Shown here piece after piece: positions 1 to 64,000 of a DNA stretch of 64,000 bases. Location: positions 9,936,001 to 10,000,000 of the forward strand of contig OY754476.1 in assembly GCA_963575645.1 (NCBI GenBank), written 5' to 3'. The position numbers were made by a program, and so were the translations under genes. The DNA comes from Xanthostigma xanthostigma. Its lineage: Eukaryota; Arthropoda; Insecta; Raphidioptera; Raphidiidae. How positions within the stretch are numbered: position 1 is the first letter of the stretch; the number at the start of each line of letters is the position of its first letter. The notes beneath the pieces are model-generated. The model saw only the letters and a list, made by a program, of their open reading frames with translations. It did no database searches and was not told the DNA's origin.

Positions 1-167
1 TTTGGTTATCATTCAATCCATTTAACATTTAAGATTAAAAACATTTGTTCTAAATATACACAGTGCGTTTTTATTATTTAAATTTTGAAATTATTATCTT
101 GCGATTATAAAAAAAATTTGATGTTCAAACTTTTTTTTTTCTTACTTAATGTTAATGTAAAAGACAG

Positions 168-845
168 CATTCATCGCGTCGTGCCAGGCTCTAATTCTTA
201 GTAGTTAGCGAGCTGATGCGCAAAAAATTATGTCGTCCCAACCTTCTGCCGCTTGGTTAGCTATTTAAGTAATTTAGAGCATTTTTTCTTATATGATCTG
301 GAGCCATTTTAAGATAGGGCGGGATACAAAATATCAAAAATGGTAAAAAAAGGTTAAAATTTTAAAAACATTCTGCCGATTTGTTCTTAGGTTCTGTTAG
401 AGCCAAATGACTGGGAATTACCAGCGGCAGCCTCCCCAAGCCACTCCTAAGAAAATGGATTTATGATAAAATAAATCCACTTTCTTAGGAGTGGTTTGGG
501 GAGGCTGCAATTGGGCAAAAATTTCTGCAGCTGGTATTTCCCGGTCATTTGGCACTAACAGAATCAAAAAACAAAGCGGCAGACATTTTTCTACTACCTT
601 TGAGGTAAGTTATTTAGAGCATTTTTCTTTATATGATATATCGGCGGAATCTGGACTCATTTTAAGATAGGGAAGCTATCTTAAAATGGGTCCAGATTCC
701 GCCAATATATCATATAAAGAAAAATGCTTAAATTACTTAAATAACTTATTTACCAAGCGGCAGAAGATTGGAACGCCATGGCTTTTTGCGCGTCAGCCCC
801 TAACTACATAACCTCGAGGCCCAAGGCCCAGAACTCTTTCAGTCC
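168..845. repeat. Nested inverted-repeat (foldback) element
   Basis: Outer arms at about 168-290 and 718-845 are complementary (TTCTGCCGCTTGGTTAGC against ACCAAGCGGCAGAAG). Inside are two further hairpins: 366-595, with arms around GCAGCCTCCCCAAGCCACTC, and 612-733, with arms AATCTGGACTCATTTTAAGA and its complement. No coding potential. Family unknown. Confidence 0.7.
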
Positions 846-1356
846 TATTCTTGTGGGGGCCACGTTCTAGTAACTATAACGTTTTGTAATATTGTTGGAA
901 CGGCAGGGTGGCTGTTGTAAAAGAGGTGAATACTGTCATTTGACAAATAACAAATTCAATGAATGTTGTAGAACAACGGTGACCGCCAACCGTCGAAACA
1001 ATTGATTATTATTTGGTCGTTACCAAAGTACATACACGCATACATGCACACGTGTACACATGTTGGTACGAATGGTATTTTCATTTTAGTACATGAGTCG
1101 CATAAAATATGCTTATTGGGCAATGCACATGATTTGAGTATCTGATGAGTAGATTTTTCGAGCGATCGCCGTGCTGGTTTGCAATGCAACAGGGGCACAT
1201 TATTAATTATTTATATTATGTACCTACACTCACGTATAGACGTAATAAGGATATATCAGTTTTATGGAAAAGTGTAAAACGGTGGTAATTGGGTATGATT
1301 TAGTGTGCGAAGCAACATTCTCTTTATTTTTCATACTTTTCCTTAGCTGGTGTCAC
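846..1356. other. AT-rich stretch, nothing recognised
   Basis: No gene, exon-like pattern or repeat recognised. It holds short ORFs without codon structure. Confidence 0.5.
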
Positions 1357-1891
1357 CAGGGCCGGATCTACATATATTGCGCCTATGGGTCCCTCTAAAT
1401 TGCCGCCCTCCCCACAATTAACAGCACTCTATACCCCAATCAAAATTTTCTCTAGTTTACATTGAATTTGCAATATTTTTTACCGCCGAACGGAGCCGAG
1501 GAAGCACGAAGCAGCGGGCGACGCGCCGGCGTCCCCTGCCTCTTGCACACAGCTGACACAGCCCCCGAATGTACCCGAAACTTCGCGAAGCGGCGGCCGC
1601 CTCCTCTCTCTCTCTCTCTCTCTCTCACAGGCTTACTCACAAACACGTCGGCGCGGAGTCGCTCTGCTGCAGTTCAGTGTACAGGCGTACATTTAGTTTG
1701 AGTCAAACGAATAACTTGACATTAGCTCATCACACGCTCATACGCATCTTTTATAAAACTGGAATGGAATTTTAGTTTTGTTCCAGATAAAACATAGTAC
1801 TGTAATATTTTTACCCAAATTCCAGTTTATTTGCCGTTTTGCCGCCGCTATGGGCCCGGGCCCACATGGCCCCATGTTAAAACCGGCCCTG
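1357..1891. mobile_element. hAT-like MITE with CAGGGCCGG ends
   Basis: The ends are inverted: CAGGGCCGGATC at the left and AAACCGGCCCTG at the right, a form typical of hAT MITEs. The 8 bases outside (GGTGTCAC and AGTATTAC) match at 5 of 8 positions, so any target duplication has decayed. It has a GC-rich interior and a (CT)n run at 1605-1627. Overlapping short ORFs here come from the CT run. Confidence 0.7.
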
Positions 1892-2127
1892 AGTATTACA
1901 CTGATTCATCACGCGAAATCATTATCGGTAAATCATACATGATTTTCTTATTTCACCAAATTGCGATTCGAAGGCAAGTTCGAATAGCGAAATAGCAAAA
2001 ATAATTTTTTTATCTCCACATATTTTGGTTCATGGTGAAGCGTTCCAATAACGATTTAGTCGAAGGTGTCGTATTATGGTATAATGTTAAAAAAGCCAAG
2101 AGAAAATTTTATAATAATATTACTGAC

Positions 2128-2322
2128 GGCCCAGTCTGTGGTCGAAATTCGACCGTAATTCACTGCACTATTTTTTTACAGTGTATAAACGCATGTCGCA
2201 TTTTTATAATTGAATGTATTTGTAATGTAACACATAATTATACATAAATTTTATCTTTCTCCAGTCCTTCTCTATATGAACTATGCCACATCTCACACTC
2301 CTCCATGCGCGCAATGTGCTTA
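2128..2322 (-). repeat. Partial copy of the 33.69-kb repeat family
   Basis: Reads as the reverse complement of the core of 33688-33932, sharing GGTCGAAATTCGACCG, the TACAGTGTATAA region and TGCCACATCTCACACTCCTC. Both ACTAGCGG-type termini are missing. Confidence 0.65.
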
Positions 2323-3738
2323 AAAAGGGGTACAAATTTTTGTCTTTACGAAATAATTTATAAATTGTAAGCTGAAAATCCCGTTATTAGATTTTAAATT
2401 TAGATATTATGCATATAAATATTGTGCACAGAACAATAAATAAAAACATTAAGTCCGTTCCTAATAAAATCAATATTACGTGATCAAAATTTTGAAACTA
2501 CAAATATGTTTAACCACAGTTGTCAAATTATACCTCAACTAACATTTAACACAAAGGGAAAATGTTAAATAGTCTAAATTGACATTAAAATATTAAATAA
2601 CGTTTTATTCTTCAGTTTTTTCCCTTTTTTTAAATATTGAATGAGAGTTCTCAGATTTTTGATTTGTTTTTGTTAACTATATTTATTTAAAAAAATAGTA
2701 CGATAATGCGTTTACTTTTTTGTTTGTTTTTTTTCGATAATTCTACATCTTATTAAAAAAAGAATACTAGTTTCAAAATTCCAAGAGACTACTTCGCGTG
2801 AACTTGTCGATTTTGAAAAAGGTATAGTTGGTTCTAAAGTAATAGAGTTATAGCTCAAATAATAAGATAAGAGACAAAATTTTCATGAATTCATTGCTTG
2901 ACAATTATTTTCGTACCGTACTACAAAGGTTAGTGTGTGTGGGAAGGGGTTCAAGGCATGAGTTACGACGGAATAGACTAAAACAGACAGACAGAAAAAA
3001 TCTAAAAATGAACAATTTATGATTTGGTATCATGCAAAATGGCAAAAAAAAAATCGAAATTTCTTACTAAAAGTCACATAGTAGGTACAGGGAAATCTCG
3101 CTTTACAATTTTATTAGTAGATATTAATATTGAAAATTTCTTACCTTATTAAATAATTCCTCGGATAGACTCCTCACTTACACAAAATATTCATCACTTA
3201 CTTAATTATTGAACAGGACAGCATTATAAACTTGTGTGGTTTCAATTCGTCTTTCTTTTTAAAATATCGAAGAAACATCTTTGATATACTGTTCTACACT
3301 TAAGGAGCAGTCAAAAAATATCCGAACACTTCTAATAAATACGATATTTTTCCACAATAAAAATACACAAAATCGAGAAGTAAAAAAGATGTTGAAATTT
3401 GCCAATTCAACTTGGGTAATGTAAGTTCTGTCCACGCCATAACCACCAGAAAATTTTATAAATATTTTAGTATTATTATAGTACCTACTAATAATCACTT
3501 TTTAATACTCTGCAGTTCACAGTACATTTCTTCTTAAAATACACTTTTTTGTCCATATTTTAAATGTCCTTAATCAAATACTTCTCGACAAAACCGAACA
3601 CAAAACCCGAATAACCAAGTCTGTTAATTAATGCACTGACTTTGATTCCACTGTTCAATATAATATGAAATACTGTCATTGTAAAAAATTGGTTACATGA
3701 TCTTCACATTGACGACCTTTGCGTTTATAAAATAATAG
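2323..3738. other. AT-rich intergenic stretch, nothing recognised
   Basis: Long A and T runs with only short ORFs that look like noise. No element ends found. Confidence 0.45.
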
Positions 3739-3741
3739 TTA

Positions 3742-4048
3742 AGCTGCGTCCTCACTATGCCGTTCGACAAAGCTGCACTATTGTGGACGTGACCGTCGGC
3801 TTCGTTATCAGGCCGATTACGTTGTCGATCGTATCCCGAGCGCTGTCGGTCTACATTAAAGGATGCTGAATCTCAGTCGGCATTTGGTGTTTGTAGTAAC
3901 CAAAATAACATCTTGCTCACTACTCATCTTGTCGAAACCGAATACCGAACGCAAGTGAAATAAAATGTATGTGGACTTATACCGAATTCGAATTGGCTAT
4001 TCGGCTTTTACACTCGGTATTGTCGATCGGCATAGTGAAGACGCACCT
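3742..4048. mobile_element. Harbinger-like MITE, TTA duplication
   Basis: The termini AGCTGCGTCCTCACTATGCC and the complement of AGGTGCGTCTTCACTATGCC face each other, bounded by TTA at 3739-3741 and 4049-4051. A 3-base TTA/TAA duplication is the mark of PIF/Harbinger elements. No coding content. Insertion looks recent, with few arm mismatches near the ends. Confidence 0.72.
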
Positions 4049-4139
4049 TTACTGATAGCGTAGAGACGTATTTACACGCAAGTTTGTTAAAATAAAACCA
4101 ATGTAGTATTTTTAAAAGCCTGAAAAAAATAAGAATATT

Positions 4140-4263
4140 CAGAGGCGGATTATGGGGGGCACGGGGGTCATCTCAGGAACAGATTTTTTTACAAATCTAC
4201 AAAATTTAAAAAATAAAAATTGACTGTCATTTGCTGTACCATTTGCTTCTAAATCCGCCCCTG
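4140..4263. mobile_element. Very short hAT-like MITE
   Basis: 124 bases with ends CAGAGGCGGATT and AATCCGCCCCTG. No clear target duplication. Confidence 0.55.
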
Positions 4264-7200
4264 AAAGTAGGTATTGCGTAATACTTCATTAAAAAAACAG
4301 TTTACTGAAAATGTAAATTTATTTGAAATCAATAAGAAATGACACAAATTTACTACAATTTGTATTTTAACAAAATGTTAATAAATATTACTGTAGTAAA
4401 TAAATTGATAACTAATACATAGTTATTTCTAATTCTTCTCAACCATTGTTTTTAGAAATAAAAAAATTTCAAATTATAACAAAAAATTGTTGACAAAATT
4501 TAGACGTAAATAAAATTCGAATTTTTTTTATTTCAATTGTATATAAATAAAATTAAAAAATATTAACAAAAAAATTGGCTTAGTAAAAATGCCAAATTGA
4601 CAGGTACAAAAACTTTTCTCTGGTTATTATCGATTTTGATTAAAATGTTATGAGAAGTAAATAAATTAAATAAATTTAAGTATAAAAAGCAATGCAAATT
4701 AACATTTTTGAAAAATTCAGAGAAAATTACGTAAATTATAAAATTGATTCATGATTTAAAACATATAATTTTCAAATGTAAGACCTAAATCATTTGTATT
4801 GAAAAATTCAAAAAAATAATTTTTTTTTTTTTAAAAGGTATATCCAATTGTATATATCCACATATATAGAGCATATGCACATATACAATAGAATATCATT
4901 TGGGGGGGGGGTGGGGGTGTGGCACTACCTCCAAAAAAAAAAAATTCATTTTAGCTGAATTGCAATTTTTACAATAGTGCCTCAAAATCACCCCAGACTG
5001 ACCTTGGTGAATCATATAAATTATAAAATTAGACAAACGTCCATAACATAAGTTTCGATGTACCTACATATTATAAAGGCATTATTTATGTAGGTACTTG
5101 ATTTATTTCAATAGAAAAAAATTGCAAAAAAGTCAAAACCCTCCTTTTTTTGTAGTCTGGTTAATAAATATGTATAGACACTACGTAAAAATGAAAACAG
5201 CCTAGTTATAAAAAAATAGGTAATTTATTTAGTTTATATTTACTTGCACAAATATCTCACTATTTTGTTTTTTCATTTAATTTTTTATTAACCAGTAAAA
5301 CTATGTTAGTGTTTTTTTTTCTAGTTTCTACGTGGTTAAAAATATTCACTCCATATAAAAGCAACTTTCAAAATAGCATACGTACACGTTCGAAATTTTA
5401 TATCCATTCACTGTTTAGAAATTAAAGGCACTGTATATTTCTACAAATAAGTCTAAGCCTAATGTTAAGATCTTCGAACGTTATTAGCTAAAAATTTGCC
5501 TCATACGTCACAAATAAAATAAAAAAAAATGTATATATATTTTTTAATTTGCTGTTGTCTCAGCCCTATTGCATAAAGACGGGTTCTCATTTACATTATG
5601 AGCCAAGTCCTTAAAAATTATGCACACCTCATTTTCTGTCAAAAAAAGTAAAAAGAACCAGAAAATCAGTTATGAGCTACAAAATTGACCATGACAACGT
5701 TTCCTAAACTTTTTCGGCTCCTTAGAGATTAAGAAAATTGTTAACAGAAATTATTTTTTTGTAATTCATGTGGCACAAACAAATCGTATATTATTCTGTA
5801 AATGTCGATTTATAACATTTGGATACAGAGTGTCCACATGTAAGCTTCATTTCTGTAGTGTATTATAGTGAACATATCACTGCTTGCCGGACGGCGCACA
5901 GTCGGTCGTCGTCAGTATAGACTTGCCGTCTTATAAACTTGCGGTATAGATCACTGACTATAGAGTATAGAATCACTGTTTGCCGGCCGAACTGTGGGTA
6001 CAGCTTTGTCTATTTACGCATCAGAAATGAGTTCGCGAACTACTTAGCTTAGGAAACGTTGGACTAGAAGATTTCACAAGAAATGCTTTTGCACAAGGAT
6101 GCATTGACTGGACCGCATACTAAAAGGAACTTTTTTACCGTTTACACACAATGCTCACAATGCATTTTTTTCTTAATTGATACTTTTAGAAGAGGCAGTG
6201 ATACAAAAAATAGACCAGTACTGTAGCTCGTGTCCATTATTGAGTAAAACTCAAAAATACGACGTAAGCCACTGATCACAGATTCAGTTTATGAAACGAA
6301 TTTTCAGTGCATCCTTGGTTTTATTAGGGCTGAAACTTGCACTAGTTAGTCTCTAACCTTAACAAGTAAACACCAAATTAAGGTATGGTTTTTATGATCT
6401 AACTCTATTCGTTACTGGGAATTTAGTTGGCGATGTTATTAGTATTACTACATATTTAAGAAAATGTAGTACTTAAATAACATTTACTTAACTTAACAAA
6501 ATACGTAATGATTTTAGATTTCTATTCACATTAAAAATGTGTATTCAATTTAATTTTCACAACAATCACACGCGAAAAATAAATTACATATACTAGATGA
6601 ATGTCATATTGATAAGTAATTGATTTGAGCTGAAATAATGATATGACTAAAAATGATGAAATATTACAAAAATTAGTTTTTGTTTTGGCAAACTATTTCC
6701 TTTTGTTGGAATGTATTTCTTTTTCTTTGCTAAATTTAAATGCAACATATATTTCTCAAAATTAACTAATATGTAAATGTTTTTTTTTATAAGGCAATCA
6801 TATTTAAGGCTTTAAGGGTGAAAACCGTAAACAGAAGAAATTGTTAAATCGTATACAGGTTATTTTGTTAATCGATATACAGACCTGGGGAATCATGTCT
6901 AGGACATAATTTCAAAGTAAACAATATTAGCGGGAAAAATTACGTTTTTAAAATCCTATTCACCCGATGAAATAAAATTTTAAATAAAAAATTTCACCAA
7001 AACACATCAAAATAATTCAGACACATTAATGCAGTACAAATATTTCAAACGTTTTTAGTATCTTAAAAATATTTTGAAAATTCACAGTCCAAGCAATGTA
7101 TTACATTAATAAACCACTATTCTACTACTAAAATTAAAGGACTTCTACGTGAAATTTTTGGATAGTATAAGTTGCCTGAATTTTTCAAGCAATACATCAA

Positions 7201-7336
7201 GTGCGAAGAAATGAAATAGGCATTCGTTAGTATATAATTGCTAAAGACAAATGTATACCACTGATGCTGTGATAAACAATGCGCTGCCTGTGTGACTAAC
7301 AAAGTGGTTCGAGTCTTATGGTCCTATTCGGTATGG
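4264..7336. other. AT-rich stretch with a G-run
   Basis: No exon or complete element recognised. It includes a G-rich run (about 4902-4920) and a locally GC-richer patch near 5885-6010 with repeated words such as CACTG and TTGCCGG; that patch is unidentified. Confidence 0.45.
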
Positions 7337-8051
7337 TTAAGGAGGTTAGCGCATGAAAAAAATAAAGATTTGTCAATAAAATTTTTTCCATACAATCATA
7401 ACGGTAGATATAGAGAATCAGTGCACGATTTGTCATTAAACCTATTTTTGTTAATGTTTAAATAAAGATTTTTTTTTAAATAACAGTAAAAGATTAAAAA
7501 AACCTTTTTATTTACATATATAAAAAAAATAAATTTATTGACCATTTCAATAATTTATGTTTAACATTTTTTGGACTAAATAACTGTATAAGTTGAACGC
7601 AACTACAATTTACATTAACAAATTTGACAACGCTGTAAGTTATTCTACCAATAATAAAGACGAGGGTTTATTATAGGTTAAAATGACACTGGCGGGAATT
7701 ACAAAATTTAAATCAAAGATATTTGTAATCAATATTATTATTTTTACTCAGTTATACCATCTATCGAAAATTAAATTTATTAATATGCAATGGTGCCAAG
7801 CTTCTTTCTTTCTCAGAGATGATTAAAAATGAATAATTAAGAAGAAGCGCTGCCATAGTCAGCTTGTAAGATTTAATTTTTTTTATGCTAACTGGTTTAT
7901 TAAGTTTAGTAAGTACTTACTTCGGCCAAACACGCCCAAAGTATAGCACTCTGAAGGCTCTGTGTAAGAAACTCTGTTTGGAACTTAAATTGTTGAATTT
8001 TGAAGTTTTTCATTTTTTGTGGCAAAAAAAGACAACAGTTTTGCCGTTAAA

Positions 8052-8476
8052 AATGCATGTAAAGGTGCGCTTAGTTAACAAAACCAACATGAGAGAATCT
8101 GCCATCCGATATACATACCCCAACCGGTATGAGCTCGGTTAGAATAGGCAATGCTGATCGAGAAACCGAGAATAAAAAGTCGAAAGAAAATAATCAAGAA
8201 ACTGACATCAAACACGAAGCTGAATGCTCAACCAGCAACGGAATAAAGGGAAGTACTATATCGGGAGAAACAACAGAAAATGTAGGAACACTGACAAAAA
8301 GTAAATTTTATCAAATTGGAGATATGGTAGATGTTAAAATTTCACCCAGCGGTGCATGGTTTGAAAGAAAATTACTAAAGATTATTAAAAAGCAGTCTGA
8401 TGATAGTAATAATGACGATTCTGAAAATAATTCGACTCTTATTAATGCAATAGATCATAATGAGACAGCTGAATGA
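8052..8476 (+). pseudogene. UHRF1-derived fragment, left copy (linker and tandem Tudor start)
   Basis: From about 8143 the reading NADRETENKKSKENN, then KFYQIGDMVDVK and GAWFERKLLKIIKK, matches the UHRF1 pattern YKVNxxVDAR..GAWFEA that opens the tandem Tudor domain. UHRF1 reads H3K9me and hemimethylated DNA and recruits DNMT1. Just upstream, MHVKVRLVN (from 8052) resembles the first residues of a UHRF1 ubiquitin-like domain, but an in-frame stop separates the two. The copy stops soon after the Tudor opening and lacks the PHD, SRA and RING domains. It is a fragment, not a working gene. Confidence 0.72.
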
Positions 8477-8924
8477 TTTTAAAAAAATTGATCTATTCTA
8501 AATTTGTTAAAAAAGGAAAAAAAATTTAATAGGATTATTTTTTAATTGATCATATATTAAGATAGTACTATTTCATGGTTATTATTAATTCAATAATCAA
8601 TTATTATTTTTAAACGTGAATTAATGAAACTTACAGTTGACAACTTGATTAAATTGCCAATCTTGAGATAATGAAATGAAATTGTAATTTTTCTTTTTCT
8701 TGTGTGTATTTTTTTAAAAAAATACGAATAAATATATTTTAGAACTATAAACATAAATTTATCAACCATTTTATTAAGAGAATTTCTTCTTAATTATTCA
8801 TTTATAAATATAAAAGCATATGTTTGATTTGTATATTTTATAATGATGTCTAGAATCTAGATTATATAAATTTTAATAATCATTTAAAAATAATGAGAAA
8901 TTAAATAAGTTCTATTATTTTACA

Positions 8925-9330
8925 GCTGTTATTGATTCAGGATTAGGTTCGTCACAAATGAACACCGTACTTTCTGAGTGTAACATTCCACCAATATTAT
9001 CCAGTATACTTCGACGTCATGAACGTGTGCTTTGAAGAGCTTGGCTGGTAAGAGTTGTCCAAAAACGATTCAAGAAAGAAGCAGTTTACAATAAAAAATA
9101 ATATATCAAAGGAAGTAACTACACAGTGTGTGACCTAACACTATGTATCATGAGTACAATGAATAATTCTTACTAATTATTTTCTTTCAGTAAAGAGTCG
9201 TCAGAAGAAGCAGTTAAAATTACAGTCAGTACTGATGGTGCTTGGCCAAAACGCGGAAATAGTCGTAATTACAAGAGCCACACTGCCTATAAAAGCAAAT
9301 ACACTATATTGCCGGCAGGGTTTGGCACAG
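8925..9330 (+). pseudogene. Relic transposase fragment, broken
   Basis: One frame reads AVIDSGLGSSQMNTVLSECN then IPPILSSILRRHERV and stops. About 200 bases on, after a TTTCAG that could be an intron acceptor, comes ITVSTDGAWPKRGNSRNYKS. From memory, the pair of motifs (G-G-x-x-Q/H-x-N..IP, then VSxDGxWxxRG) occurs in insect transposases of the Mutator-like transposase domain group. The rest is missing. It may be the remains of the enzyme that once moved the enclosing element, or a nested insertion. Confidence 0.55.
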
Positions 9331-9777
9331 CGACCCGGTTTTTATATTTGTTATGTAATGTATATTTGATTGTATAAAAAAATGAACTATTTTCTTTTTT
9401 AAAAGTGACCACCAAAATATTATTCTAAATGACGAAAAAAGAGTTTCAGCTCTTAATATTAATATTAAGAGGCGCCTCATCGCGATTTTTTATTTCCCAT
9501 TTAAATAACAGAAAAAAATGTTTTTAACTTTGGAATTTTATAATATATCAACGGATTGACGTTTCGATAAAATTGAATGCTCTATAAAAAACGGTCTCTT
9601 AGTATTTTATGATAAACCTACTCTTTCAATTCGCGGTTAAAGTTAATTTTAACGAATTTTCTACTTTTTCCATTAAACTATTAAACGTATCGTAAAATTT
9701 TATAGAACCTTATTTGAAAAATTTGCTTTTAATCGTTTTTAGGTGATTACAAACATGGAAATACAAATTTTTTTAAA

Positions 9778-10221
9778 TCATTCAACTGTCTCATTATGAT
9801 CTATTGCATTAATAAGAGTCGAATTATTTTCAGAATCGTCATTATTACTATCATCAGACTGCTTTTTAATAATCTTCAGTAATTTTCCTTCAAACCATGC
9901 ACCGTTGGGTGAAATTTTAACATCTACCATATCTCCAATTTGATAAAATTTACTTTTTGTCACTGTTTCTACATTTTCTGTTGTTTCTCCCGATATAGTA
10001 CTTCCCATTATTCTATTGCCGGTTGAGCATTCAGCTTCGTGTTTGATGTCAGTTTCTTGATTATTTTCTTTCGACTTTTTATTCTCGGTTTCTCGATCAG
10101 CATTGTCTATTGTTTTTGGTTTTATCATAAGTTGAATTACATCATTTACCTTGATGCAGTAATCAAGTATTTTATATTCATCACTTAACTGAAAATTTTT
10201 TAAATCATTCAACTGTCTCAT
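9778..10221 (-). pseudogene. UHRF1-derived fragment, right copy (ubiquitin-like end, linker, Tudor start)
   Basis: A 147-codon open frame. LSDEYKILDYCIKVNDVIQL corresponds to the C-terminal strand of the UHRF1 ubiquitin-like domain (compare YxLFDYxVxLNDxIQLL). A charged linker shared with the left copy follows, then YQIGDMVDVKISPNGAWFEG, the tandem Tudor opening. The UHRF1-like part begins right after TTTTCAG, so the captured DNA seems genomic, with an intron acceptor, rather than a cDNA. The first nine residues of the frame are not UHRF1. It differs from the left copy at a few residues. Confidence 0.75.
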
Positions 10222-10302
10222 TATGATCTATTGCATTAATAAGAGTCGAATTATTTTCAGAATCGTCATTATTACTATCATCAGACTGCTTTTTAATAAT
10301 AT
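10197..10302 (-). repeat. Direct partial duplication of the UHRF1 fragment end
   Basis: About 105 bases repeat 9773-9877 in the same orientation, including the segment coding KKQSDDSNNDDSENNST. This gives three copies of that part in the element. Confidence 0.8.
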
Positions 10303-10977
10303 AGGTATATTATAAAATTCCAAAGTTAAAAAGATTTTTTTTGTGTGTTATTTAAATAGAAACCTCTTTTTTTGTTATTTAGAATAATATTTTGGTGGTC
10401 GATTTTTTTTTGATACAGTCTAAATAATTTATAACCAAAAAATAATATTATAACGTTATATGTTTCATAGTTTGAATAAAAATAATAATATTGATTACAA
10501 ATATCTTTGATTTAAATTTTGTAATTCCCGCCAGTGCCATTTTAACCTATAATAAACCCTCGTCTTTATTATTGGTAGAATAGGTTGCAGCGTTGCCAAA
10601 TTTGTTAATGTAAATTGTAGTTGCGTCCAACTTATACAGTTATTTAGTCCAAAAAATGTTAAATATAAATTATTTAAATGGTCAATAAATTTAAATTTTT
10701 TTATATATGTAAATAAAAAGGTTTTTTTAATCTATTACAATTATTTTTATAAAAAAAATCTTTATTTAATTTTAAACATTAATAAAAATAAGTTTAAAGA
10801 CAAATAGTGTATTCTCTATATCTACCATGTTAAATTTCTATTTTTCAGTTATTAATATTTCAAAAACTAAGTGCTCAAAAATGTTCAAAAAATTTATTTA
10901 GTTTACATACATTATGATTGTATGGAAAAAATTTTATTGAAAAATCTTTATTTTTTTTCATGCGCTAACCTCCTTAA

Positions 10978-11890
10978 GACACGACAACTCTTCAAGTGCT
11001 CATCCTAACAATACTATTTATCTGAATAAATGCACACTTATCTTCTTAATTTAATTTACAAGGCTTCACAAAACTATACAAGGTATAAAATAAGAAATCA
11101 AATACCTTGGATTCAAGAAAACGTATTTAAAAATAATTCCATCATTTCATATCTTAGCAGTTTGTTACAATTAATGACATATAAGAAAGGAAATATTTTA
11201 AAACAAGTTCGTTCAAAATAATTGTGACGTCTATATAAATCAGGGTTCACACAATACACGTACGTGTATTGCTGCAGTTATTATCTACAATCTACGAATA
11301 ACCTCAAACACGTTTTGATTCTTTAGTAGGACAACAGTCCGAAAATATTGTACAATTTTCCTTAAAACAAATATACAGGATTTGATAAAATACAAAATTA
11401 ATAAATGCTTCTTTTTTCTGAATTGATATTTTAATGACATCAATTATTTTGTGTACTACTGCCGAACCAAAACTCAAAAATTAAAAGATGGAAAACACAA
11501 AAGCATTCTCACTATACAAAAATATGTATATAAAAAAAACACTGGCCTAAATTAAAATAAGTGGTAAAAATACACAAACATACAAAACGTATTATTTATG
11601 TACAAATACAGATGACGTTTCACTTAAAATGCATCATTTTCAAATCTAGGGAACACCCGTTGATGATACAAATTGGAAAAATGAATGATGTTACATGATT
11701 TAGTGTTTTAATATGAACATTTTGGACGGTTAAGAATCATCATCGATTTGTGAAAATGATTAGAAAAGAGTTTTGAACAAAGCAGATTATTTTCTTCGTT
11801 TGAACTCTTACAAAATTGTTATTAACCTTGTGAACATTAAAGTACACTGATATAAAATTACTAGATTTATCGATTTCATATCGATTAGAT
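10978..11890 (-). other. Downstream flank / probable 3' untranslated region of the KASH gene
   Basis: The stretch directly below the stop codon is AT-rich and must contain the 3' untranslated region; I could not fix a polyadenylation site. The short ORF at 11030-11221 on the plus strand shows no recognisable similarity. Confidence 0.5.
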
Positions 11891-12167
11891 TTAAATGGGT
11901 GGCGGTCCTTTGACATATCTAAGTTGCGGAGACAAGGACATGCTAAAGTTGTTAATTCTATCACAACAATGAGGCTCTAGAAGACAGGCAACACAGAATA
12001 GTGCAACAATTGCCAGTTGGAAAGGAAGAGATGCTCTCATTACGCGCCACAACCAGGACCGAGGACGCCCTGGTTCATCATCGGGATCGCCGCCTCCACA
12101 TCTGGCTTGTGATGAAGCTCCATTGGACTTACCTGAGTTTAATTCCAGACTGGACATTTTATTTTTA
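11891..12167 (-). CDS. klar: KASH gene last exon: membrane helix and SUN-binding tail
   Basis: The exon starts after a T-run and ACAG, completing a Ser codon, and ends at TAA (11893-11891). Residues: a linker with CGGGDPDDEPGRPR, then SWLWRVMRAS, then the hydrophobic helix LPFQLAIVALFCVACLLEP, then the lumenal tail HCCDRINNFSMSL...YVKGPPPI. In known SUN-KASH structures the terminal PPPx motif fills a pocket between SUN protomers, and a Cys at -23 can form a disulfide with SUN; the second Cys of HCCD sits exactly at -23. A second in-frame acceptor (AG at 12103-12102) and a consensus donor CAG|GTAAGT (12132-12127) lie inside the exon. Confidence 0.92.
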
Positions 12168-14592
12168 CTGTAAAAAAATAACAACCACTGTAACTTACAA
12201 TCAAAATGTCATAATCGTTTATTACGATGACGCCATGCTTATTGCGACGAAAAAATGCAGTAAGAGCTGAAGACGTCAATCGTTGTCGAGATGCTGTGCA
12301 CTGGATTTTTTATCATATGTAAATACGGGAAGGAAAAAAGTTGTGGTATCGATTGAAATGAAACATACGTTGTTTTAATGAGGGGGGGTGCACAATGTAT
12401 GTTTCAATCAGCGTTGCCAGACGTCCCGATTTTTAAATCAAAATTAAATGTCCCGCGCGGGACAGGCTCAGTCCCGCTTTTCGGGGATAACTTTAAAAGA
12501 AGTTCAATCTTCACAAAAATATCATGAATAAGTAATTCTTATAAATAATTACTCTCTTATTGTAAGTTGTAATTTGTAACACTCACTCCAGAGACTATTG
12601 TTTGAAACGCCATATTTTTCTAATGAATAAAACTTTTTGATTTTGATTTTTTTTTTTTTTTTATTCTGAAGACGAATAAACTCAACTATTGAACAATAGG
12701 GTAAATCTGATTTAAAATATATTTTTATTAAAATACATTTTCTATGGCTATTTTTGCTATCTAAATAAAAAGATAAATAGGTATTTGTAAACTTCTGATT
12801 ATAAGTATACGTTTTTTTACTATGTCCCGCTTTCGACGAAAGAATCTCGCTGTTTTCACTCAAAAAGTTCCAAAATCCCGACTTGGCAAAAAAAAAACTG
12901 GCAAAGCTGGTTTCAATAAATAAAATTATCGACCAATTTTTCAACCAATATATTAACAAAAAATATATTTTTTGTTAATATATTTGTCTGAAAAATTGGT
13001 CGATAATTTTATTTATTGAAGAGTTCTAATCAAACGTTAATCAAAGATTTGAATACATGTTTCCTCACGATGTGTACGAATTAACACAGGTAAAATCGAT
13101 TCAGGAGAAATCGATATAATGGCAAAAGAACCTCAATAACGTTGAATGAATTACGGCCGACACCTAGTATAAATAAATATTATTCATAGGTGCCTCTTCT
13201 TATCAACTAAACGATACCTGACTGTAATTAATTAAAGAAAATCAAAAGATCAGGTAGGTGTGACGGTACGCCAGTGCCATCTTCACTAAACACCTACGTT
13301 TGAATGAATCTGAAAGACACTGAAGCGTTGTTCAGTCCGATGAAACTGAAGTTGAAGTAAAAATAATCGAACTTTGAAGGGACCATGCATCAAGGGAGAA
13401 GAGACATCAAAATTAAACTTTCTTGTTCTCATTTCATTTGTTTGCTGAAGAAATTAACAGGTTTAATTGTCCGAATCCAAAAGTTTTTCATTGCATTAAT
13501 TTGTGTTCATTAACATACAAATTATGTGTAAGTATTTTGTAATTCAACGTTAAATGTTCGAAACTGATTTTTGAGTATTTTTGTATAATGTATTATTTTA
13601 ATTTTAAATAAATTAAAATAGCTTAATTTTGCGCTTTAAGCTTAAGGAACAAAAAAATATAACTGAAAAATTAGTTAATATACTGTGTATTATCTAAAAA
13701 CCTTTGAAGACGTATGTCGCGGCACACACGAGCGAAGTGAAACTTCTTATGCATTAATACTAAACTTATTTTTCCGATTTATTTTATTTTATTTTCCATA
13801 ATAATAATAAAGACAACAATAAAATTCCGCTGTTTATATAGAGTTTCTGTGTTCATATTTTACCCTTGCCAAATCAGCGAGGTGTCGTATAAGAAGTTTC
13901 ACTTCAAAAAAGTGTGTGTGTCAGCTCCGACACCCAACTGGAGTTTACTCCTTAGATACGCTGTGTAATGTATTCCATCTCATTCTTTCGCACGTTAAAT
14001 CCTAGATATATATGTTTGTTTCCTTTGAAGCGGACGAGCGTAACGCCACACTTGAAGCGGTGGAGCGTAATGCCTCACCAATTGATTTTACTACTCATAA
14101 AATTTTCGTACCGGGCCTTACAACTCAAAATCGTTTCTTAAGGAGTAAACTCCAAGAAAGTACAAAACCTCTTTCTTTTTTGAAGCTGGATTACGATTAG
14201 TGATGTGCAGGATCGTTAAAAATGTATATCCGCGGATACGGATCTGAATACGAATATTTGGTTTCAAGATCCGCGGATACGGATACGGATCTTAACTTTC
14301 TTGGAGTACGCGGCGGTAAATATTGCACATCGACCTTTGGAAAGAGACTATCTGTTATGGGAAAAAGTTATTAACCTCTTTAAGAGTTAACTCTCATAAC
14401 AGATTGTCTCTTTCCAAAGATCGATGTGCAATATCTCATTATAAAGATAGTTTTTTAGTACCTTTGAGTTATGTACTATTGGTATGGTACTCACTACGAT
14501 AAATGTTTGCAATATAAAGGTGCCAAATACGATTTTAAAAAATAAAAAATAATCTGAATGGAATTTAACAGTTTTTCATTATTACCTAATCA

Positions 14593-14659
<67 letters not shown>

Positions 14660-17600
14660 TCATCTATCAATTGAAAATTAATAAAGTAAAATATCCGCCA
14701 AAAACTAACGGATACGGATACGGATCTTTCTTCTCCCTCGGATATTCGCGGATACGGATATCCGGCACATCACTAGTTACGATAGAATTTTCTGTACACG
14801 TTGATGACTTCAGTTGTCGAGCGTCTATAATCTTCAATAATCTAATCGGATCCCCCGTATATTTTATGAAACAGCCATAGTAGACAGGACGCAGTCAGAG
14901 AGTGCGCGTAAAATGGGTAAGGCGCTTTACGTACTGTAGCACCGGGACGCCTAACATAAACAGGCAATTCCAATGCATCAGAGCACTCCCACAAGATGTG
15001 AGACGTCATTACTGAGTACTTAGAAATGAACTCGAACGAGAGAGATGCCACTATGAGGCCAGGCCATACTAATAGGATAGTCTACTTATAAATGAATTCG
15101 GACGGACGTTCCTCTATGCTAAACAAGGATAGAATATTACACGACAAGACGATGCTAAGGTTTGTCTCAAGTTAACTCCTCGATTCCTGGATATTTTCAC
15201 TTTCTATTTGGTAGGAACCTTTATTTCCAAAACTCAAAGTACTAAAATAAATTTCAAACGGAAATACGTTTAGTCAAAAACTATCACCTACCATTTTTAC
15301 TCGACTGCGGCGAAGTCAAAAGGAAGGGTTATGAGTTTAGCAGTCTATGTATGTTTGTATTTACGGATATTCCACCGTAGAAGCTAGACTATTCATCCGA
15401 TTTTGATAAATAAGGTGTCAATTGATTCGTTATTATGGCCCGGGTAACATAGGCTACACATATTTTTGAATTTTGGTCCCAGGGGTGAGCAAATTGAAAA
15501 CAAATAAAAATAAAGTAAAAAAAATACTTTAAATAAAAAATAAGTTCAAAAACTAAAACTAAAAAAATGCGATTTTTGACGAAAACCGAAATCTTTCAGA
15601 ACTTTGGCAAAATCATCATGCTTATAGAAAAAAACACGCTAATCCAATGAGCACAAACAAACGTCTGCATGTCTTTTGGTTTAGAAGTTATTTGGGTTTA
15701 TAGTTTTCAGAAAATCATTTAAAACCTTCGAATGGCCGTAGTTTCCAAATTAAAAAAGATATAGACGATTGCTTACGCTCCTTAAATAGAGCGTAATTTT
15801 TTCTGTAAGCATTTTCAATTTCAAAAGTATATTAAAGAATTCAATTTTTGCAATTTTTTCAAGGCATACCCCTTTAAAAAAATGCGATTTTTGACGAAAC
15901 CCGAAATCTTTCAGAACTTTGGCAAAATCATCATGCTTATAGAAAGAAAAAACACGCTGAATCCAATGAGCACAAACAAACGTCTGTATGTCTTTTGGTT
16001 TAGAAGTTATTTGCGTTTATAGTTTTCAGAAAATCATATAAAACCTTCGAATGGGCGTAGTTTCCAAATTAAAAAAGATACAGACGTTTGCTTACGCTCA
16101 TTGAATTCAGCGTAATGTTTTCTGTAAGCATTCTCAAATTTCCATTTCGCAAATACAGCTTCTGTAGTTACGGTGTCACAGACTGAGGCTTCAAACTTAT
16201 AACACGGGTCTTTTTGAATCGGGGGTTAAAAAGTAGTAAAATGAACATCAATATAAAACCACAAACGTGAAGTTGAATCAAGGATCCCATGTTATGTAAG
16301 AAGAGAAATGGAATACTTCCCTTGCTAGTAACTAGCTGTCCCTGAAGAGACTTGACTTGACTGATGTCTTGTGGTTGTGAGGTGATATTTTTCACCCCAA
16401 TGTAAATATAAACACTTTTAAACGCTTGAAAAATTGTCTTATATCAAAATAGTAACACCGTATCTTCTAAACAATTATTGCGGTCAAATGTTTACACAGC
16501 ACGTTTTTTTATATCTTACGAACTATTTGGTGTTATTGTTCAGATGGGGATTTATAAAAATTTGACAATTACATTAGCTAGCCCGTTTGTCAAAGCGTTT
16601 GTAAAAAAATAAATTAATCAAAATATCCTAATTTTTAGGAGCACTAAAATAACAAATCTGCCAAAAATGGCATGAAAAATTAATGGCAAAGACTACTACA
16701 TTACATTCTAGTAGCAATTGTCCCGTAGATAAATAAATGATCACACATTTTTCGAAGTAAAAAAGGTAAGTCGTAATAAACTATACAAATATAATATGAC
16801 GTTTGAATTAAATGGGCATACGTTCGTTCAGAAAGTCATCTTGCAGATAAAGTGCAGCATTGAAATTTGGTATACTTATATTTATAATTTTTACCCCGAA
16901 GGATAGAAGGAATAATAACAATTACTCCGAAATAATGAGTTACAAATAGGAAATTTATTAAAATCGAAGAGGCACCTGTTCGACGAAATTCCGATATTTG
17001 CATTTCAAGGGTATGGGAACGAGTGCATCGCGTTGGGAAAGATTTTTTGGAGATTCTAGGCATTCTAAATTTTGCTCGAGCGAAGCACGACAGAACTGCA
17101 AGTTTCTAATAAAACAATTTAACTGAATTTATAAAAATAATACATTCTAAAATTATTACCTTGTGGACAAATTTCCTGGGAGATCGGCTGCATTTGGTGA
17201 CTGTTTCCTGGCTCTCACTTCAGCGCAGACAGCCGTTCGAACAATTAGTGCCCTACAAGTCCTCTGTAAATCGCGTAGTTCGCCTTCGGTCTCCTCCATC
17301 CGCTATAAAGAAAGAAAAATAGCATTATAATTTGAAATTACGTTCCAAGAAAAACATGCAATCGTGAATAAGATTTTCGAAAACTATTAGGTTTCCTTAT
17401 GAAAATATTAGACTTCGGATAACTTTGAATCTACTTTAAAAATCAATAGAGAAACATTTGAAACTACTTACTTTTGCCATATTTTGAAGTGCTAAGCTTC
17501 CAGGTGCTAGTGCGTTCTCCAATTGCCTGGCCAAACGTCTCAGTGCTGCCAAACGACGCTCCCTTTCACTAAGATCTTGTTCCGAACCTTCGTCTGAGAT

Positions 17601-20600
17601 TCCACTATCGGAGAAGGACCCAGACACATCTACGCTATTACCAACAAACTGGTGTAATGTATCGTTAGTAATAGTTAATGCATTGGTATCCGATTTAGAT
17701 ATCTCATTCTGGAACAAAAGAGAAGAATGATTAAACCTATATGTTCCTCAATTAACAACAAAAACGCTGTCAATTATTTTATACATTGCATATTTTTTTT
17801 AAATTACAGAGTGCCAATTGTTTTTCAAAGAACAAATAAGAAGATAATGTTGAAATCTGAGTCATTGCCCAAACTTAACGTATCTAGTTAAGTTCATGTT
17901 ACGATGGTGTTCCGTCAAAACCGACAATTAAGCGAGAGACTCTTCGATTAAAATTGAAACGAAGCCGCAGATAAAATATAGAAAATAACTTTGGATTCAA
18001 AACGATAGGAACTGTTTTTTTGAAACGTGGGAGATCACATCAATCTTCGACTTTCAATATATTAGAGGGTACATGTTTTTGTAAGTTAATTTGTAACCGT
18101 TTGGTTACCGGCGGTTACTGGCACATAAGTTACCTTGATGAAACGGCGCTCATTGTTTGGGATCACTCTAGTTCAGGCAGAGTTTCCTCCCTCCGCAAAC
18201 AGACTATACCTACATACGTACAGAAAACGCAGTGTGAGTTGAATGAGCAGTTCCCAATAATGAAAAGCACCACGTCGCATACAAAACAGATCAGCCGACA
18301 TGACGTCGACGGACGCGTCGTCGATGTAAAGATGCGTTTACACTAATCATTAAGAAGACGTAACACATCTGTACCTGCGCGTCAAACAATCCCAATCCAA
18401 GGAACAGGAGAGAAGTGCTAAGGTTTTTTTTAAAATGTTTTTAGTCGGGAATGTTCAGCAGAAAAAATTGAGATTTATAAAACATGTTATACAAATTCCA
18501 TATTGCATTTTTAAGATTTATGTTTGAGTTCTGATACATTCAGCTTTAAATCTTCCGATGATGATTGAGAAGAGCGCATTTTGCATAGATTGGTGAGAAG
18601 TTTCAGTACGGATTTTTTCCCTTTTAGTACAACATTTAAATGAAACGCGTTTAAAAAATAATTTGTCTTTTAACGAGGTGTGTGAGTAATTATAGTGATT
18701 CAGTCAGTAATCCATTTGATGAAAAGACGACAGGTTAGGTACGTTCCTACTGCATAAATTTAAGTAGAAAAAAATTCATTTTCTCAGATCAATTTAAAAA
18801 AAAAACATCGTAAGCGTGTTCCATGCGTTGATTAAAAAGTTGAAAGGGAAACTTCAACCATACGTTAAGATAAAAAATTAAAAATAAAATCTGGAACTTT
18901 ACACAATGATTTTTATATTAACTTTTGATACAGATAAATGTTTTATCTAATGTAAATTAAATATAGTTTTTTTTAAATATATTTTAAGAATTTTATTGTT
19001 TATAAAATTGAAAATACAGAAGGATTGTTTTTAAATACAACATTAATGTTTATAGAAGACAAACGGATGTGATTTATTTAAATATGTTTCTTTTTTTGTC
19101 CTTTGTTATCTCAAAATTACGTACTTGTTCTTGATTTTTAACAAAAGTCAAGAAAAACGTTTACTTCTGTATTCAAACGTTCACATGGCGGAAAAGTACA
19201 GACGTACTGTTTCATTTCTTAGTACGAATACTGTTATATCAAAGGTACATCTGCTCAAGAATATCGAAACCATAGAAAAATATCGCGTAGAAATACAACA
19301 GTAATGCTAGTTTGGAGAAGGGATTCTCAAAAAATCTGGTTTGAAACTGATCTTAGATTGTGGCTACACATATTTTCTCACAATAAAAGTATTTTAAGTA
19401 TTTTAAAATTTTAAAATTGACTCAGTTTAAAAATAACTGATGGAATGAAATAATTTTCTAAACTATACACAAACATATATTTAACAGTAGGTTCTGTTTC
19501 TAGTGCGTGATAACATAATATATTATGGCCAATGTGACATTATGTTAAAAAGGAGAGACAGCGAATTTTAACAGTCACATGAGCCGTAATATCATTAAGC
19601 AACGTACGAAAGGCATGCAGTATTTATTGCACGTACTCCCTTTAAAATAGCTGATTTTAACATAATTTAAAAAAATTGATAGTTCAATTTTGAGCAAGTT
19701 CATTTCCGATTGTAGGCTGCGTGTACTAATTTCTCATTTTTTTTACTTTACACACTAGTGCGAAATGGGCCATTTTACTGCCGCCACACGAGCACGAAAA
19801 CCAGATGTTTTGTATGAGGACGTGAAAAAAACGCTGTTGTGATACGAAAAAAATGTTAAAAAAGCTGAAAATTCAAAAATCACGGACAGACGTTTCGATT
19901 TTATTTTTTTATATTGATGTATTGTGACTATCCAATCGGTTGTATTTCTACAGACTATGTTTTTTTCGATGTCCTTACATATAACGTAACATGCAGTAGA
20001 TATACGTATATGACGTGACGCCCGTATAGCCTGGGTCGATTCCCGTTGTTGGTTTTCCGGTCACGTCCATGTACGAGGCCCCGTTGAATCGGTGTAAAAA
20101 TACAAATTTAATATCGGCCTCGATAGGAGCTTAAGCCGGTTGGACTTTGTACGTACTGACACTTGCAGGAAAACGTCTACCGTGTATAACCTCCATTCTA
20201 TTGCACACCTCACAATTCACAGGTCAGATATCTTGTTTCTACCCTGTCTATTTAGTGATTGGTAAAATAGTTCATTTGCAAAAATGGGTAGAACTGTTAC
20301 CGTTCTTAAAAAATAATTATGGAATAATAGTCATTTCTCCAGAAGCTACATACAGGCTGTTTATTAATTGAGTGCCGATACTTAAAGGTGTGAATCCTTG
20401 GGTGATTTTAAGAAGAAAAGTTAATATCAGCATATGTTCTAAACCTCTTAATATTTGAGCTACAGGTGTTATAGTTTTAGGAAAAATATAACTTTTTTAT
20501 CATAACTTTCATATCACTCTTAGATATTTTTCTGAAACTTTATATTTTTGGTTTTTATTTTTTACGCGAAAACGGTGCGTAGTACGAAAGTAAGTCTATG

Positions 20601-23600
20601 GACCAAATTTGCTCCAAAATAAATGAGGGTTTCAAAAATAATTTTGTTTTTAGAAAAATCAGTGGCGTACTACATTTTTCTTCAAAAATATTCAGTTCAA
20701 ACCCCGTACGGACGTCACTGGTAAAAATTTTAAAAAATCTTTTACGCCAAAAAATGCTTCTTAAAGATGTGTACAAAATTTCATAAAAATATCTAAGAAT
20801 GCTAAGAAAATTATGAGAAAAAAGTTATATTTTTCTTAAAACTCAAAAATTAAGAGGTTTAGGACATATTATGTTGATACTAACTTTTCTTCTTACAACC
20901 ACCCAAAGATTCACGCCCTTAAGTATCGGCACTCAATTAATAAACACCCTGTATACCTATAAATAAGATTCTCGTGTGCGTTTTTTTTTTGTGTTCGCTA
21001 AAAACACGAGAACTACTGAACGGATTTGAATGGGTTTTTTCTAATTCGATAGTTTATTTCTTGGAGTAGGTTTAGGGCTATAATAACTGCCCGTCCGTCG
21101 TACGAGGGCTTACAGATATTCGCGTGTGATTTTCTGTGAGTGCGCTAAATACAGGAAAGCTACTTATCTGTATATTAAATTTGTATCCGGGCAAAACGGG
21201 ACCGGTTCGCTAGTATATTACTAAAAACTTAAAGGAAAGCAAGGAAAAAAGTATTATAATTAATGTTGCTTGTCTGTAATTAATTTTATACATAAATACA
21301 GTATCGATAAGGTATAATACTTATTTAATAAAAAAACTTTTCCAACGCATAAAAATTAACCTGAGCCTGTATAAAGTCTCACCTGAAAACTAATACAATT
21401 TAATCTAATCTATTTCCAGGTACCGTTCGTCGTTCCGCTATATGTTGAACAACATCACAAAGCTTCCTCGCAGAGTCGCAACACACAAGCTTTCACATAT
21501 GGTATACTTCGTATCAAAAACATTTCTATAGTAAATAAGCTTACAGAAAACATGACTTGCTAATATGAAATTTCCCTTCGGTGTAAATAGGATAAAGTTA
21601 ATTATTGATTTTAATTCCTATAGCCCAATTGTACGCTAAACAACGTATTGGGATTTGACACATTGGCGGCGCATTATACCAGTGATCGCCTTGTGGTCAA
21701 AATTGGAGGTACCCATTTAAAAATTCCAAGGTTACCCCCGCTACTGACACCAGGAGGTGGGGGGGTCAAGTTTAGTGTCGCTGAATAGGTCTTTTAAAAA
21801 TACTGTTTTTTTTTCAACGTGCAGAGTATTCGAAATAATTGACCACCCTGGTATTTATGACACACCTATATACAGCTGGCGGCTATGGTATTATATTAGT
21901 ATTGGTGATGTGCCGGATCGTTGAAATGTATAATCCGCGGATACGGATCTGTATACGGATATTTGGTTTCAACTTCCGCAGATACGGATACGGATCTTAA
22001 CTTTCTTAGAGTACGCGGCGGTAAATATTGCACATCGACCTTTGGAAAGAGACTATCTGTTATGGGAAAAAGTTATTGACCTCTTTAAGAATTAACTCTC
22101 ATAACAGATTGTCTCTTTCCAAAGATCGATGTGCAATATCTCATTATAAAGATATTTTTTTAGTACCTTTGAGTTATGTATTATTGGTATGGTACTCACT
22201 ACGATAAATGTTTGCAATATAAAGATGCCAAATACGATTTTAAAAAATAAAAAATAATCTGAATGGAATTTAACAGTTTTTCATTATTACCTAATCACCT
22301 ACATATATAAAATTTCATCTATGAATTCAAAATTATAATAAGGTAAAAGATTCGTAAAAATTCCGCCAAAAACTAACGGATACGGATTTTTCTTCTCCCT
22401 CGGATATCCGCGGATACGGATATCAGGCACATCACTAATTAGAATCATAAAAAGCATAGTGAATGTTGTGTTTTAAATAGCGACAGCAGGAAGAAAATAA
22501 AAATTAGTTATTTAAAAAAAGGAGACATACAACTGTAAATAAATGAAACTGTCATGTTTTTTTATTTAAGAAAAAACTGAATTAATTAATTAAACATAAC
22601 TTTAATCATGATAGTACATTGAATATCAAACTTAGAATGAGAATCTTTTTAATAGTTGACGCTTAGATTTGTACTCTACTCGTCATCCAGTTATATAATT
22701 ATTTTTATCATTTAAATAACGCAATACATAACAGAAACTAACTAAAAAAAAATCTGAAATCCTGGATATGAGTGAGGAAATGTTAAGAAAATCCGTATAA
22801 ATTTTCAAAATTCGTAGATTCATTTTTAAATTTTAGGATCAGAGTGCATATATAATGTCAGTAAGATGCGTACGTTAAGATCGGTTCTAGAAGTGGTATG
22901 AGAAAGCCGCGGCGATACCACTTGATGTAACATTAGTCTGACTCCGAAATAATTTGCATATAAAGTAGCAGAGCTGACGGCGACAAAACTATACTATAGC
23001 GGGGTGTGAACCTGTGTACCCTAGCTCACAGATACATACAAAGACTCATGCGGTGTCAGTAGATGACACCTTTCAAGCTGCTTCCTTCTTTTTACGATTC
23101 TTTAGAAGTTTTCCACTCGCTTCCCTACTATAAATAGTGTAGACCTCAACAAAAATTAACTCATAATTTTGAGATCATCCAGATACATTTATTTTTCGTT
23201 TTATGATACAGTTAATGTTCGACCGAAACTAGTTTTTACAACCGAAACCGAATTTCGGTTCCTGTAATAGTTTCGACTGAAACTGAAACTTCTTCAAGGG
23301 CAATTCTAGTGTATCTATTTTAAGCTAAGTTACCTGATTGATTAGAAACTATAATAAATATAGTTTAAAAAAACTAAAAAACACGCTTTATATCGAACTA
23401 AAAAGTAAAAAATATTTTTTTTTAAATAAGCTTGAAACAATAATGAATAAAAAATACAAGTATTATTGTGAAAAAAGCGTGGGGCGCTTCGTTCCACATT
23501 TTCGTACATCGAGCGCCCCACGCTTTTTTCACAATAATACCTGTATTTTTTATTCATTATTGTTTTAAGCTTATTTTAAAAAAAATATTTTTTAGTTTTT

Positions 23601-26600
23601 AGTTCGATATAAAGCGTGTTTTTTAGTTTTTTTTAACCTCGATAAGTCGAAAGACTCTGTAAGTCGAAGAAAATGTCCGTTCCCTTCCCTTCAAAACCCA
23701 AAATTTTAATTTGATATATTTATACGATTTTAGCTTCTTAAAAATGTAATTTTAATTGCTAAACACGCTTTCAAATAGCCAACATCTATTGTTATATAGG
23801 TACTAACCTGGCAGCAAGTATCTTGTTTTTCGGAAAGCACTTTAGCAACATCTCGGACCGAAGTAGCGACGTCAGCGGAAACAGCGCCTCCCTGTAAAGC
23901 CTTGTCTAGCATTCGAAGCGTGTTCTCATCACCTTTCAAAGCACTCTGAAGTTCTTTCAGGCGAGCTTCAAATTGCGACCAGACACTTGACAAACGTTGC
24001 AGGTTTACCAAACGTTCTGACACACTGAAAAAGAAGACATAAATATATCAAGCCGTCAAAAGAAAACAAAAAAAAAAATACAATGAAATTTTATCACTTT
24101 ACGTTTAAGATAACGTATTTTTCTTTTACAATCTGTATGAATTATATTATGGAACACCCTGTATGATAATGAAATGTTTCTTTCCTCTAATACTAACAGT
24201 CGGGCACTACTATACAAATAACGCCATATACTATTGTCAACTTTTACTTCATTTCGACTTATTTTCTAAGCTAGTTAGAAATAGAACAACCCCTCCCCTT
24301 TTTCCGTTCGCCTCTTCACAGCTATTAGTTCCCGTATCTTATGTAACAATATCATCTAAATTCTGAATGCTATTTTGATGCAATATATAGATTGATCCTA
24401 CCCTAGCACTGGCTATGCCAAGTTGGGTAGATTAATTCCAAAGAAAGTTTATTTTATTTTGTACCTTGAATGTATAACTATTATTGGAATAAATTATTTC
24501 TAATTCTAATTTAAAACTTTTATTGCATGATTTTTAAATCAGTCCGGAGTTAAGAATTAAAAGTATGTATTATTCTTTGCACATAACTTTGGTTCATATT
24601 TTTATATTTGTCCGGTCCGGGGCTTCGCCCGAGTTTATAGATTGGCACCGTTTTTTTTTTGTCGACTTACGATGCAAAATTGGTCTCCACGAAAAGCGAT
24701 TTTCCACCCTGAAGGTCCATTCTAAATATTGGTGAAAAAATATTTGAAATCGAGTGGGCAGTTCCGGAGATTACGTCTTACATCCAAACTTAACAGTTTT
24801 TACCGAATAATTGAGAGATCCATAATATTGTCCAACTTAGAAATAAGCAATAATGCAAATTTCGACGTTTTAAACATTTCTTTGGTGTTTCAATGTGTTA
24901 AAATTTATGTCCGGCGAGGTTACGACAGCGCTCCAGAAAACAGAATTATGCACTAACGTAAGTTAGGTAGGGTCACGTTTGGGGAAAATCGATAATATTT
25001 ATTTTATATTGTAAGTTACTATATTTGATGATAATATTTATTTTGCTATTTCTACACGTATGCAATTAGACATACTAAATTTACTCAAGTAATTGGATTT
25101 GATTTGACTGTAACCGTATTTTTATAAATACGTGATACAAAATTGAGAACACTTATAAATAACTAGCGGTCCCACCCCGTTTCACCCGGGTGCAAAAGAA
25201 CGAATGGGGAGAGGTACATGAGTACGCACGTTCATCTCAGTTTACCGAGATGAATGTTTTGTCCCAATTTCATAATGATCGGAGTTACCGTTCAAAAGTT
25301 TTTGTCGGACGGACAAATTTTGAGTTATATTTTGCAACATTTTTCATTGATGCTCCGCTCCTATTGGTGTGATATTATACAGCCTATGGCCTTCCTCGAT
25401 AAATGGACTATCCAACAAAAAAAATGCAATTCGAACCAGTAGTTCCTGAGATTAGCGCGTTCAACCAAACAAACAAACTCTTCAGCTTTATATATTAGAA
25501 TACAAAAAGCATCAGGGGGATACGATTATAAAGCTTAGAGATCATCTTCACTAGAAATACCTATAAGCTTTCAGCAAAACTACCACCACATACAAGAATT
25601 ATGCGGAATATGAATATAAAAAACTATATAAAAATATGTATATGGACACCATAAATTTTTTAATAGTATGCACTACTGTAGCATCTCAAAAAGTTGCTGC
25701 TTGTAAAGGTAACGTTTTCGACACTTCCCTTCCTGCGCGATATATGAGACGACTTCCCACTACAATATATGACACAAATTGTTCTCTTTATCGTTTGAAA
25801 AATAAAAAGCGCTAAACAATTTCTTATATGAAAAGTTCGTTTTGGTTTGATTTAAAAAAAAACACAGGAACAGAGTCACAGTTTTGGCAAATGTCTTAAG
25901 TAATTAACTATTTGACTCCAAGAAATTAAAATCGTGTCTGCCATTGAACTTGTTCGATTGTTTTAAGTTATGGCAAATGCTTCAAACTGTTTATCCCTCG
26001 GACAAACAAAAAATTTCAAAATAATTCAGTTGTTGGCTTTATTACAATTTCAGTTGATACTAAATAAAAACAATTAACAAATAAATAATTGCTGGCGAGT
26101 CTGTTATCTTATTTATTATTGGACACGGATATATTACGATATAAAAATAATTTTTATTGTTAGTAAGTTTAATAGAAGGTAGTAGAAAGCACGAAGACGA
26201 ATGGTCAATAAGAAGGAAGTAATAGTAGTCGATTTCCTGTTTCGGAGGTAGTCGGTGGAATAACACGATGATATCCGATGTGAATAGACGTGTGTAGACA
26301 GACCTTGCGGATGTTTACGTTTGAACCCCTAACCCTTAAACATGACCAATATTAAGATATCGCCACGGGGACTTGTCTATCGGCAAGGGGATATATGTGT
26401 GACCATCGTCCAGCGTTCACTGCTTAATGTAATATGCACCACGAGTTTACATAGTCAGAAATATTAACGTCACCCACTCAATTCAACAGTTGTTCATTTT
26501 ATAAGGAGAGGGGAGACAGAGAGAGACTATTATAGACGCACGACAACCGAAATCATCATTGTTCATTTTCAACCGACTTAAAAAACAATGGCTATTAATT

Positions 26601-29600
26601 TGACTGGTTCACTTTTATGTATTTTACCCACGACGGAACGTTTAGCCTGAGATATCGTTTGTTTGTTGTAAGTGTGTTTGTGAATTCGATCATTTTTTGT
26701 TTGTTCAGCCTTAATTTCTCGAAGGGCTTAACTGATTTGAATTATTCCGACTTCGTTGTGTTCAAGAAGATGTCAAGGTTGTTCCGTGCAATTTTTATTT
26801 AAATCGGTACAGTAGTCAGTCGCATGATTGTATCAAGCATAGATTAACGTTTTACGAAAAATATCCTATGCGTTAGTATATCTTTATATATAAAATTTCA
26901 GTGTGCGTGTGTTCGTAATTCTTCTCCAAAACGGCTTGATCGATTATGATGATTTTTTTGTACTTATAGGGTCACCTGGATGGTTCTTAGCTATAGTTGA
27001 ACCCGATAAGTGGCGCTGTTGTTGATCCAAAATTTTTTTTTCATAACTTATTAAATAGCGCCGGGTTCGATAGTTGGTTATAAAATTTTAATCAAGTGTC
27101 TACATGTCGTAACGCGACTAAATTTAAATCCCTGACTTGTTCAGGTTTTTCTAGCTAGGATAAAAAAAATTTCTGATTATTTTTTTATAACATACGGCAT
27201 TCTAAAGTAAAGGCAATAGGTGCTGGGGCAAAAGTAATCGTCGTTATAAAACCTGTCAACGATTTAAACAAAAATTAATTAAAAACAATTCCAAACAAGG
27301 ATCGATCGAATAATTTATCGATTGTATATGTAAGTAATTGTTGAAAATTTTTTTAATGTATGACTGATATATATATAAATTTAAATATCGAACAAGTTAC
27401 AAAATTCCTTGCAAATTCCAACTATCTCAAATTATTTAGTATAACCTATCTACAAAAAATAAAATAAACCGCCAATCTATATGAATGTAATAGGTCTTTG
27501 AATTGCACTATTAAAATCACGCAACACGTTTGCGTTTTGTTATATTTAATAAGACCATTATTTCTACATAAAAAAGTAATATGGAAACATTTGGACACAT
27601 AATTTGAATTTTGCGTAAGTTGTACCCTCGCAAACACAATGTCATTTGGTGGTGGACAGTGGTCAGTGGTCAACGCACAAATAATAAAACATTTTATATG
27701 GACATTACGTACCTAAGTATAATGCACATTATTTCTGCATTATGGTAAAACAACAGACGGTACACAATAGCCATTTTTTTACAATGCAAGTCTATTTTAG
27801 ATCAACATAATTGAGTAAAATTCTACCACAGATTTTTTAATTAAATAATTTGGCATACAATTTACTGTAAGTAGTTATATAATATAGCGATCGTCACTCA
27901 TGATCATAATAATTTACAAATGACCCCTTTTTTATACTCACAGCGCTTCTGAAACAACGGGTCACGATACAACATACATACCGCACGTTGAAAACAATAG
28001 TGACACTATACAAAAAAGTTAACTTTTCACCTTTTGTAAGATTCATGTTTTACTGCAAAAGTGTCACTATACGAAAATTTCCGTTTGCTCATAAATCCAC
28101 TTATTTCCGCTAGATTGAGCTAGTGTCACTTTATATTTTGGAAGAATTGCCCATGGTCGTGTATGATATAACGAAACTATTTTAATTGTGTCAAAGCAGT
28201 TGTTTGGTACGTACGTCGCTGTACGTGAAAAAGTGACACATTTTGTTAAATGACAGTTTACTGATTACAGTTGCTACAAAAATCAATGCAAGTAAGTAAA
28301 TACATAAAATGACACATTTTGTTTAGTGACACTTTTTGCAGTTGAAGTCTCCAATTTACTGGTTATAAGTTATAACAACAATGACACTAAACAAAAAATT
28401 ATTGTTGAAAGGTCTTTTTTTTAATAACTTTATTTTTAACATTGTGGTCAACAAATAAATTAAAACAATAATAAATTGTCTCATTATTAACAAAAGAATC
28501 TCTATAAGCAATATTTAAATAGTAACTTTTTTAGGACAAAACAATATTATTAAAACTAAAAAGTGCTCTACTGTAAAATGTCACTTTTGTTTTCAACGTG
28601 CGATACAATTATATGGTTTTTTCAAATTTCAAAATCATTTACTTTTTGTGCAAGATATGTTTCAAACTCTACAATTATATTATGAAAGAAATTTTGACAA
28701 AAACAAGTTCTGAGGTTCTTAAGAACCGGTACCCTAACTAGTCTTTTATGCGCCCGGGGCGAGCTTCTATAACTGCGCCCCTGAAAAATATTCTAATCCT
28801 AAAACTTGGTCCTGGTCGGGTCATTTCTGCGTCCTGTGCTTGGGCACCGCTGGTATTGTTAAGAACCCCCTTTCAAATCACATTTTACAAGATCGAATAC
28901 AAGGATATTTGTTGGGCCGTCAAACTTTGCCAAATTTTCGCGAAAATATTTGCTTAGATTCTGACTACCAGAATATATGCACTATATGCAGATTAACCAC
29001 ATGTTAAATTTCAGCTTGATATTTTTAAATGCTCCAATCATTGTAAAATCATTATTTTCTAGCCAAGCGTAAATCAATCATAGTAAAATATAATCAAATA
29101 TATTATGTTCCATCTTATCAATGCCTAATTTTGGAAATGTCAAATGGAAAAATTTAGGTGACTAAGTGTTAAATTAAACGCGTATTGATTTTTTTAATTA
29201 AAGCAAATTAAATTGTTGAAATGTATAATGATTTGTATAGTCGTTGTGTTAAAACCATTAACTTGTAACAACGCTATAGCAACAGTTACAAATGAATGCA
29301 ATGTAATTTATTCCGGTTGTCACTTCGATGTACAACAAATGTTTTAACGGTGGACATAGACTATAAAGATTTATCAAGTGAACTTTGCATTCAACTACAG
29401 CAGAGATTTCCAACCTTTTTCACTTCAGGATATACTTATTGATGAACGATGATTAAAGGGGGCAGGAAAATGCCACGTGCTGCGCAAGTGTGTAGAGCGC
29501 GCATGACGCTTTGATAGAGAGAGTAGTCCTCTCAACTGTCGCTTGAAGTCGAAGAGGGGGAAGCGTTTCACTTTTCGTCTGATCTAGGCCAATTTACCAA

Positions 29601-32600
29601 CCTAGCATGTCTAAAAAAGTTTCATTTCAAAAATACTCCGAAAAATTCCCCGCTCACTTTCCTTCAAAAGTATTAAGCCTAAAATTTAGTACAGTTAATT
29701 ATAATATGTATGGAGTCGGTGTATGAATTATATTCAGGTATGACTGGCCTCTTTTTTACTGCAATAAAAAGCAACGTAGGTAGCTTTTTCCTGTTAGGTA
29801 CCTTTTCACTTTGTACGTGTCTCACCCCATTGTAGACCAATATTGCAATCCTTTACATCTACTGAAGAATTTTAGCAGTTTTAATGGCATAAAAATATAG
29901 TTTAAAAAAAAACACGCTTTATATCGAACTAAAAAGTAAAAAATATTTTTTTTAAAATAAGGTTAAAACAATAATGAATAAAAAATACTAGAATTATTGT
30001 GAAAAAAGCGTGGGGCGCTTTGTTCCACATTTTCGTACATCGAGCGCCCCACGCTTTTTTCACAATAATACTAGTATTTTTTATTCAATGTTGTTTTAAG
30101 CTTATTTTAAAAAAAATATTTTTTACTTTTTAGTTCGATATAAAGCGTGTTTTTTAGTTTTTTTTAAACTATATTTATTTTTCACTTTTTAGTTTAATAT
30201 AAAGCGTGTTTTTTAGTTTTTTTAAACTATATTTATTTTCCACTTTTTAGTTCGATTTATTGTCAAAAATTTGCCGAAAAATACAATTTTTTTATTTCGG
30301 TGTGGACGGGATTTGAACCCACGACCGGTGAATCCGAGAGTTGACGTCAGCGAAGACTAGCGCCTTAGACCGCTCGATCAACGATTGCTCTTACAGTAGT
30401 GGCATAACATGCTAACAATAATAAACCACTTGCTGTAGTCCAAACGAGATTACAAACATACATACAAACTTACAAGTGAAACTAATATAAAGCGTGTAAA
30501 AATATGCTCACCTTTCGTGAGTTTCACTCCATAATCGATAAAGATCGATAACGCTGTCCTTGAGATGTGCACTGGTAGCAGCTTGTGCCGCTGTCTGAAG
30601 ACCTGGAGGTGTGCCACCGTTGGAAATGACGTCGCTGTTTCCGTTGACGGTTAATGCATTGGAACAATCTGTCAAAAACCTGTGCACTGCAACGTTTATG
30701 TGTAACAAGATACGTTTCCGATCTTGTAAAGTTGATAATTCAGCCTGAAACAATAGCAAAAAAAAAAAACAATTCAAACAGTATTCATGGTTATTTAGAG
30801 GACTATTGATTATCTCATATAATAATTTCTATTATAGCTGCAAAATCACTTTTTTTGGTGATTTTTAAGCAGTGGGCGTAACACTAGAAGCATGTAATTT
30901 TTTAAAATTTTGTTATCGAACTTTAGAAAAAAATAGTGAAGTGGATTTGATTTATGACAATTTTTAACATTGGATCCGAAAATCGAAATCAAAAATTTTT
31001 ACGCACAATAAAAAATTCATAGCACTAGAAAACATATTCTGATATGTAATACAATTATTAGATACGAAAATAAAATTTTAGAAAAATTTTGTTGAAGAAG
31101 ATAAAAATTTTAAATTATATGTACGAGTATTTTAATATAAAATATTTCAGAGTTTAGAAAGAATAAAATTTCATATATTATGTACTACAAACGTATACAA
31201 AAAAATGGGCAACTATCAATCTCGCTTAGTTTTTAATAAATTAATATCGGGAGCGCGCAACAAACCAGTATATTTTCATCTATTATGAACTCAAAAAAAT
31301 ATTATAAACGTTAAATTCATTTAATCGTGTAGGTAATTAAACTTAACAATGAAAATTCCTAACTAAACAAAAAAAATCTATCTCATATTTTTATTTGAAA
31401 ATATAATGTAGTATAATACCCCGTTTGTTTTCTTCTTTTACGTTGTCAAGTATTAGTTTTTTTAACTTTTATTTTGTTTCTAACATAATGTCAACGCGAG
31501 CGAAGTGGAATCAAAAATGTTATCCTGTGAGTTGCATCTACATGTACCAAATTTCATTGAGATCGGATTAGGAGTTCGAGAGTTATGGCGGAACAGGTAG
31601 ACAAAAAACGAGCAATGACTTCGTATCATACAAAATGCAAAAATTTTTTTTATAAAAATAACTTAGAGGAGAACACCGTCAACAGTTTTATTTTAATATT
31701 GATAATAATAATTATTATTATCAATATTAAAATAAAACTTTACTTTACCATATTAATTATAATTAATATGGTAAAGTAAATTTTTTCTTCTTAATTAAGG
31801 GTGGGGGTGCAAGGGTAAATAAAACTCATGTGGGGTGCCCCGATAGAAAACATATCAAGAAACACTGGTCTAAAGGTACATTCGGCGTAAACGCAGCCTA
31901 AGAAACCGAAAAGTGGCCACTGAACACTAGTTCCTGCAGTTTCATGCAATGTTTGTACGCACTAAAACCAAGAAGAAGAAGACGAAGTAATAAGAGCTCA
32001 CTTCTAGTCGGCGGAAGGCCAAGTAGTTCAGAAGTTCCCTAAGGAATAGACTAGAAGCTGGGGTTATATACACCCTGCACAGCCAGACATAGCTGTTCAC
32101 TAGACTACATGTATGCTGACCACTGTTGGCCGGTGGGCATTTGGTCATAAACATGAGTTATTTATGGTCAAGAAGTCATCAATGTCAAACTGAAATGGCA
32201 TATATTCCCGACTCCTGTGAACATATTATATATATGTGGAAAATTTACGGTTACTGGAAAAAATACTGCAATACTGTAAACCCAGCAACTATAAGGTATT
32301 TCTATAAGATGCGACAAGACCAAGGAAGCTAATTTTGGGCAGATAGACGCTCCAACCAAATTATGGGTTTATTCTATAATTTAACATCATATCTATAACT
32401 GTAAACTTATATTATAGAAAACTTCGAAGTTATAGAATAACGTCGGAAAGCATTATTTTGAGTCGTTTATATATAGTGGAGCGTTTTCTATTATGCCGGC
32501 ACTTCACATGGCTATTTGTATTTGTGTATTTGGCATATTTGGCAAACAATTACCAAGTGTGGACAGTCTATTTGACAAAGTGTTACCGTGCGCTTGTCGG

Positions 32601-35600
32601 TTTTTCGAGGCACAACAAAGGAGTCAAATAGGCAAATACGCAAATAAACCGTCCACATAATGGCCATATTCAGAAGCGCACGCGCCCTGAACCTGTACGG
32701 ACGTGCAGTATTTTTGTGTCTGTGCTGTGAGCGAGAACTGGAACAATTACAATTGAAAATGAATTGGGACAAAGAAACAGTGCTAAAATTCCTGGAATTT
32801 TTAACCTTGCGTTCTGCTGCCAAATGTTTGTGTGTTTGCTATTTGACTGCCATGTGTGGATGGTCGTATTTGCATGTTTGTCTTGAACGTCATATATTTT
32901 GCCAAATACAACAAACACCCAATAGCGAACACAAATAGCCATGTGGAGTGCCACCTTTACACGTGTTGCCAATAAGGAACAGTAAAATGATTGAACGAAA
33001 AATATTTTTGGATAACATATTTGAATGATATTTTGATACAATCTGTATACATATTACCGAAGCTATTATTGTCATTCGTAGTATCAAGTTTTCTTGATAA
33101 TTCCAACCGAACTATGAAAAAGTGAATATCTATTTAAGGAAAGTGAACGTGACAAGTTGTTGTACTTCTCCTTAACGGTTGCAAAGTAAAAATTATAACA
33201 ACATACTTTTCTCTATACCGACAATATTTTTTTAATAAAAAATGGCGTCTTTATTTTATTTATGATCTCTTAAACAAAACATTTTTCTTGACGATCATAC
33301 AAAAAGTGATAGCAATAAACAAGACAGTTTTATAAAATACACGAACAATTGAAAATTAATGCTATCCTATATTATTATTCTGTTCGAATTCTCAAAAACA
33401 ACTTCAATTAAAATAATTATCTTGTGCGCGCGTGCAAGTAAATCAAAAAATAATGGCGGCTATAAGAAAATGTCTACGATAGAGACTTAATTACATCTCG
33501 AAAAACTGACAACTGAATATTTGAAAAAATAGACAAAGTATAAATTTTAAATATGTAAAAAATGAAGACCAAATTCATATTGCAGGGTAGATCTGTTAAT
33601 TATTTTTGTGCAATCGCGTACCCTTTAGTAACAAATGTAATAGTAGAATATATCTCGTTTATGGAGTTCCCGCCTAATTTATTTTCAACTAGCGGCCCGG
33701 TCGTCGTTTCTTAAGCACATTGCGCGCATTGAGGAGTGTGAGATTTGGCATAGTTAAATTTCATATAGAGAAGAACTGGAGAACGATAAAATTTATGTAC
33801 CTATGTGTCACAAATACATTAAATTACATAAAATATAACTTATGTTCCTACACTGTAAAAAATATTATACACTGTAAAATATTAGCGGAGTGAATTACGG
33901 TCGAATTTCGACCTCAGACGGGGCCGCTAGTATATATAATTTGAGTCCAGTACGATAACTCGATGTGCCCAAATTTTGACTTTTTTTTAAGTCATAGAAA
34001 ACGCTAAATTTTTATGTTCCAAAAAGAGCTTTGCGGATTATTCACAAATTTCCTTAAAAATACGTAAAAACTTTCGTCTTTCTCTGTCATTTTTTGAATC
34101 TAACCAATCAGGAATCACATATATATACGTCATAGCAACTGGGGTAGAATTACTGTATTACTATCTCACTTTGTATACACCACCCCGTAATTGATTTTAA
34201 AAAATTCCCCCAAACGCCTTCCCCTTTTCACTGCACAAAAAAACGCCATCGCACCGACACGACCTCGTAATTGTTTTTTTAAAAAACTCCCCACCAAAAG
34301 CCTTCATCTTTTCACTGCGCAAAAGAAAAATAATTTTTAAAAATCTATTTTCCGCGTATAAAACGGTTAATAATACTGTTATATGTTATTTAAAATAATG
34401 ATTGTGTATTTCCAATGGATATTTTGCACATCGAGTTATGTACTTCTAACCATATAATTTTATAAATAAAATTGTCGACCAATTTTTCTCAGACCAATAT
34501 ATTGACAAAAAATAATAAAATTACAAATCAATATAAATTGGTCTGAGAAAAATTGGTTATTTGAAGAGTTCTATTCAGACCTTAATCAAAGATTTGCATA
34601 TACCTAATTTTATATTTGAAAAAAAAAATACATGCGCAAAAAAATTTCAAAAATTACGAAGTATAGAACTTCACCTGTATAAAAAAAATACTACATATAC
34701 GCCCATTTTAAAACCAATTTCGATTTAAGACATTCGCAACATCTCTGATGAGCCACCTGTATAGTTGACAACAGTGGGACATTAGTATGCCAGTGAGTTA
34801 CAGCAGACAGACACGCGCATTCCAATCTAATTCAATTTGCAATCAACAGCCAATCAATTGAATCGAATTCTGTATACAGAGTGGTTTTGGGCATGGTTAA
34901 GCATTAGATATGAACCTTCAAGCTTAGACAATAGTGCATGTGTACAGGCTATGTACGTTTTTTTTCGTATGCACAGTCCAGCCGCTATATCTTGACGAAA
35001 AGTAAAGGTATAAGCATTCGTTGAACCACGAAAAGCGTGTAATTCCAAAGCATGTCACTTCAGTAGGAAATTGAATATTTTTTATATAAGCATACCGTAT
35101 TTCCCTACATGTTTGATACTTGCAATGTGCAAGCATCCAATGATCCTAGTTTTAAATAAATATAGTTTAAAAAAAACTAAAAAACACGCTTTATATCGAA
35201 TTAAAAAGTAAAAAATATTTTTTTTAAAATAAGCTTAAAACAATAATGAATAAAAAATACTAGTATTATTGTGAAAAAAGCGTGGGGCGCTTTTTTCCAG
35301 ATTTTCGTACATCGAGCGCCCCACGCTTTATTCACAATAATACTAGTATTTTTTATTCATTATTGTTTTAAGCTTATTTTTAAAAAAATATTTTTTACTT
35401 TTTAGTTCGATATAAAGCGTGTTTTTAGTTTTTTTGAAAGTATATTTATTTTTCACTTTTTAGTTTGATATAAAGCGTGTTTTATAGTTTTTTTTAAACT
35501 ATATTTATTTTCCACTTTTTAGTTCGATTTGTCAAAAATTTACCGAAAAAAAAAACAATTTCTTTTTCGGCGTGGACGGGATTAGAACCCACGACCCGTG

Positions 35601-38600
35601 ATTCCGAGAGTTGACGTCAGCGAAGACCCGTGCTTTAGACCGCACGGCTACCCACTGTAGTGACAGTGCTGGCATATTATACTACACTAATAAGGTTACA
35701 AGCAAACATACATACTTACAAGTGAAGTTAATATAAAGCGTGTAAAAACACATATTTTATATTATTTTGACGTTAACTAGCGGTCGAAAATCTACCGTAA
35801 TTCATTAAATCTTTTTTCTCTATTTTTTATAGGTACTTCTATTTTTTTGTAGTCAAAACTTGGTATTAGCTTCAGGGAGATTTCAATGTTTTTATTAGGT
35901 TGTATTAAAAAAAGAGGATCAGCTAATACAAGTTTAAAGCAAAAAATTATATATTTAGGGTTTACTAGGTATAACTAAATTTATTGATTGAATGCCTATA
36001 TATACAGCGACTAAACTGTCATAACGCAAGTACCCAAAAAATGTATACAGTATGATTATAAAACCTTTCCTTTATTCATTAAGAAACCAAACATTCCGCA
36101 TCAAAAGATGAATGTTGGTTTTCAGTTAATAAATTGTTACCTCTATATTGCTATTAAAGTGAGTTGTAATTGTAATTTTTTTAATTTTTTGGCGAGACCT
36201 CAGCATACCTGAAGCGGCTATATTATGTACTCGTTTTGTCGATCTGCGTTGTTACACTATTTTGTATCTCGCATACAGGTTAAACGGGTAAAGTAATTTT
36301 GACAAGTCTGTGAACACGATACAGGCCAAAGGGATGAGCGGATTGAAACCAAATTTTGGGAGGATGTTTGGTATACAAATATGAAGAGCCCTATTGTTTT
36401 TAGGGAAAATCGGCGAATAGATATATGCTATAACGGTGTTTTTTACATAATAATGGTATACTTTTCATAACGGATTATTATTCTATTTATTGTTTAAAGA
36501 AAGTTTCGTAGAAAAACTTTTTTTCTAAACTTTATAGTTTCGGAAATATTTTGAAAATAAAAAAAAAATCAGCCGCTCTTTTGTTTTATGAATGTCAGAA
36601 ATAAACTAGTTCGACATGCTTTGATTAATTTTTACATGACGTGGAACATATTATGTAGGTAACCATGGCAACGAATAGCAAATATCATATTGAATACTAC
36701 CCATTACCAGCGTTACCTCACGCGATATCAGTAATTTTATTTTATTTATTATAATCAAATGTCAACATTTTTGAAGTTGGAATGGTCTCGTCGCCCAATT
36801 GGCTGTAATTTTTTTGTACTTTCCAGTTAAATTTAAATTAAATTAATGGTACATAAATATCCAGATTTCCACAAAAATATAATTTATTGTAGTATAGGTA
36901 CTGTTCTGCAAATAAAAAATTAATAATTACGCGTTTGACATGACTTATTAAAACAATAGTTATTCGGTAATCCGAAAAAAAATTGAACAGGGCTTGAATT
37001 AGCGGGACTGTTAAAACTCGCTGGCCTTCGTTTTTAACATATCTCAACTCGTCGTAATAATCCCAGTTACGCAAGTAGATTTTATATTTACTAATTTATT
37101 AAAGAAATTTTCAGTACTTATATACCTCTAACATTTCATTCTTTTTTAATGTTGACTGTTTAACTGGTATAACACAGATAAAGGATCGAAATGATGGTAT
37201 TTTAAAAAAATATGGATTAAAGTGCATATTTTTATATAATATATTCTGTGTACATGGTGCGTACGTGTGTGTTGGTGTGTATGTAGGTATATTATGTATA
37301 CAATATATATATACGAAGCAAATTTTCACGATTCTAAGCACGTATTTTCAGCCCCCATCTGCAGTGGGTTATACCAACGTTCTACAAATGCACGAATGCC
37401 ACATTGAACCTGCCTAAGAGAAAGAGGACAGGCTGAACATACCTTGGACAAACGCAAAATGGATCTAGCTAATCTTAAATTCAACGAGGAAAAATCCAAA
37501 AGTACCCAACAAGCTAATCAGTACGATGTTAGATTTAATATCATATCCATATTAGCACACTAAAGGCCGCTGCACACGAGGCTAGAAACACAGCGTGGAG
37601 TTCTGCTGGCCGGTAGTTTGGGAACAGCGTTGCCAGACGTCCCGATTTTGGCGGGACGTCCCGATTTTTAAATCAAAATTAAATGTCCCGCGCGGGACAG
37701 GCTCAGTCCCGCTTTTCGGGGATAACTCGGGGATAACTTTAAAAGAAGTTAAATCTTCACAGAAATATCATGAATAAGTAATTCTTATAAATAATTATTC
37801 TCTTATTGTAAGTTGCAATTTGTAACACTTACTCCACAGACTATTGTTTGAAACGCCATATTTTTCTAATGAATAAAACTTTTTTGATTTTGATTTCTGT
37901 TTTTTTTTTTTTTTTTATTTTGAAGACGAATAAGACTCAACTATTTAACGATAGGGTAAAATATTATATTTTTAATAAAATACATTTTCTATGGCTATTT
38001 TTGCTATCTATTGTCACGTAAACATAATTTTAATTCAAATAAAAAGATAAATAGGTATTTAAAAACTTCTGATTATATACGTTTTTTTTACTATGTCCCA
38101 CTTTAGACGAAAGAATCCCGCTGTTTTCACCCAAAGAGTTCCAAAATCCCGACTTGGTAAAAAAAAAAAAACTGGCAACGCTGTTTGGGAACGAAGTTGG
38201 AAATGGCGGGCTCGCCTCCTAGGTCACAAGATAGGTTTTAAAACTAGGACAGTGGCTATTTTACTTGCTAGGTCCGCTGCTAGGTAGAACCAATCGGGAT
38301 GCAGTATCTTGTCACGTAGGCGACTTGAACAAACGCCCACAAACCAACATGGCGTCATTCTGCTTGATAACTGACACGTTTTGCTATGTGTTTGTATTTG
38401 TACTGTCACTGCGCGCGCACCAGATGTATTCACAAAACTAGCTTGAAAAGATGTCGCGTGTGAAGCGAGCACATAACAATTAAGTCTAAAACAATAGGTA
38501 ATATTTTTTTCATAATTCCATAATTATACTTGTTTTGAACTTCTGTGTTCACGCAGTCGGGTTTTGGTGCGAAACATCTAATGGCGCGTTTGGTTGGGAG

Positions 38601-41600
38601 TAAAACCGTACAATTGGTGCGATACTTTTACTGAACAACGTTTTATGAGAGCACTTTACGTTTGCGTGCGTTGGATTAAACATGGCTTTAGTTGAAAGGC
38701 GACATCTAGTATTCCGTCACACATTTTCTGGTGAAAATTTGGTTTATTATAATGCTCGACCATATTTTAGAAGAAAAACATAAAAAGACATTGAATTTTT
38801 GAGCAGAAAATGCTAATCGATAAATAAATAGTCATTCAAATTTTCATTATTTAAAAATTTTATTTTTTTGTGAACCTTCTTTGTTGATTTAAGTTTTCGA
38901 ACAAAACAGAAAAGAGTTTGAGCATCACTGAAACTAGCAAATTCCTAAATATCGTGACTTTCTGGCAATAAAACCAAAATTTTGAAAATGCCAAGCTGCG
39001 TAAAAAAATAATTTTAATTTTGACAATAAAAATCATTAATAGCCAATATCAATTATTTATTTCAGCAGCATCAAAATCAGCCACAAGAAACCTGACTGCA
39101 TTATGACGTATTTTAGAAAAAATAAACTAATATTTCAATTTAAAAATATTGCATTGAAATGTTACTGGTGCTGCCATCAACGCGACCCGCTCTAACTACC
39201 TTATAGAACTGCTCGCTCGGTTCAAGTCAACAATCAAGTATTGATCGTCATTCTGGCCTCAAACCACGTAACAACGTTAACAACAAACGAAACTATACAA
39301 GGTTTGAAACTTGTATAGCAAATACATTTTAAAAATGACAGTTATTTAACGACGACTTGATCATCACGATTTCCGCGCGGTTGGCGATCGGAATAATCGC
39401 GAATTCGTATACCAGAAGTCCGGATAATCGAGTCTCCACTTCTAAATAATAAATACCTTACGAACCCCGCCCGTTCACTTGAATTTAATATTATATTTCA
39501 CACCACTTTTGACATAAACCTGGTTTCAATCCAACTTGGAATGAATCTGTTTCTTCGCCCGGGCGAACATTTATCACAGACTTAAACCCTTCCTAAGAAA
39601 AAAGTTATCGAATGCTAAAAATCACATTTAAATGCGTTTTCGAGATTTTTGAGATGTTCTTTATGATATGAATAGAGATTACTTACATTTAATTGATGAA
39701 TAGCGGCTTCCAATTCTTCACGTGTTTCAACGCCATTGTTCACGAAATTCAACGCTGCAAGAAGGTCATTTCTTATTGTTGTCACCTCCCTTTGCAAGCT
39801 ACGCGCTCGCTGTAGGTCCATAACTTTCGCTTTCATTGTTGACCACGATCCCACCAAAGCTGTAACAAAGAATAAAGCGTTCTTAAGAATGTAAAGAAAA
39901 AAATTGACGAAAAAAACCCTCTAAATAAAGCCAGTCTTAGTTAATGTAGGGCCTGATTGGGATAATTAAAAAAAAATAATCAACCCAGTGGCGTATTAAG
40001 GCCGCTGCACACGAGGCTGGTTTTGCAGCTAGAATCATTGTTGAGACTTAGGCCGTGTTCAGATGAGGCGTTTTACGCGCGAGTCCACTCGTGCGTTTCA
40101 ATTTCTATTGCGTCCAGATACCGCGTTTTACGCGCGTTTCTGCGCTGAGCTCGGTGTGGCGCCAGTTACAAACATGGACTCGGAAACAGCGGTTGTGTTG
40201 TGGCTTGCATACCCTCGATCGAAACATCGCAACGGACTCGCGCGTAGTACTGGACGCAGCAATTGGCACCCGAGTATCTCGACTCGCGCGGCGTTCGCGC
40301 GTAAAACGCGCGAGTCGAGAATCCCGCTCATTGCACGCGTTTTACGCGCGAGTTAGGAAACGCGCGTAGGCATCTGGACGGGATATATGTAGCTCTAGTA
40401 TCTCGAATACGCGCGAGTGTCAACGGGCGTAAAACGCCTCATCTGAACACGGCCTTAGGCCTAGCTCACATGAAGAGCGTTCAACGCGCGTTAGCCTAAC
40501 GCGCGTTTAAAATTTCTATACAATAATGTATATAACTGTTTATATGATAAGGCGCGTTGGTGGCGCGTTGAACGCGCGTTATCATACAAACAGTTATATA
40601 CAATTGTATAGAAATTGTAAACGCGCGTTAGGCTAACGCGCGTTGAACGCTCTTCATGTGAGCTAGGCTGCAGGCTGTTACTACAGTTATAGCCAATTAC
40701 CCGACTTCCCCCTACATATTTTTGTTAATCGATTGAACTGCCAATCACGAACGTTTAACCTAATTTAGTAAAGTGTCGTTATATCACAGCAAAGAAAGTC
40801 TTTATAATATTTAAAAATCTCGTGTCACAGTGTTTGTTATCGAACTCCTCCGAAACGGCTTGACCGATTTTGTGTATACTTGGTAGGCCTGAGAATAGGT
40901 TGTAGGCTATTTTTAATACCTCTATGTGATAAGGGTGGCCCTCTCCAGAATTTTTTTTTCTATTTTTTAGGCAAAAATTTTTTTTTTATGACTTGCCATT
41001 AAAAAATACTTAAAACCCTAAATTTTCACCGTTCCACCACCAAACCCTATTTTTTAATAGCGATATTAGTATTTTTACTTTCATCCACAGATGCGCAATA
41101 GGGTTGCAAGATGGCAATATAACGGTAAATTTTTTTATGTATTTAACCCAGTGAAAACAGAAAGTTCGATTGTTATAACGTCGAACATTAAATAAATATA
41201 ATATTTTTGTCTACAATCCTGCAATTTTTCTTATTATTATTATCACGATGGACACGATATCTAAACTAATATATAAAGCCGAAGAGTTTGTTTGTTTGTT
41301 TGGTTGAACGCGCTAATCTCAGGAACTACTATTTTTTGTTGGATAGCCCATTTATCGAGGAAGGCTTATAGGCTATATAATATCACGCTACGACTAATAG
41401 GAGCGGAGCACCAATGAAAAATGTTGCAAAATATAACTGAAAATTTGTCCGTCCGACAAAAACTTTTGAACGGTAACTTCGATCATCATGAAATTTGGAC
41501 ACAACATTCATCTTTGTAAACTAAGATGAACGCCCGTACTCATGTCCCTCCCCCCATTCGTTCTTTTGAACCCGGGTGAAACCGGGCGGGACCGCTAGTT

Positions 41601-44600
41601 ATTATATAAAACTTTATTTGACATAAAATCAATACACGTTCTGTTATTTATGAACATGCAACTTGCTATATTTGAATGTTAGTCGTTCAAAAGATTCATG
41701 CAAGGCTAACTTGTTACACAGATGTTTGTAATAAACGCATATTTTATAAAGTTTTCAAAACAATAATGAAAACGTTAAAATTTGAAATTCTAGCACTAAA
41801 AATACTGGAAAGGATTATCAATTATAATTTTAGAAAAATATTGGTAAAAACATTTTAGAAGATCTTTTATTTATATGTATTAAAAAAGAAAAAAAAAATA
41901 ATAATAGTACGCTCGTGTTAGTTTATTAGACACAACCCACGCTTTTATTATTCTGAACCTAAAACTATAAAATAAATTGAATTAAATTTTAAGAACGAAG
42001 AAATAATCTAATAGATCATTAACAAGATTTGTGAATTTTTCATACGGTATAGTGCGTACTACTATTTAATAACTTTAAAGAATAGCTTCTGTTGCTACAT
42101 TGTTAAAACACCCATTGTTACATGTCTATATTAGAAAAATTTATTTCTCAAACAATGTCACCATCGGGATACGAACCCCGAATCTTTCCACTATTGCGGC
42201 GGACTGAGTTACATTACTCCACAGTGACACAGTAAGGTCAATTCATCATTCTAATATATAGCCATTTGTAACTGTATATTTCACATCATGCGAGAGCTAA
42301 TTTTTATCTTAGATAACGTCAGATATGAACCTTCACAGAAGTGAGAGCTGTGGGTGTTTCAACAATGTAGCTATTCTTTAAAGTTATTAAATAGTAGTAC
42401 GCACTATACCGTATGAAAAATTCACATTTGTTATTAAAAAGGCTGTTCAACTATATGAACATGAAAAGTTTTCGCTGTTATCTTTCCTAATGAAATAGAA
42501 ATTGTCTTGATTTAGGAATCAGATTAATATAAGAAAACAACTTTCATCGTTGATTCACCCACAGCTCTCACTTCTGTGAAGGTTCATATCTGACGTTATC
42601 TAAGATAAAAATTAGCTCTCGCATGATGTGAAATATACAGTTACAAATGGCTATATATTAGAATGATGAATTGACCTTACTGTGTCACTGTGGAGTAATG
42701 TAACTCAGTCCGCCGCGATAGTGGAAAGATTCGGGGTTCGTATCCCGATGGTGACATTGTTTGAGAAATAAATTTTTCTAATATAGACATGTAACAATGG
42801 GTGTTTCAACAATGTAGCAACAGAAGCTATTCTTTAAAGTTATTAACAAGATTATTTACTCTAAGCTCCCATTAATGTTTTATCAACCTTATGTGTATAG
42901 CAAAAAAGAAGTTCGCATATTTTGAATTTTGATGAAAACAAATGAAATATTCACAAGGCTAATATTTAGGACTAGCCGTTATACGCGGTTATACACGATA
43001 GTGAATCTCCTAATAAAAAAAGAAACAAACTGGACATCGTTAACCGAGGAGATTTAAGATTAAATCTAACTAAATTGATGCCAAATGTTGAAAATTTATT
43101 ATTAAAAGCATCAGGTTCATCCCTCACACTAAAAGCATTTATTTTTTGCTTAGTTATTTTATGTAAGAGAAATTAAATTTTAATTTGAATATAATTAATA
43201 AATGCACAAAACTAAACATTTCACACTACGTTTCACTACCGTTATAAATTTAAATCGTTCAAAGTGAGTAGCACTATACCGGTTGTCAAAAATACATTTG
43301 AAATTAATGAATTTGCAAAAAATCAATATCAGATAAGCAGGGGGTCTACCCAAAACCGAAAAACATGGCAAGTGGTCTACGAGACAAAACAGTTTGGGAA
43401 CCTCTGATTTAGACGAAGGACGGCTGAATTCGATAGAACAGCCTGTATAATATACTGTGGTACAAAAATACCGTTTAAGATCACAGATCATACAAATATG
43501 GATCGTGTCTCACTGCATAGTAACAGTGATGTCATTCGTGAAACCGGATTTTTTTATAAACACATTTTATACACACTAATAAACTCTTTTTTGTACGCAT
43601 CTGTTTATAAATTTTGAATAATTGATACTTAAAATCCCACATTTATTTAGATATTTATTAAATAATTAAAAGTAAAAAAGTGACGCATAATTGCAGTGAA
43701 CGAAATTATGTGCAAACCCGATATTTACAAAAAAATCATAAAAAAGAGAAATACAGAAAAGAATGTAATTTAAATAAATCAAACACTTTCTTCTTTAGTG
43801 AAAATAAAAGCGGATGTATTTAATGTGAAATTTGAACATACGATTCTAATGTAACGTAGATAAAAATAAAATACATGTGACCTAGAATCTGTTTGTATAC
43901 GAAATACCTACATCATTTAAAATAGTTCTGTTTTATTTTTAGAACGTTTTTAAATAATTAATTCTATACTATGTCAGAACATGAAGTTATTATTTAATAT
44001 ACAAACTGTTTTTAAAGTTTTTCTAGTCTGCAAAGTCAGTTTTGCGAACAAGATTTTAAATTGAGTCATAAGGACCTAAAGGCCGCTGCACACGAGGCTA
44101 AACGCTGCTAGGAGTTCTGCTAGCCGGTATAGGTTGGGTACGAAGCTGGAAATGATGCTGCTGCGGGCTGCCTTACTAGCTCAGAAGATAGGTTTTAAAA
44201 TTAGAACAGGGGCTATTTTCCCTACTAGATTTGTTGCTAGGTGTGAGCAAGAACCAATCAGGAAGCAGTATCTTCACGTGGGCACTTGAACACCCACATG
44301 GCGTCATTCTGCCAGACAACAGATACGTTTTGCTCTGTGTTTATATTCGAACTGTCACTGCGCGCGCACCAGATCTATCCACAAAACACGCTTGAAAAAT
44401 AATCTTGTGTGAAGCGAGCACTTAACAGCAATCGAGAAAAAAAGCGCTAGAAAACTAGTAGGCAAATCTAGCAAGGAATTTAGCAGCGTTTCTAGCCTCG
44501 TGTGCAGTGGCCGTAATTCAGTCAATAAATATTTACTGGATCAAATTCGAGCCCTGATCGGATCATCAGATTAGCCGAATAAATCTAGATTCATTACGCC

Positions 44601-47600
44601 ATGTCAAACACTGATTTAGTAATTTTTATTTATCAGTATTACTGAATAAAATACAATTTTTGTTTACCATAAATTCCATTTATATTTAACTAAAAAATAT
44701 AAAAATCGCACTGCCTATATATATTTTTTTGCGAAGTAAAATATTTGCTCCCTGCCAACCGAGACGAGTTTGGATTAGTGGGACTCAATTATACTCTGTT
44801 TTATTTTTAAACGGTTTTATTTAACTTTACGTTCTTTATTTGTTTCAAATCTTTCGACCGATTTTTTACCCAATTACCGTTATCCAATCAAGTTGAAATT
44901 TTACATACATGTGTCATTCTGATGACATTACAATATTAAGATTAAGATAACTAGCTAACCGACCTGGTTTTCGTTGAGTGCAGATTGCGTTTTTGAATTT
45001 TTCGCTGTCTTCCCGTTAAACGATTGAGTCGCCAAAAAAATATAACATAATTCTATTTTCATGTTTTTTATCTATTTTTAATAACAGCGGACCTAAATAA
45101 GATATTCAGAATAAAGTTGATATGAAGATTTCAACGCTGCGTTAAGCGGGAGGCCCAAGATGCTGACTTGGCTATAACTCGCCTATTTTCAATATTTTGA
45201 CATTTTACAAAGAGTTCTTTTTTATCGAGAAAAGTAAGCTCTATTGAAATGTAAAATAATAAGTAGGGTGTTTAAAAAAAATTAATTTCATAACGTGGGT
45301 GTCTTGTAAACGCGACTTAATACTACAAAAAATTGGTTGATGTCGGAAATTCTTGATAACATAATTCAATTTCATTAAAAAGAACGAAAGCGTTGACAGT
45401 GTCATTTGAAATTTAAATGGTAAGACATTTTTGATTTGAAAATCTCAACTTCATAGAATCAAAAAATAAGTTTTCACAAATCTTGACTGTAAGGATCATT
45501 TTTTTAAATCCGCACATGTAATATTATCATATTTACCTAAATCATCTGTTTGTGTTGCTAACGTTATCATTTTTTTAGAAAACAAAAAGCACTAACCCAA
45601 CAAAAAAATAAAAAGTTTAAATATCACAAAAATTTTATTAACTTAACATCACAGTTGGCTATGACTTAGTAAAAACAAACATTTTCGCACACATTTGTCA
45701 CAAGTCAAATGTAAATGATAGTTTTCTTATCAGACACGCAAGTTTAACTTATAAAAATAACTTCTGTTTAATCAAACACGAACACATACTTCGATTAAAT
45801 AACATTTGAACTTGTGATCGAGAAACTTTGACGTGAATAACTGCGCTTTAAACAAGCGAACATTTCACTATGCACATTTATGATACAAATATGGCTAGAA
45901 TGACTTGAAACTGGCATGACAAGAATAGTGATCTACGTCATACACACCTGGCGGGTATACCGGCTCAGGTGGGATCCTGTACCACACAGTTGTATAACAG
46001 CTGTCTCAAAAATATGTGTCTTAAATTTAGTTTATTTGGCGAGTTATAAAAAAATAATGTTAATGTAAATTTTTACGATACGCGTGGCCACTGTGCCAAA
46101 TATCTGTAAGGTCAAAATTACCAGGATGAAGTAGAGGTGGTACAAACTGTTATTTTCTAATAACAGTTCCGTTCCTGTTGCGCTTACGGAACAGTTCCAA
46201 AAACCTGTTACTTTTTAACAGTTCCAACGTTGGAACCTTGACATTCTCGGAATAGCTTGTAACATGCAACGTATAAAAATTTCAAATTATGAAATGTGTA
46301 TTATTTGTATTTTTTCGTGAATTAATTCTATTATTCAAGTTTAATAATTTAAGGTACCTAATTATTAAAGAAAAACAAATAAATTTGTCGACAATAGGTA
46401 TATTAAAAATATACTTTTACAGAATGTAAGTAACAGTTGTTCTGCAGAATGGATATACTATGACAAAATCAAATAATATTATTTCACCACAGTTCAATAT
46501 TATTTTCTTAATCTGGCGTATGTAATATAAACTGAATAAGCCGTCCAGTTTTGTCTGGAACTTTGCGACGCATGTTAATGTGATGGTGTGATACTAAAAT
46601 CGACTTTACGTACAATGTACCCTAGGCGTAGGTGACGAGCATAACTTACTGTTGCAGTTTGCAACGTAGGTACAATAATTGACAACGGGAACGGAGAATG
46701 TTTATTTTATGCAGAAGATCGCCCGTTATGTTATTCGGAACAGTCGAAGCATTGGAACAGCCTGGAACAGGTATTTTATTATACTGACAACTGTTCCAAT
46801 CTGTTCCTCGTTCGAAACTGTTCCAAAATAACTGTTCCTAGTATTTTGTATCATCTCTAGGATGAAGTTGCGCGCAAAAAAAGGCTGCCAACAGAACAGA
46901 GGTAGAGAGCCATTGACTTGCAAGAGTGGTCATGTCTTTCGTCATACTTCGTTGTAGTCATTTTTCAGGTAACTGAGTGAGGAGTATAGACTATGGTAGA
47001 GATGCACGTATCATCTAAATCAGGGATGTCAAAGATACGGCCCGCGGGCCGCATCCGGCCCTCAAATTATATCAATACGACCCACGACCAGAATCTATCC
47101 AGTGAGGATTTTAAACGGCATTCAAGGCCACTGCGTATTTTTAAAATTGCTGGATCCTCAAGCTCAATATAATTTTCCATTTTATTACCTTTATATGAAA
47201 ATTGATTTAAACTTAATAAAGAAGTGTTTTAGTTTTTAATTTAGAGTCTGGTCCGCTAACACACTCTAAATCTTATAAATGGTCCTTTAGAAAAATCAGT
47301 CTGACAAGTGACAGCCCTGATCTAAATAGCTGTATTTATGTCATTCTCAACCCAATTCTTGTATTATTTATTTTCAATAAATTAATAACTAGTTTTTAAT
47401 CACGTCAAAGAAACTTCTAACAGTAACTCATTTCAAATCTTCTTGGTTTTCGGGCTTGTATGCCGTGGTCTATTGGTATTTCTACCTGACGTTTCGTCTA
47501 CAACTGCGGTAGACATTATCAAAGGCGATGTGGTAGCGGGCGAAGTGTCCTTCTAGGCTGCTCACAGGTAACGACACTTTGGCCGCTACCACATCGCCTT

Positions 47601-50600
47601 TGATAATGTCTACCGCAGTTGTAGACGTAACGTCAGGTAGAAATACCAATAGACCACGGCATACAAGCCCGGAAACCAAGAAGATTTGGATCAATACCGG
47701 CCGTGAAAGCCTACACACTTGGAGTCACTCATTTTTTATGTATCACAATTATTCCGCATGAAAAATTATTACACAAATGTAAAAGATATCTTACCCTTAA
47801 AAGTTCACGAATTTTTGACATTAACATTTTTAAAGTTTCCATTATCCATCACACAATTGAATTCAAAAAAGTTTTCTGTCCGTCGCGTACATGGTTGCGT
47901 TTTCTTTCACATTAGTGTGTTTAATAAGAAATGTGATTAAAAAAAATCATACGAATAAAAAAAAGTCTAAAACGTTCAGATAATGTAAATGTACATCCGC
48001 TAATAAAACTGTTGTGGTAAGAAGTAACTATTCCATTTTTTTTCAAATAAAGATTAACAGATTAAAAAGGTGGTGTCGTATTTGAGCGCGCGAAAAGTGT
48101 TTTAATCTCTACACGGCTTAAAATAACTGTTAATCAAAAATAACCTTGACTGTGTTATTAAAATGACCTTCATGTATATCACAATCAACTTCGGTAACAC
48201 AGCAAATCGATTGAATATAGGCCACTGACTGTATTTATTAAACAATATAAAAAACAATCGTGTAGTGTCTAGTCGCACTCATGCGGGAAAAAATTATTAC
48301 AAGAATAAATTCAATTGGAAATTATTAACATAAATTACAGTTACAAATGGAAGAATGTTTGGATAAAAAAAAGAATTAACTAACCTTTGACGTCTTGAAA
48401 TTCGCTTGCCGACAGCAAACCTCCTTGACACTCCAATAAAAGTCGCAGGCATCGAAGATTTTCACGGCACGTTATTACAATGTCCGTCTGAAACAAAAAA
48501 ATGATTCAATTAGTGGAAAGTTGAAATTTAAATTTTTCCAAGATGCTATTTAGATTTCTTTGTGCAAAGTCCTTCTCTAGAAATTGACATTATTTAATAC
48601 AGAAACAGTTGTTATTTTATAAAATTCACTAAATTACTCCATATTGGTAAAAAAACAAACAAATACGTGATGCTCTTTAGGGTTTAAACATCGCCAAATT
48701 AATGGCACCGAAATTTATTCGTCAATAACAAATTATACTTACAAAAGGCGAGAGAGAACTGGTGTAATCGGTCAAAAGAACAATACGTTCATACAACCGT
48801 TCTGTTATACAAAATTGCGAATGTGAATTTTTAATAACTTGTCTAAATTCTTCCAGATCTGATTCAGAATCCAGTGACGTCAGAGTAAGATTGGTTGGTA
48901 AAGGTAGAGCTGAAGGTCTGCGTCTTCTTAAAGGAACTGGTGAGACATCACGAGCATTTGTTGACAAACTTGAACAGCAATCTGATTCTCTGTCAATGTA
49001 ATTACTGTAATCTTCGCCGAAGTTCAAAATCCTTCGTGCTCCTTCTGAATCCCTAGCTTCACTATATGGCTCTGACATATAATTCTCCTGAAAATTAAAT
49101 ACAGGATTCATATTGAGATTTCAAATAAGTTCGTTTTACAATTTATATATGTAGTTCAAAGGTTAAAAACACACACATTAGTACAGTATCCCTGCTGTCC
49201 ATGGCGCTTAAACACACACATCTAATAAGTACATCCTATTAGTACCGCATAAATAGTTTTCTAGGCAGAATTCTTTATTGTTTTATATATTTTAAATTTT
49301 ATCAATAAAGTAATAAGAATCGCAGGATTGTGGACAAAAAGTTCTTTATTCAGTGTACGACGTTTCGTCTATAAATTTAGACTTTTTTTTACCAACACAG
49401 AATGGACTGTAGAAATATAAATTTATTAAGTGATAATAAGACTGCGTTGTCATCTCATCATTTCGACACTGGACATAAACTATTTGATGAAGTTCAAATA
49501 TTAGATAAAGAGTCAAATTGGAAGAAACGCAATATCAGTGAAATGTGTTTTATTAGAAAAAACAATTCTATTAATTACAGAACAGATACTCAAAATTTAA
49601 GTAGTCAGTATAACTATGTAATGAAATTGAACTAACTTTCGTATTTTTATTTATTTTATTTATTTTTATTGTTTAAAATGTACACATAAACTTGTTGCCA
49701 TGTTTTGTTTTATGTACCTTAACTTTTGTTAATTGCTATGGTTAGTAATTAATGTTTATTTTCATAATTAATTGTACTTGAAAAAGTCTAAATTTATAGA
49801 CGAAACGTCGTACACTGAATAAAGAACTTTTTGTCCACAATCCTGCGATTCTTATTAATAATTGTCTCGATGGACACGATTTCTAATATATATTTTATAA
49901 ATACAATCTTAATTTTTGAGATTTTGATATTATAAATCGTAATATACTACTTTCATACTTTATACCAACGTAGTTTTTCCCTTATGGTAGAATAATTCCA
50001 TAGACATACTTAGTGTAAATTAGATAAATCAATAATTGCTTTCACATAAATGCTATTTATTTTTCATCATTCATGACTTTATTTTGCATCAAAGTGTTTA
50101 CCAGCGTTCACTGCATTCGACAGTGCTTTTTTAACAAAAATACCGCACATTAAGTGCAGATTCGTTACATAATTGACATCGGAAATACATTTACATAATA
50201 CAGTGTTCAGTGTCAGTGAAAATATTGTTGACCGTCACTGAAAGAACAAGATTACGTGCCGTCACGATTCTGACACTGATACAGTACGAATAGATGTGTC
50301 CAGTTTAATTGAAAAAGTATTGAATGATATTTTTTCACGAATACCGTACTGATGTGTCCTTTACTGTACGTGTGTAGTTTAAGATCTTTATCTGACCCAA
50401 TGTAAGGTGCGAAACAATAATTGTCATCAAATAAAGTAGGAAAATAAATTAAAACTTTTTTTTTATCTTAAAATATCTAAATATTTATCTTTCAGCTGTA
50501 CGTTAATCAGAAAGTGTATTTACATTAATCGTAGATATGAAATAAACTAATTGATTGCTATAAAGCTATTTTATAGATAATAATATAAAATGATAGATGG

Positions 50601-53600
50601 ATTGTAGCAACGATTTTATGTTGTAAGCTTGAAAATTAAAATGGTTATGAACTGCTTTATTTGTAAAAAAAATTCCGAGAATTTGAGTTCCTTTAGATTT
50701 CCTAAAGACAAGAAAAGGTAGAGAACCGTTTATTTCTATGTCGTTCTAAACAAGAGTAGGTATGGGAGGTAATCACCCCCCCCCCCCGACCACATTATTG
50801 AAAAGTAAAACTGAAAATATTACAAGTACCTATAAGTAAAAAATAAAATTTAGTAATACCTACTTCTTGAAAAAAAATTGTACAATTAGTTTGGGAATTA
50901 ATATTACGCTTGACACCTTCCTTCGTGAGTCTTCTTGTGTGATATTATTATAACTTAAAAAAATATTGATTTTTGCTTTGCCCCTCCATCTCCCAGAACA
51001 AAAATATCTACGTCCTTGGTTCTAAATCATTGGGCAGATACAGTGTATTGGCAATTTCTTTCGTTATAATTAAAACCTACATGTTTTATATAGCTACGAA
51101 ATATGTACTGAATCAGGTCCTGTTCTCTAAATATCCTCTATCGATTTGGGGAATTGTAGCCTTCAAAACGTTGCAAAAATAAAAATTCTAACTATTTAAC
51201 CATAAGGAATAGTCTGGAAATTTGAAATCAAGGGCGTAGATATTATTTTTCTAGGGGGGAGGGGCAAATAAAAAAAATCAATATTTTTTTAAGTTTTATT
51301 AATATCACACAAGAATACTCACGAAGGAAGGTGTCAAGCAAAATATTAATTCCCAAACTAATTTCAGAATTTTTTTCAAAAAGTATTTCTAAATTTTACT
51401 TTTTAGTTAAGTATTCGTAATTTTTTCAGTTTTATTTTTTAATATTAAAATCCTGGGGGGGTAATTACCCCCTTTACCCCCCATATCTACGCTCTTGTTT
51501 GAAATTCAGAATTGAAAGTATGAGCGTTTCCAATTAATTTATATTCTTATTCAGAATAAATACAATTCACCCACCAAGTTAAAGCTAAATAGCGAAACTA
51601 AACATTGCATTTTAAAAGTTAAATTTTCATATTTTATTATGAAAACTTACCAAAATCAAGTGCAGCTAAATAAAAAATAGAAGTGTGTAAAAGTAAAGAT
51701 GTGGCGAAAATAGACAAGTTGCAAAAATAGAGACAAACGAGAAATTGATATTAAACAACACTAACCAAATAATTATCCCATTCAACTGATAAAGAAGAAT
51801 GTTCTTCGGTTCCAACCGTATTCAAACTATTTTTTTCTGGACTGCTATCTCTATTGGCTTGATCTTCAACATTAAGGACACCAGTTTTGGGACCAAGTTT
51901 AAACTGAGGGACTGTTTCAACTATCGGAGTTGCTGTTTCAGAAGTAAGTTTTTCTTCATCTGTTTCAGGGCCACTTGTTGTCGAAAGATAATTTTTATTT
52001 ATTCTTCCGCAATAAATTGTGTTACTAGGATCACTTGAAATATTTCGATCACTCAGTATCATATGTTTTGATACTGATCCAGAAAATGATCCAGATTTTA
52101 CCAAATTACGAACATGCGTCGGCGATCGAAAATCGGAAGAATATTGTAGTAACAATGCAATGTTTTGAGATTCTGAACCAGACTCACTTTTACGATTCTG
52201 AAAAAAAACAAGCAAGACACATTGTAAATTCTGCGAGTAATGCTAAGAAATCGTATCACTCAAGCTCCATATTATTTGTTTAGTCGTTTATTTGTACAAA
52301 AATATTAGGAATATGCTTGACGCCACTGGTCTTTAAATTTCTATACATACTGATCTCACATGTTAGAAACTTACCATTTTTTTACGCATGCGCAATTTCT
52401 TTCTGCGCAAAACTCCAGCCTTAGAATTCTCGCTTGATGGTACAGCAGTATCAGCTTCAACAGTTGATGAGTTGGATGTATTGTTAACAGCTCCAATACT
52501 CACTGAACTGGAATTTAGCGTTTTGTATTTTAAAGACATCGTGGCAATGGCTAATTCATGTAAGGCAGACTCTGATATTGAGAAATGATTTAATTGTTGA
52601 TTTGCTGAAACAGCTGGCACTTGAGACTTCAGTTGTGAAATACAGGCTACGCTCCAAGGTCTAGTCGCCTTTAATTGTTGCCTTTTATTGCGTAATTTTA
52701 CCTGAAACAAATAAATAGTATTATGAAAGGGCAAGTGTCTGACAAAAAACTACATTTTCCAAAACAAATACTAATTGATTTAAAGTGTTTGTCTTAAGAT
52801 AAAATTTTAGTCACTTACTTTAGGAGTGTATATTTCAGACTGTGAGGGGATTAAAAATTTATTTTCATTGACAGGTGTTGTCTCCAAATCAGCAATTACT
52901 TCATTGGATGTAGCTTGAGATTCATAATCGGTGGCTGGTTTGAAAGTAACAACACTACCGTTGAAATCTTCAGATGACTGGGATTCTTTTTCCAAATCTG
53001 ATTCACCGGTAGTATATTCTCCACTGGCATCACAACTAGCGTCACATGAAAAATCAGAATTTGCCTGAAAATAATCAAAAATTAACATTGAATAACTTTC
53101 ACAATTTTTAACACCGACGCAACAAAATATCAAATAATTTACATTGCAATCAGATTTGTTCTTCACATTATCAGCTGGTGACAATTTCAGCCATTCCTTT
53201 ACTCTGGACTGTTTATTTGTACCCATAGCGATTGGAAAACGTAATGGTTCGAACACTCTTGGTCTGGACATTTTCGTTGGCGTAACCAATTTTTCAGCAT
53301 CATGAACAAGCCGATCCAATTCATCCTTGCTTAATTTAACGGTGCACGAATCACAAACATTGCCACAGATATCCAAATGCATTTTATTCTTATCTACTTG
53401 TGAATTCATTTCGTTATTGTCTGGTGCTTCCAGTTCTAATGTTTCATCTGCCATAGTTGATTGATCCTCATTCATATCTTTATCTGCGTCCTTCTCTTTC
53501 TCAACATCTACACCCGTATAAGTCCACTCTTCTTCTGATGAATCATCAACTGTTTCCATCTCTATATCTTCACAATTTGATTTAGTATCAACAATTTTCA

Positions 53601-54586
53601 TATCCATTTCGGAATCTGTATCGTTATGTTTAAAATAATATGTTACATTGTTAGGTCCATTATAGTCAACTCTAAAAAAATAGAAACAATCATTAGTTCA
53701 TAACAATGGGCCCCTTGTCCTGCTAAATAAAAATTAATATTTATGATATAACCCAGCCATTTTCACTTCGTTAAAATATGTAAACAATTTCACATGGACT
53801 TGTAGACTGGCGTTAATTGGTTGGTGTTAGTGAACTAGTATAAATATCAACGTCCCTTTAGTGACCTTCAATAATATAACTGAATGTATTTTATGCAACG
53901 ATGTACCTATTGTATTTTATTGTTCAAGTGAGAAGTTTTGTGTACAAAATTACATCATAGTTTCTAAATTTTAAAAATAAAACACGAACACAAAGATGAA
54001 CATTTTCGTATTTAGTGAAATACAATTTTACAAAAAAAAGGGAATTAAATTTCAAGTTGTACCAGAAACCCAACATAATGCGTTACCCATTAAAACTTAC
54101 TTTGTAAAGTTGAGAGAATCTTCTACAGAAGCGGTTTTAGTTTTTTTAATAGATTTCTTTTTTTCGGATATATTTCGTTTACAATTCGAATTCGATTTGT
54201 CATTCTCACCAACTTTGTTCATATTGTTTTTGTTTTTCACTCGTTTTTCAATGTAAGTTTTCGTTTCAGATGATATCTTCGGAGTTCCTACCAAAGAACA
54301 CAAATTTTCAATTCCATCCTGTAACAAAAGCAAAAAAAAAAAATGTTAGCAAACTTATGTTTTCTGTTTATTGCACCTTTGTGATTTTAAAGTGTATGGA
54401 GTCATGATACCATACCTCAAAGTATGAGCCATCATCAGTATCAGACGATGAGGCACTCTGATTGCCGTTCAACAACTGAGTTGGCGATATGAAGGAAGTT
54501 GAATCTCCGTTACTAAGGCGCGGCTGTTTTAATACAGGCTCCTCATCTGATTCGCTATCGCAAAATGTTCCTGGGGAATTTGGACT
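11891..54586 (-). CDS. klar: Klarsicht-type KASH-domain protein, 14 exons, 5' end missing
   Basis: Joining 14 exons gives 1216 residues ending in a stop; every intron is GT-AG and all phases match. Residues 1-640 are acidic, Ser/Thr-rich and low in hydrophobic residues. Residues about 740-1125 are helical and spectrin-repeat-like. Residues about 1159-1216 are a KASH domain with a membrane helix at 1172-1190 and the C-terminus GPPPI. KASH proteins sit in the outer nuclear membrane; the lumenal tail binds SUN proteins and the cytoplasmic part reaches motors or the cytoskeleton. In Drosophila, Klarsicht works in nuclear and lipid-droplet transport. Klarsicht is preferred over the nesprin MSP-300 because the protein is moderate in size, has few spectrin-like repeats and lacks calponin-homology domains in what is visible; the missing 5' end weakens the last point. 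The KASH call is firm, the klar ortholog call likely. Introns reach 8.9 kb and are full of transposons. Confidence 0.85.
12409..12909 (+). mobile_element. hAT MITE, CAGCGTTGCCAG family, copy 1
   Basis: An exact 8-bp duplication, GTTTCAAT, at 12401-12408 and 12910-12917. Ends CAGCGTTGCCAGACG and CTGGCAAAGCTG. Other copies are at 37625-38183 and 56892-57404. The interior has the words GTCCCGCGCGGGACAGG and a poly-T run. Its long minus-strand ORF is accidental. Confidence 0.88.
12925..13020. repeat. Hairpin repeat
   Basis: Arms ATTATCGACCAATTTTTC and its complement flank a core in which TTAATATATT/AATATATTAA can pair. A related unit lies at 34465-34560, and both are followed by GAAGAGTTCTA, so they belong to one repeat family. 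Confidence 0.7.
13713..14160. repeat. Two adjacent inverted repeats
   Basis: GAAGTGAAACTTCTTAT near 13735 is matched inversely by ATAAGAAGTTTCACTTC near 13889. GGAGTTTACTCCTTA near 13942 is matched inversely by TTAAGGAGTAAACTCC near 14137. Element type unknown. Confidence 0.55.
14198..14775. mobile_element. hAT-like MITE with TAGTGATGTGC ends, copy 1
   Basis: Inverted ends TAGTGATGTGC and GCACATCACTA, with near-duplicate 8-mers outside (ATTACGAT at 14190-14197, GTTACGAT at 14776-14783). Sub-terminal repeats of CGGATACGGAT. Almost identical to 21903-22437 apart from an inserted (TA)n run at about 14597-14655. Confidence 0.85.
14597..14655. repeat. (TA)n microsatellite
   Basis: About 29 TA units inside the MITE at 14198-14775. 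The sister copy at the same place has only a few bases of it, so the run grew after the copies separated. Confidence 0.9.
15562..16130 (+). repeat. Direct duplication, period about 315 bases
   Basis: About 245 bases starting near GCGATTTTTGACGAAAACCG recur from about 15876 (GCGATTTTTGACGAAACCCG), with few changes. The left flank (15300-15500) resembles a common arthropod interspersed repeat, but I cannot name it. Confidence 0.8.
17160..17302 (-). CDS. klar: KASH gene exon 13 (residues 1078-1125)
   Basis: Acceptor TTTATAG|CGG, 169 bases below exon 12, and donor AAG|GTAATA; it enters in phase 0 and leaves two bases. It reads RMEETEGELRDLQRTCRAL and AEVRARKQSPNAADLPG, the end of the helical region before the juxtamembrane linker. 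Only this exon connects in frame to the KASH exon. Confidence 0.85.
17472..17708 (-). CDS. klar: KASH gene exon 12 (residues 999-1077)
   Basis: Acceptor GTTCCAG|AAT and donor AAA|GTAAGT, both phase 0. The segment SFSDSGISDEGSEQDLSERE, followed by LAALRRLARQLENALAPGS, is a negatively charged linker leading into a helix. The DSGISDEGSE block could be a phosphorylation or degron-like site; that is inference only. Confidence 0.88.
20353..20951. mobile_element. Palindromic element with TA duplication (mariner-like MITE)
   Basis: The ends CAGGCTGTTTATTAATTGAG and CTCAATTAATAAACACCCTG are inverted and TA flanks both. The arms continue inwards, almost the whole 599 bases being one imperfect palindrome, including CTAAACCTCTTAAT on the left with its inverse near 20850. 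TA duplication is the Tc1/mariner mark. The two ORFs inside oppose each other because of the palindrome. Confidence 0.78.
20954..21214 (+). mobile_element. Helitron-like non-autonomous element
   Basis: It ends CGCTAGT (21208-21214) after a GC-rich segment CCGGGCAAAACGGGACCGG that can fold, as Helitron 3' ends do. The start near TCTCGTGTGCG is uncertain. It directly abuts the mariner-like palindrome. Confidence 0.5.
21903..22437. mobile_element. hAT-like MITE with GTGATGTGCC ends, copy 2
   Basis: Bounded by near-duplicate 8-mers ATTAGTAT (21895-21902) and ATTAGAAT (22438-22445). Ends TGGTGATGTGCC and GGCACATCACTA. The body matches 14198-14775 closely, including CGACCTTTGGAAAGAGACTA with its inverted partner inside. 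Confidence 0.87.
23357..23636. repeat. Long hairpin repeat, copy 1 (no tRNA-like part)
   Basis: A near-perfect palindrome of about 280 bases. The arms contain AACACGCTTTATATCGAACT and the centre has GAAAAAAGCGTGGGGCGC facing its complement. The same hairpin occurs at about 29893-30175 and 35155-35440, where a tRNA-like segment follows; here it is absent. Confidence 0.88.
23808..24024 (-). CDS. klar: KASH gene exon 11 (residues 926-998), spectrin-like
   Basis: Acceptor TTTTTCAG, with the first base completing a Ser codon, and donor CAG|GTTAGT, phase 0. It reads VSERLVNLQRLSSVWSQFE, then a helix through LKELQSALKGDENTLRMLD and SVRDVAKVLSEKQDTCCQ. The Trp and the heptads support a spectrin repeat. 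Confidence 0.87.
25162..25499 (-). mobile_element. Non-autonomous Helitron, copy 1
   Basis: On the minus strand it starts TCTAATATATAAAGC and ends CGCTAGT, preceded by a GC-rich hairpin of the CCCGG...GGG type, all typical Helitron features. A close copy runs at about 41264-41599 on the plus strand. The ORFs inside are accidental. Confidence 0.72.
26881..27110 (+). repeat. Helitron-like repeat, 5' part
   Basis: Begins TCTTTATATATAAA, followed by the common insect phrase AAAACGGCTTGATCGATT. The same organisation appears at about 40799. No clear 3' end. Confidence 0.5.
27982..28602. mobile_element. TIR element with CGCACGTTGAAAAC ends
   Basis: Termini CGCACGTTGAAAACAATAGTG and CACTTTTGTTTTCAACGTGCG are inverted, flanked by ATAC on both sides, a possible 4-base duplication. 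The interior repeats the motif GTGACACT(A/T) about six times. No transposase. Superfamily not assigned. Confidence 0.72.
29893..30503 (-). mobile_element. Composite hairpin plus tRNA-like element, copy 2
   Basis: It contains, in plus order, a hairpin of about 280 bases (29893-30175), tandem units of TATAAAGCGTGTTTTTTAG type (30176-30255), a tRNA-like segment (30303-30390, minus strand) and a terminal TATAAAGCGTGTAAAAA. The outer word ATAAAGCGTG also occurs in the hairpin arms, so one family word bounds every module. Copy 3 is at 35155-35748. The end at about 30503 is only some 8 bases from the donor of exon 10. Confidence 0.78.
30303..30390 (-). repeat. tRNA-derived segment (Leu/Ser-type) inside a SINE-like element
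   Basis: On the minus strand, GATCGAGCGGTCTAAGGCGC resembles box A of Leu/Ser tRNAs and GGGTTCAAATCCC is a perfect box B, with the long variable region expected of these tRNAs. The 5' acceptor half does not pair with the 3' half, so it is not a functional tRNA gene. Confidence 0.75.
30512..30744 (-). CDS. klar: KASH gene exon 10 (residues 849-926), spectrin-like
   Basis: Acceptor TTTCAG|GCT, phase 0, and donor AAAG|GTGAGC, which leaves two bases. Two helical blocks (AELSTLQDRKRILLHINVAV and HLKDSVIDLYRLWSETHE) flank a flexible Asn/Gly/Ala-rich loop near GTPPGLQTAAQAATS. The donor at 30511-30510 stands about 8-10 bases from the end of a hairpin/tRNA-like repeat. Confidence 0.87.
31680..31780. 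repeat. Double AT-rich palindrome
   Basis: Two hairpins in tandem: TTTTAATATTGATAATAATA and its inverse, then TTTACCATATTAATTATAAT and its inverse. Possibly a short foldback. Confidence 0.6.
32494..32956. mobile_element. Harbinger-like MITE with TTA duplication
   Basis: TTA at 32491-32493 and 32957-32959. Inverted ends GGCACTTCACATGGCTATTT and the complement at the right. Inverted arms make overlapping ORFs on both strands, which I disregard. Interior words such as TGTATTTGGCAAA are repeated. Confidence 0.75.
33688..33932. mobile_element. Element with ACTAGCGGCCC inverted ends
   Basis: Left end ACTAGCGGCCC and right end GGGGCCGCTAGT. CTAGT is the usual 3' end of Helitrons, so this could be a Helitron-derived piece with both termini of 3' type, or a TIR element. 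A partial copy lies at 2128-2322. Confidence 0.55.
34465..34560. repeat. Hairpin repeat, related to 12925-13020
   Basis: GACCAATTTTTCTCAGACCA is matched by its inverse about 60 bases on. Followed by GAAGAGTTCTATTCAGA, as at 13018. Confidence 0.65.
35155..35748 (-). mobile_element. Composite hairpin plus tRNA-like element, copy 3
   Basis: Same module order as 29893-30503: hairpin to about 35440, tandem TATAAAGCGTG units to about 35525, tRNA-like segment 35572-35655, closing TATAAAGCGTGTAAAAA at about 35748. Conserved across the copies despite scattered base changes, so this is a unit that moved as a whole. Confidence 0.78.
35572..35655 (-). repeat. tRNA-derived segment, second copy
   Basis: On the minus strand, GGGTAGCCGTGCGGTCTAAAG (box A-like), followed by a long variable region and GGGTTCTAATCCC (box B). 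The same internal block GACGTCAACTCTCGGA is shared with 30303-30390. Confidence 0.72.
37564..38482. mobile_element. Harbinger-like MITE (AGGCCGCTGCACACG), right end lost, split by a hAT MITE
   Basis: Starts AGGCCGCTGCACACGAGGCTAG after TAA (37561-37563). At 37625-38183 it is interrupted by a hAT element, then continues as in the complete copies at 44080-44513 and 59403-59847 up to about GTGAAGCGAGCAC. The expected right terminus is missing. Confidence 0.75.
37625..38183 (+). mobile_element. hAT MITE, CAGCGTTGCCAG family, copy 2 (nested)
   Basis: A perfect 8-bp duplication, TTTGGGAA, at 37617-37624 and 38184-38191, with ends CAGCGTTGCCAG and CTGGCAACGCTG. It sits inside an older Harbinger-like MITE, so it inserted later. 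Confidence 0.92.
39687..39859 (-). CDS. klar: KASH gene exon 9 (residues 791-848), spectrin-like
   Basis: Acceptor TTGTTACAG, with the first two bases completing an Ala codon, and donor AAT|GTAAGT. The peptide ALVGSWSTMKAKVMDLQ, then ARSLQREVTTIRNDLL, has the heptad pattern and the early Trp typical of spectrin repeats. It lies between two transposon-filled introns of 8.5 and 8.9 kb. Confidence 0.87.
39999..40047 (+). mobile_element. Left end of an AGGCCGCTGCACACG MITE
   Basis: Follows TTA (39996-39998) and reads AGGCCGCTGCACACGAGGCT. The rest is replaced by the adjacent element. Fragment only. Confidence 0.65.
40051..40454. mobile_element. CpG-dense Harbinger-like MITE with TTA duplication
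   Basis: Ends GGCCGTGTTCAGATGAGGCG and CGCCTCATCTGAACACGGCC are perfect inverses, with TTA at 40048-40050 and 40455-40457. The interior is unusually rich in CpG (repeated ACGCGCGAG). ORFs in three frames here are by-products of this composition. Confidence 0.85.
40459..40668. mobile_element. 210-base palindromic MITE
   Basis: Ends GCCTAGCTCACATGAAGAGC and its inverse; the whole unit folds back (GTTCAACGCGCGTTAGCCTA in both arms). It stands 4 bases from the preceding MITE. Confidence 0.82.
40799..41170 (+). repeat. Helitron-like repeat, 5' end
   Basis: Begins TCTTTATAATATTTAAAAATC and includes GAAACGGCTTGACCGATTTT, as at 26881. No convincing 3' end; boundaries approximate. Confidence 0.45.
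41205..41263 (+). repeat. Penelope-like tail fragment
   Basis: GTCTACAATCCTGCAATTTTT ... CGATGGACACGATATCTAA matches the outer part of the Penelope-derived repeats at 49775-49880 and 56585-56660. It directly precedes the Helitron. Confidence 0.6.
41264..41599 (+). mobile_element. Non-autonomous Helitron, copy 2
   Basis: Ends CCCGGGTGAAACCGGGCGGG, then ACCGCTAGT: a short hairpin (CCCGG/CCGGG) about 10 bases before terminal CTAGT, with T following. The body mirrors 25162-25499, including AATTTGTCCGTCCGACAAAA. The 5' end joins a Penelope tail. Confidence 0.75.
42157..42232 (-). repeat. tRNA-like cloverleaf, left arm
   Basis: On the minus strand the 5' TGTCACT can pair with 3' GGTGACA over 7 positions. 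A 5-pair anticodon-like stem (TCCGC/GTGGA) and a TCGGG/CCCGA stem around TTCGTA are also possible. The base before the anticodon-like triplet is G, not T, and the T loop is one base long, so a working tRNA is unlikely. Confidence 0.6.
42680..42758 (+). repeat. tRNA-like cloverleaf, right arm
   Basis: Inverse of 42157-42232, with one change in the anticodon-like loop (CGCGATA instead of CGCAATA). The pairing of acceptor-like ends is kept. A weaker relative is at 60620-60672. Confidence 0.6.
44080..44513. mobile_element. Harbinger-like MITE, AGGCCGCTGCACACG family, complete
   Basis: TAA at 44077-44079 and 44514-44516. Ends AGGCCGCTGCACACGAGG and CCTCGTGTGCAGTGGCCG. Shares its body, in plus orientation, with 37564-38482 and, inverted, with 59403-59847. 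Confidence 0.82.
46132..46859. mobile_element. hAT MITE with TAGAGRTGRTAC ends
   Basis: An exact 8-bp duplication, GGATGAAG, at 46124-46131 and 46860-46867. Ends TAGAGGTGGTACAAA and TTTGTATCATCTCTA. The sub-terminal region repeats the words AACAGTTCC/GGAACAGT many times, possibly transposase-binding sites (inference). Confidence 0.9.
47021..47319. mobile_element. hAT MITE with CGGCCCGCGGGCCG core, copy 1
   Basis: A perfect duplication, ATCTAAAT, at 47013-47020 and 47320-47327. Ends CAGGGATGTCA and TGACAGCCCTG. The phrase GATACGGCCCGCGGGCCGCA is a widespread hAT MITE signature in animals. Sister copy 62021-62337. Confidence 0.9.
47435..47690. repeat. Inverted repeat of Penelope-like type
   Basis: Arms of about 105 bases (47435-47540, 47583-47688) carry CTACCTGACGTTTCGTCTAC and TACAAGCCC. 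After the right arm comes AATACCGGCCGTGAAAGCC, which from memory often borders Penelope-like repeats. No protein-coding part remains. Confidence 0.55.
48385..48487 (-). CDS. klar: KASH gene exon 8 (residues 757-791)
   Basis: A 103-base exon between acceptor TTTCAG|ACG and donor AAAG|GTTAGT; it enters in phase 0 and leaves one base. It reads TDIVITCRENLRCLRLLLE then CQGGLLSASEFQDVK, helical and continuous with exon 7 in a spectrin-like repeat. It is the shortest exon in the gene; the matched phases on both sides support it. Confidence 0.85.
48743..49087 (-). CDS. klar: KASH gene exon 7 (residues 642-756)
   Basis: Acceptor TTTTCAG|GAG and donor TTT|GTAAGT, both phase 0. The peptide contains RRILNFGEDYSNYIDRESD, then DVSPVPLRRRRPSALP, and from SLDSESDLEEFRQVIKNSH onward becomes helical (ITERLYERIVLLTDYTSSL). 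This is where the spectrin-like region begins. Confidence 0.85.
49311..49880 (+). mobile_element. Penelope-like element, 3' fragment with inverted flanks
   Basis: An open frame at 49402-49635 reads NKTALSSHHFDTGHKLFDE, then VQILDKESNWKKRNISEM and SINYRTDTQNLSSQY. This is the C-terminal part of Penelope-like proteins beyond the GIY-YIG endonuclease (HHxxTGHxFxxxxVxILDKExNWxKR). The reverse transcriptase and catalytic GIY-YIG residues are missing. Inverted flanks of about 80 bases (TACGACGTTTCGTCTATAAA) face each other. A 5'-truncated, dead copy. Confidence 0.78.
50749..51499. mobile_element. Nested palindromic element with G/C-run ends
   Basis: Outer ends AACAAGAGTAGGTATGGGAG and CCATATCTACGCTCTTGTTT are inverted and include C and G runs. 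An inner pair (about 50896-51010 and 51225-51345) around CACCTTCCTTCGTGAGTCTT is also inverted. Class not assigned. Confidence 0.7.
51766..52197 (-). CDS. klar: KASH gene exon 6 (residues 498-641)
   Basis: Acceptor TTTCAG|AAT follows a T-run and donor TTG|GTTAGT closes the exon; both ends are phase 0. The sequence includes LLLQYSSDFRSPTHVRNLV and SGSFSGSVSK, then an acidic low-complexity tail ending SVEWDNYL. The conserved-looking blocks separated by variable spacers suggest short binding motifs in a disordered region; that is inference. Confidence 0.85.
52375..52701 (-). CDS. klar: KASH gene exon 5 (residues 389-497)
   Basis: Acceptor TTTCAG|GTA and donor ATG|GTAAGT are both phase 0. The peptide opens VKLRNKRQQLKATRPWSV, has a Ser/Thr/Asn-rich middle, and closes with a basic patch LRRKKLRMRKKM. 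No known fold is recognised. Confidence 0.85.
52819..53064 (-). CDS. klar: KASH gene exon 4 (residues 307-388)
   Basis: Acceptor TTTTCAG|GCA and donor AAA|GTAAGT are both phase 0. The peptide begins ANSDFSCDASCDASGEY and is rich in Ser, Glu and Asp. The 78-base intron before it is stop-free and a multiple of three, so retention would add 26 residues without a frame change. Confidence 0.85.
53143..53671 (-). CDS. klar: KASH gene exon 3 (residues 131-306)
   Basis: The acceptor is a T-run followed by AG at 53673-53672, and the exon's first base completes a Lys codon. Reading begins VDYNGPNNVTYYFKHND and runs through a strongly acidic stretch (EEEWTYTGVDVEKEKDADKD) into CDSCTVKLSKDELDRL and RVFEPLRFPIA. 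It ends KNKSDCN at donor AAT|GTAAAT, phase 0. The Met codons at 53607 and 53601 are internal, because splicing puts open frame ahead of them. Confidence 0.85.
54101..54318 (-). CDS. klar: KASH gene exon 2 (residues 58-130)
   Basis: Acceptor TTGTTACAG precedes GATGGAATTG and donor ACAAA|GTAAGT ends the exon at 54101. The exon starts in phase 0 and leaves two bases of a Lys codon that exon 3 completes. The peptide is very basic, with a cluster KRNISEKKKSIKKTK that could act as a nuclear-import-like or nucleic-acid-binding patch; that role is only a guess. Confidence 0.8.
54319..54415 (-). other. Short introns 1-5 and 7 region: small introns of the 5' half
   Basis: This 97-base intron is typical of the 5' half of the gene, where the others are 53672-54100 (429), 53065-53142 (78), 52702-52818 (117), 52198-52374 (177) and 48488-48742 (255). 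All are AT-rich GT-AG introns with T-rich acceptors. I see no repeats in them. Confidence 0.75.
54416..54586 (-). CDS. klar: KASH gene exon 1 of those visible (residues 1-57)
   Basis: Acceptor TTGCAG lies just before 54586 and donor GAG|GTATGG ends the exon at 54416; both ends are phase 0. The peptide is acidic and Ser-rich, with motifs such as CDSESDEEP and SSSDTDDGSYFE, typical of a disordered segment. There is no start codon at its head, so at least one upstream exon exists. I found no convincing upstream exon between 54587 and 64000. Confidence 0.8.
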
Positions 54587-56341
54587 CTGCAACAATAAAC
54601 CACAAATTATGTAACTTCATACAACAACCGAACAAAACACCATGCATAGCTGTCATACCCAGAAAGTTCTGCGTTTGAAAGGTAAATAATGTTTCGCGAA
54701 AGAAACAAAAAAATAATAACTGCTTAAGAATAAAAAAGAGTGCAAATAATACGTTGTTCTTTTTATAAAAGCCCATTCAACTTAAAACAATGATGAATAC
54801 ACAATAAGGTAAGAGAATATTTTGATACAAACTAAAACATGACAGCCCAATCCGACTAAGAAACCACTGAACAACAAAATTAATTTAGAACAGGCAATGG
54901 GCGATGACATCATATTGCTTCAAACGAGGCAATTTGATTTTAATATAAAATCGAGTTTATGAGTGATTTGAAAGCATAAAACTACAATAATTTAATATAC
55001 CAATTAAAGTAACTGTTAATAATAAAAATTAAAATAAAAAGTATTTATATACATATTTAAGGTAACAGCTGCTGGAATATGATATTATGCTTAACACAAC
55101 TTCATAAAGCAACAATATTAAAAAATAATTGCCCTGGTTTTCAATAGAAAGGGGTCACAGTTTATTACAATAACATTACATCAAAAACTGTTTAAAATAT
55201 AATAGCAAAATAAATTAATTATTAAATACAATTAAATTGATATAAAATTTCCGGTTAGAGTCCAATATTAAGAGGGTACAGTTAATTGTTATTTTTTTAT
55301 ATTTAAATACGTCTTCAAAATTACTTCAACAATCATGTTTGTAAATGACAAGCTTAAACTAAAATACAAAGTTTAAATACTGAATGTTTGATTAAAAAAT
55401 AGAAGAAATACGAAGTGTAACAAAATGATAGCGACAAAATTCACAAATCGGTTAAAAAAATAAAATATATTCACGAACACTAAATTTAGGTTTTGAAATA
55501 TTATTATCTAGTGTCAGCAACATTTGATTTACATCTTTAAAATATTTCGTCATTTACACAATGATACATTTTCTCCTTAAATTCTGTGATTTACGTTTAA
55601 ACTATTTAAAGCATACTAATTATAGACGCTCGACAATTACGGTCCTCAACGTCCCATTAAAATCTTAATTGGAGTCCTTATAAATGCTGGGCACTAGGTT
55701 ATGTTCTCATAAACCTACACGTTAAAACAGTAAACGACATTATTATTGATTTTTTGTTCCATTCAATATAACATCAAAATACGTAATCAGGCCGTAATAG
55801 GATGATAAAAAATTCAATCAGATTTTCAACTCATACACGTACTGGTGCTGCTATCCATGAAATTAACATTTTATTGGTTGCAAAATAACAATCTTAACAC
55901 AAAAAATTTAAATATAGGTACTACCAAGCAGTTATATTAGAGTAAAGCGTGTGACGACATAAAAATGGTTGACTATATATTCCATGTAACTTTTTTTTCT
56001 TGATGAATTATATTTTTCACGGCCAGCGGTCATATTTAAGTAAGAATCTCTATATTATATCCATTTTCGATTTTAACAATAAATAATACAAAGTACATTG
56101 TTATTTTTTTTGTAATAATAAATCTATTTAAAATTAGATTGTATAGTGTTACGTTTGGTTGATTTTGAACTAATTTTAACTTCCGTCAAAATGTTTTTTC
56201 AACTCGCTTCTGAAATACATTTTAGTTTATTTTTTTCAGTTTTAATAAATAGTTTATGTAAAATAAATCTTCAACAGCTTATTATTATCAAAACTGAGAT
56301 GATTTTTTAAGAATATAAAACGGTTATGTGTGTTTCCCATA

Positions 56342-56655
56342 ATTAATAAAAAAAATCGCAGGATAGTGGACAATTTAGATTTAATAATGTACGACGTTTC
56401 GTCTATAGATTTAGACTTTTTCAAGTACAATAAAAAATTCAAAACAATAATTATGAAAATAAAAATTAAATACTAACCATAGCAATTAACAAAAGTTAAG
56501 GTACATGATTTTATTTTCATAATTATTGTTTTGAATTTTTTATTGTACTTGAAAAAGTCTAAATCTATAGACGAAACGTCGTACATTAATAAATCTAATT
56601 TGTCTACTATCCTGCGACTTTTCTTATTAATTATCTCGATGGACACGATATCTAA
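56342..56655. repeat. Penelope-like tail foldback, no coding part
   Basis: Arms at about 56342-56463 and 56511-56655 are inverse and share TCGCAGGATAGTGGACAA and GTACGACGTTTCGTCTATAG with the flanks of 49311-49880. Ends in CGATGGACACGATATCTAAT like the other copies. Confidence 0.7.
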
Positions 56656-56891
56656 TATATGTTTCCTATAATTGTTCCGCAAAAATGTCCTGTTTCATAA
56701 AATACATTGCAAAATCGCTCCACTCATTGAAGAATTATGATGCCACAGAGAATACAAATACATTAACACCTCTGTTTTTAGGTCGGGGATGAAAAATGTC
56801 ATATCAAAACTTAACACTCTGTCTATAATCTTAATTCTCAATTTATTTACGAAAGACGAATGTAAAAGATCAGAATCGTGTTCAAATTATA

Positions 56892-57404
56892 CAGCGTTGC
56901 CAGTTTTTTTTGCCAAGTCGGGATTTTGGAACTCTTTGAGTGAAAACAGCGGGATTCTTTCGTCGAAAGCGGGACATAGTAAAAAAACGTATATAATCAG
57001 AAGTTTTCAATTATTTATCTTTTTATTTGAAGTAAAATTACGTTTACGTGACAATAGATAGCAAAAATAGCCATAGAAAATGTATTTTAATAAAAATATA
57101 ATATTTTAAATCAGATTTACCCTATCGTTAAATAGTTGAGTCTTATTCGTCTTCAGAATAAAAAAAAAAAATAAAAAACAGAAATCAAAATCAAAAAAGT
57201 TTTATTCATTAGAAAAATATGGCGTTTCAAACAATAGTCTGGAGTGAGTGTTACAAATTACAATAAGAGAATAATTATTTATAAGAATTACTTATTCATC
57301 GAGTTATCCCCGAAAAGCGGGACTGAGCCTGTCCCGCGCGGGACATTTAATTTTGATTTAAAAATCGAGACATCCCGCCAAAATCGGGACGTCTGGCAAC
57401 GCTG
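56892..57404 (-). mobile_element. hAT MITE, CAGCGTTGCCAG family, copy 3
   Basis: Inverted relative to the copies at 12409 and 37625. Ends CAGCGTTGCCAG and CTGGCAACGCTG. The outside 8-mers agree at only 4 of 8 positions, so the duplication has decayed or was rearranged. ORFs inside are accidental. Confidence 0.82.
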
Positions 57405-58557
57405 CCTGTATATGTACATTCATCGCAAGTATAAAAACAAAGCCCCTAGTTAACAATTGTATTTCCTGGAAATATTTACTTCAAAAACCAGCTGCGTATT
57501 AATAATGGATCAACACAAAACGAAATGGTAATTTATAACAATATTTCTTAAAATAAAAAAAAGAATATTGTAAGTACCTCAATACACACCCTTCGGCTAA
57601 TACATTTATAATTAGAAAATCGATTTTGATATTTCTCCGATAAAGCAAAGTATAATGCTAAACCATATAAAATACACAGTCTATCCTTGTTTAATAAAAA
57701 CATTGTGTACATAACAAAAACAAAAGGTAAATAACCCCAATGAAATTGATTACAAGATCACAGTTGGTGAAAAAGTAATTCCATTTTCTTTCGTTCTATT
57801 GTTACGTAATAATTCGAAAGTTTAATAAAAGGGGTTAAAATAAGGGCAGGGGTAGAAATGTGGATCGGCGTTACAATGAACTTCAACAATATCCAATTCA
57901 TGTTAAATCAATACTATGTTTTTTTTGTCATTTATGATATAGTTTTAGGTTATGCCAGCACGGGTTCATTGTGCTACAAATTACAGTGTGTACTTCCATT
58001 CTGTATTTCATTCAACTATGATTAACTACGTCTAACATTTTTCCCGTCAACTGTCAAAAAATTAATTTTGTTATTTCCACAAAAGTAATTATAATCACTA
58101 TATTCAATTGACACAAATCAAAATTTTCCGTTAAACATTACCTACTATATTAATAGAAACTGAATAAGAAAGATCCAATCTCGCGTTTCAAGTAAAATGT
58201 AACAGAATATAAAATAGGCGACCCTGATTCTAGTGACGAGTTTGTGCCGCCCAGTGATTCAACTCGCGCCATCCTGTAGCAATGCGCAGCCGTTTTCTAG
58301 GAATTTTTTTTATTTTTTACTATTCTTATAGGGTTAAGGCAAGTACAAAGTAATAACGGCGTATAAATTGTATGCCATTTGTGTTAAGATTAGTTGATAT
58401 TTGTTAATAATAAAATTTGTTGTGCTCAAATACAGCTATTTTTAAATGATCCTCGCCCTTCGTCACATTTGTTACATATATGCAGTTTTCGAGTATGAAA
58501 ATTGTTTGAAATATGCTTTGAGAAGTAAACGCAGACCAGCTAGTATGAAAAACTTCC

Positions 58558-58884
58558 TATTATAATACGCGCCACGGACCTAAAAGGTTCGGAAGTTAAT
58601 CACAAACAGCGTCGCAAACGCACATTTTAGAGCCGTTGAGACCCCCACCACCTCCCAGCAACCTGTACGGAACATGCTCTCGTCGGTGATTGGCCGTAAT
58701 CGCTCGTTGCCTTTGTCACTTGTCGCTTTCCTGCTTTAAAGTGCAGTCGAGTACGCTACTGTCAAGTTGTTATTATTTTAGTTTTATTGAGTTGCGAGTT
58801 TGCAGTTTTTCAACAGACTGTACAAGCGCAAGCCCGCATTCGCATCTAACTTCCGATCCTTTTAAATTCGTGGCGCGTATTATA
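58558..58884. mobile_element. TIR MITE with TATAATACGCGCCACG ends
   Basis: Left TATAATACGCGCCACGGACC and right GTGGCGCGTATTATA are inverted; AAAAGGTTCGGAAGTTAA has its inverse near 58848. GC-richer than its surroundings, which could be mistaken for a promoter. Confidence 0.7.
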
Positions 58885-59402
58885 CATTATTATTGCCGAG
58901 TAAATAGACTTTTTGATTAAATTTTTTTTTCGAATTTTCTTTAAATTACTTTATATCTTCATATCTACTTTAAATTTGAATAAGTCAATATTTTATTTCC
59001 TAGAAAGGCGAAACGTACATTTATGAGAGGTTTTAAGGAGAGGCCCGAACAAAGAAGACGCAGTACATATGAATTTGAGTTTTGTATCGTATCCAAAGTA
59101 GATTTCATAATGTCAATATTACCGTATTACGTCACATTTTTATTTCATTCGAAAAAAAATCAATTACACAGATGTTAATATAATACGTAGGTATGTCTAT
59201 TTATCAATGTTTTTTCCTTAAAAAATCAGATAAAAAAATACAGTTATGTACTTGTTTAAACAATACACTGTCGGATCAAGGTACTAATTTAACAGTTGAT
59301 AAAAAACACTGCAAAATGTAAATTGAATAATAAATGTTAAACTAGAAAATTACGTAAATGATACAAAAAAAACTGGACAAAGAGTACTTATCCACAGTCT
59401 TA

Positions 59403-59847
59403 AGGCCGCTGCACACGAGGCTAGAAACGCAGCCAGATTCCTTGCTAGATTTACCTACTAGTTTTCTAGCGCTGGTTTTCTTGATTTCTTTTAAGTGCTC
59501 GCTTCACACGGGACTATTTTTAAAGCTTGTTTTGTGGATAGATCTGATGCGCGCGCAGTGACAAGTCGAATATAAACACAGAGCAAAACGTGTCTGTTGT
59601 CTGACTCTGAGCAGAATGACGCCATGTTGGTTTGTGGACGTTTGTTCAAATGCCCACGTGACAAGATTGGTTCTTGCTCATAGCTAGCAACAAATCTAGC
59701 AGGGAAAATAGCCCCTGTTCTAATTTTAAAACCTATCTTGTGAGCTAGCAGCTGGCCAGCCCGCAGTGACGTCATTTCCAGTTTCGTACCCAGCCTACCG
59801 GCTAACAGAACTCCTAGCAGCGTTTCTAGCCTCGTGTGCAGCGGTCT
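59403..59847. mobile_element. Harbinger-like MITE, AGGCCGCTGCACACG family, complete
   Basis: TTA at 59400-59402 and 59848-59850. Ends AGGCCGCTGCACACGAGG and CCTCGTGTGCAGCGGTCT. The best preserved of the four copies, in opposite orientation to the 44-kb copy. Confidence 0.88.
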
Positions 59848-60619
59848 TTATATTTACAATAATTATTCTACAATAGATGAATTTTGTTTTACTGAACGTT
59901 CAAAACTATACAAATTTTAACATCATTAGGAACTGGGACGCAGATATATTTTCGATACGCTTTGCTGCCTTTGCTCACCGCACATTGAGTAGATAGACAA
60001 TGATTCATATAGTAAATTATTAAATATATGTGCCGGTATACGGACAAATGTCTCGTGCGGTAAATGGTTTAGAAACGATTCTTTTTGAACAGGCTGTAAT
60101 TATACAATACTAGATAACATAAATTATTTCCTGAATTCGCAAACTTATTCACGTGTAAAGATACAAATATATTACGTATATATTATGTATGTTAAACTAT
60201 TTTTAATTACACCATTCTAAAATTCAGAGCATATGACATCACCGTTTATTTATAGAAATATTATATTGTGTATGCTTCAGCGTAGAAGGTTTATAAAATA
60301 TCCACGATTAATATAATTATAAAAAAATATCTAGGTTACATTTTGCTTATATTAATTATAATAAAATCCAACGAGTTGTTGAAGTAAAAATATTCAATTT
60401 TAAATGTTGTTAGTTTATTCTTAAAGTTTTTTGTACAAACATCAATCAAGATGTTTAATAATTACGTAAAATTAAAAAAAATAAACAAGTACCAACTGAC
60501 TGCTAAGTAGATGAGGTAGTGGTTTCTCACAAAATGGAAGATGAATAATTTAAAGGAAACTATTCTATTTGAATTTGATTGATTGATTGTACTGATGTGT
60601 GTTTGTATTAACTGATTAA

Positions 60620-60672
60620 TTCTTCCGCCGCGATAGTGGAAGTTTCGGGTTTAAGTCTCGACAGTGAAATGT
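60620..60672 (+). repeat. Decayed relative of the 42-kb tRNA-like segment
   Basis: TTCCGCCGCGATAGTGGAAG then TTTCGGGTTTAAGTCTCG corresponds to the anticodon-like and T-arm parts of 42680-42758. The acceptor-like ends are missing. Confidence 0.5.
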
Positions 60673-62020
60673 TGCGTCAGTAATCATCCGCTCGAAGATC
60701 TATCGTTTCTAATTGATGTCAGTATTGTTTAAGAACCGCTGTTATATACTATTCTTGAAGTTTCAATTCCAATAAAAGAGCAATAGGTGCGATTGTAGGC
60801 GTGTGATAGCGTTTAATTTCAATCATCTGAAGTGCATTGCGTGAGTTCAAACAACTGCAAAACAAAAAGCAGTATCCCATAACAATCACCGCCTACCTAC
60901 AGTAGGTAGGTGATATTATATCAATTCTTACTGGTCGATCCACAAAAAAAATTTACCCGACTGCGGTACGAAGTGTTGCCAATACGAAATTCAAAAAATA
61001 GCTAGATGTAAGGTAAAAAATGGCTAGAAATGACTAGAATAGATAATTAATATATCATATTCTTAACACCCTAAATTCTGCGCAGACAAAATTAATAAAA
61101 GAACTTACACTTAGAAATAGAAATAAATAAACTTGAAACATGCAACGAAAAGGTGGAGCTTTATAATCAAATTAATAGACAAAAGCGGTTTCATCCAGTT
61201 ATTAATTTGTAAACATCAAAAAAGCGCGCTATTCAAAATTAAGTTATCACTTTTGTAAAACAACCTCAAATTACAAATACACACCCTGTAAATAATTATT
61301 ATAAGTTATTGTATTCGTTATTTTTTAACAATGGAAGAACTTTTATTTTAAATTGTTAATAATAATTAACAATAACACATGTGTAATCACTAATCTCTAA
61401 TTATATGAAACCTCTTCTGAGAAAGAGGGAAGTTTTAAGTGATATTTAAATTATAAGAAATGCACGCAAAGGTAAAATATATATTTACGTACAGAGGTTT
61501 AAGAAAATGTCAGCCAATCACAACCTGCTAACAATTCAAGCTTAGCGTTCCGCAACAAAGCGGCACACTGCATAAATTTGTTGCCAAAAATAACCGCCAT
61601 TCACAATCCATATAATTAGAGATCAGTTGTAAAACACACATACTAAATAATAATAAATGGAAGAGTATATACCTAAATGATAAAAATATCATCATTTCAA
61701 CATTTAATTTATGATTCTATAAATAAGATACTGACGAATTTTAAAAAAATGAGTTTTTTCAATTTAATCCATTAAATCCGCATCAACATAGACGAAATCC
61801 AAACGCATAAATACAGTAACACATGGATTGAGTGCAATGACATGAAAAAGCTGTTGCTATAAATAATTACATTAGATATCTCCACGTTTGAAATAGAAGT
61901 ATTATTACAGTGCGTAGATTGATATGAGTATCTTTTAGAACAGAGGTGCGCAAACTGCGGGACGCGTAAACTTATAATCGCGTCAATTGTGGACACACAT
62001 ACATATCCGTACGTATAACC

Positions 62021-62337
62021 AGTGATGTCAAAGATACGGCCCGCGGGCCGCATCCGGTCCTCAAGCTATCTCAATACGGCCCGCGACAAGCATCAAGTGA
62101 GGATTTTTTGATACCTGACATCAATGAGCTTATCAAAAACAAGAGACCTCAGGTGTCTGCATCCTCAAGCTCAAGATAATTTACTCTTTTTATTACCTTT
62201 ATATGAAAATTGATTTAAACTAAATAAATTAAAATTTTAATTTAGTATGTGTTTTATTTTTTAATTTAGATTCTGGTCCGCTAACACATCCTGAATCTTA
62301 TAAATGGTCCTTTAGAAAAATCAGTCTGACACCCCTG
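62021..62337. mobile_element. hAT MITE with CGGCCCGCGGGCCG core, copy 2
   Basis: Shares GATGTCAAAGATACGGCCCG and the right end CTGACACCCCTG with 47021-47319. Flanking 8-mers GTATAACC and GTATAAAC match at 7 positions. Confidence 0.82.
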
Positions 62338-63368
62338 GTATAAACTGTGTATAACAATTAACAACTAGCGTTCAACTCTAACTCAACGACACAGTGGAGC
62401 GGGGGGTGCAGCAGCATGAATCCAATTCACTCCACCGTGCGTACATTAGTTTCATTTCGAGACCACAAAACACAATGAAGCGAATTTCGCACGTCATTCG
62501 CGTCCTGCGCGAAATTCGCATCAATTTGATTAGTATTAATATTTTGTGTAAAATTAACTTCATTTGCTGGCAGTCAATTTTTGTTACACTCTGTGTATAT
62601 TAGAGTAATCGATTAAACAACACAATATTTTAACATTTACACTTCAAATGATAAATGCGCCTCGGTACAACCCTCTTTATTTTACTTCCTTATTTAAAGT
62701 TTTGATCCATCAAATCAGATCGATGATAGTAACAAACGTCGACAACGTATTATTACAACACAATTATATTGTAATTAAGAACTCCCTAACTGTCATTATT
62801 TAGCAGGTATTTCATGAATAATTCATTGTGTTTTACAACAAAACACTAAAATAATTATCACTGTACGAATGATCAACACATAGGTACACGGAATATTCGA
62901 TTCAATTTTAGGGTTTATGTTAATTTTAAAAATTAGTGCTTTGTTTGTGAACAATGTGTTACCGTTTTAACATATTATCTAGCTTTGTTTATAAAATCTA
63001 TGGTTCGGTAACCTTATCTATGTCTATTTGATATTCAATGTTTGATATACTTGTCCCAATATTGCCAGTGTAAAACTGGACCCATGGCTTGACATTTTAT
63101 CACTGAATTAAAAAGGTACCTCGTAAATTTTCAGTTTCACAGTCGGTAACTTGTTTCATATAGGTACTTTTTTTTAAATTTTTAATATGATGAATTGTTC
63201 ATTCACTCAACGAATTTTTCAAAACATACAGTGTATCTAACGTTTATCAAACGTTTATTTGGTTTACTACATATATTTAATAATAACCTATATGAAACAT
63301 TGCCTATCTACTCAATGTGCGGTGAGTGTACGCAACAAAGCTTATCGAAAATATATCTGCGTCTCTTT

Positions 63369-63420
63369 CTTCGATGTAAATCCCTGATTTCTCCGATGTA
63401 AACCCCTGATTTCTCCGATG
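63369..63420 (+). repeat. Short tandem duplication
   Basis: GATGTAAATCCCTGATTTCT is repeated once, with one changed base, about 24 bases later. Confidence 0.7.
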
Positions 63421-63504
63421 ATAGGATTGGTTGATGTACTTGCATTCAATCTGAATAAAGTATCTCTGTTTCAAAAACTGTGCCTTTTTCTATGACGTTT
63501 ACAT

Positions 63505-63597
63505 GGGCGTACCCAGCTTTTGGCCCAGGAGGGGGCAAATTAGAAATTTTTAAGCTGGGTTCTCTGTGCTTGTTTTGCCCTCCTGGATACGCCAGTG
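63505..63597. repeat. Short inverted repeat, TIR remnant
   Basis: GGGCGTACCCAGCTTTTGGC and CCCTCCTGGATACGCC face each other, with AGCTTTTGGCCCAGGAGG and its partner inside. Possibly a tiny MITE. Confidence 0.5.
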
Positions 63598-64000
63598 CTT
63601 ACGGCGTAAAAAAAAGACAGAAGTATATGTCTGCACCCTAATGGTTCGAATGCGATTTTATTCCTATACTCGGTATAGAATAAAAGTATATGGTTTACTA
63701 TAAACGTAATTTCAAAAGTAATGTGATACTTTTGCGATTGAAAATATGAATTGATAGAAGACCCAAATAGCTGCAGATATAGTTTAAAAATATGTTTCAC
63801 TTGTTATATTATTGGCGGCTTGAATGGTACCCAGCATTTTTTTTTTAAACTTAAACACCTGGTTATTGCAATATTATTTGGCTTCGGACATCCGGCTCGA
63901 ATCTTATAATGCGATTTTTAAACAAAAACAAATTTTTACCCAAGCATTTTTTTACATTAAGTAATTATCTTTCAAGCAAAATTAAACTGACATCTGCATG

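Follow-up and report, generated by a model that had tools for sequence, protein, structure and literature searches.

A putative decayed Kolobok-like transposon with inverted fragments of a UHRF1-type gene in Xanthostigma xanthostigma

Results

Termini and inverted arms of the element

The window, i.e. the whole stretch of DNA analysed here, comprises 64,000 nucleotides of contig OY754476.1 of Xanthostigma xanthostigma, and all positions are counted from its first letter. It harbours a transposon-like element of 3.6 kb (7341-10973) with a TTAA on either side (Table 1). Inward from each TTAA, both termini are the same over 22 bases, starting with GGAGGTTAGCGCATGA, and they continue into inverted arms of about 0.4 kb. 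The outer stretch of the arms is identical between left and right at 64 of 66 positions (TTAA counted in), and the inner stretch at 325 of 358, with 14 gap positions; about 85 nt of the right arm (10827-10911) have no counterpart in the left one. The tetranucleotide TTAA by itself is frequent, with 815 occurrences in the window. When the window was scanned for matching inverted 16-mers beside TTAA, allowing at most two mismatches and 60 to 12000 bases between them, 38 pairs were found, 11 of which contain at least five G/C; 14 of the 38 are the outer pair of the element and 13 pairs nested within it. By comparison, ten first-order Markov windows gave two pairs in total, none with at least five G/C. 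In addition, exact inverted matches within the element reach at least 79 nt, versus at most 20 nt in 50 simulations. The TTAA flanks and long inverted termini described by an earlier, sequence-only reading of this DNA are thus borne out by the identical ends, the arms and the scan.

Table 1. Positions of the features of the element in the window
Feature	Position	Strand	Evidence or remark
Left TTAA target-site copy	7337-7340		Sequence and TTAA-pair scan
Left terminal inverted repeat	7341-7750	+	Outer part ends at 7401, inner part is 7403-7750; terminus 5'-GGAGGTTAGCGCATGA
Left UHRF1-type copy (linker, beginning of tandem Tudor domain)	8143-8490	+	Within open frame 8093-8476; Pfam TTD
Transposase remnant 1 (PF20700)	8925-9032	+	In open frame 8880-9035
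Transposase remnant, continuing in shifted frame	9035-9091	+	Read from sequence; in joined query
Transposase remnant 2 (PF20700), with the stretch VSTDGAWPKRG	9192-9374	+	Only the first part matches
Inner inverted repeat (patches)	9401-9547	+	Pairs with 10306-10406; the two flank the right UHRF1-type array
Right UHRF1-type unit, 427 nt: end of ubiquitin-like domain, linker, start of tandem Tudor domain	9765-10191	-	ORF 9778-10227
Third, partial UHRF1-type copy (unit tail, direct tandem)	10192-10300	-	108/109 identical to 9765-9873
Inner inverted repeat	10306-10406	-	Partner of 9401-9547
Right terminal inverted repeat	10473-10973	-	Arm-to-arm alignment
Right TTAA target-site copy	10974-10977		Sequence and TTAA-pair scan

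No second copy of the element is present in the window, in which all the self-comparison matches of the element fall within the element itself. We also searched several collections that are not meant to contain the host. The exact terminus pattern had no match in viral contigs or prokaryote genome contigs, and the inner-arm pattern had none in viral contigs. The UHRF1-type peptide gave 3 candidate stretches in the viral contigs and 47 in the genome contigs, and the transposase peptide 7 in the viral contigs, none of which was confirmed as a relative. The left arm had no match among phage records.

UHRF1-type fragments

Between the arms lie two opposite copies of a UHRF1-type coding fragment (8143-8490 on the plus strand and 9764-10111 on the minus strand), which are identical at 335 of 348 positions. 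The best PDB match of the right ORF is a UHRF1 chain (E 2.3e-7; query 11-125, chain 49-165), and a further UHRF1 chain matches with E 5.5e-6 (chain residues 49-161). Among the 25 distinct PDB sequences matched up to E 10, 18 are UHRF1 or an Np95-like relative, the first nine included, and the remaining seven are other proteins, all at E 0.13 or above. The Pfam TTD family is the best one for both the right (E 7.3e-6) and the left copy (E 1.2e-5), with scores of 26.3 and 25.6 bits that lie under the Pfam cut-off of 29.1; the match spans 44 of the 155 positions of this Tudor profile. The end of the ubiquitin-like domain is found in the right copy only, where the domain is incomplete, and is missing from the left copy. 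It was aligned as QLSDEYKILDYCIKVNDVIQLMIK to the human domain, the letters of which had been entered by hand, and scored higher than each of 2000 shuffles. The two opposite linker and tandem-Tudor copies and the end of the ubiquitin-like domain in the right one, which the sequence-only reading had assigned to UHRF1, are supported by the tool results; UHRF1 stands on top in PDB, and the domain order of the right copy matches. A candidate UHRF1 start codon in the left half (8053), on the other hand, was rejected, since it gave no PDB hit, no Pfam family and a shuffle p of 0.38.

A third UHRF1-type piece of 109 nt, overlooked earlier, follows the right unit in tandem at a spacing of 427. All three copies end in the same tail, and at one junction this tail is joined straight to the start of the fragment, as expected if one acquired piece was copied repeatedly. 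This arrangement bears on the motif TTTTCAG (10195-10189, minus strand; surrounding minus-strand sequence ...GATTTAAAAAATTTTCAGTTAAGT), which the sequence-only reading had likened to an intron acceptor, probably a misreading. The TTTT closes the 109-nt block that is repeated, of which the two instances differ by one base, and the CAG is an in-frame Gln codon at the point where the UHRF1 similarity starts. The simplest and most likely reading of the motif is thus the junction of a tandem duplication. It is possible that the fragment begins exactly at a true acceptor, for which the T run is no evidence. Because the supposed pyrimidine stretch belongs to the duplicated block, the acceptor argument for a genomic origin of the fragment is weak.

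Transposase remnants and classification

Scraps of a PF20700 transposase, also overlooked before, sit on the plus strand between the UHRF1-type copies. In remnant 1, residues 14-49 of the open frame 8880-9035 (8919-9026) match positions 77-112 of the 357-position profile (E 1.8e-4); for remnant 2, the frame 9177-9377 aligns through its residues 7-37 (9195-9287) with positions 143-173 of 357 (E 1.6e-4), each alone below the Pfam cut-off. A query that strung the three pieces together, with X at the breaks, reached E 8e-12 and 45.2 bits (cut-off 26.5); joining favours a single score, and the scores obtained without such help are the separate ones. A working transposase from the present copy is unlikely, judging by the shifted frame and the end of the match at profile position 173 of 357. 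When 10 distinct open frames were compared with Pfam, out of 41 in 6800-11500 that are 40 aa or longer, no match to a THAP domain, a lineage accessory protein, an exonuclease or a piggyBac transposase was obtained, the transposase family matched being PF20700; three frames had no NCBIfam match. A THAP or accessory protein could have been lost from this decayed copy.

Pfam's own name for PF20700 is 'Mutator-like' transposase. The family probably covers Kolobok transposases as well, and we stop at the label 'Kolobok-like'; a literature search found no paper that joins two of the terms Kolobok, YqaJ and Mutator-like transposase. The published signature of Kolobok consists of a TTAA target duplication and 5'-RR...YY-3' termini, which the sources state to be unlike piggyBac (PMC9587614; PMC6004289). 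The element has both, its termini being 5'-GG...CC-3', and for this reason we read it as a probable decayed Kolobok-like transposon. In published Kolobok families, the encoded DDD/E transposase usually comes with THAP and H2CH parts (PMC6004289), whereas PF20700 scraps and a UHRF1 fragment are found here. The piggyBac superfamily shares the TTAA target duplication with the element, but its termini are other than 5'-RR...YY-3', and those of the element are of the Kolobok type according to PMC9587614.

Other repeats and open frames in the window

A near-perfect hairpin with TTAA at both outer ends lies at 42066-42846 (302-nt arms, 98% complementary, 177 nt apart), and may be another TTAA-type miniature element. 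The sequence GGCCGCTGCACACGAGGC or its complement occurs six times with at most three mismatches (37565, 40000, 44081 and 59404 on the plus strand; 44495 and 59829 on the minus strand); TTAA precedes two of the four plus-strand sites and TAAA the other two, and the sites perhaps mark the ends of a second repeat family. A foldback repeat, about 270 nt long and with arms of 113-126 nt that are separated by 23 nt, is present three times (23364-23632, 29895-30163 and 35167-35435), and a repeat with GGCCCGCGGGCCGCATCCGG, presumably resembling hAT-type repeat ends, twice (47018-47095 and 62017-62094, 87% alike). The minus strand of 48722-53697 holds a row of long open frames of 132, 163, 128 and 296 aa with no Pfam match above the cut-off, which are perhaps exons of a host gene. 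Six long ORFs of the window were compared with Pfam; four had no match and two had matches below the cut-off only (E 0.03 and 0.062), and a PDB search with one of them gave no match. No tRNA or Rfam family was found in the window.

Discussion

Proposed origin of the UHRF1-type cargo

Transduplication is recognised by a host coding fragment that lies between transposon ends with a target-site duplication, and this is the arrangement found at the locus. According to a review, a flanking target-site duplication is evidence of a single element, and the fragment is commonly surrounded by inverted or direct repeats (PMC8616336). Of the readings that the sequence suggests, a putative capture of gene DNA fits the element best. 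We consider it probable (about 0.7) that the element is a decayed, probably non-autonomous Kolobok-type transposon that acquired a UHRF1-type exon fragment, which was later copied in inverted and tandem orientation and is neutral baggage now. The ancestor would have encoded a PF20700-family transposase, of which frame-shifted scraps persist. A fragment of about 0.43 kb of a UHRF1-type gene would have been taken up, most simply via template switching while an excision gap was repaired, a route suggested by general knowledge, and a later rearrangement would have given the inverted and tandem copies, which presumably moved with the element. This scenario retains from the sequence-only reading the UHRF1 identity and the TTAA transposon, both backed by tool results; the support that the supposed acceptor had lent to a capture of genomic DNA is weak.

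It is rather unlikely that the UHRF1 DNA was inserted or rearranged into a resident element after its last jump and was never mobile cargo. Such a history would agree with the single copy known from the window, and with the inner inverted repeats of its own that bracket the cargo on the right. The UHRF1-type arms differ at 13 of 348 positions and the inner termini by substitutions at 19 of 344 (gaps omitted), which is not significantly different (p 0.28) and gives no sign of a different age of termini and cargo. However, the two opposite copies are arranged with rough symmetry around the middle of a single TTAA-bounded unit, which copying within an active element explains more easily than insertion after the last jump.

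As for the present role of the cargo, it is most likely neutral baggage, because it is too short for the domains and there is no sign of protein constraint. Of the 13 differences between the copies, 11 precede the stop of the reading frame that both share; nine of these change an amino acid and two are silent, versus 77% amino-acid-changing expected without constraint; 11 changes are too few to speak against weak constraint. From ATG, the right frame has 147 aa and the left one 115 aa. Although neither is interrupted and both run to the same stop, it is scarcely credible that they yield a small protein interfering with UHRF1, given the short Tudor match, a ubiquitin-like domain that is incomplete or missing, and differences that are mainly amino-acid-changing.

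The inverted geometry makes an RNA hairpin, in line with the double-stranded RNA suggested by the sequence-only reading, physically possible, with a low probability. A transcript over the inverted copies would fold into a long hairpin and be turned into small RNAs against the UHRF1 transcript, and thus lead to less UHRF1 and less methylation maintenance. The arms of 348 nt share 191 of 328 21-mers and have a predicted duplex energy of -551.6 kcal/mol; hairpin-RNA loci that silence genes are reported from Drosophila simulans (PMC10317233; PMC10292708), and a review raises the possibility that captured gene fragments turn into small RNAs (PMC8616336). On the other hand, the loop of 1273 nt contains AATAAA at 8727 and 9090 on the plus strand and at 8770 and 9489 on the minus strand, as well as four ATTAAA per strand, which resemble poly(A) signals but are common in AT-rich DNA, and we regard this course of events as very improbable. 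The chances are slighter still for the full sequence of events in which a Kolobok-type transposon with the inverted UHRF1 duplicate gives rise, by read-through, to small RNAs against UHRF1 and so eases the host's methylation control of transposons.

Comparison with known gene-carrying transposons

The capture of host coding fragments by cut-and-paste elements of animals seems little documented; the 2008 paper on Turmoil-1 gave it as unknown in animals before (PMC2572040). In the open-licence literature, neither a UHRF1 capture nor a Kolobok with host gene cargo was found among the matches listed; a match for UHRF1 dealt with duplications of that gene. The element would be a further example of transposons gathering scraps of host genes, with a hypothetical effect on methylation. 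UHRF1 and DNMT1 are reported to be both lost in some braconid wasps (PMC10538959). If copies of the element and small RNAs are found, they would provide a natural test of whether methylation maintenance can be acted on by transposons.

Gene fragments within plant DNA transposons are well described, and the plant Pack-type elements resemble the present one in carrying host gene fragments between DNA transposon ends, but according to the review they are MULE, CACTA and Harbinger elements of plants (PMC8616336). In fungi, chromatin or methylation gene DNA is reported to be amplified via transposons, with a hAT that carries histone H3 and a DNA methyltransferase gene amplified in Zymoseptoria tritici as examples (PMC6710886); of the element described here, one copy was seen. 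A close precedent has been published for C. elegans, namely Turmoil-1, a member of the Harbinger superfamily whose inverted termini contain fragments of rsp-2 and cpg-3; like the present element, it is an animal DNA transposon with host coding fragments in inverted duplicate (PMC2572040). It is described there as a Harbinger, which usually has 3-bp target duplications, carries fragments of other genes and retains an intron in its cargo; a single full copy and eight fragments are given for its genome, whereas the element in Xanthostigma xanthostigma has TTAA and a UHRF1 fragment and is known from the window. The captured domain in Turmoil-1 is likewise described as not under purifying selection (PMC2572040).
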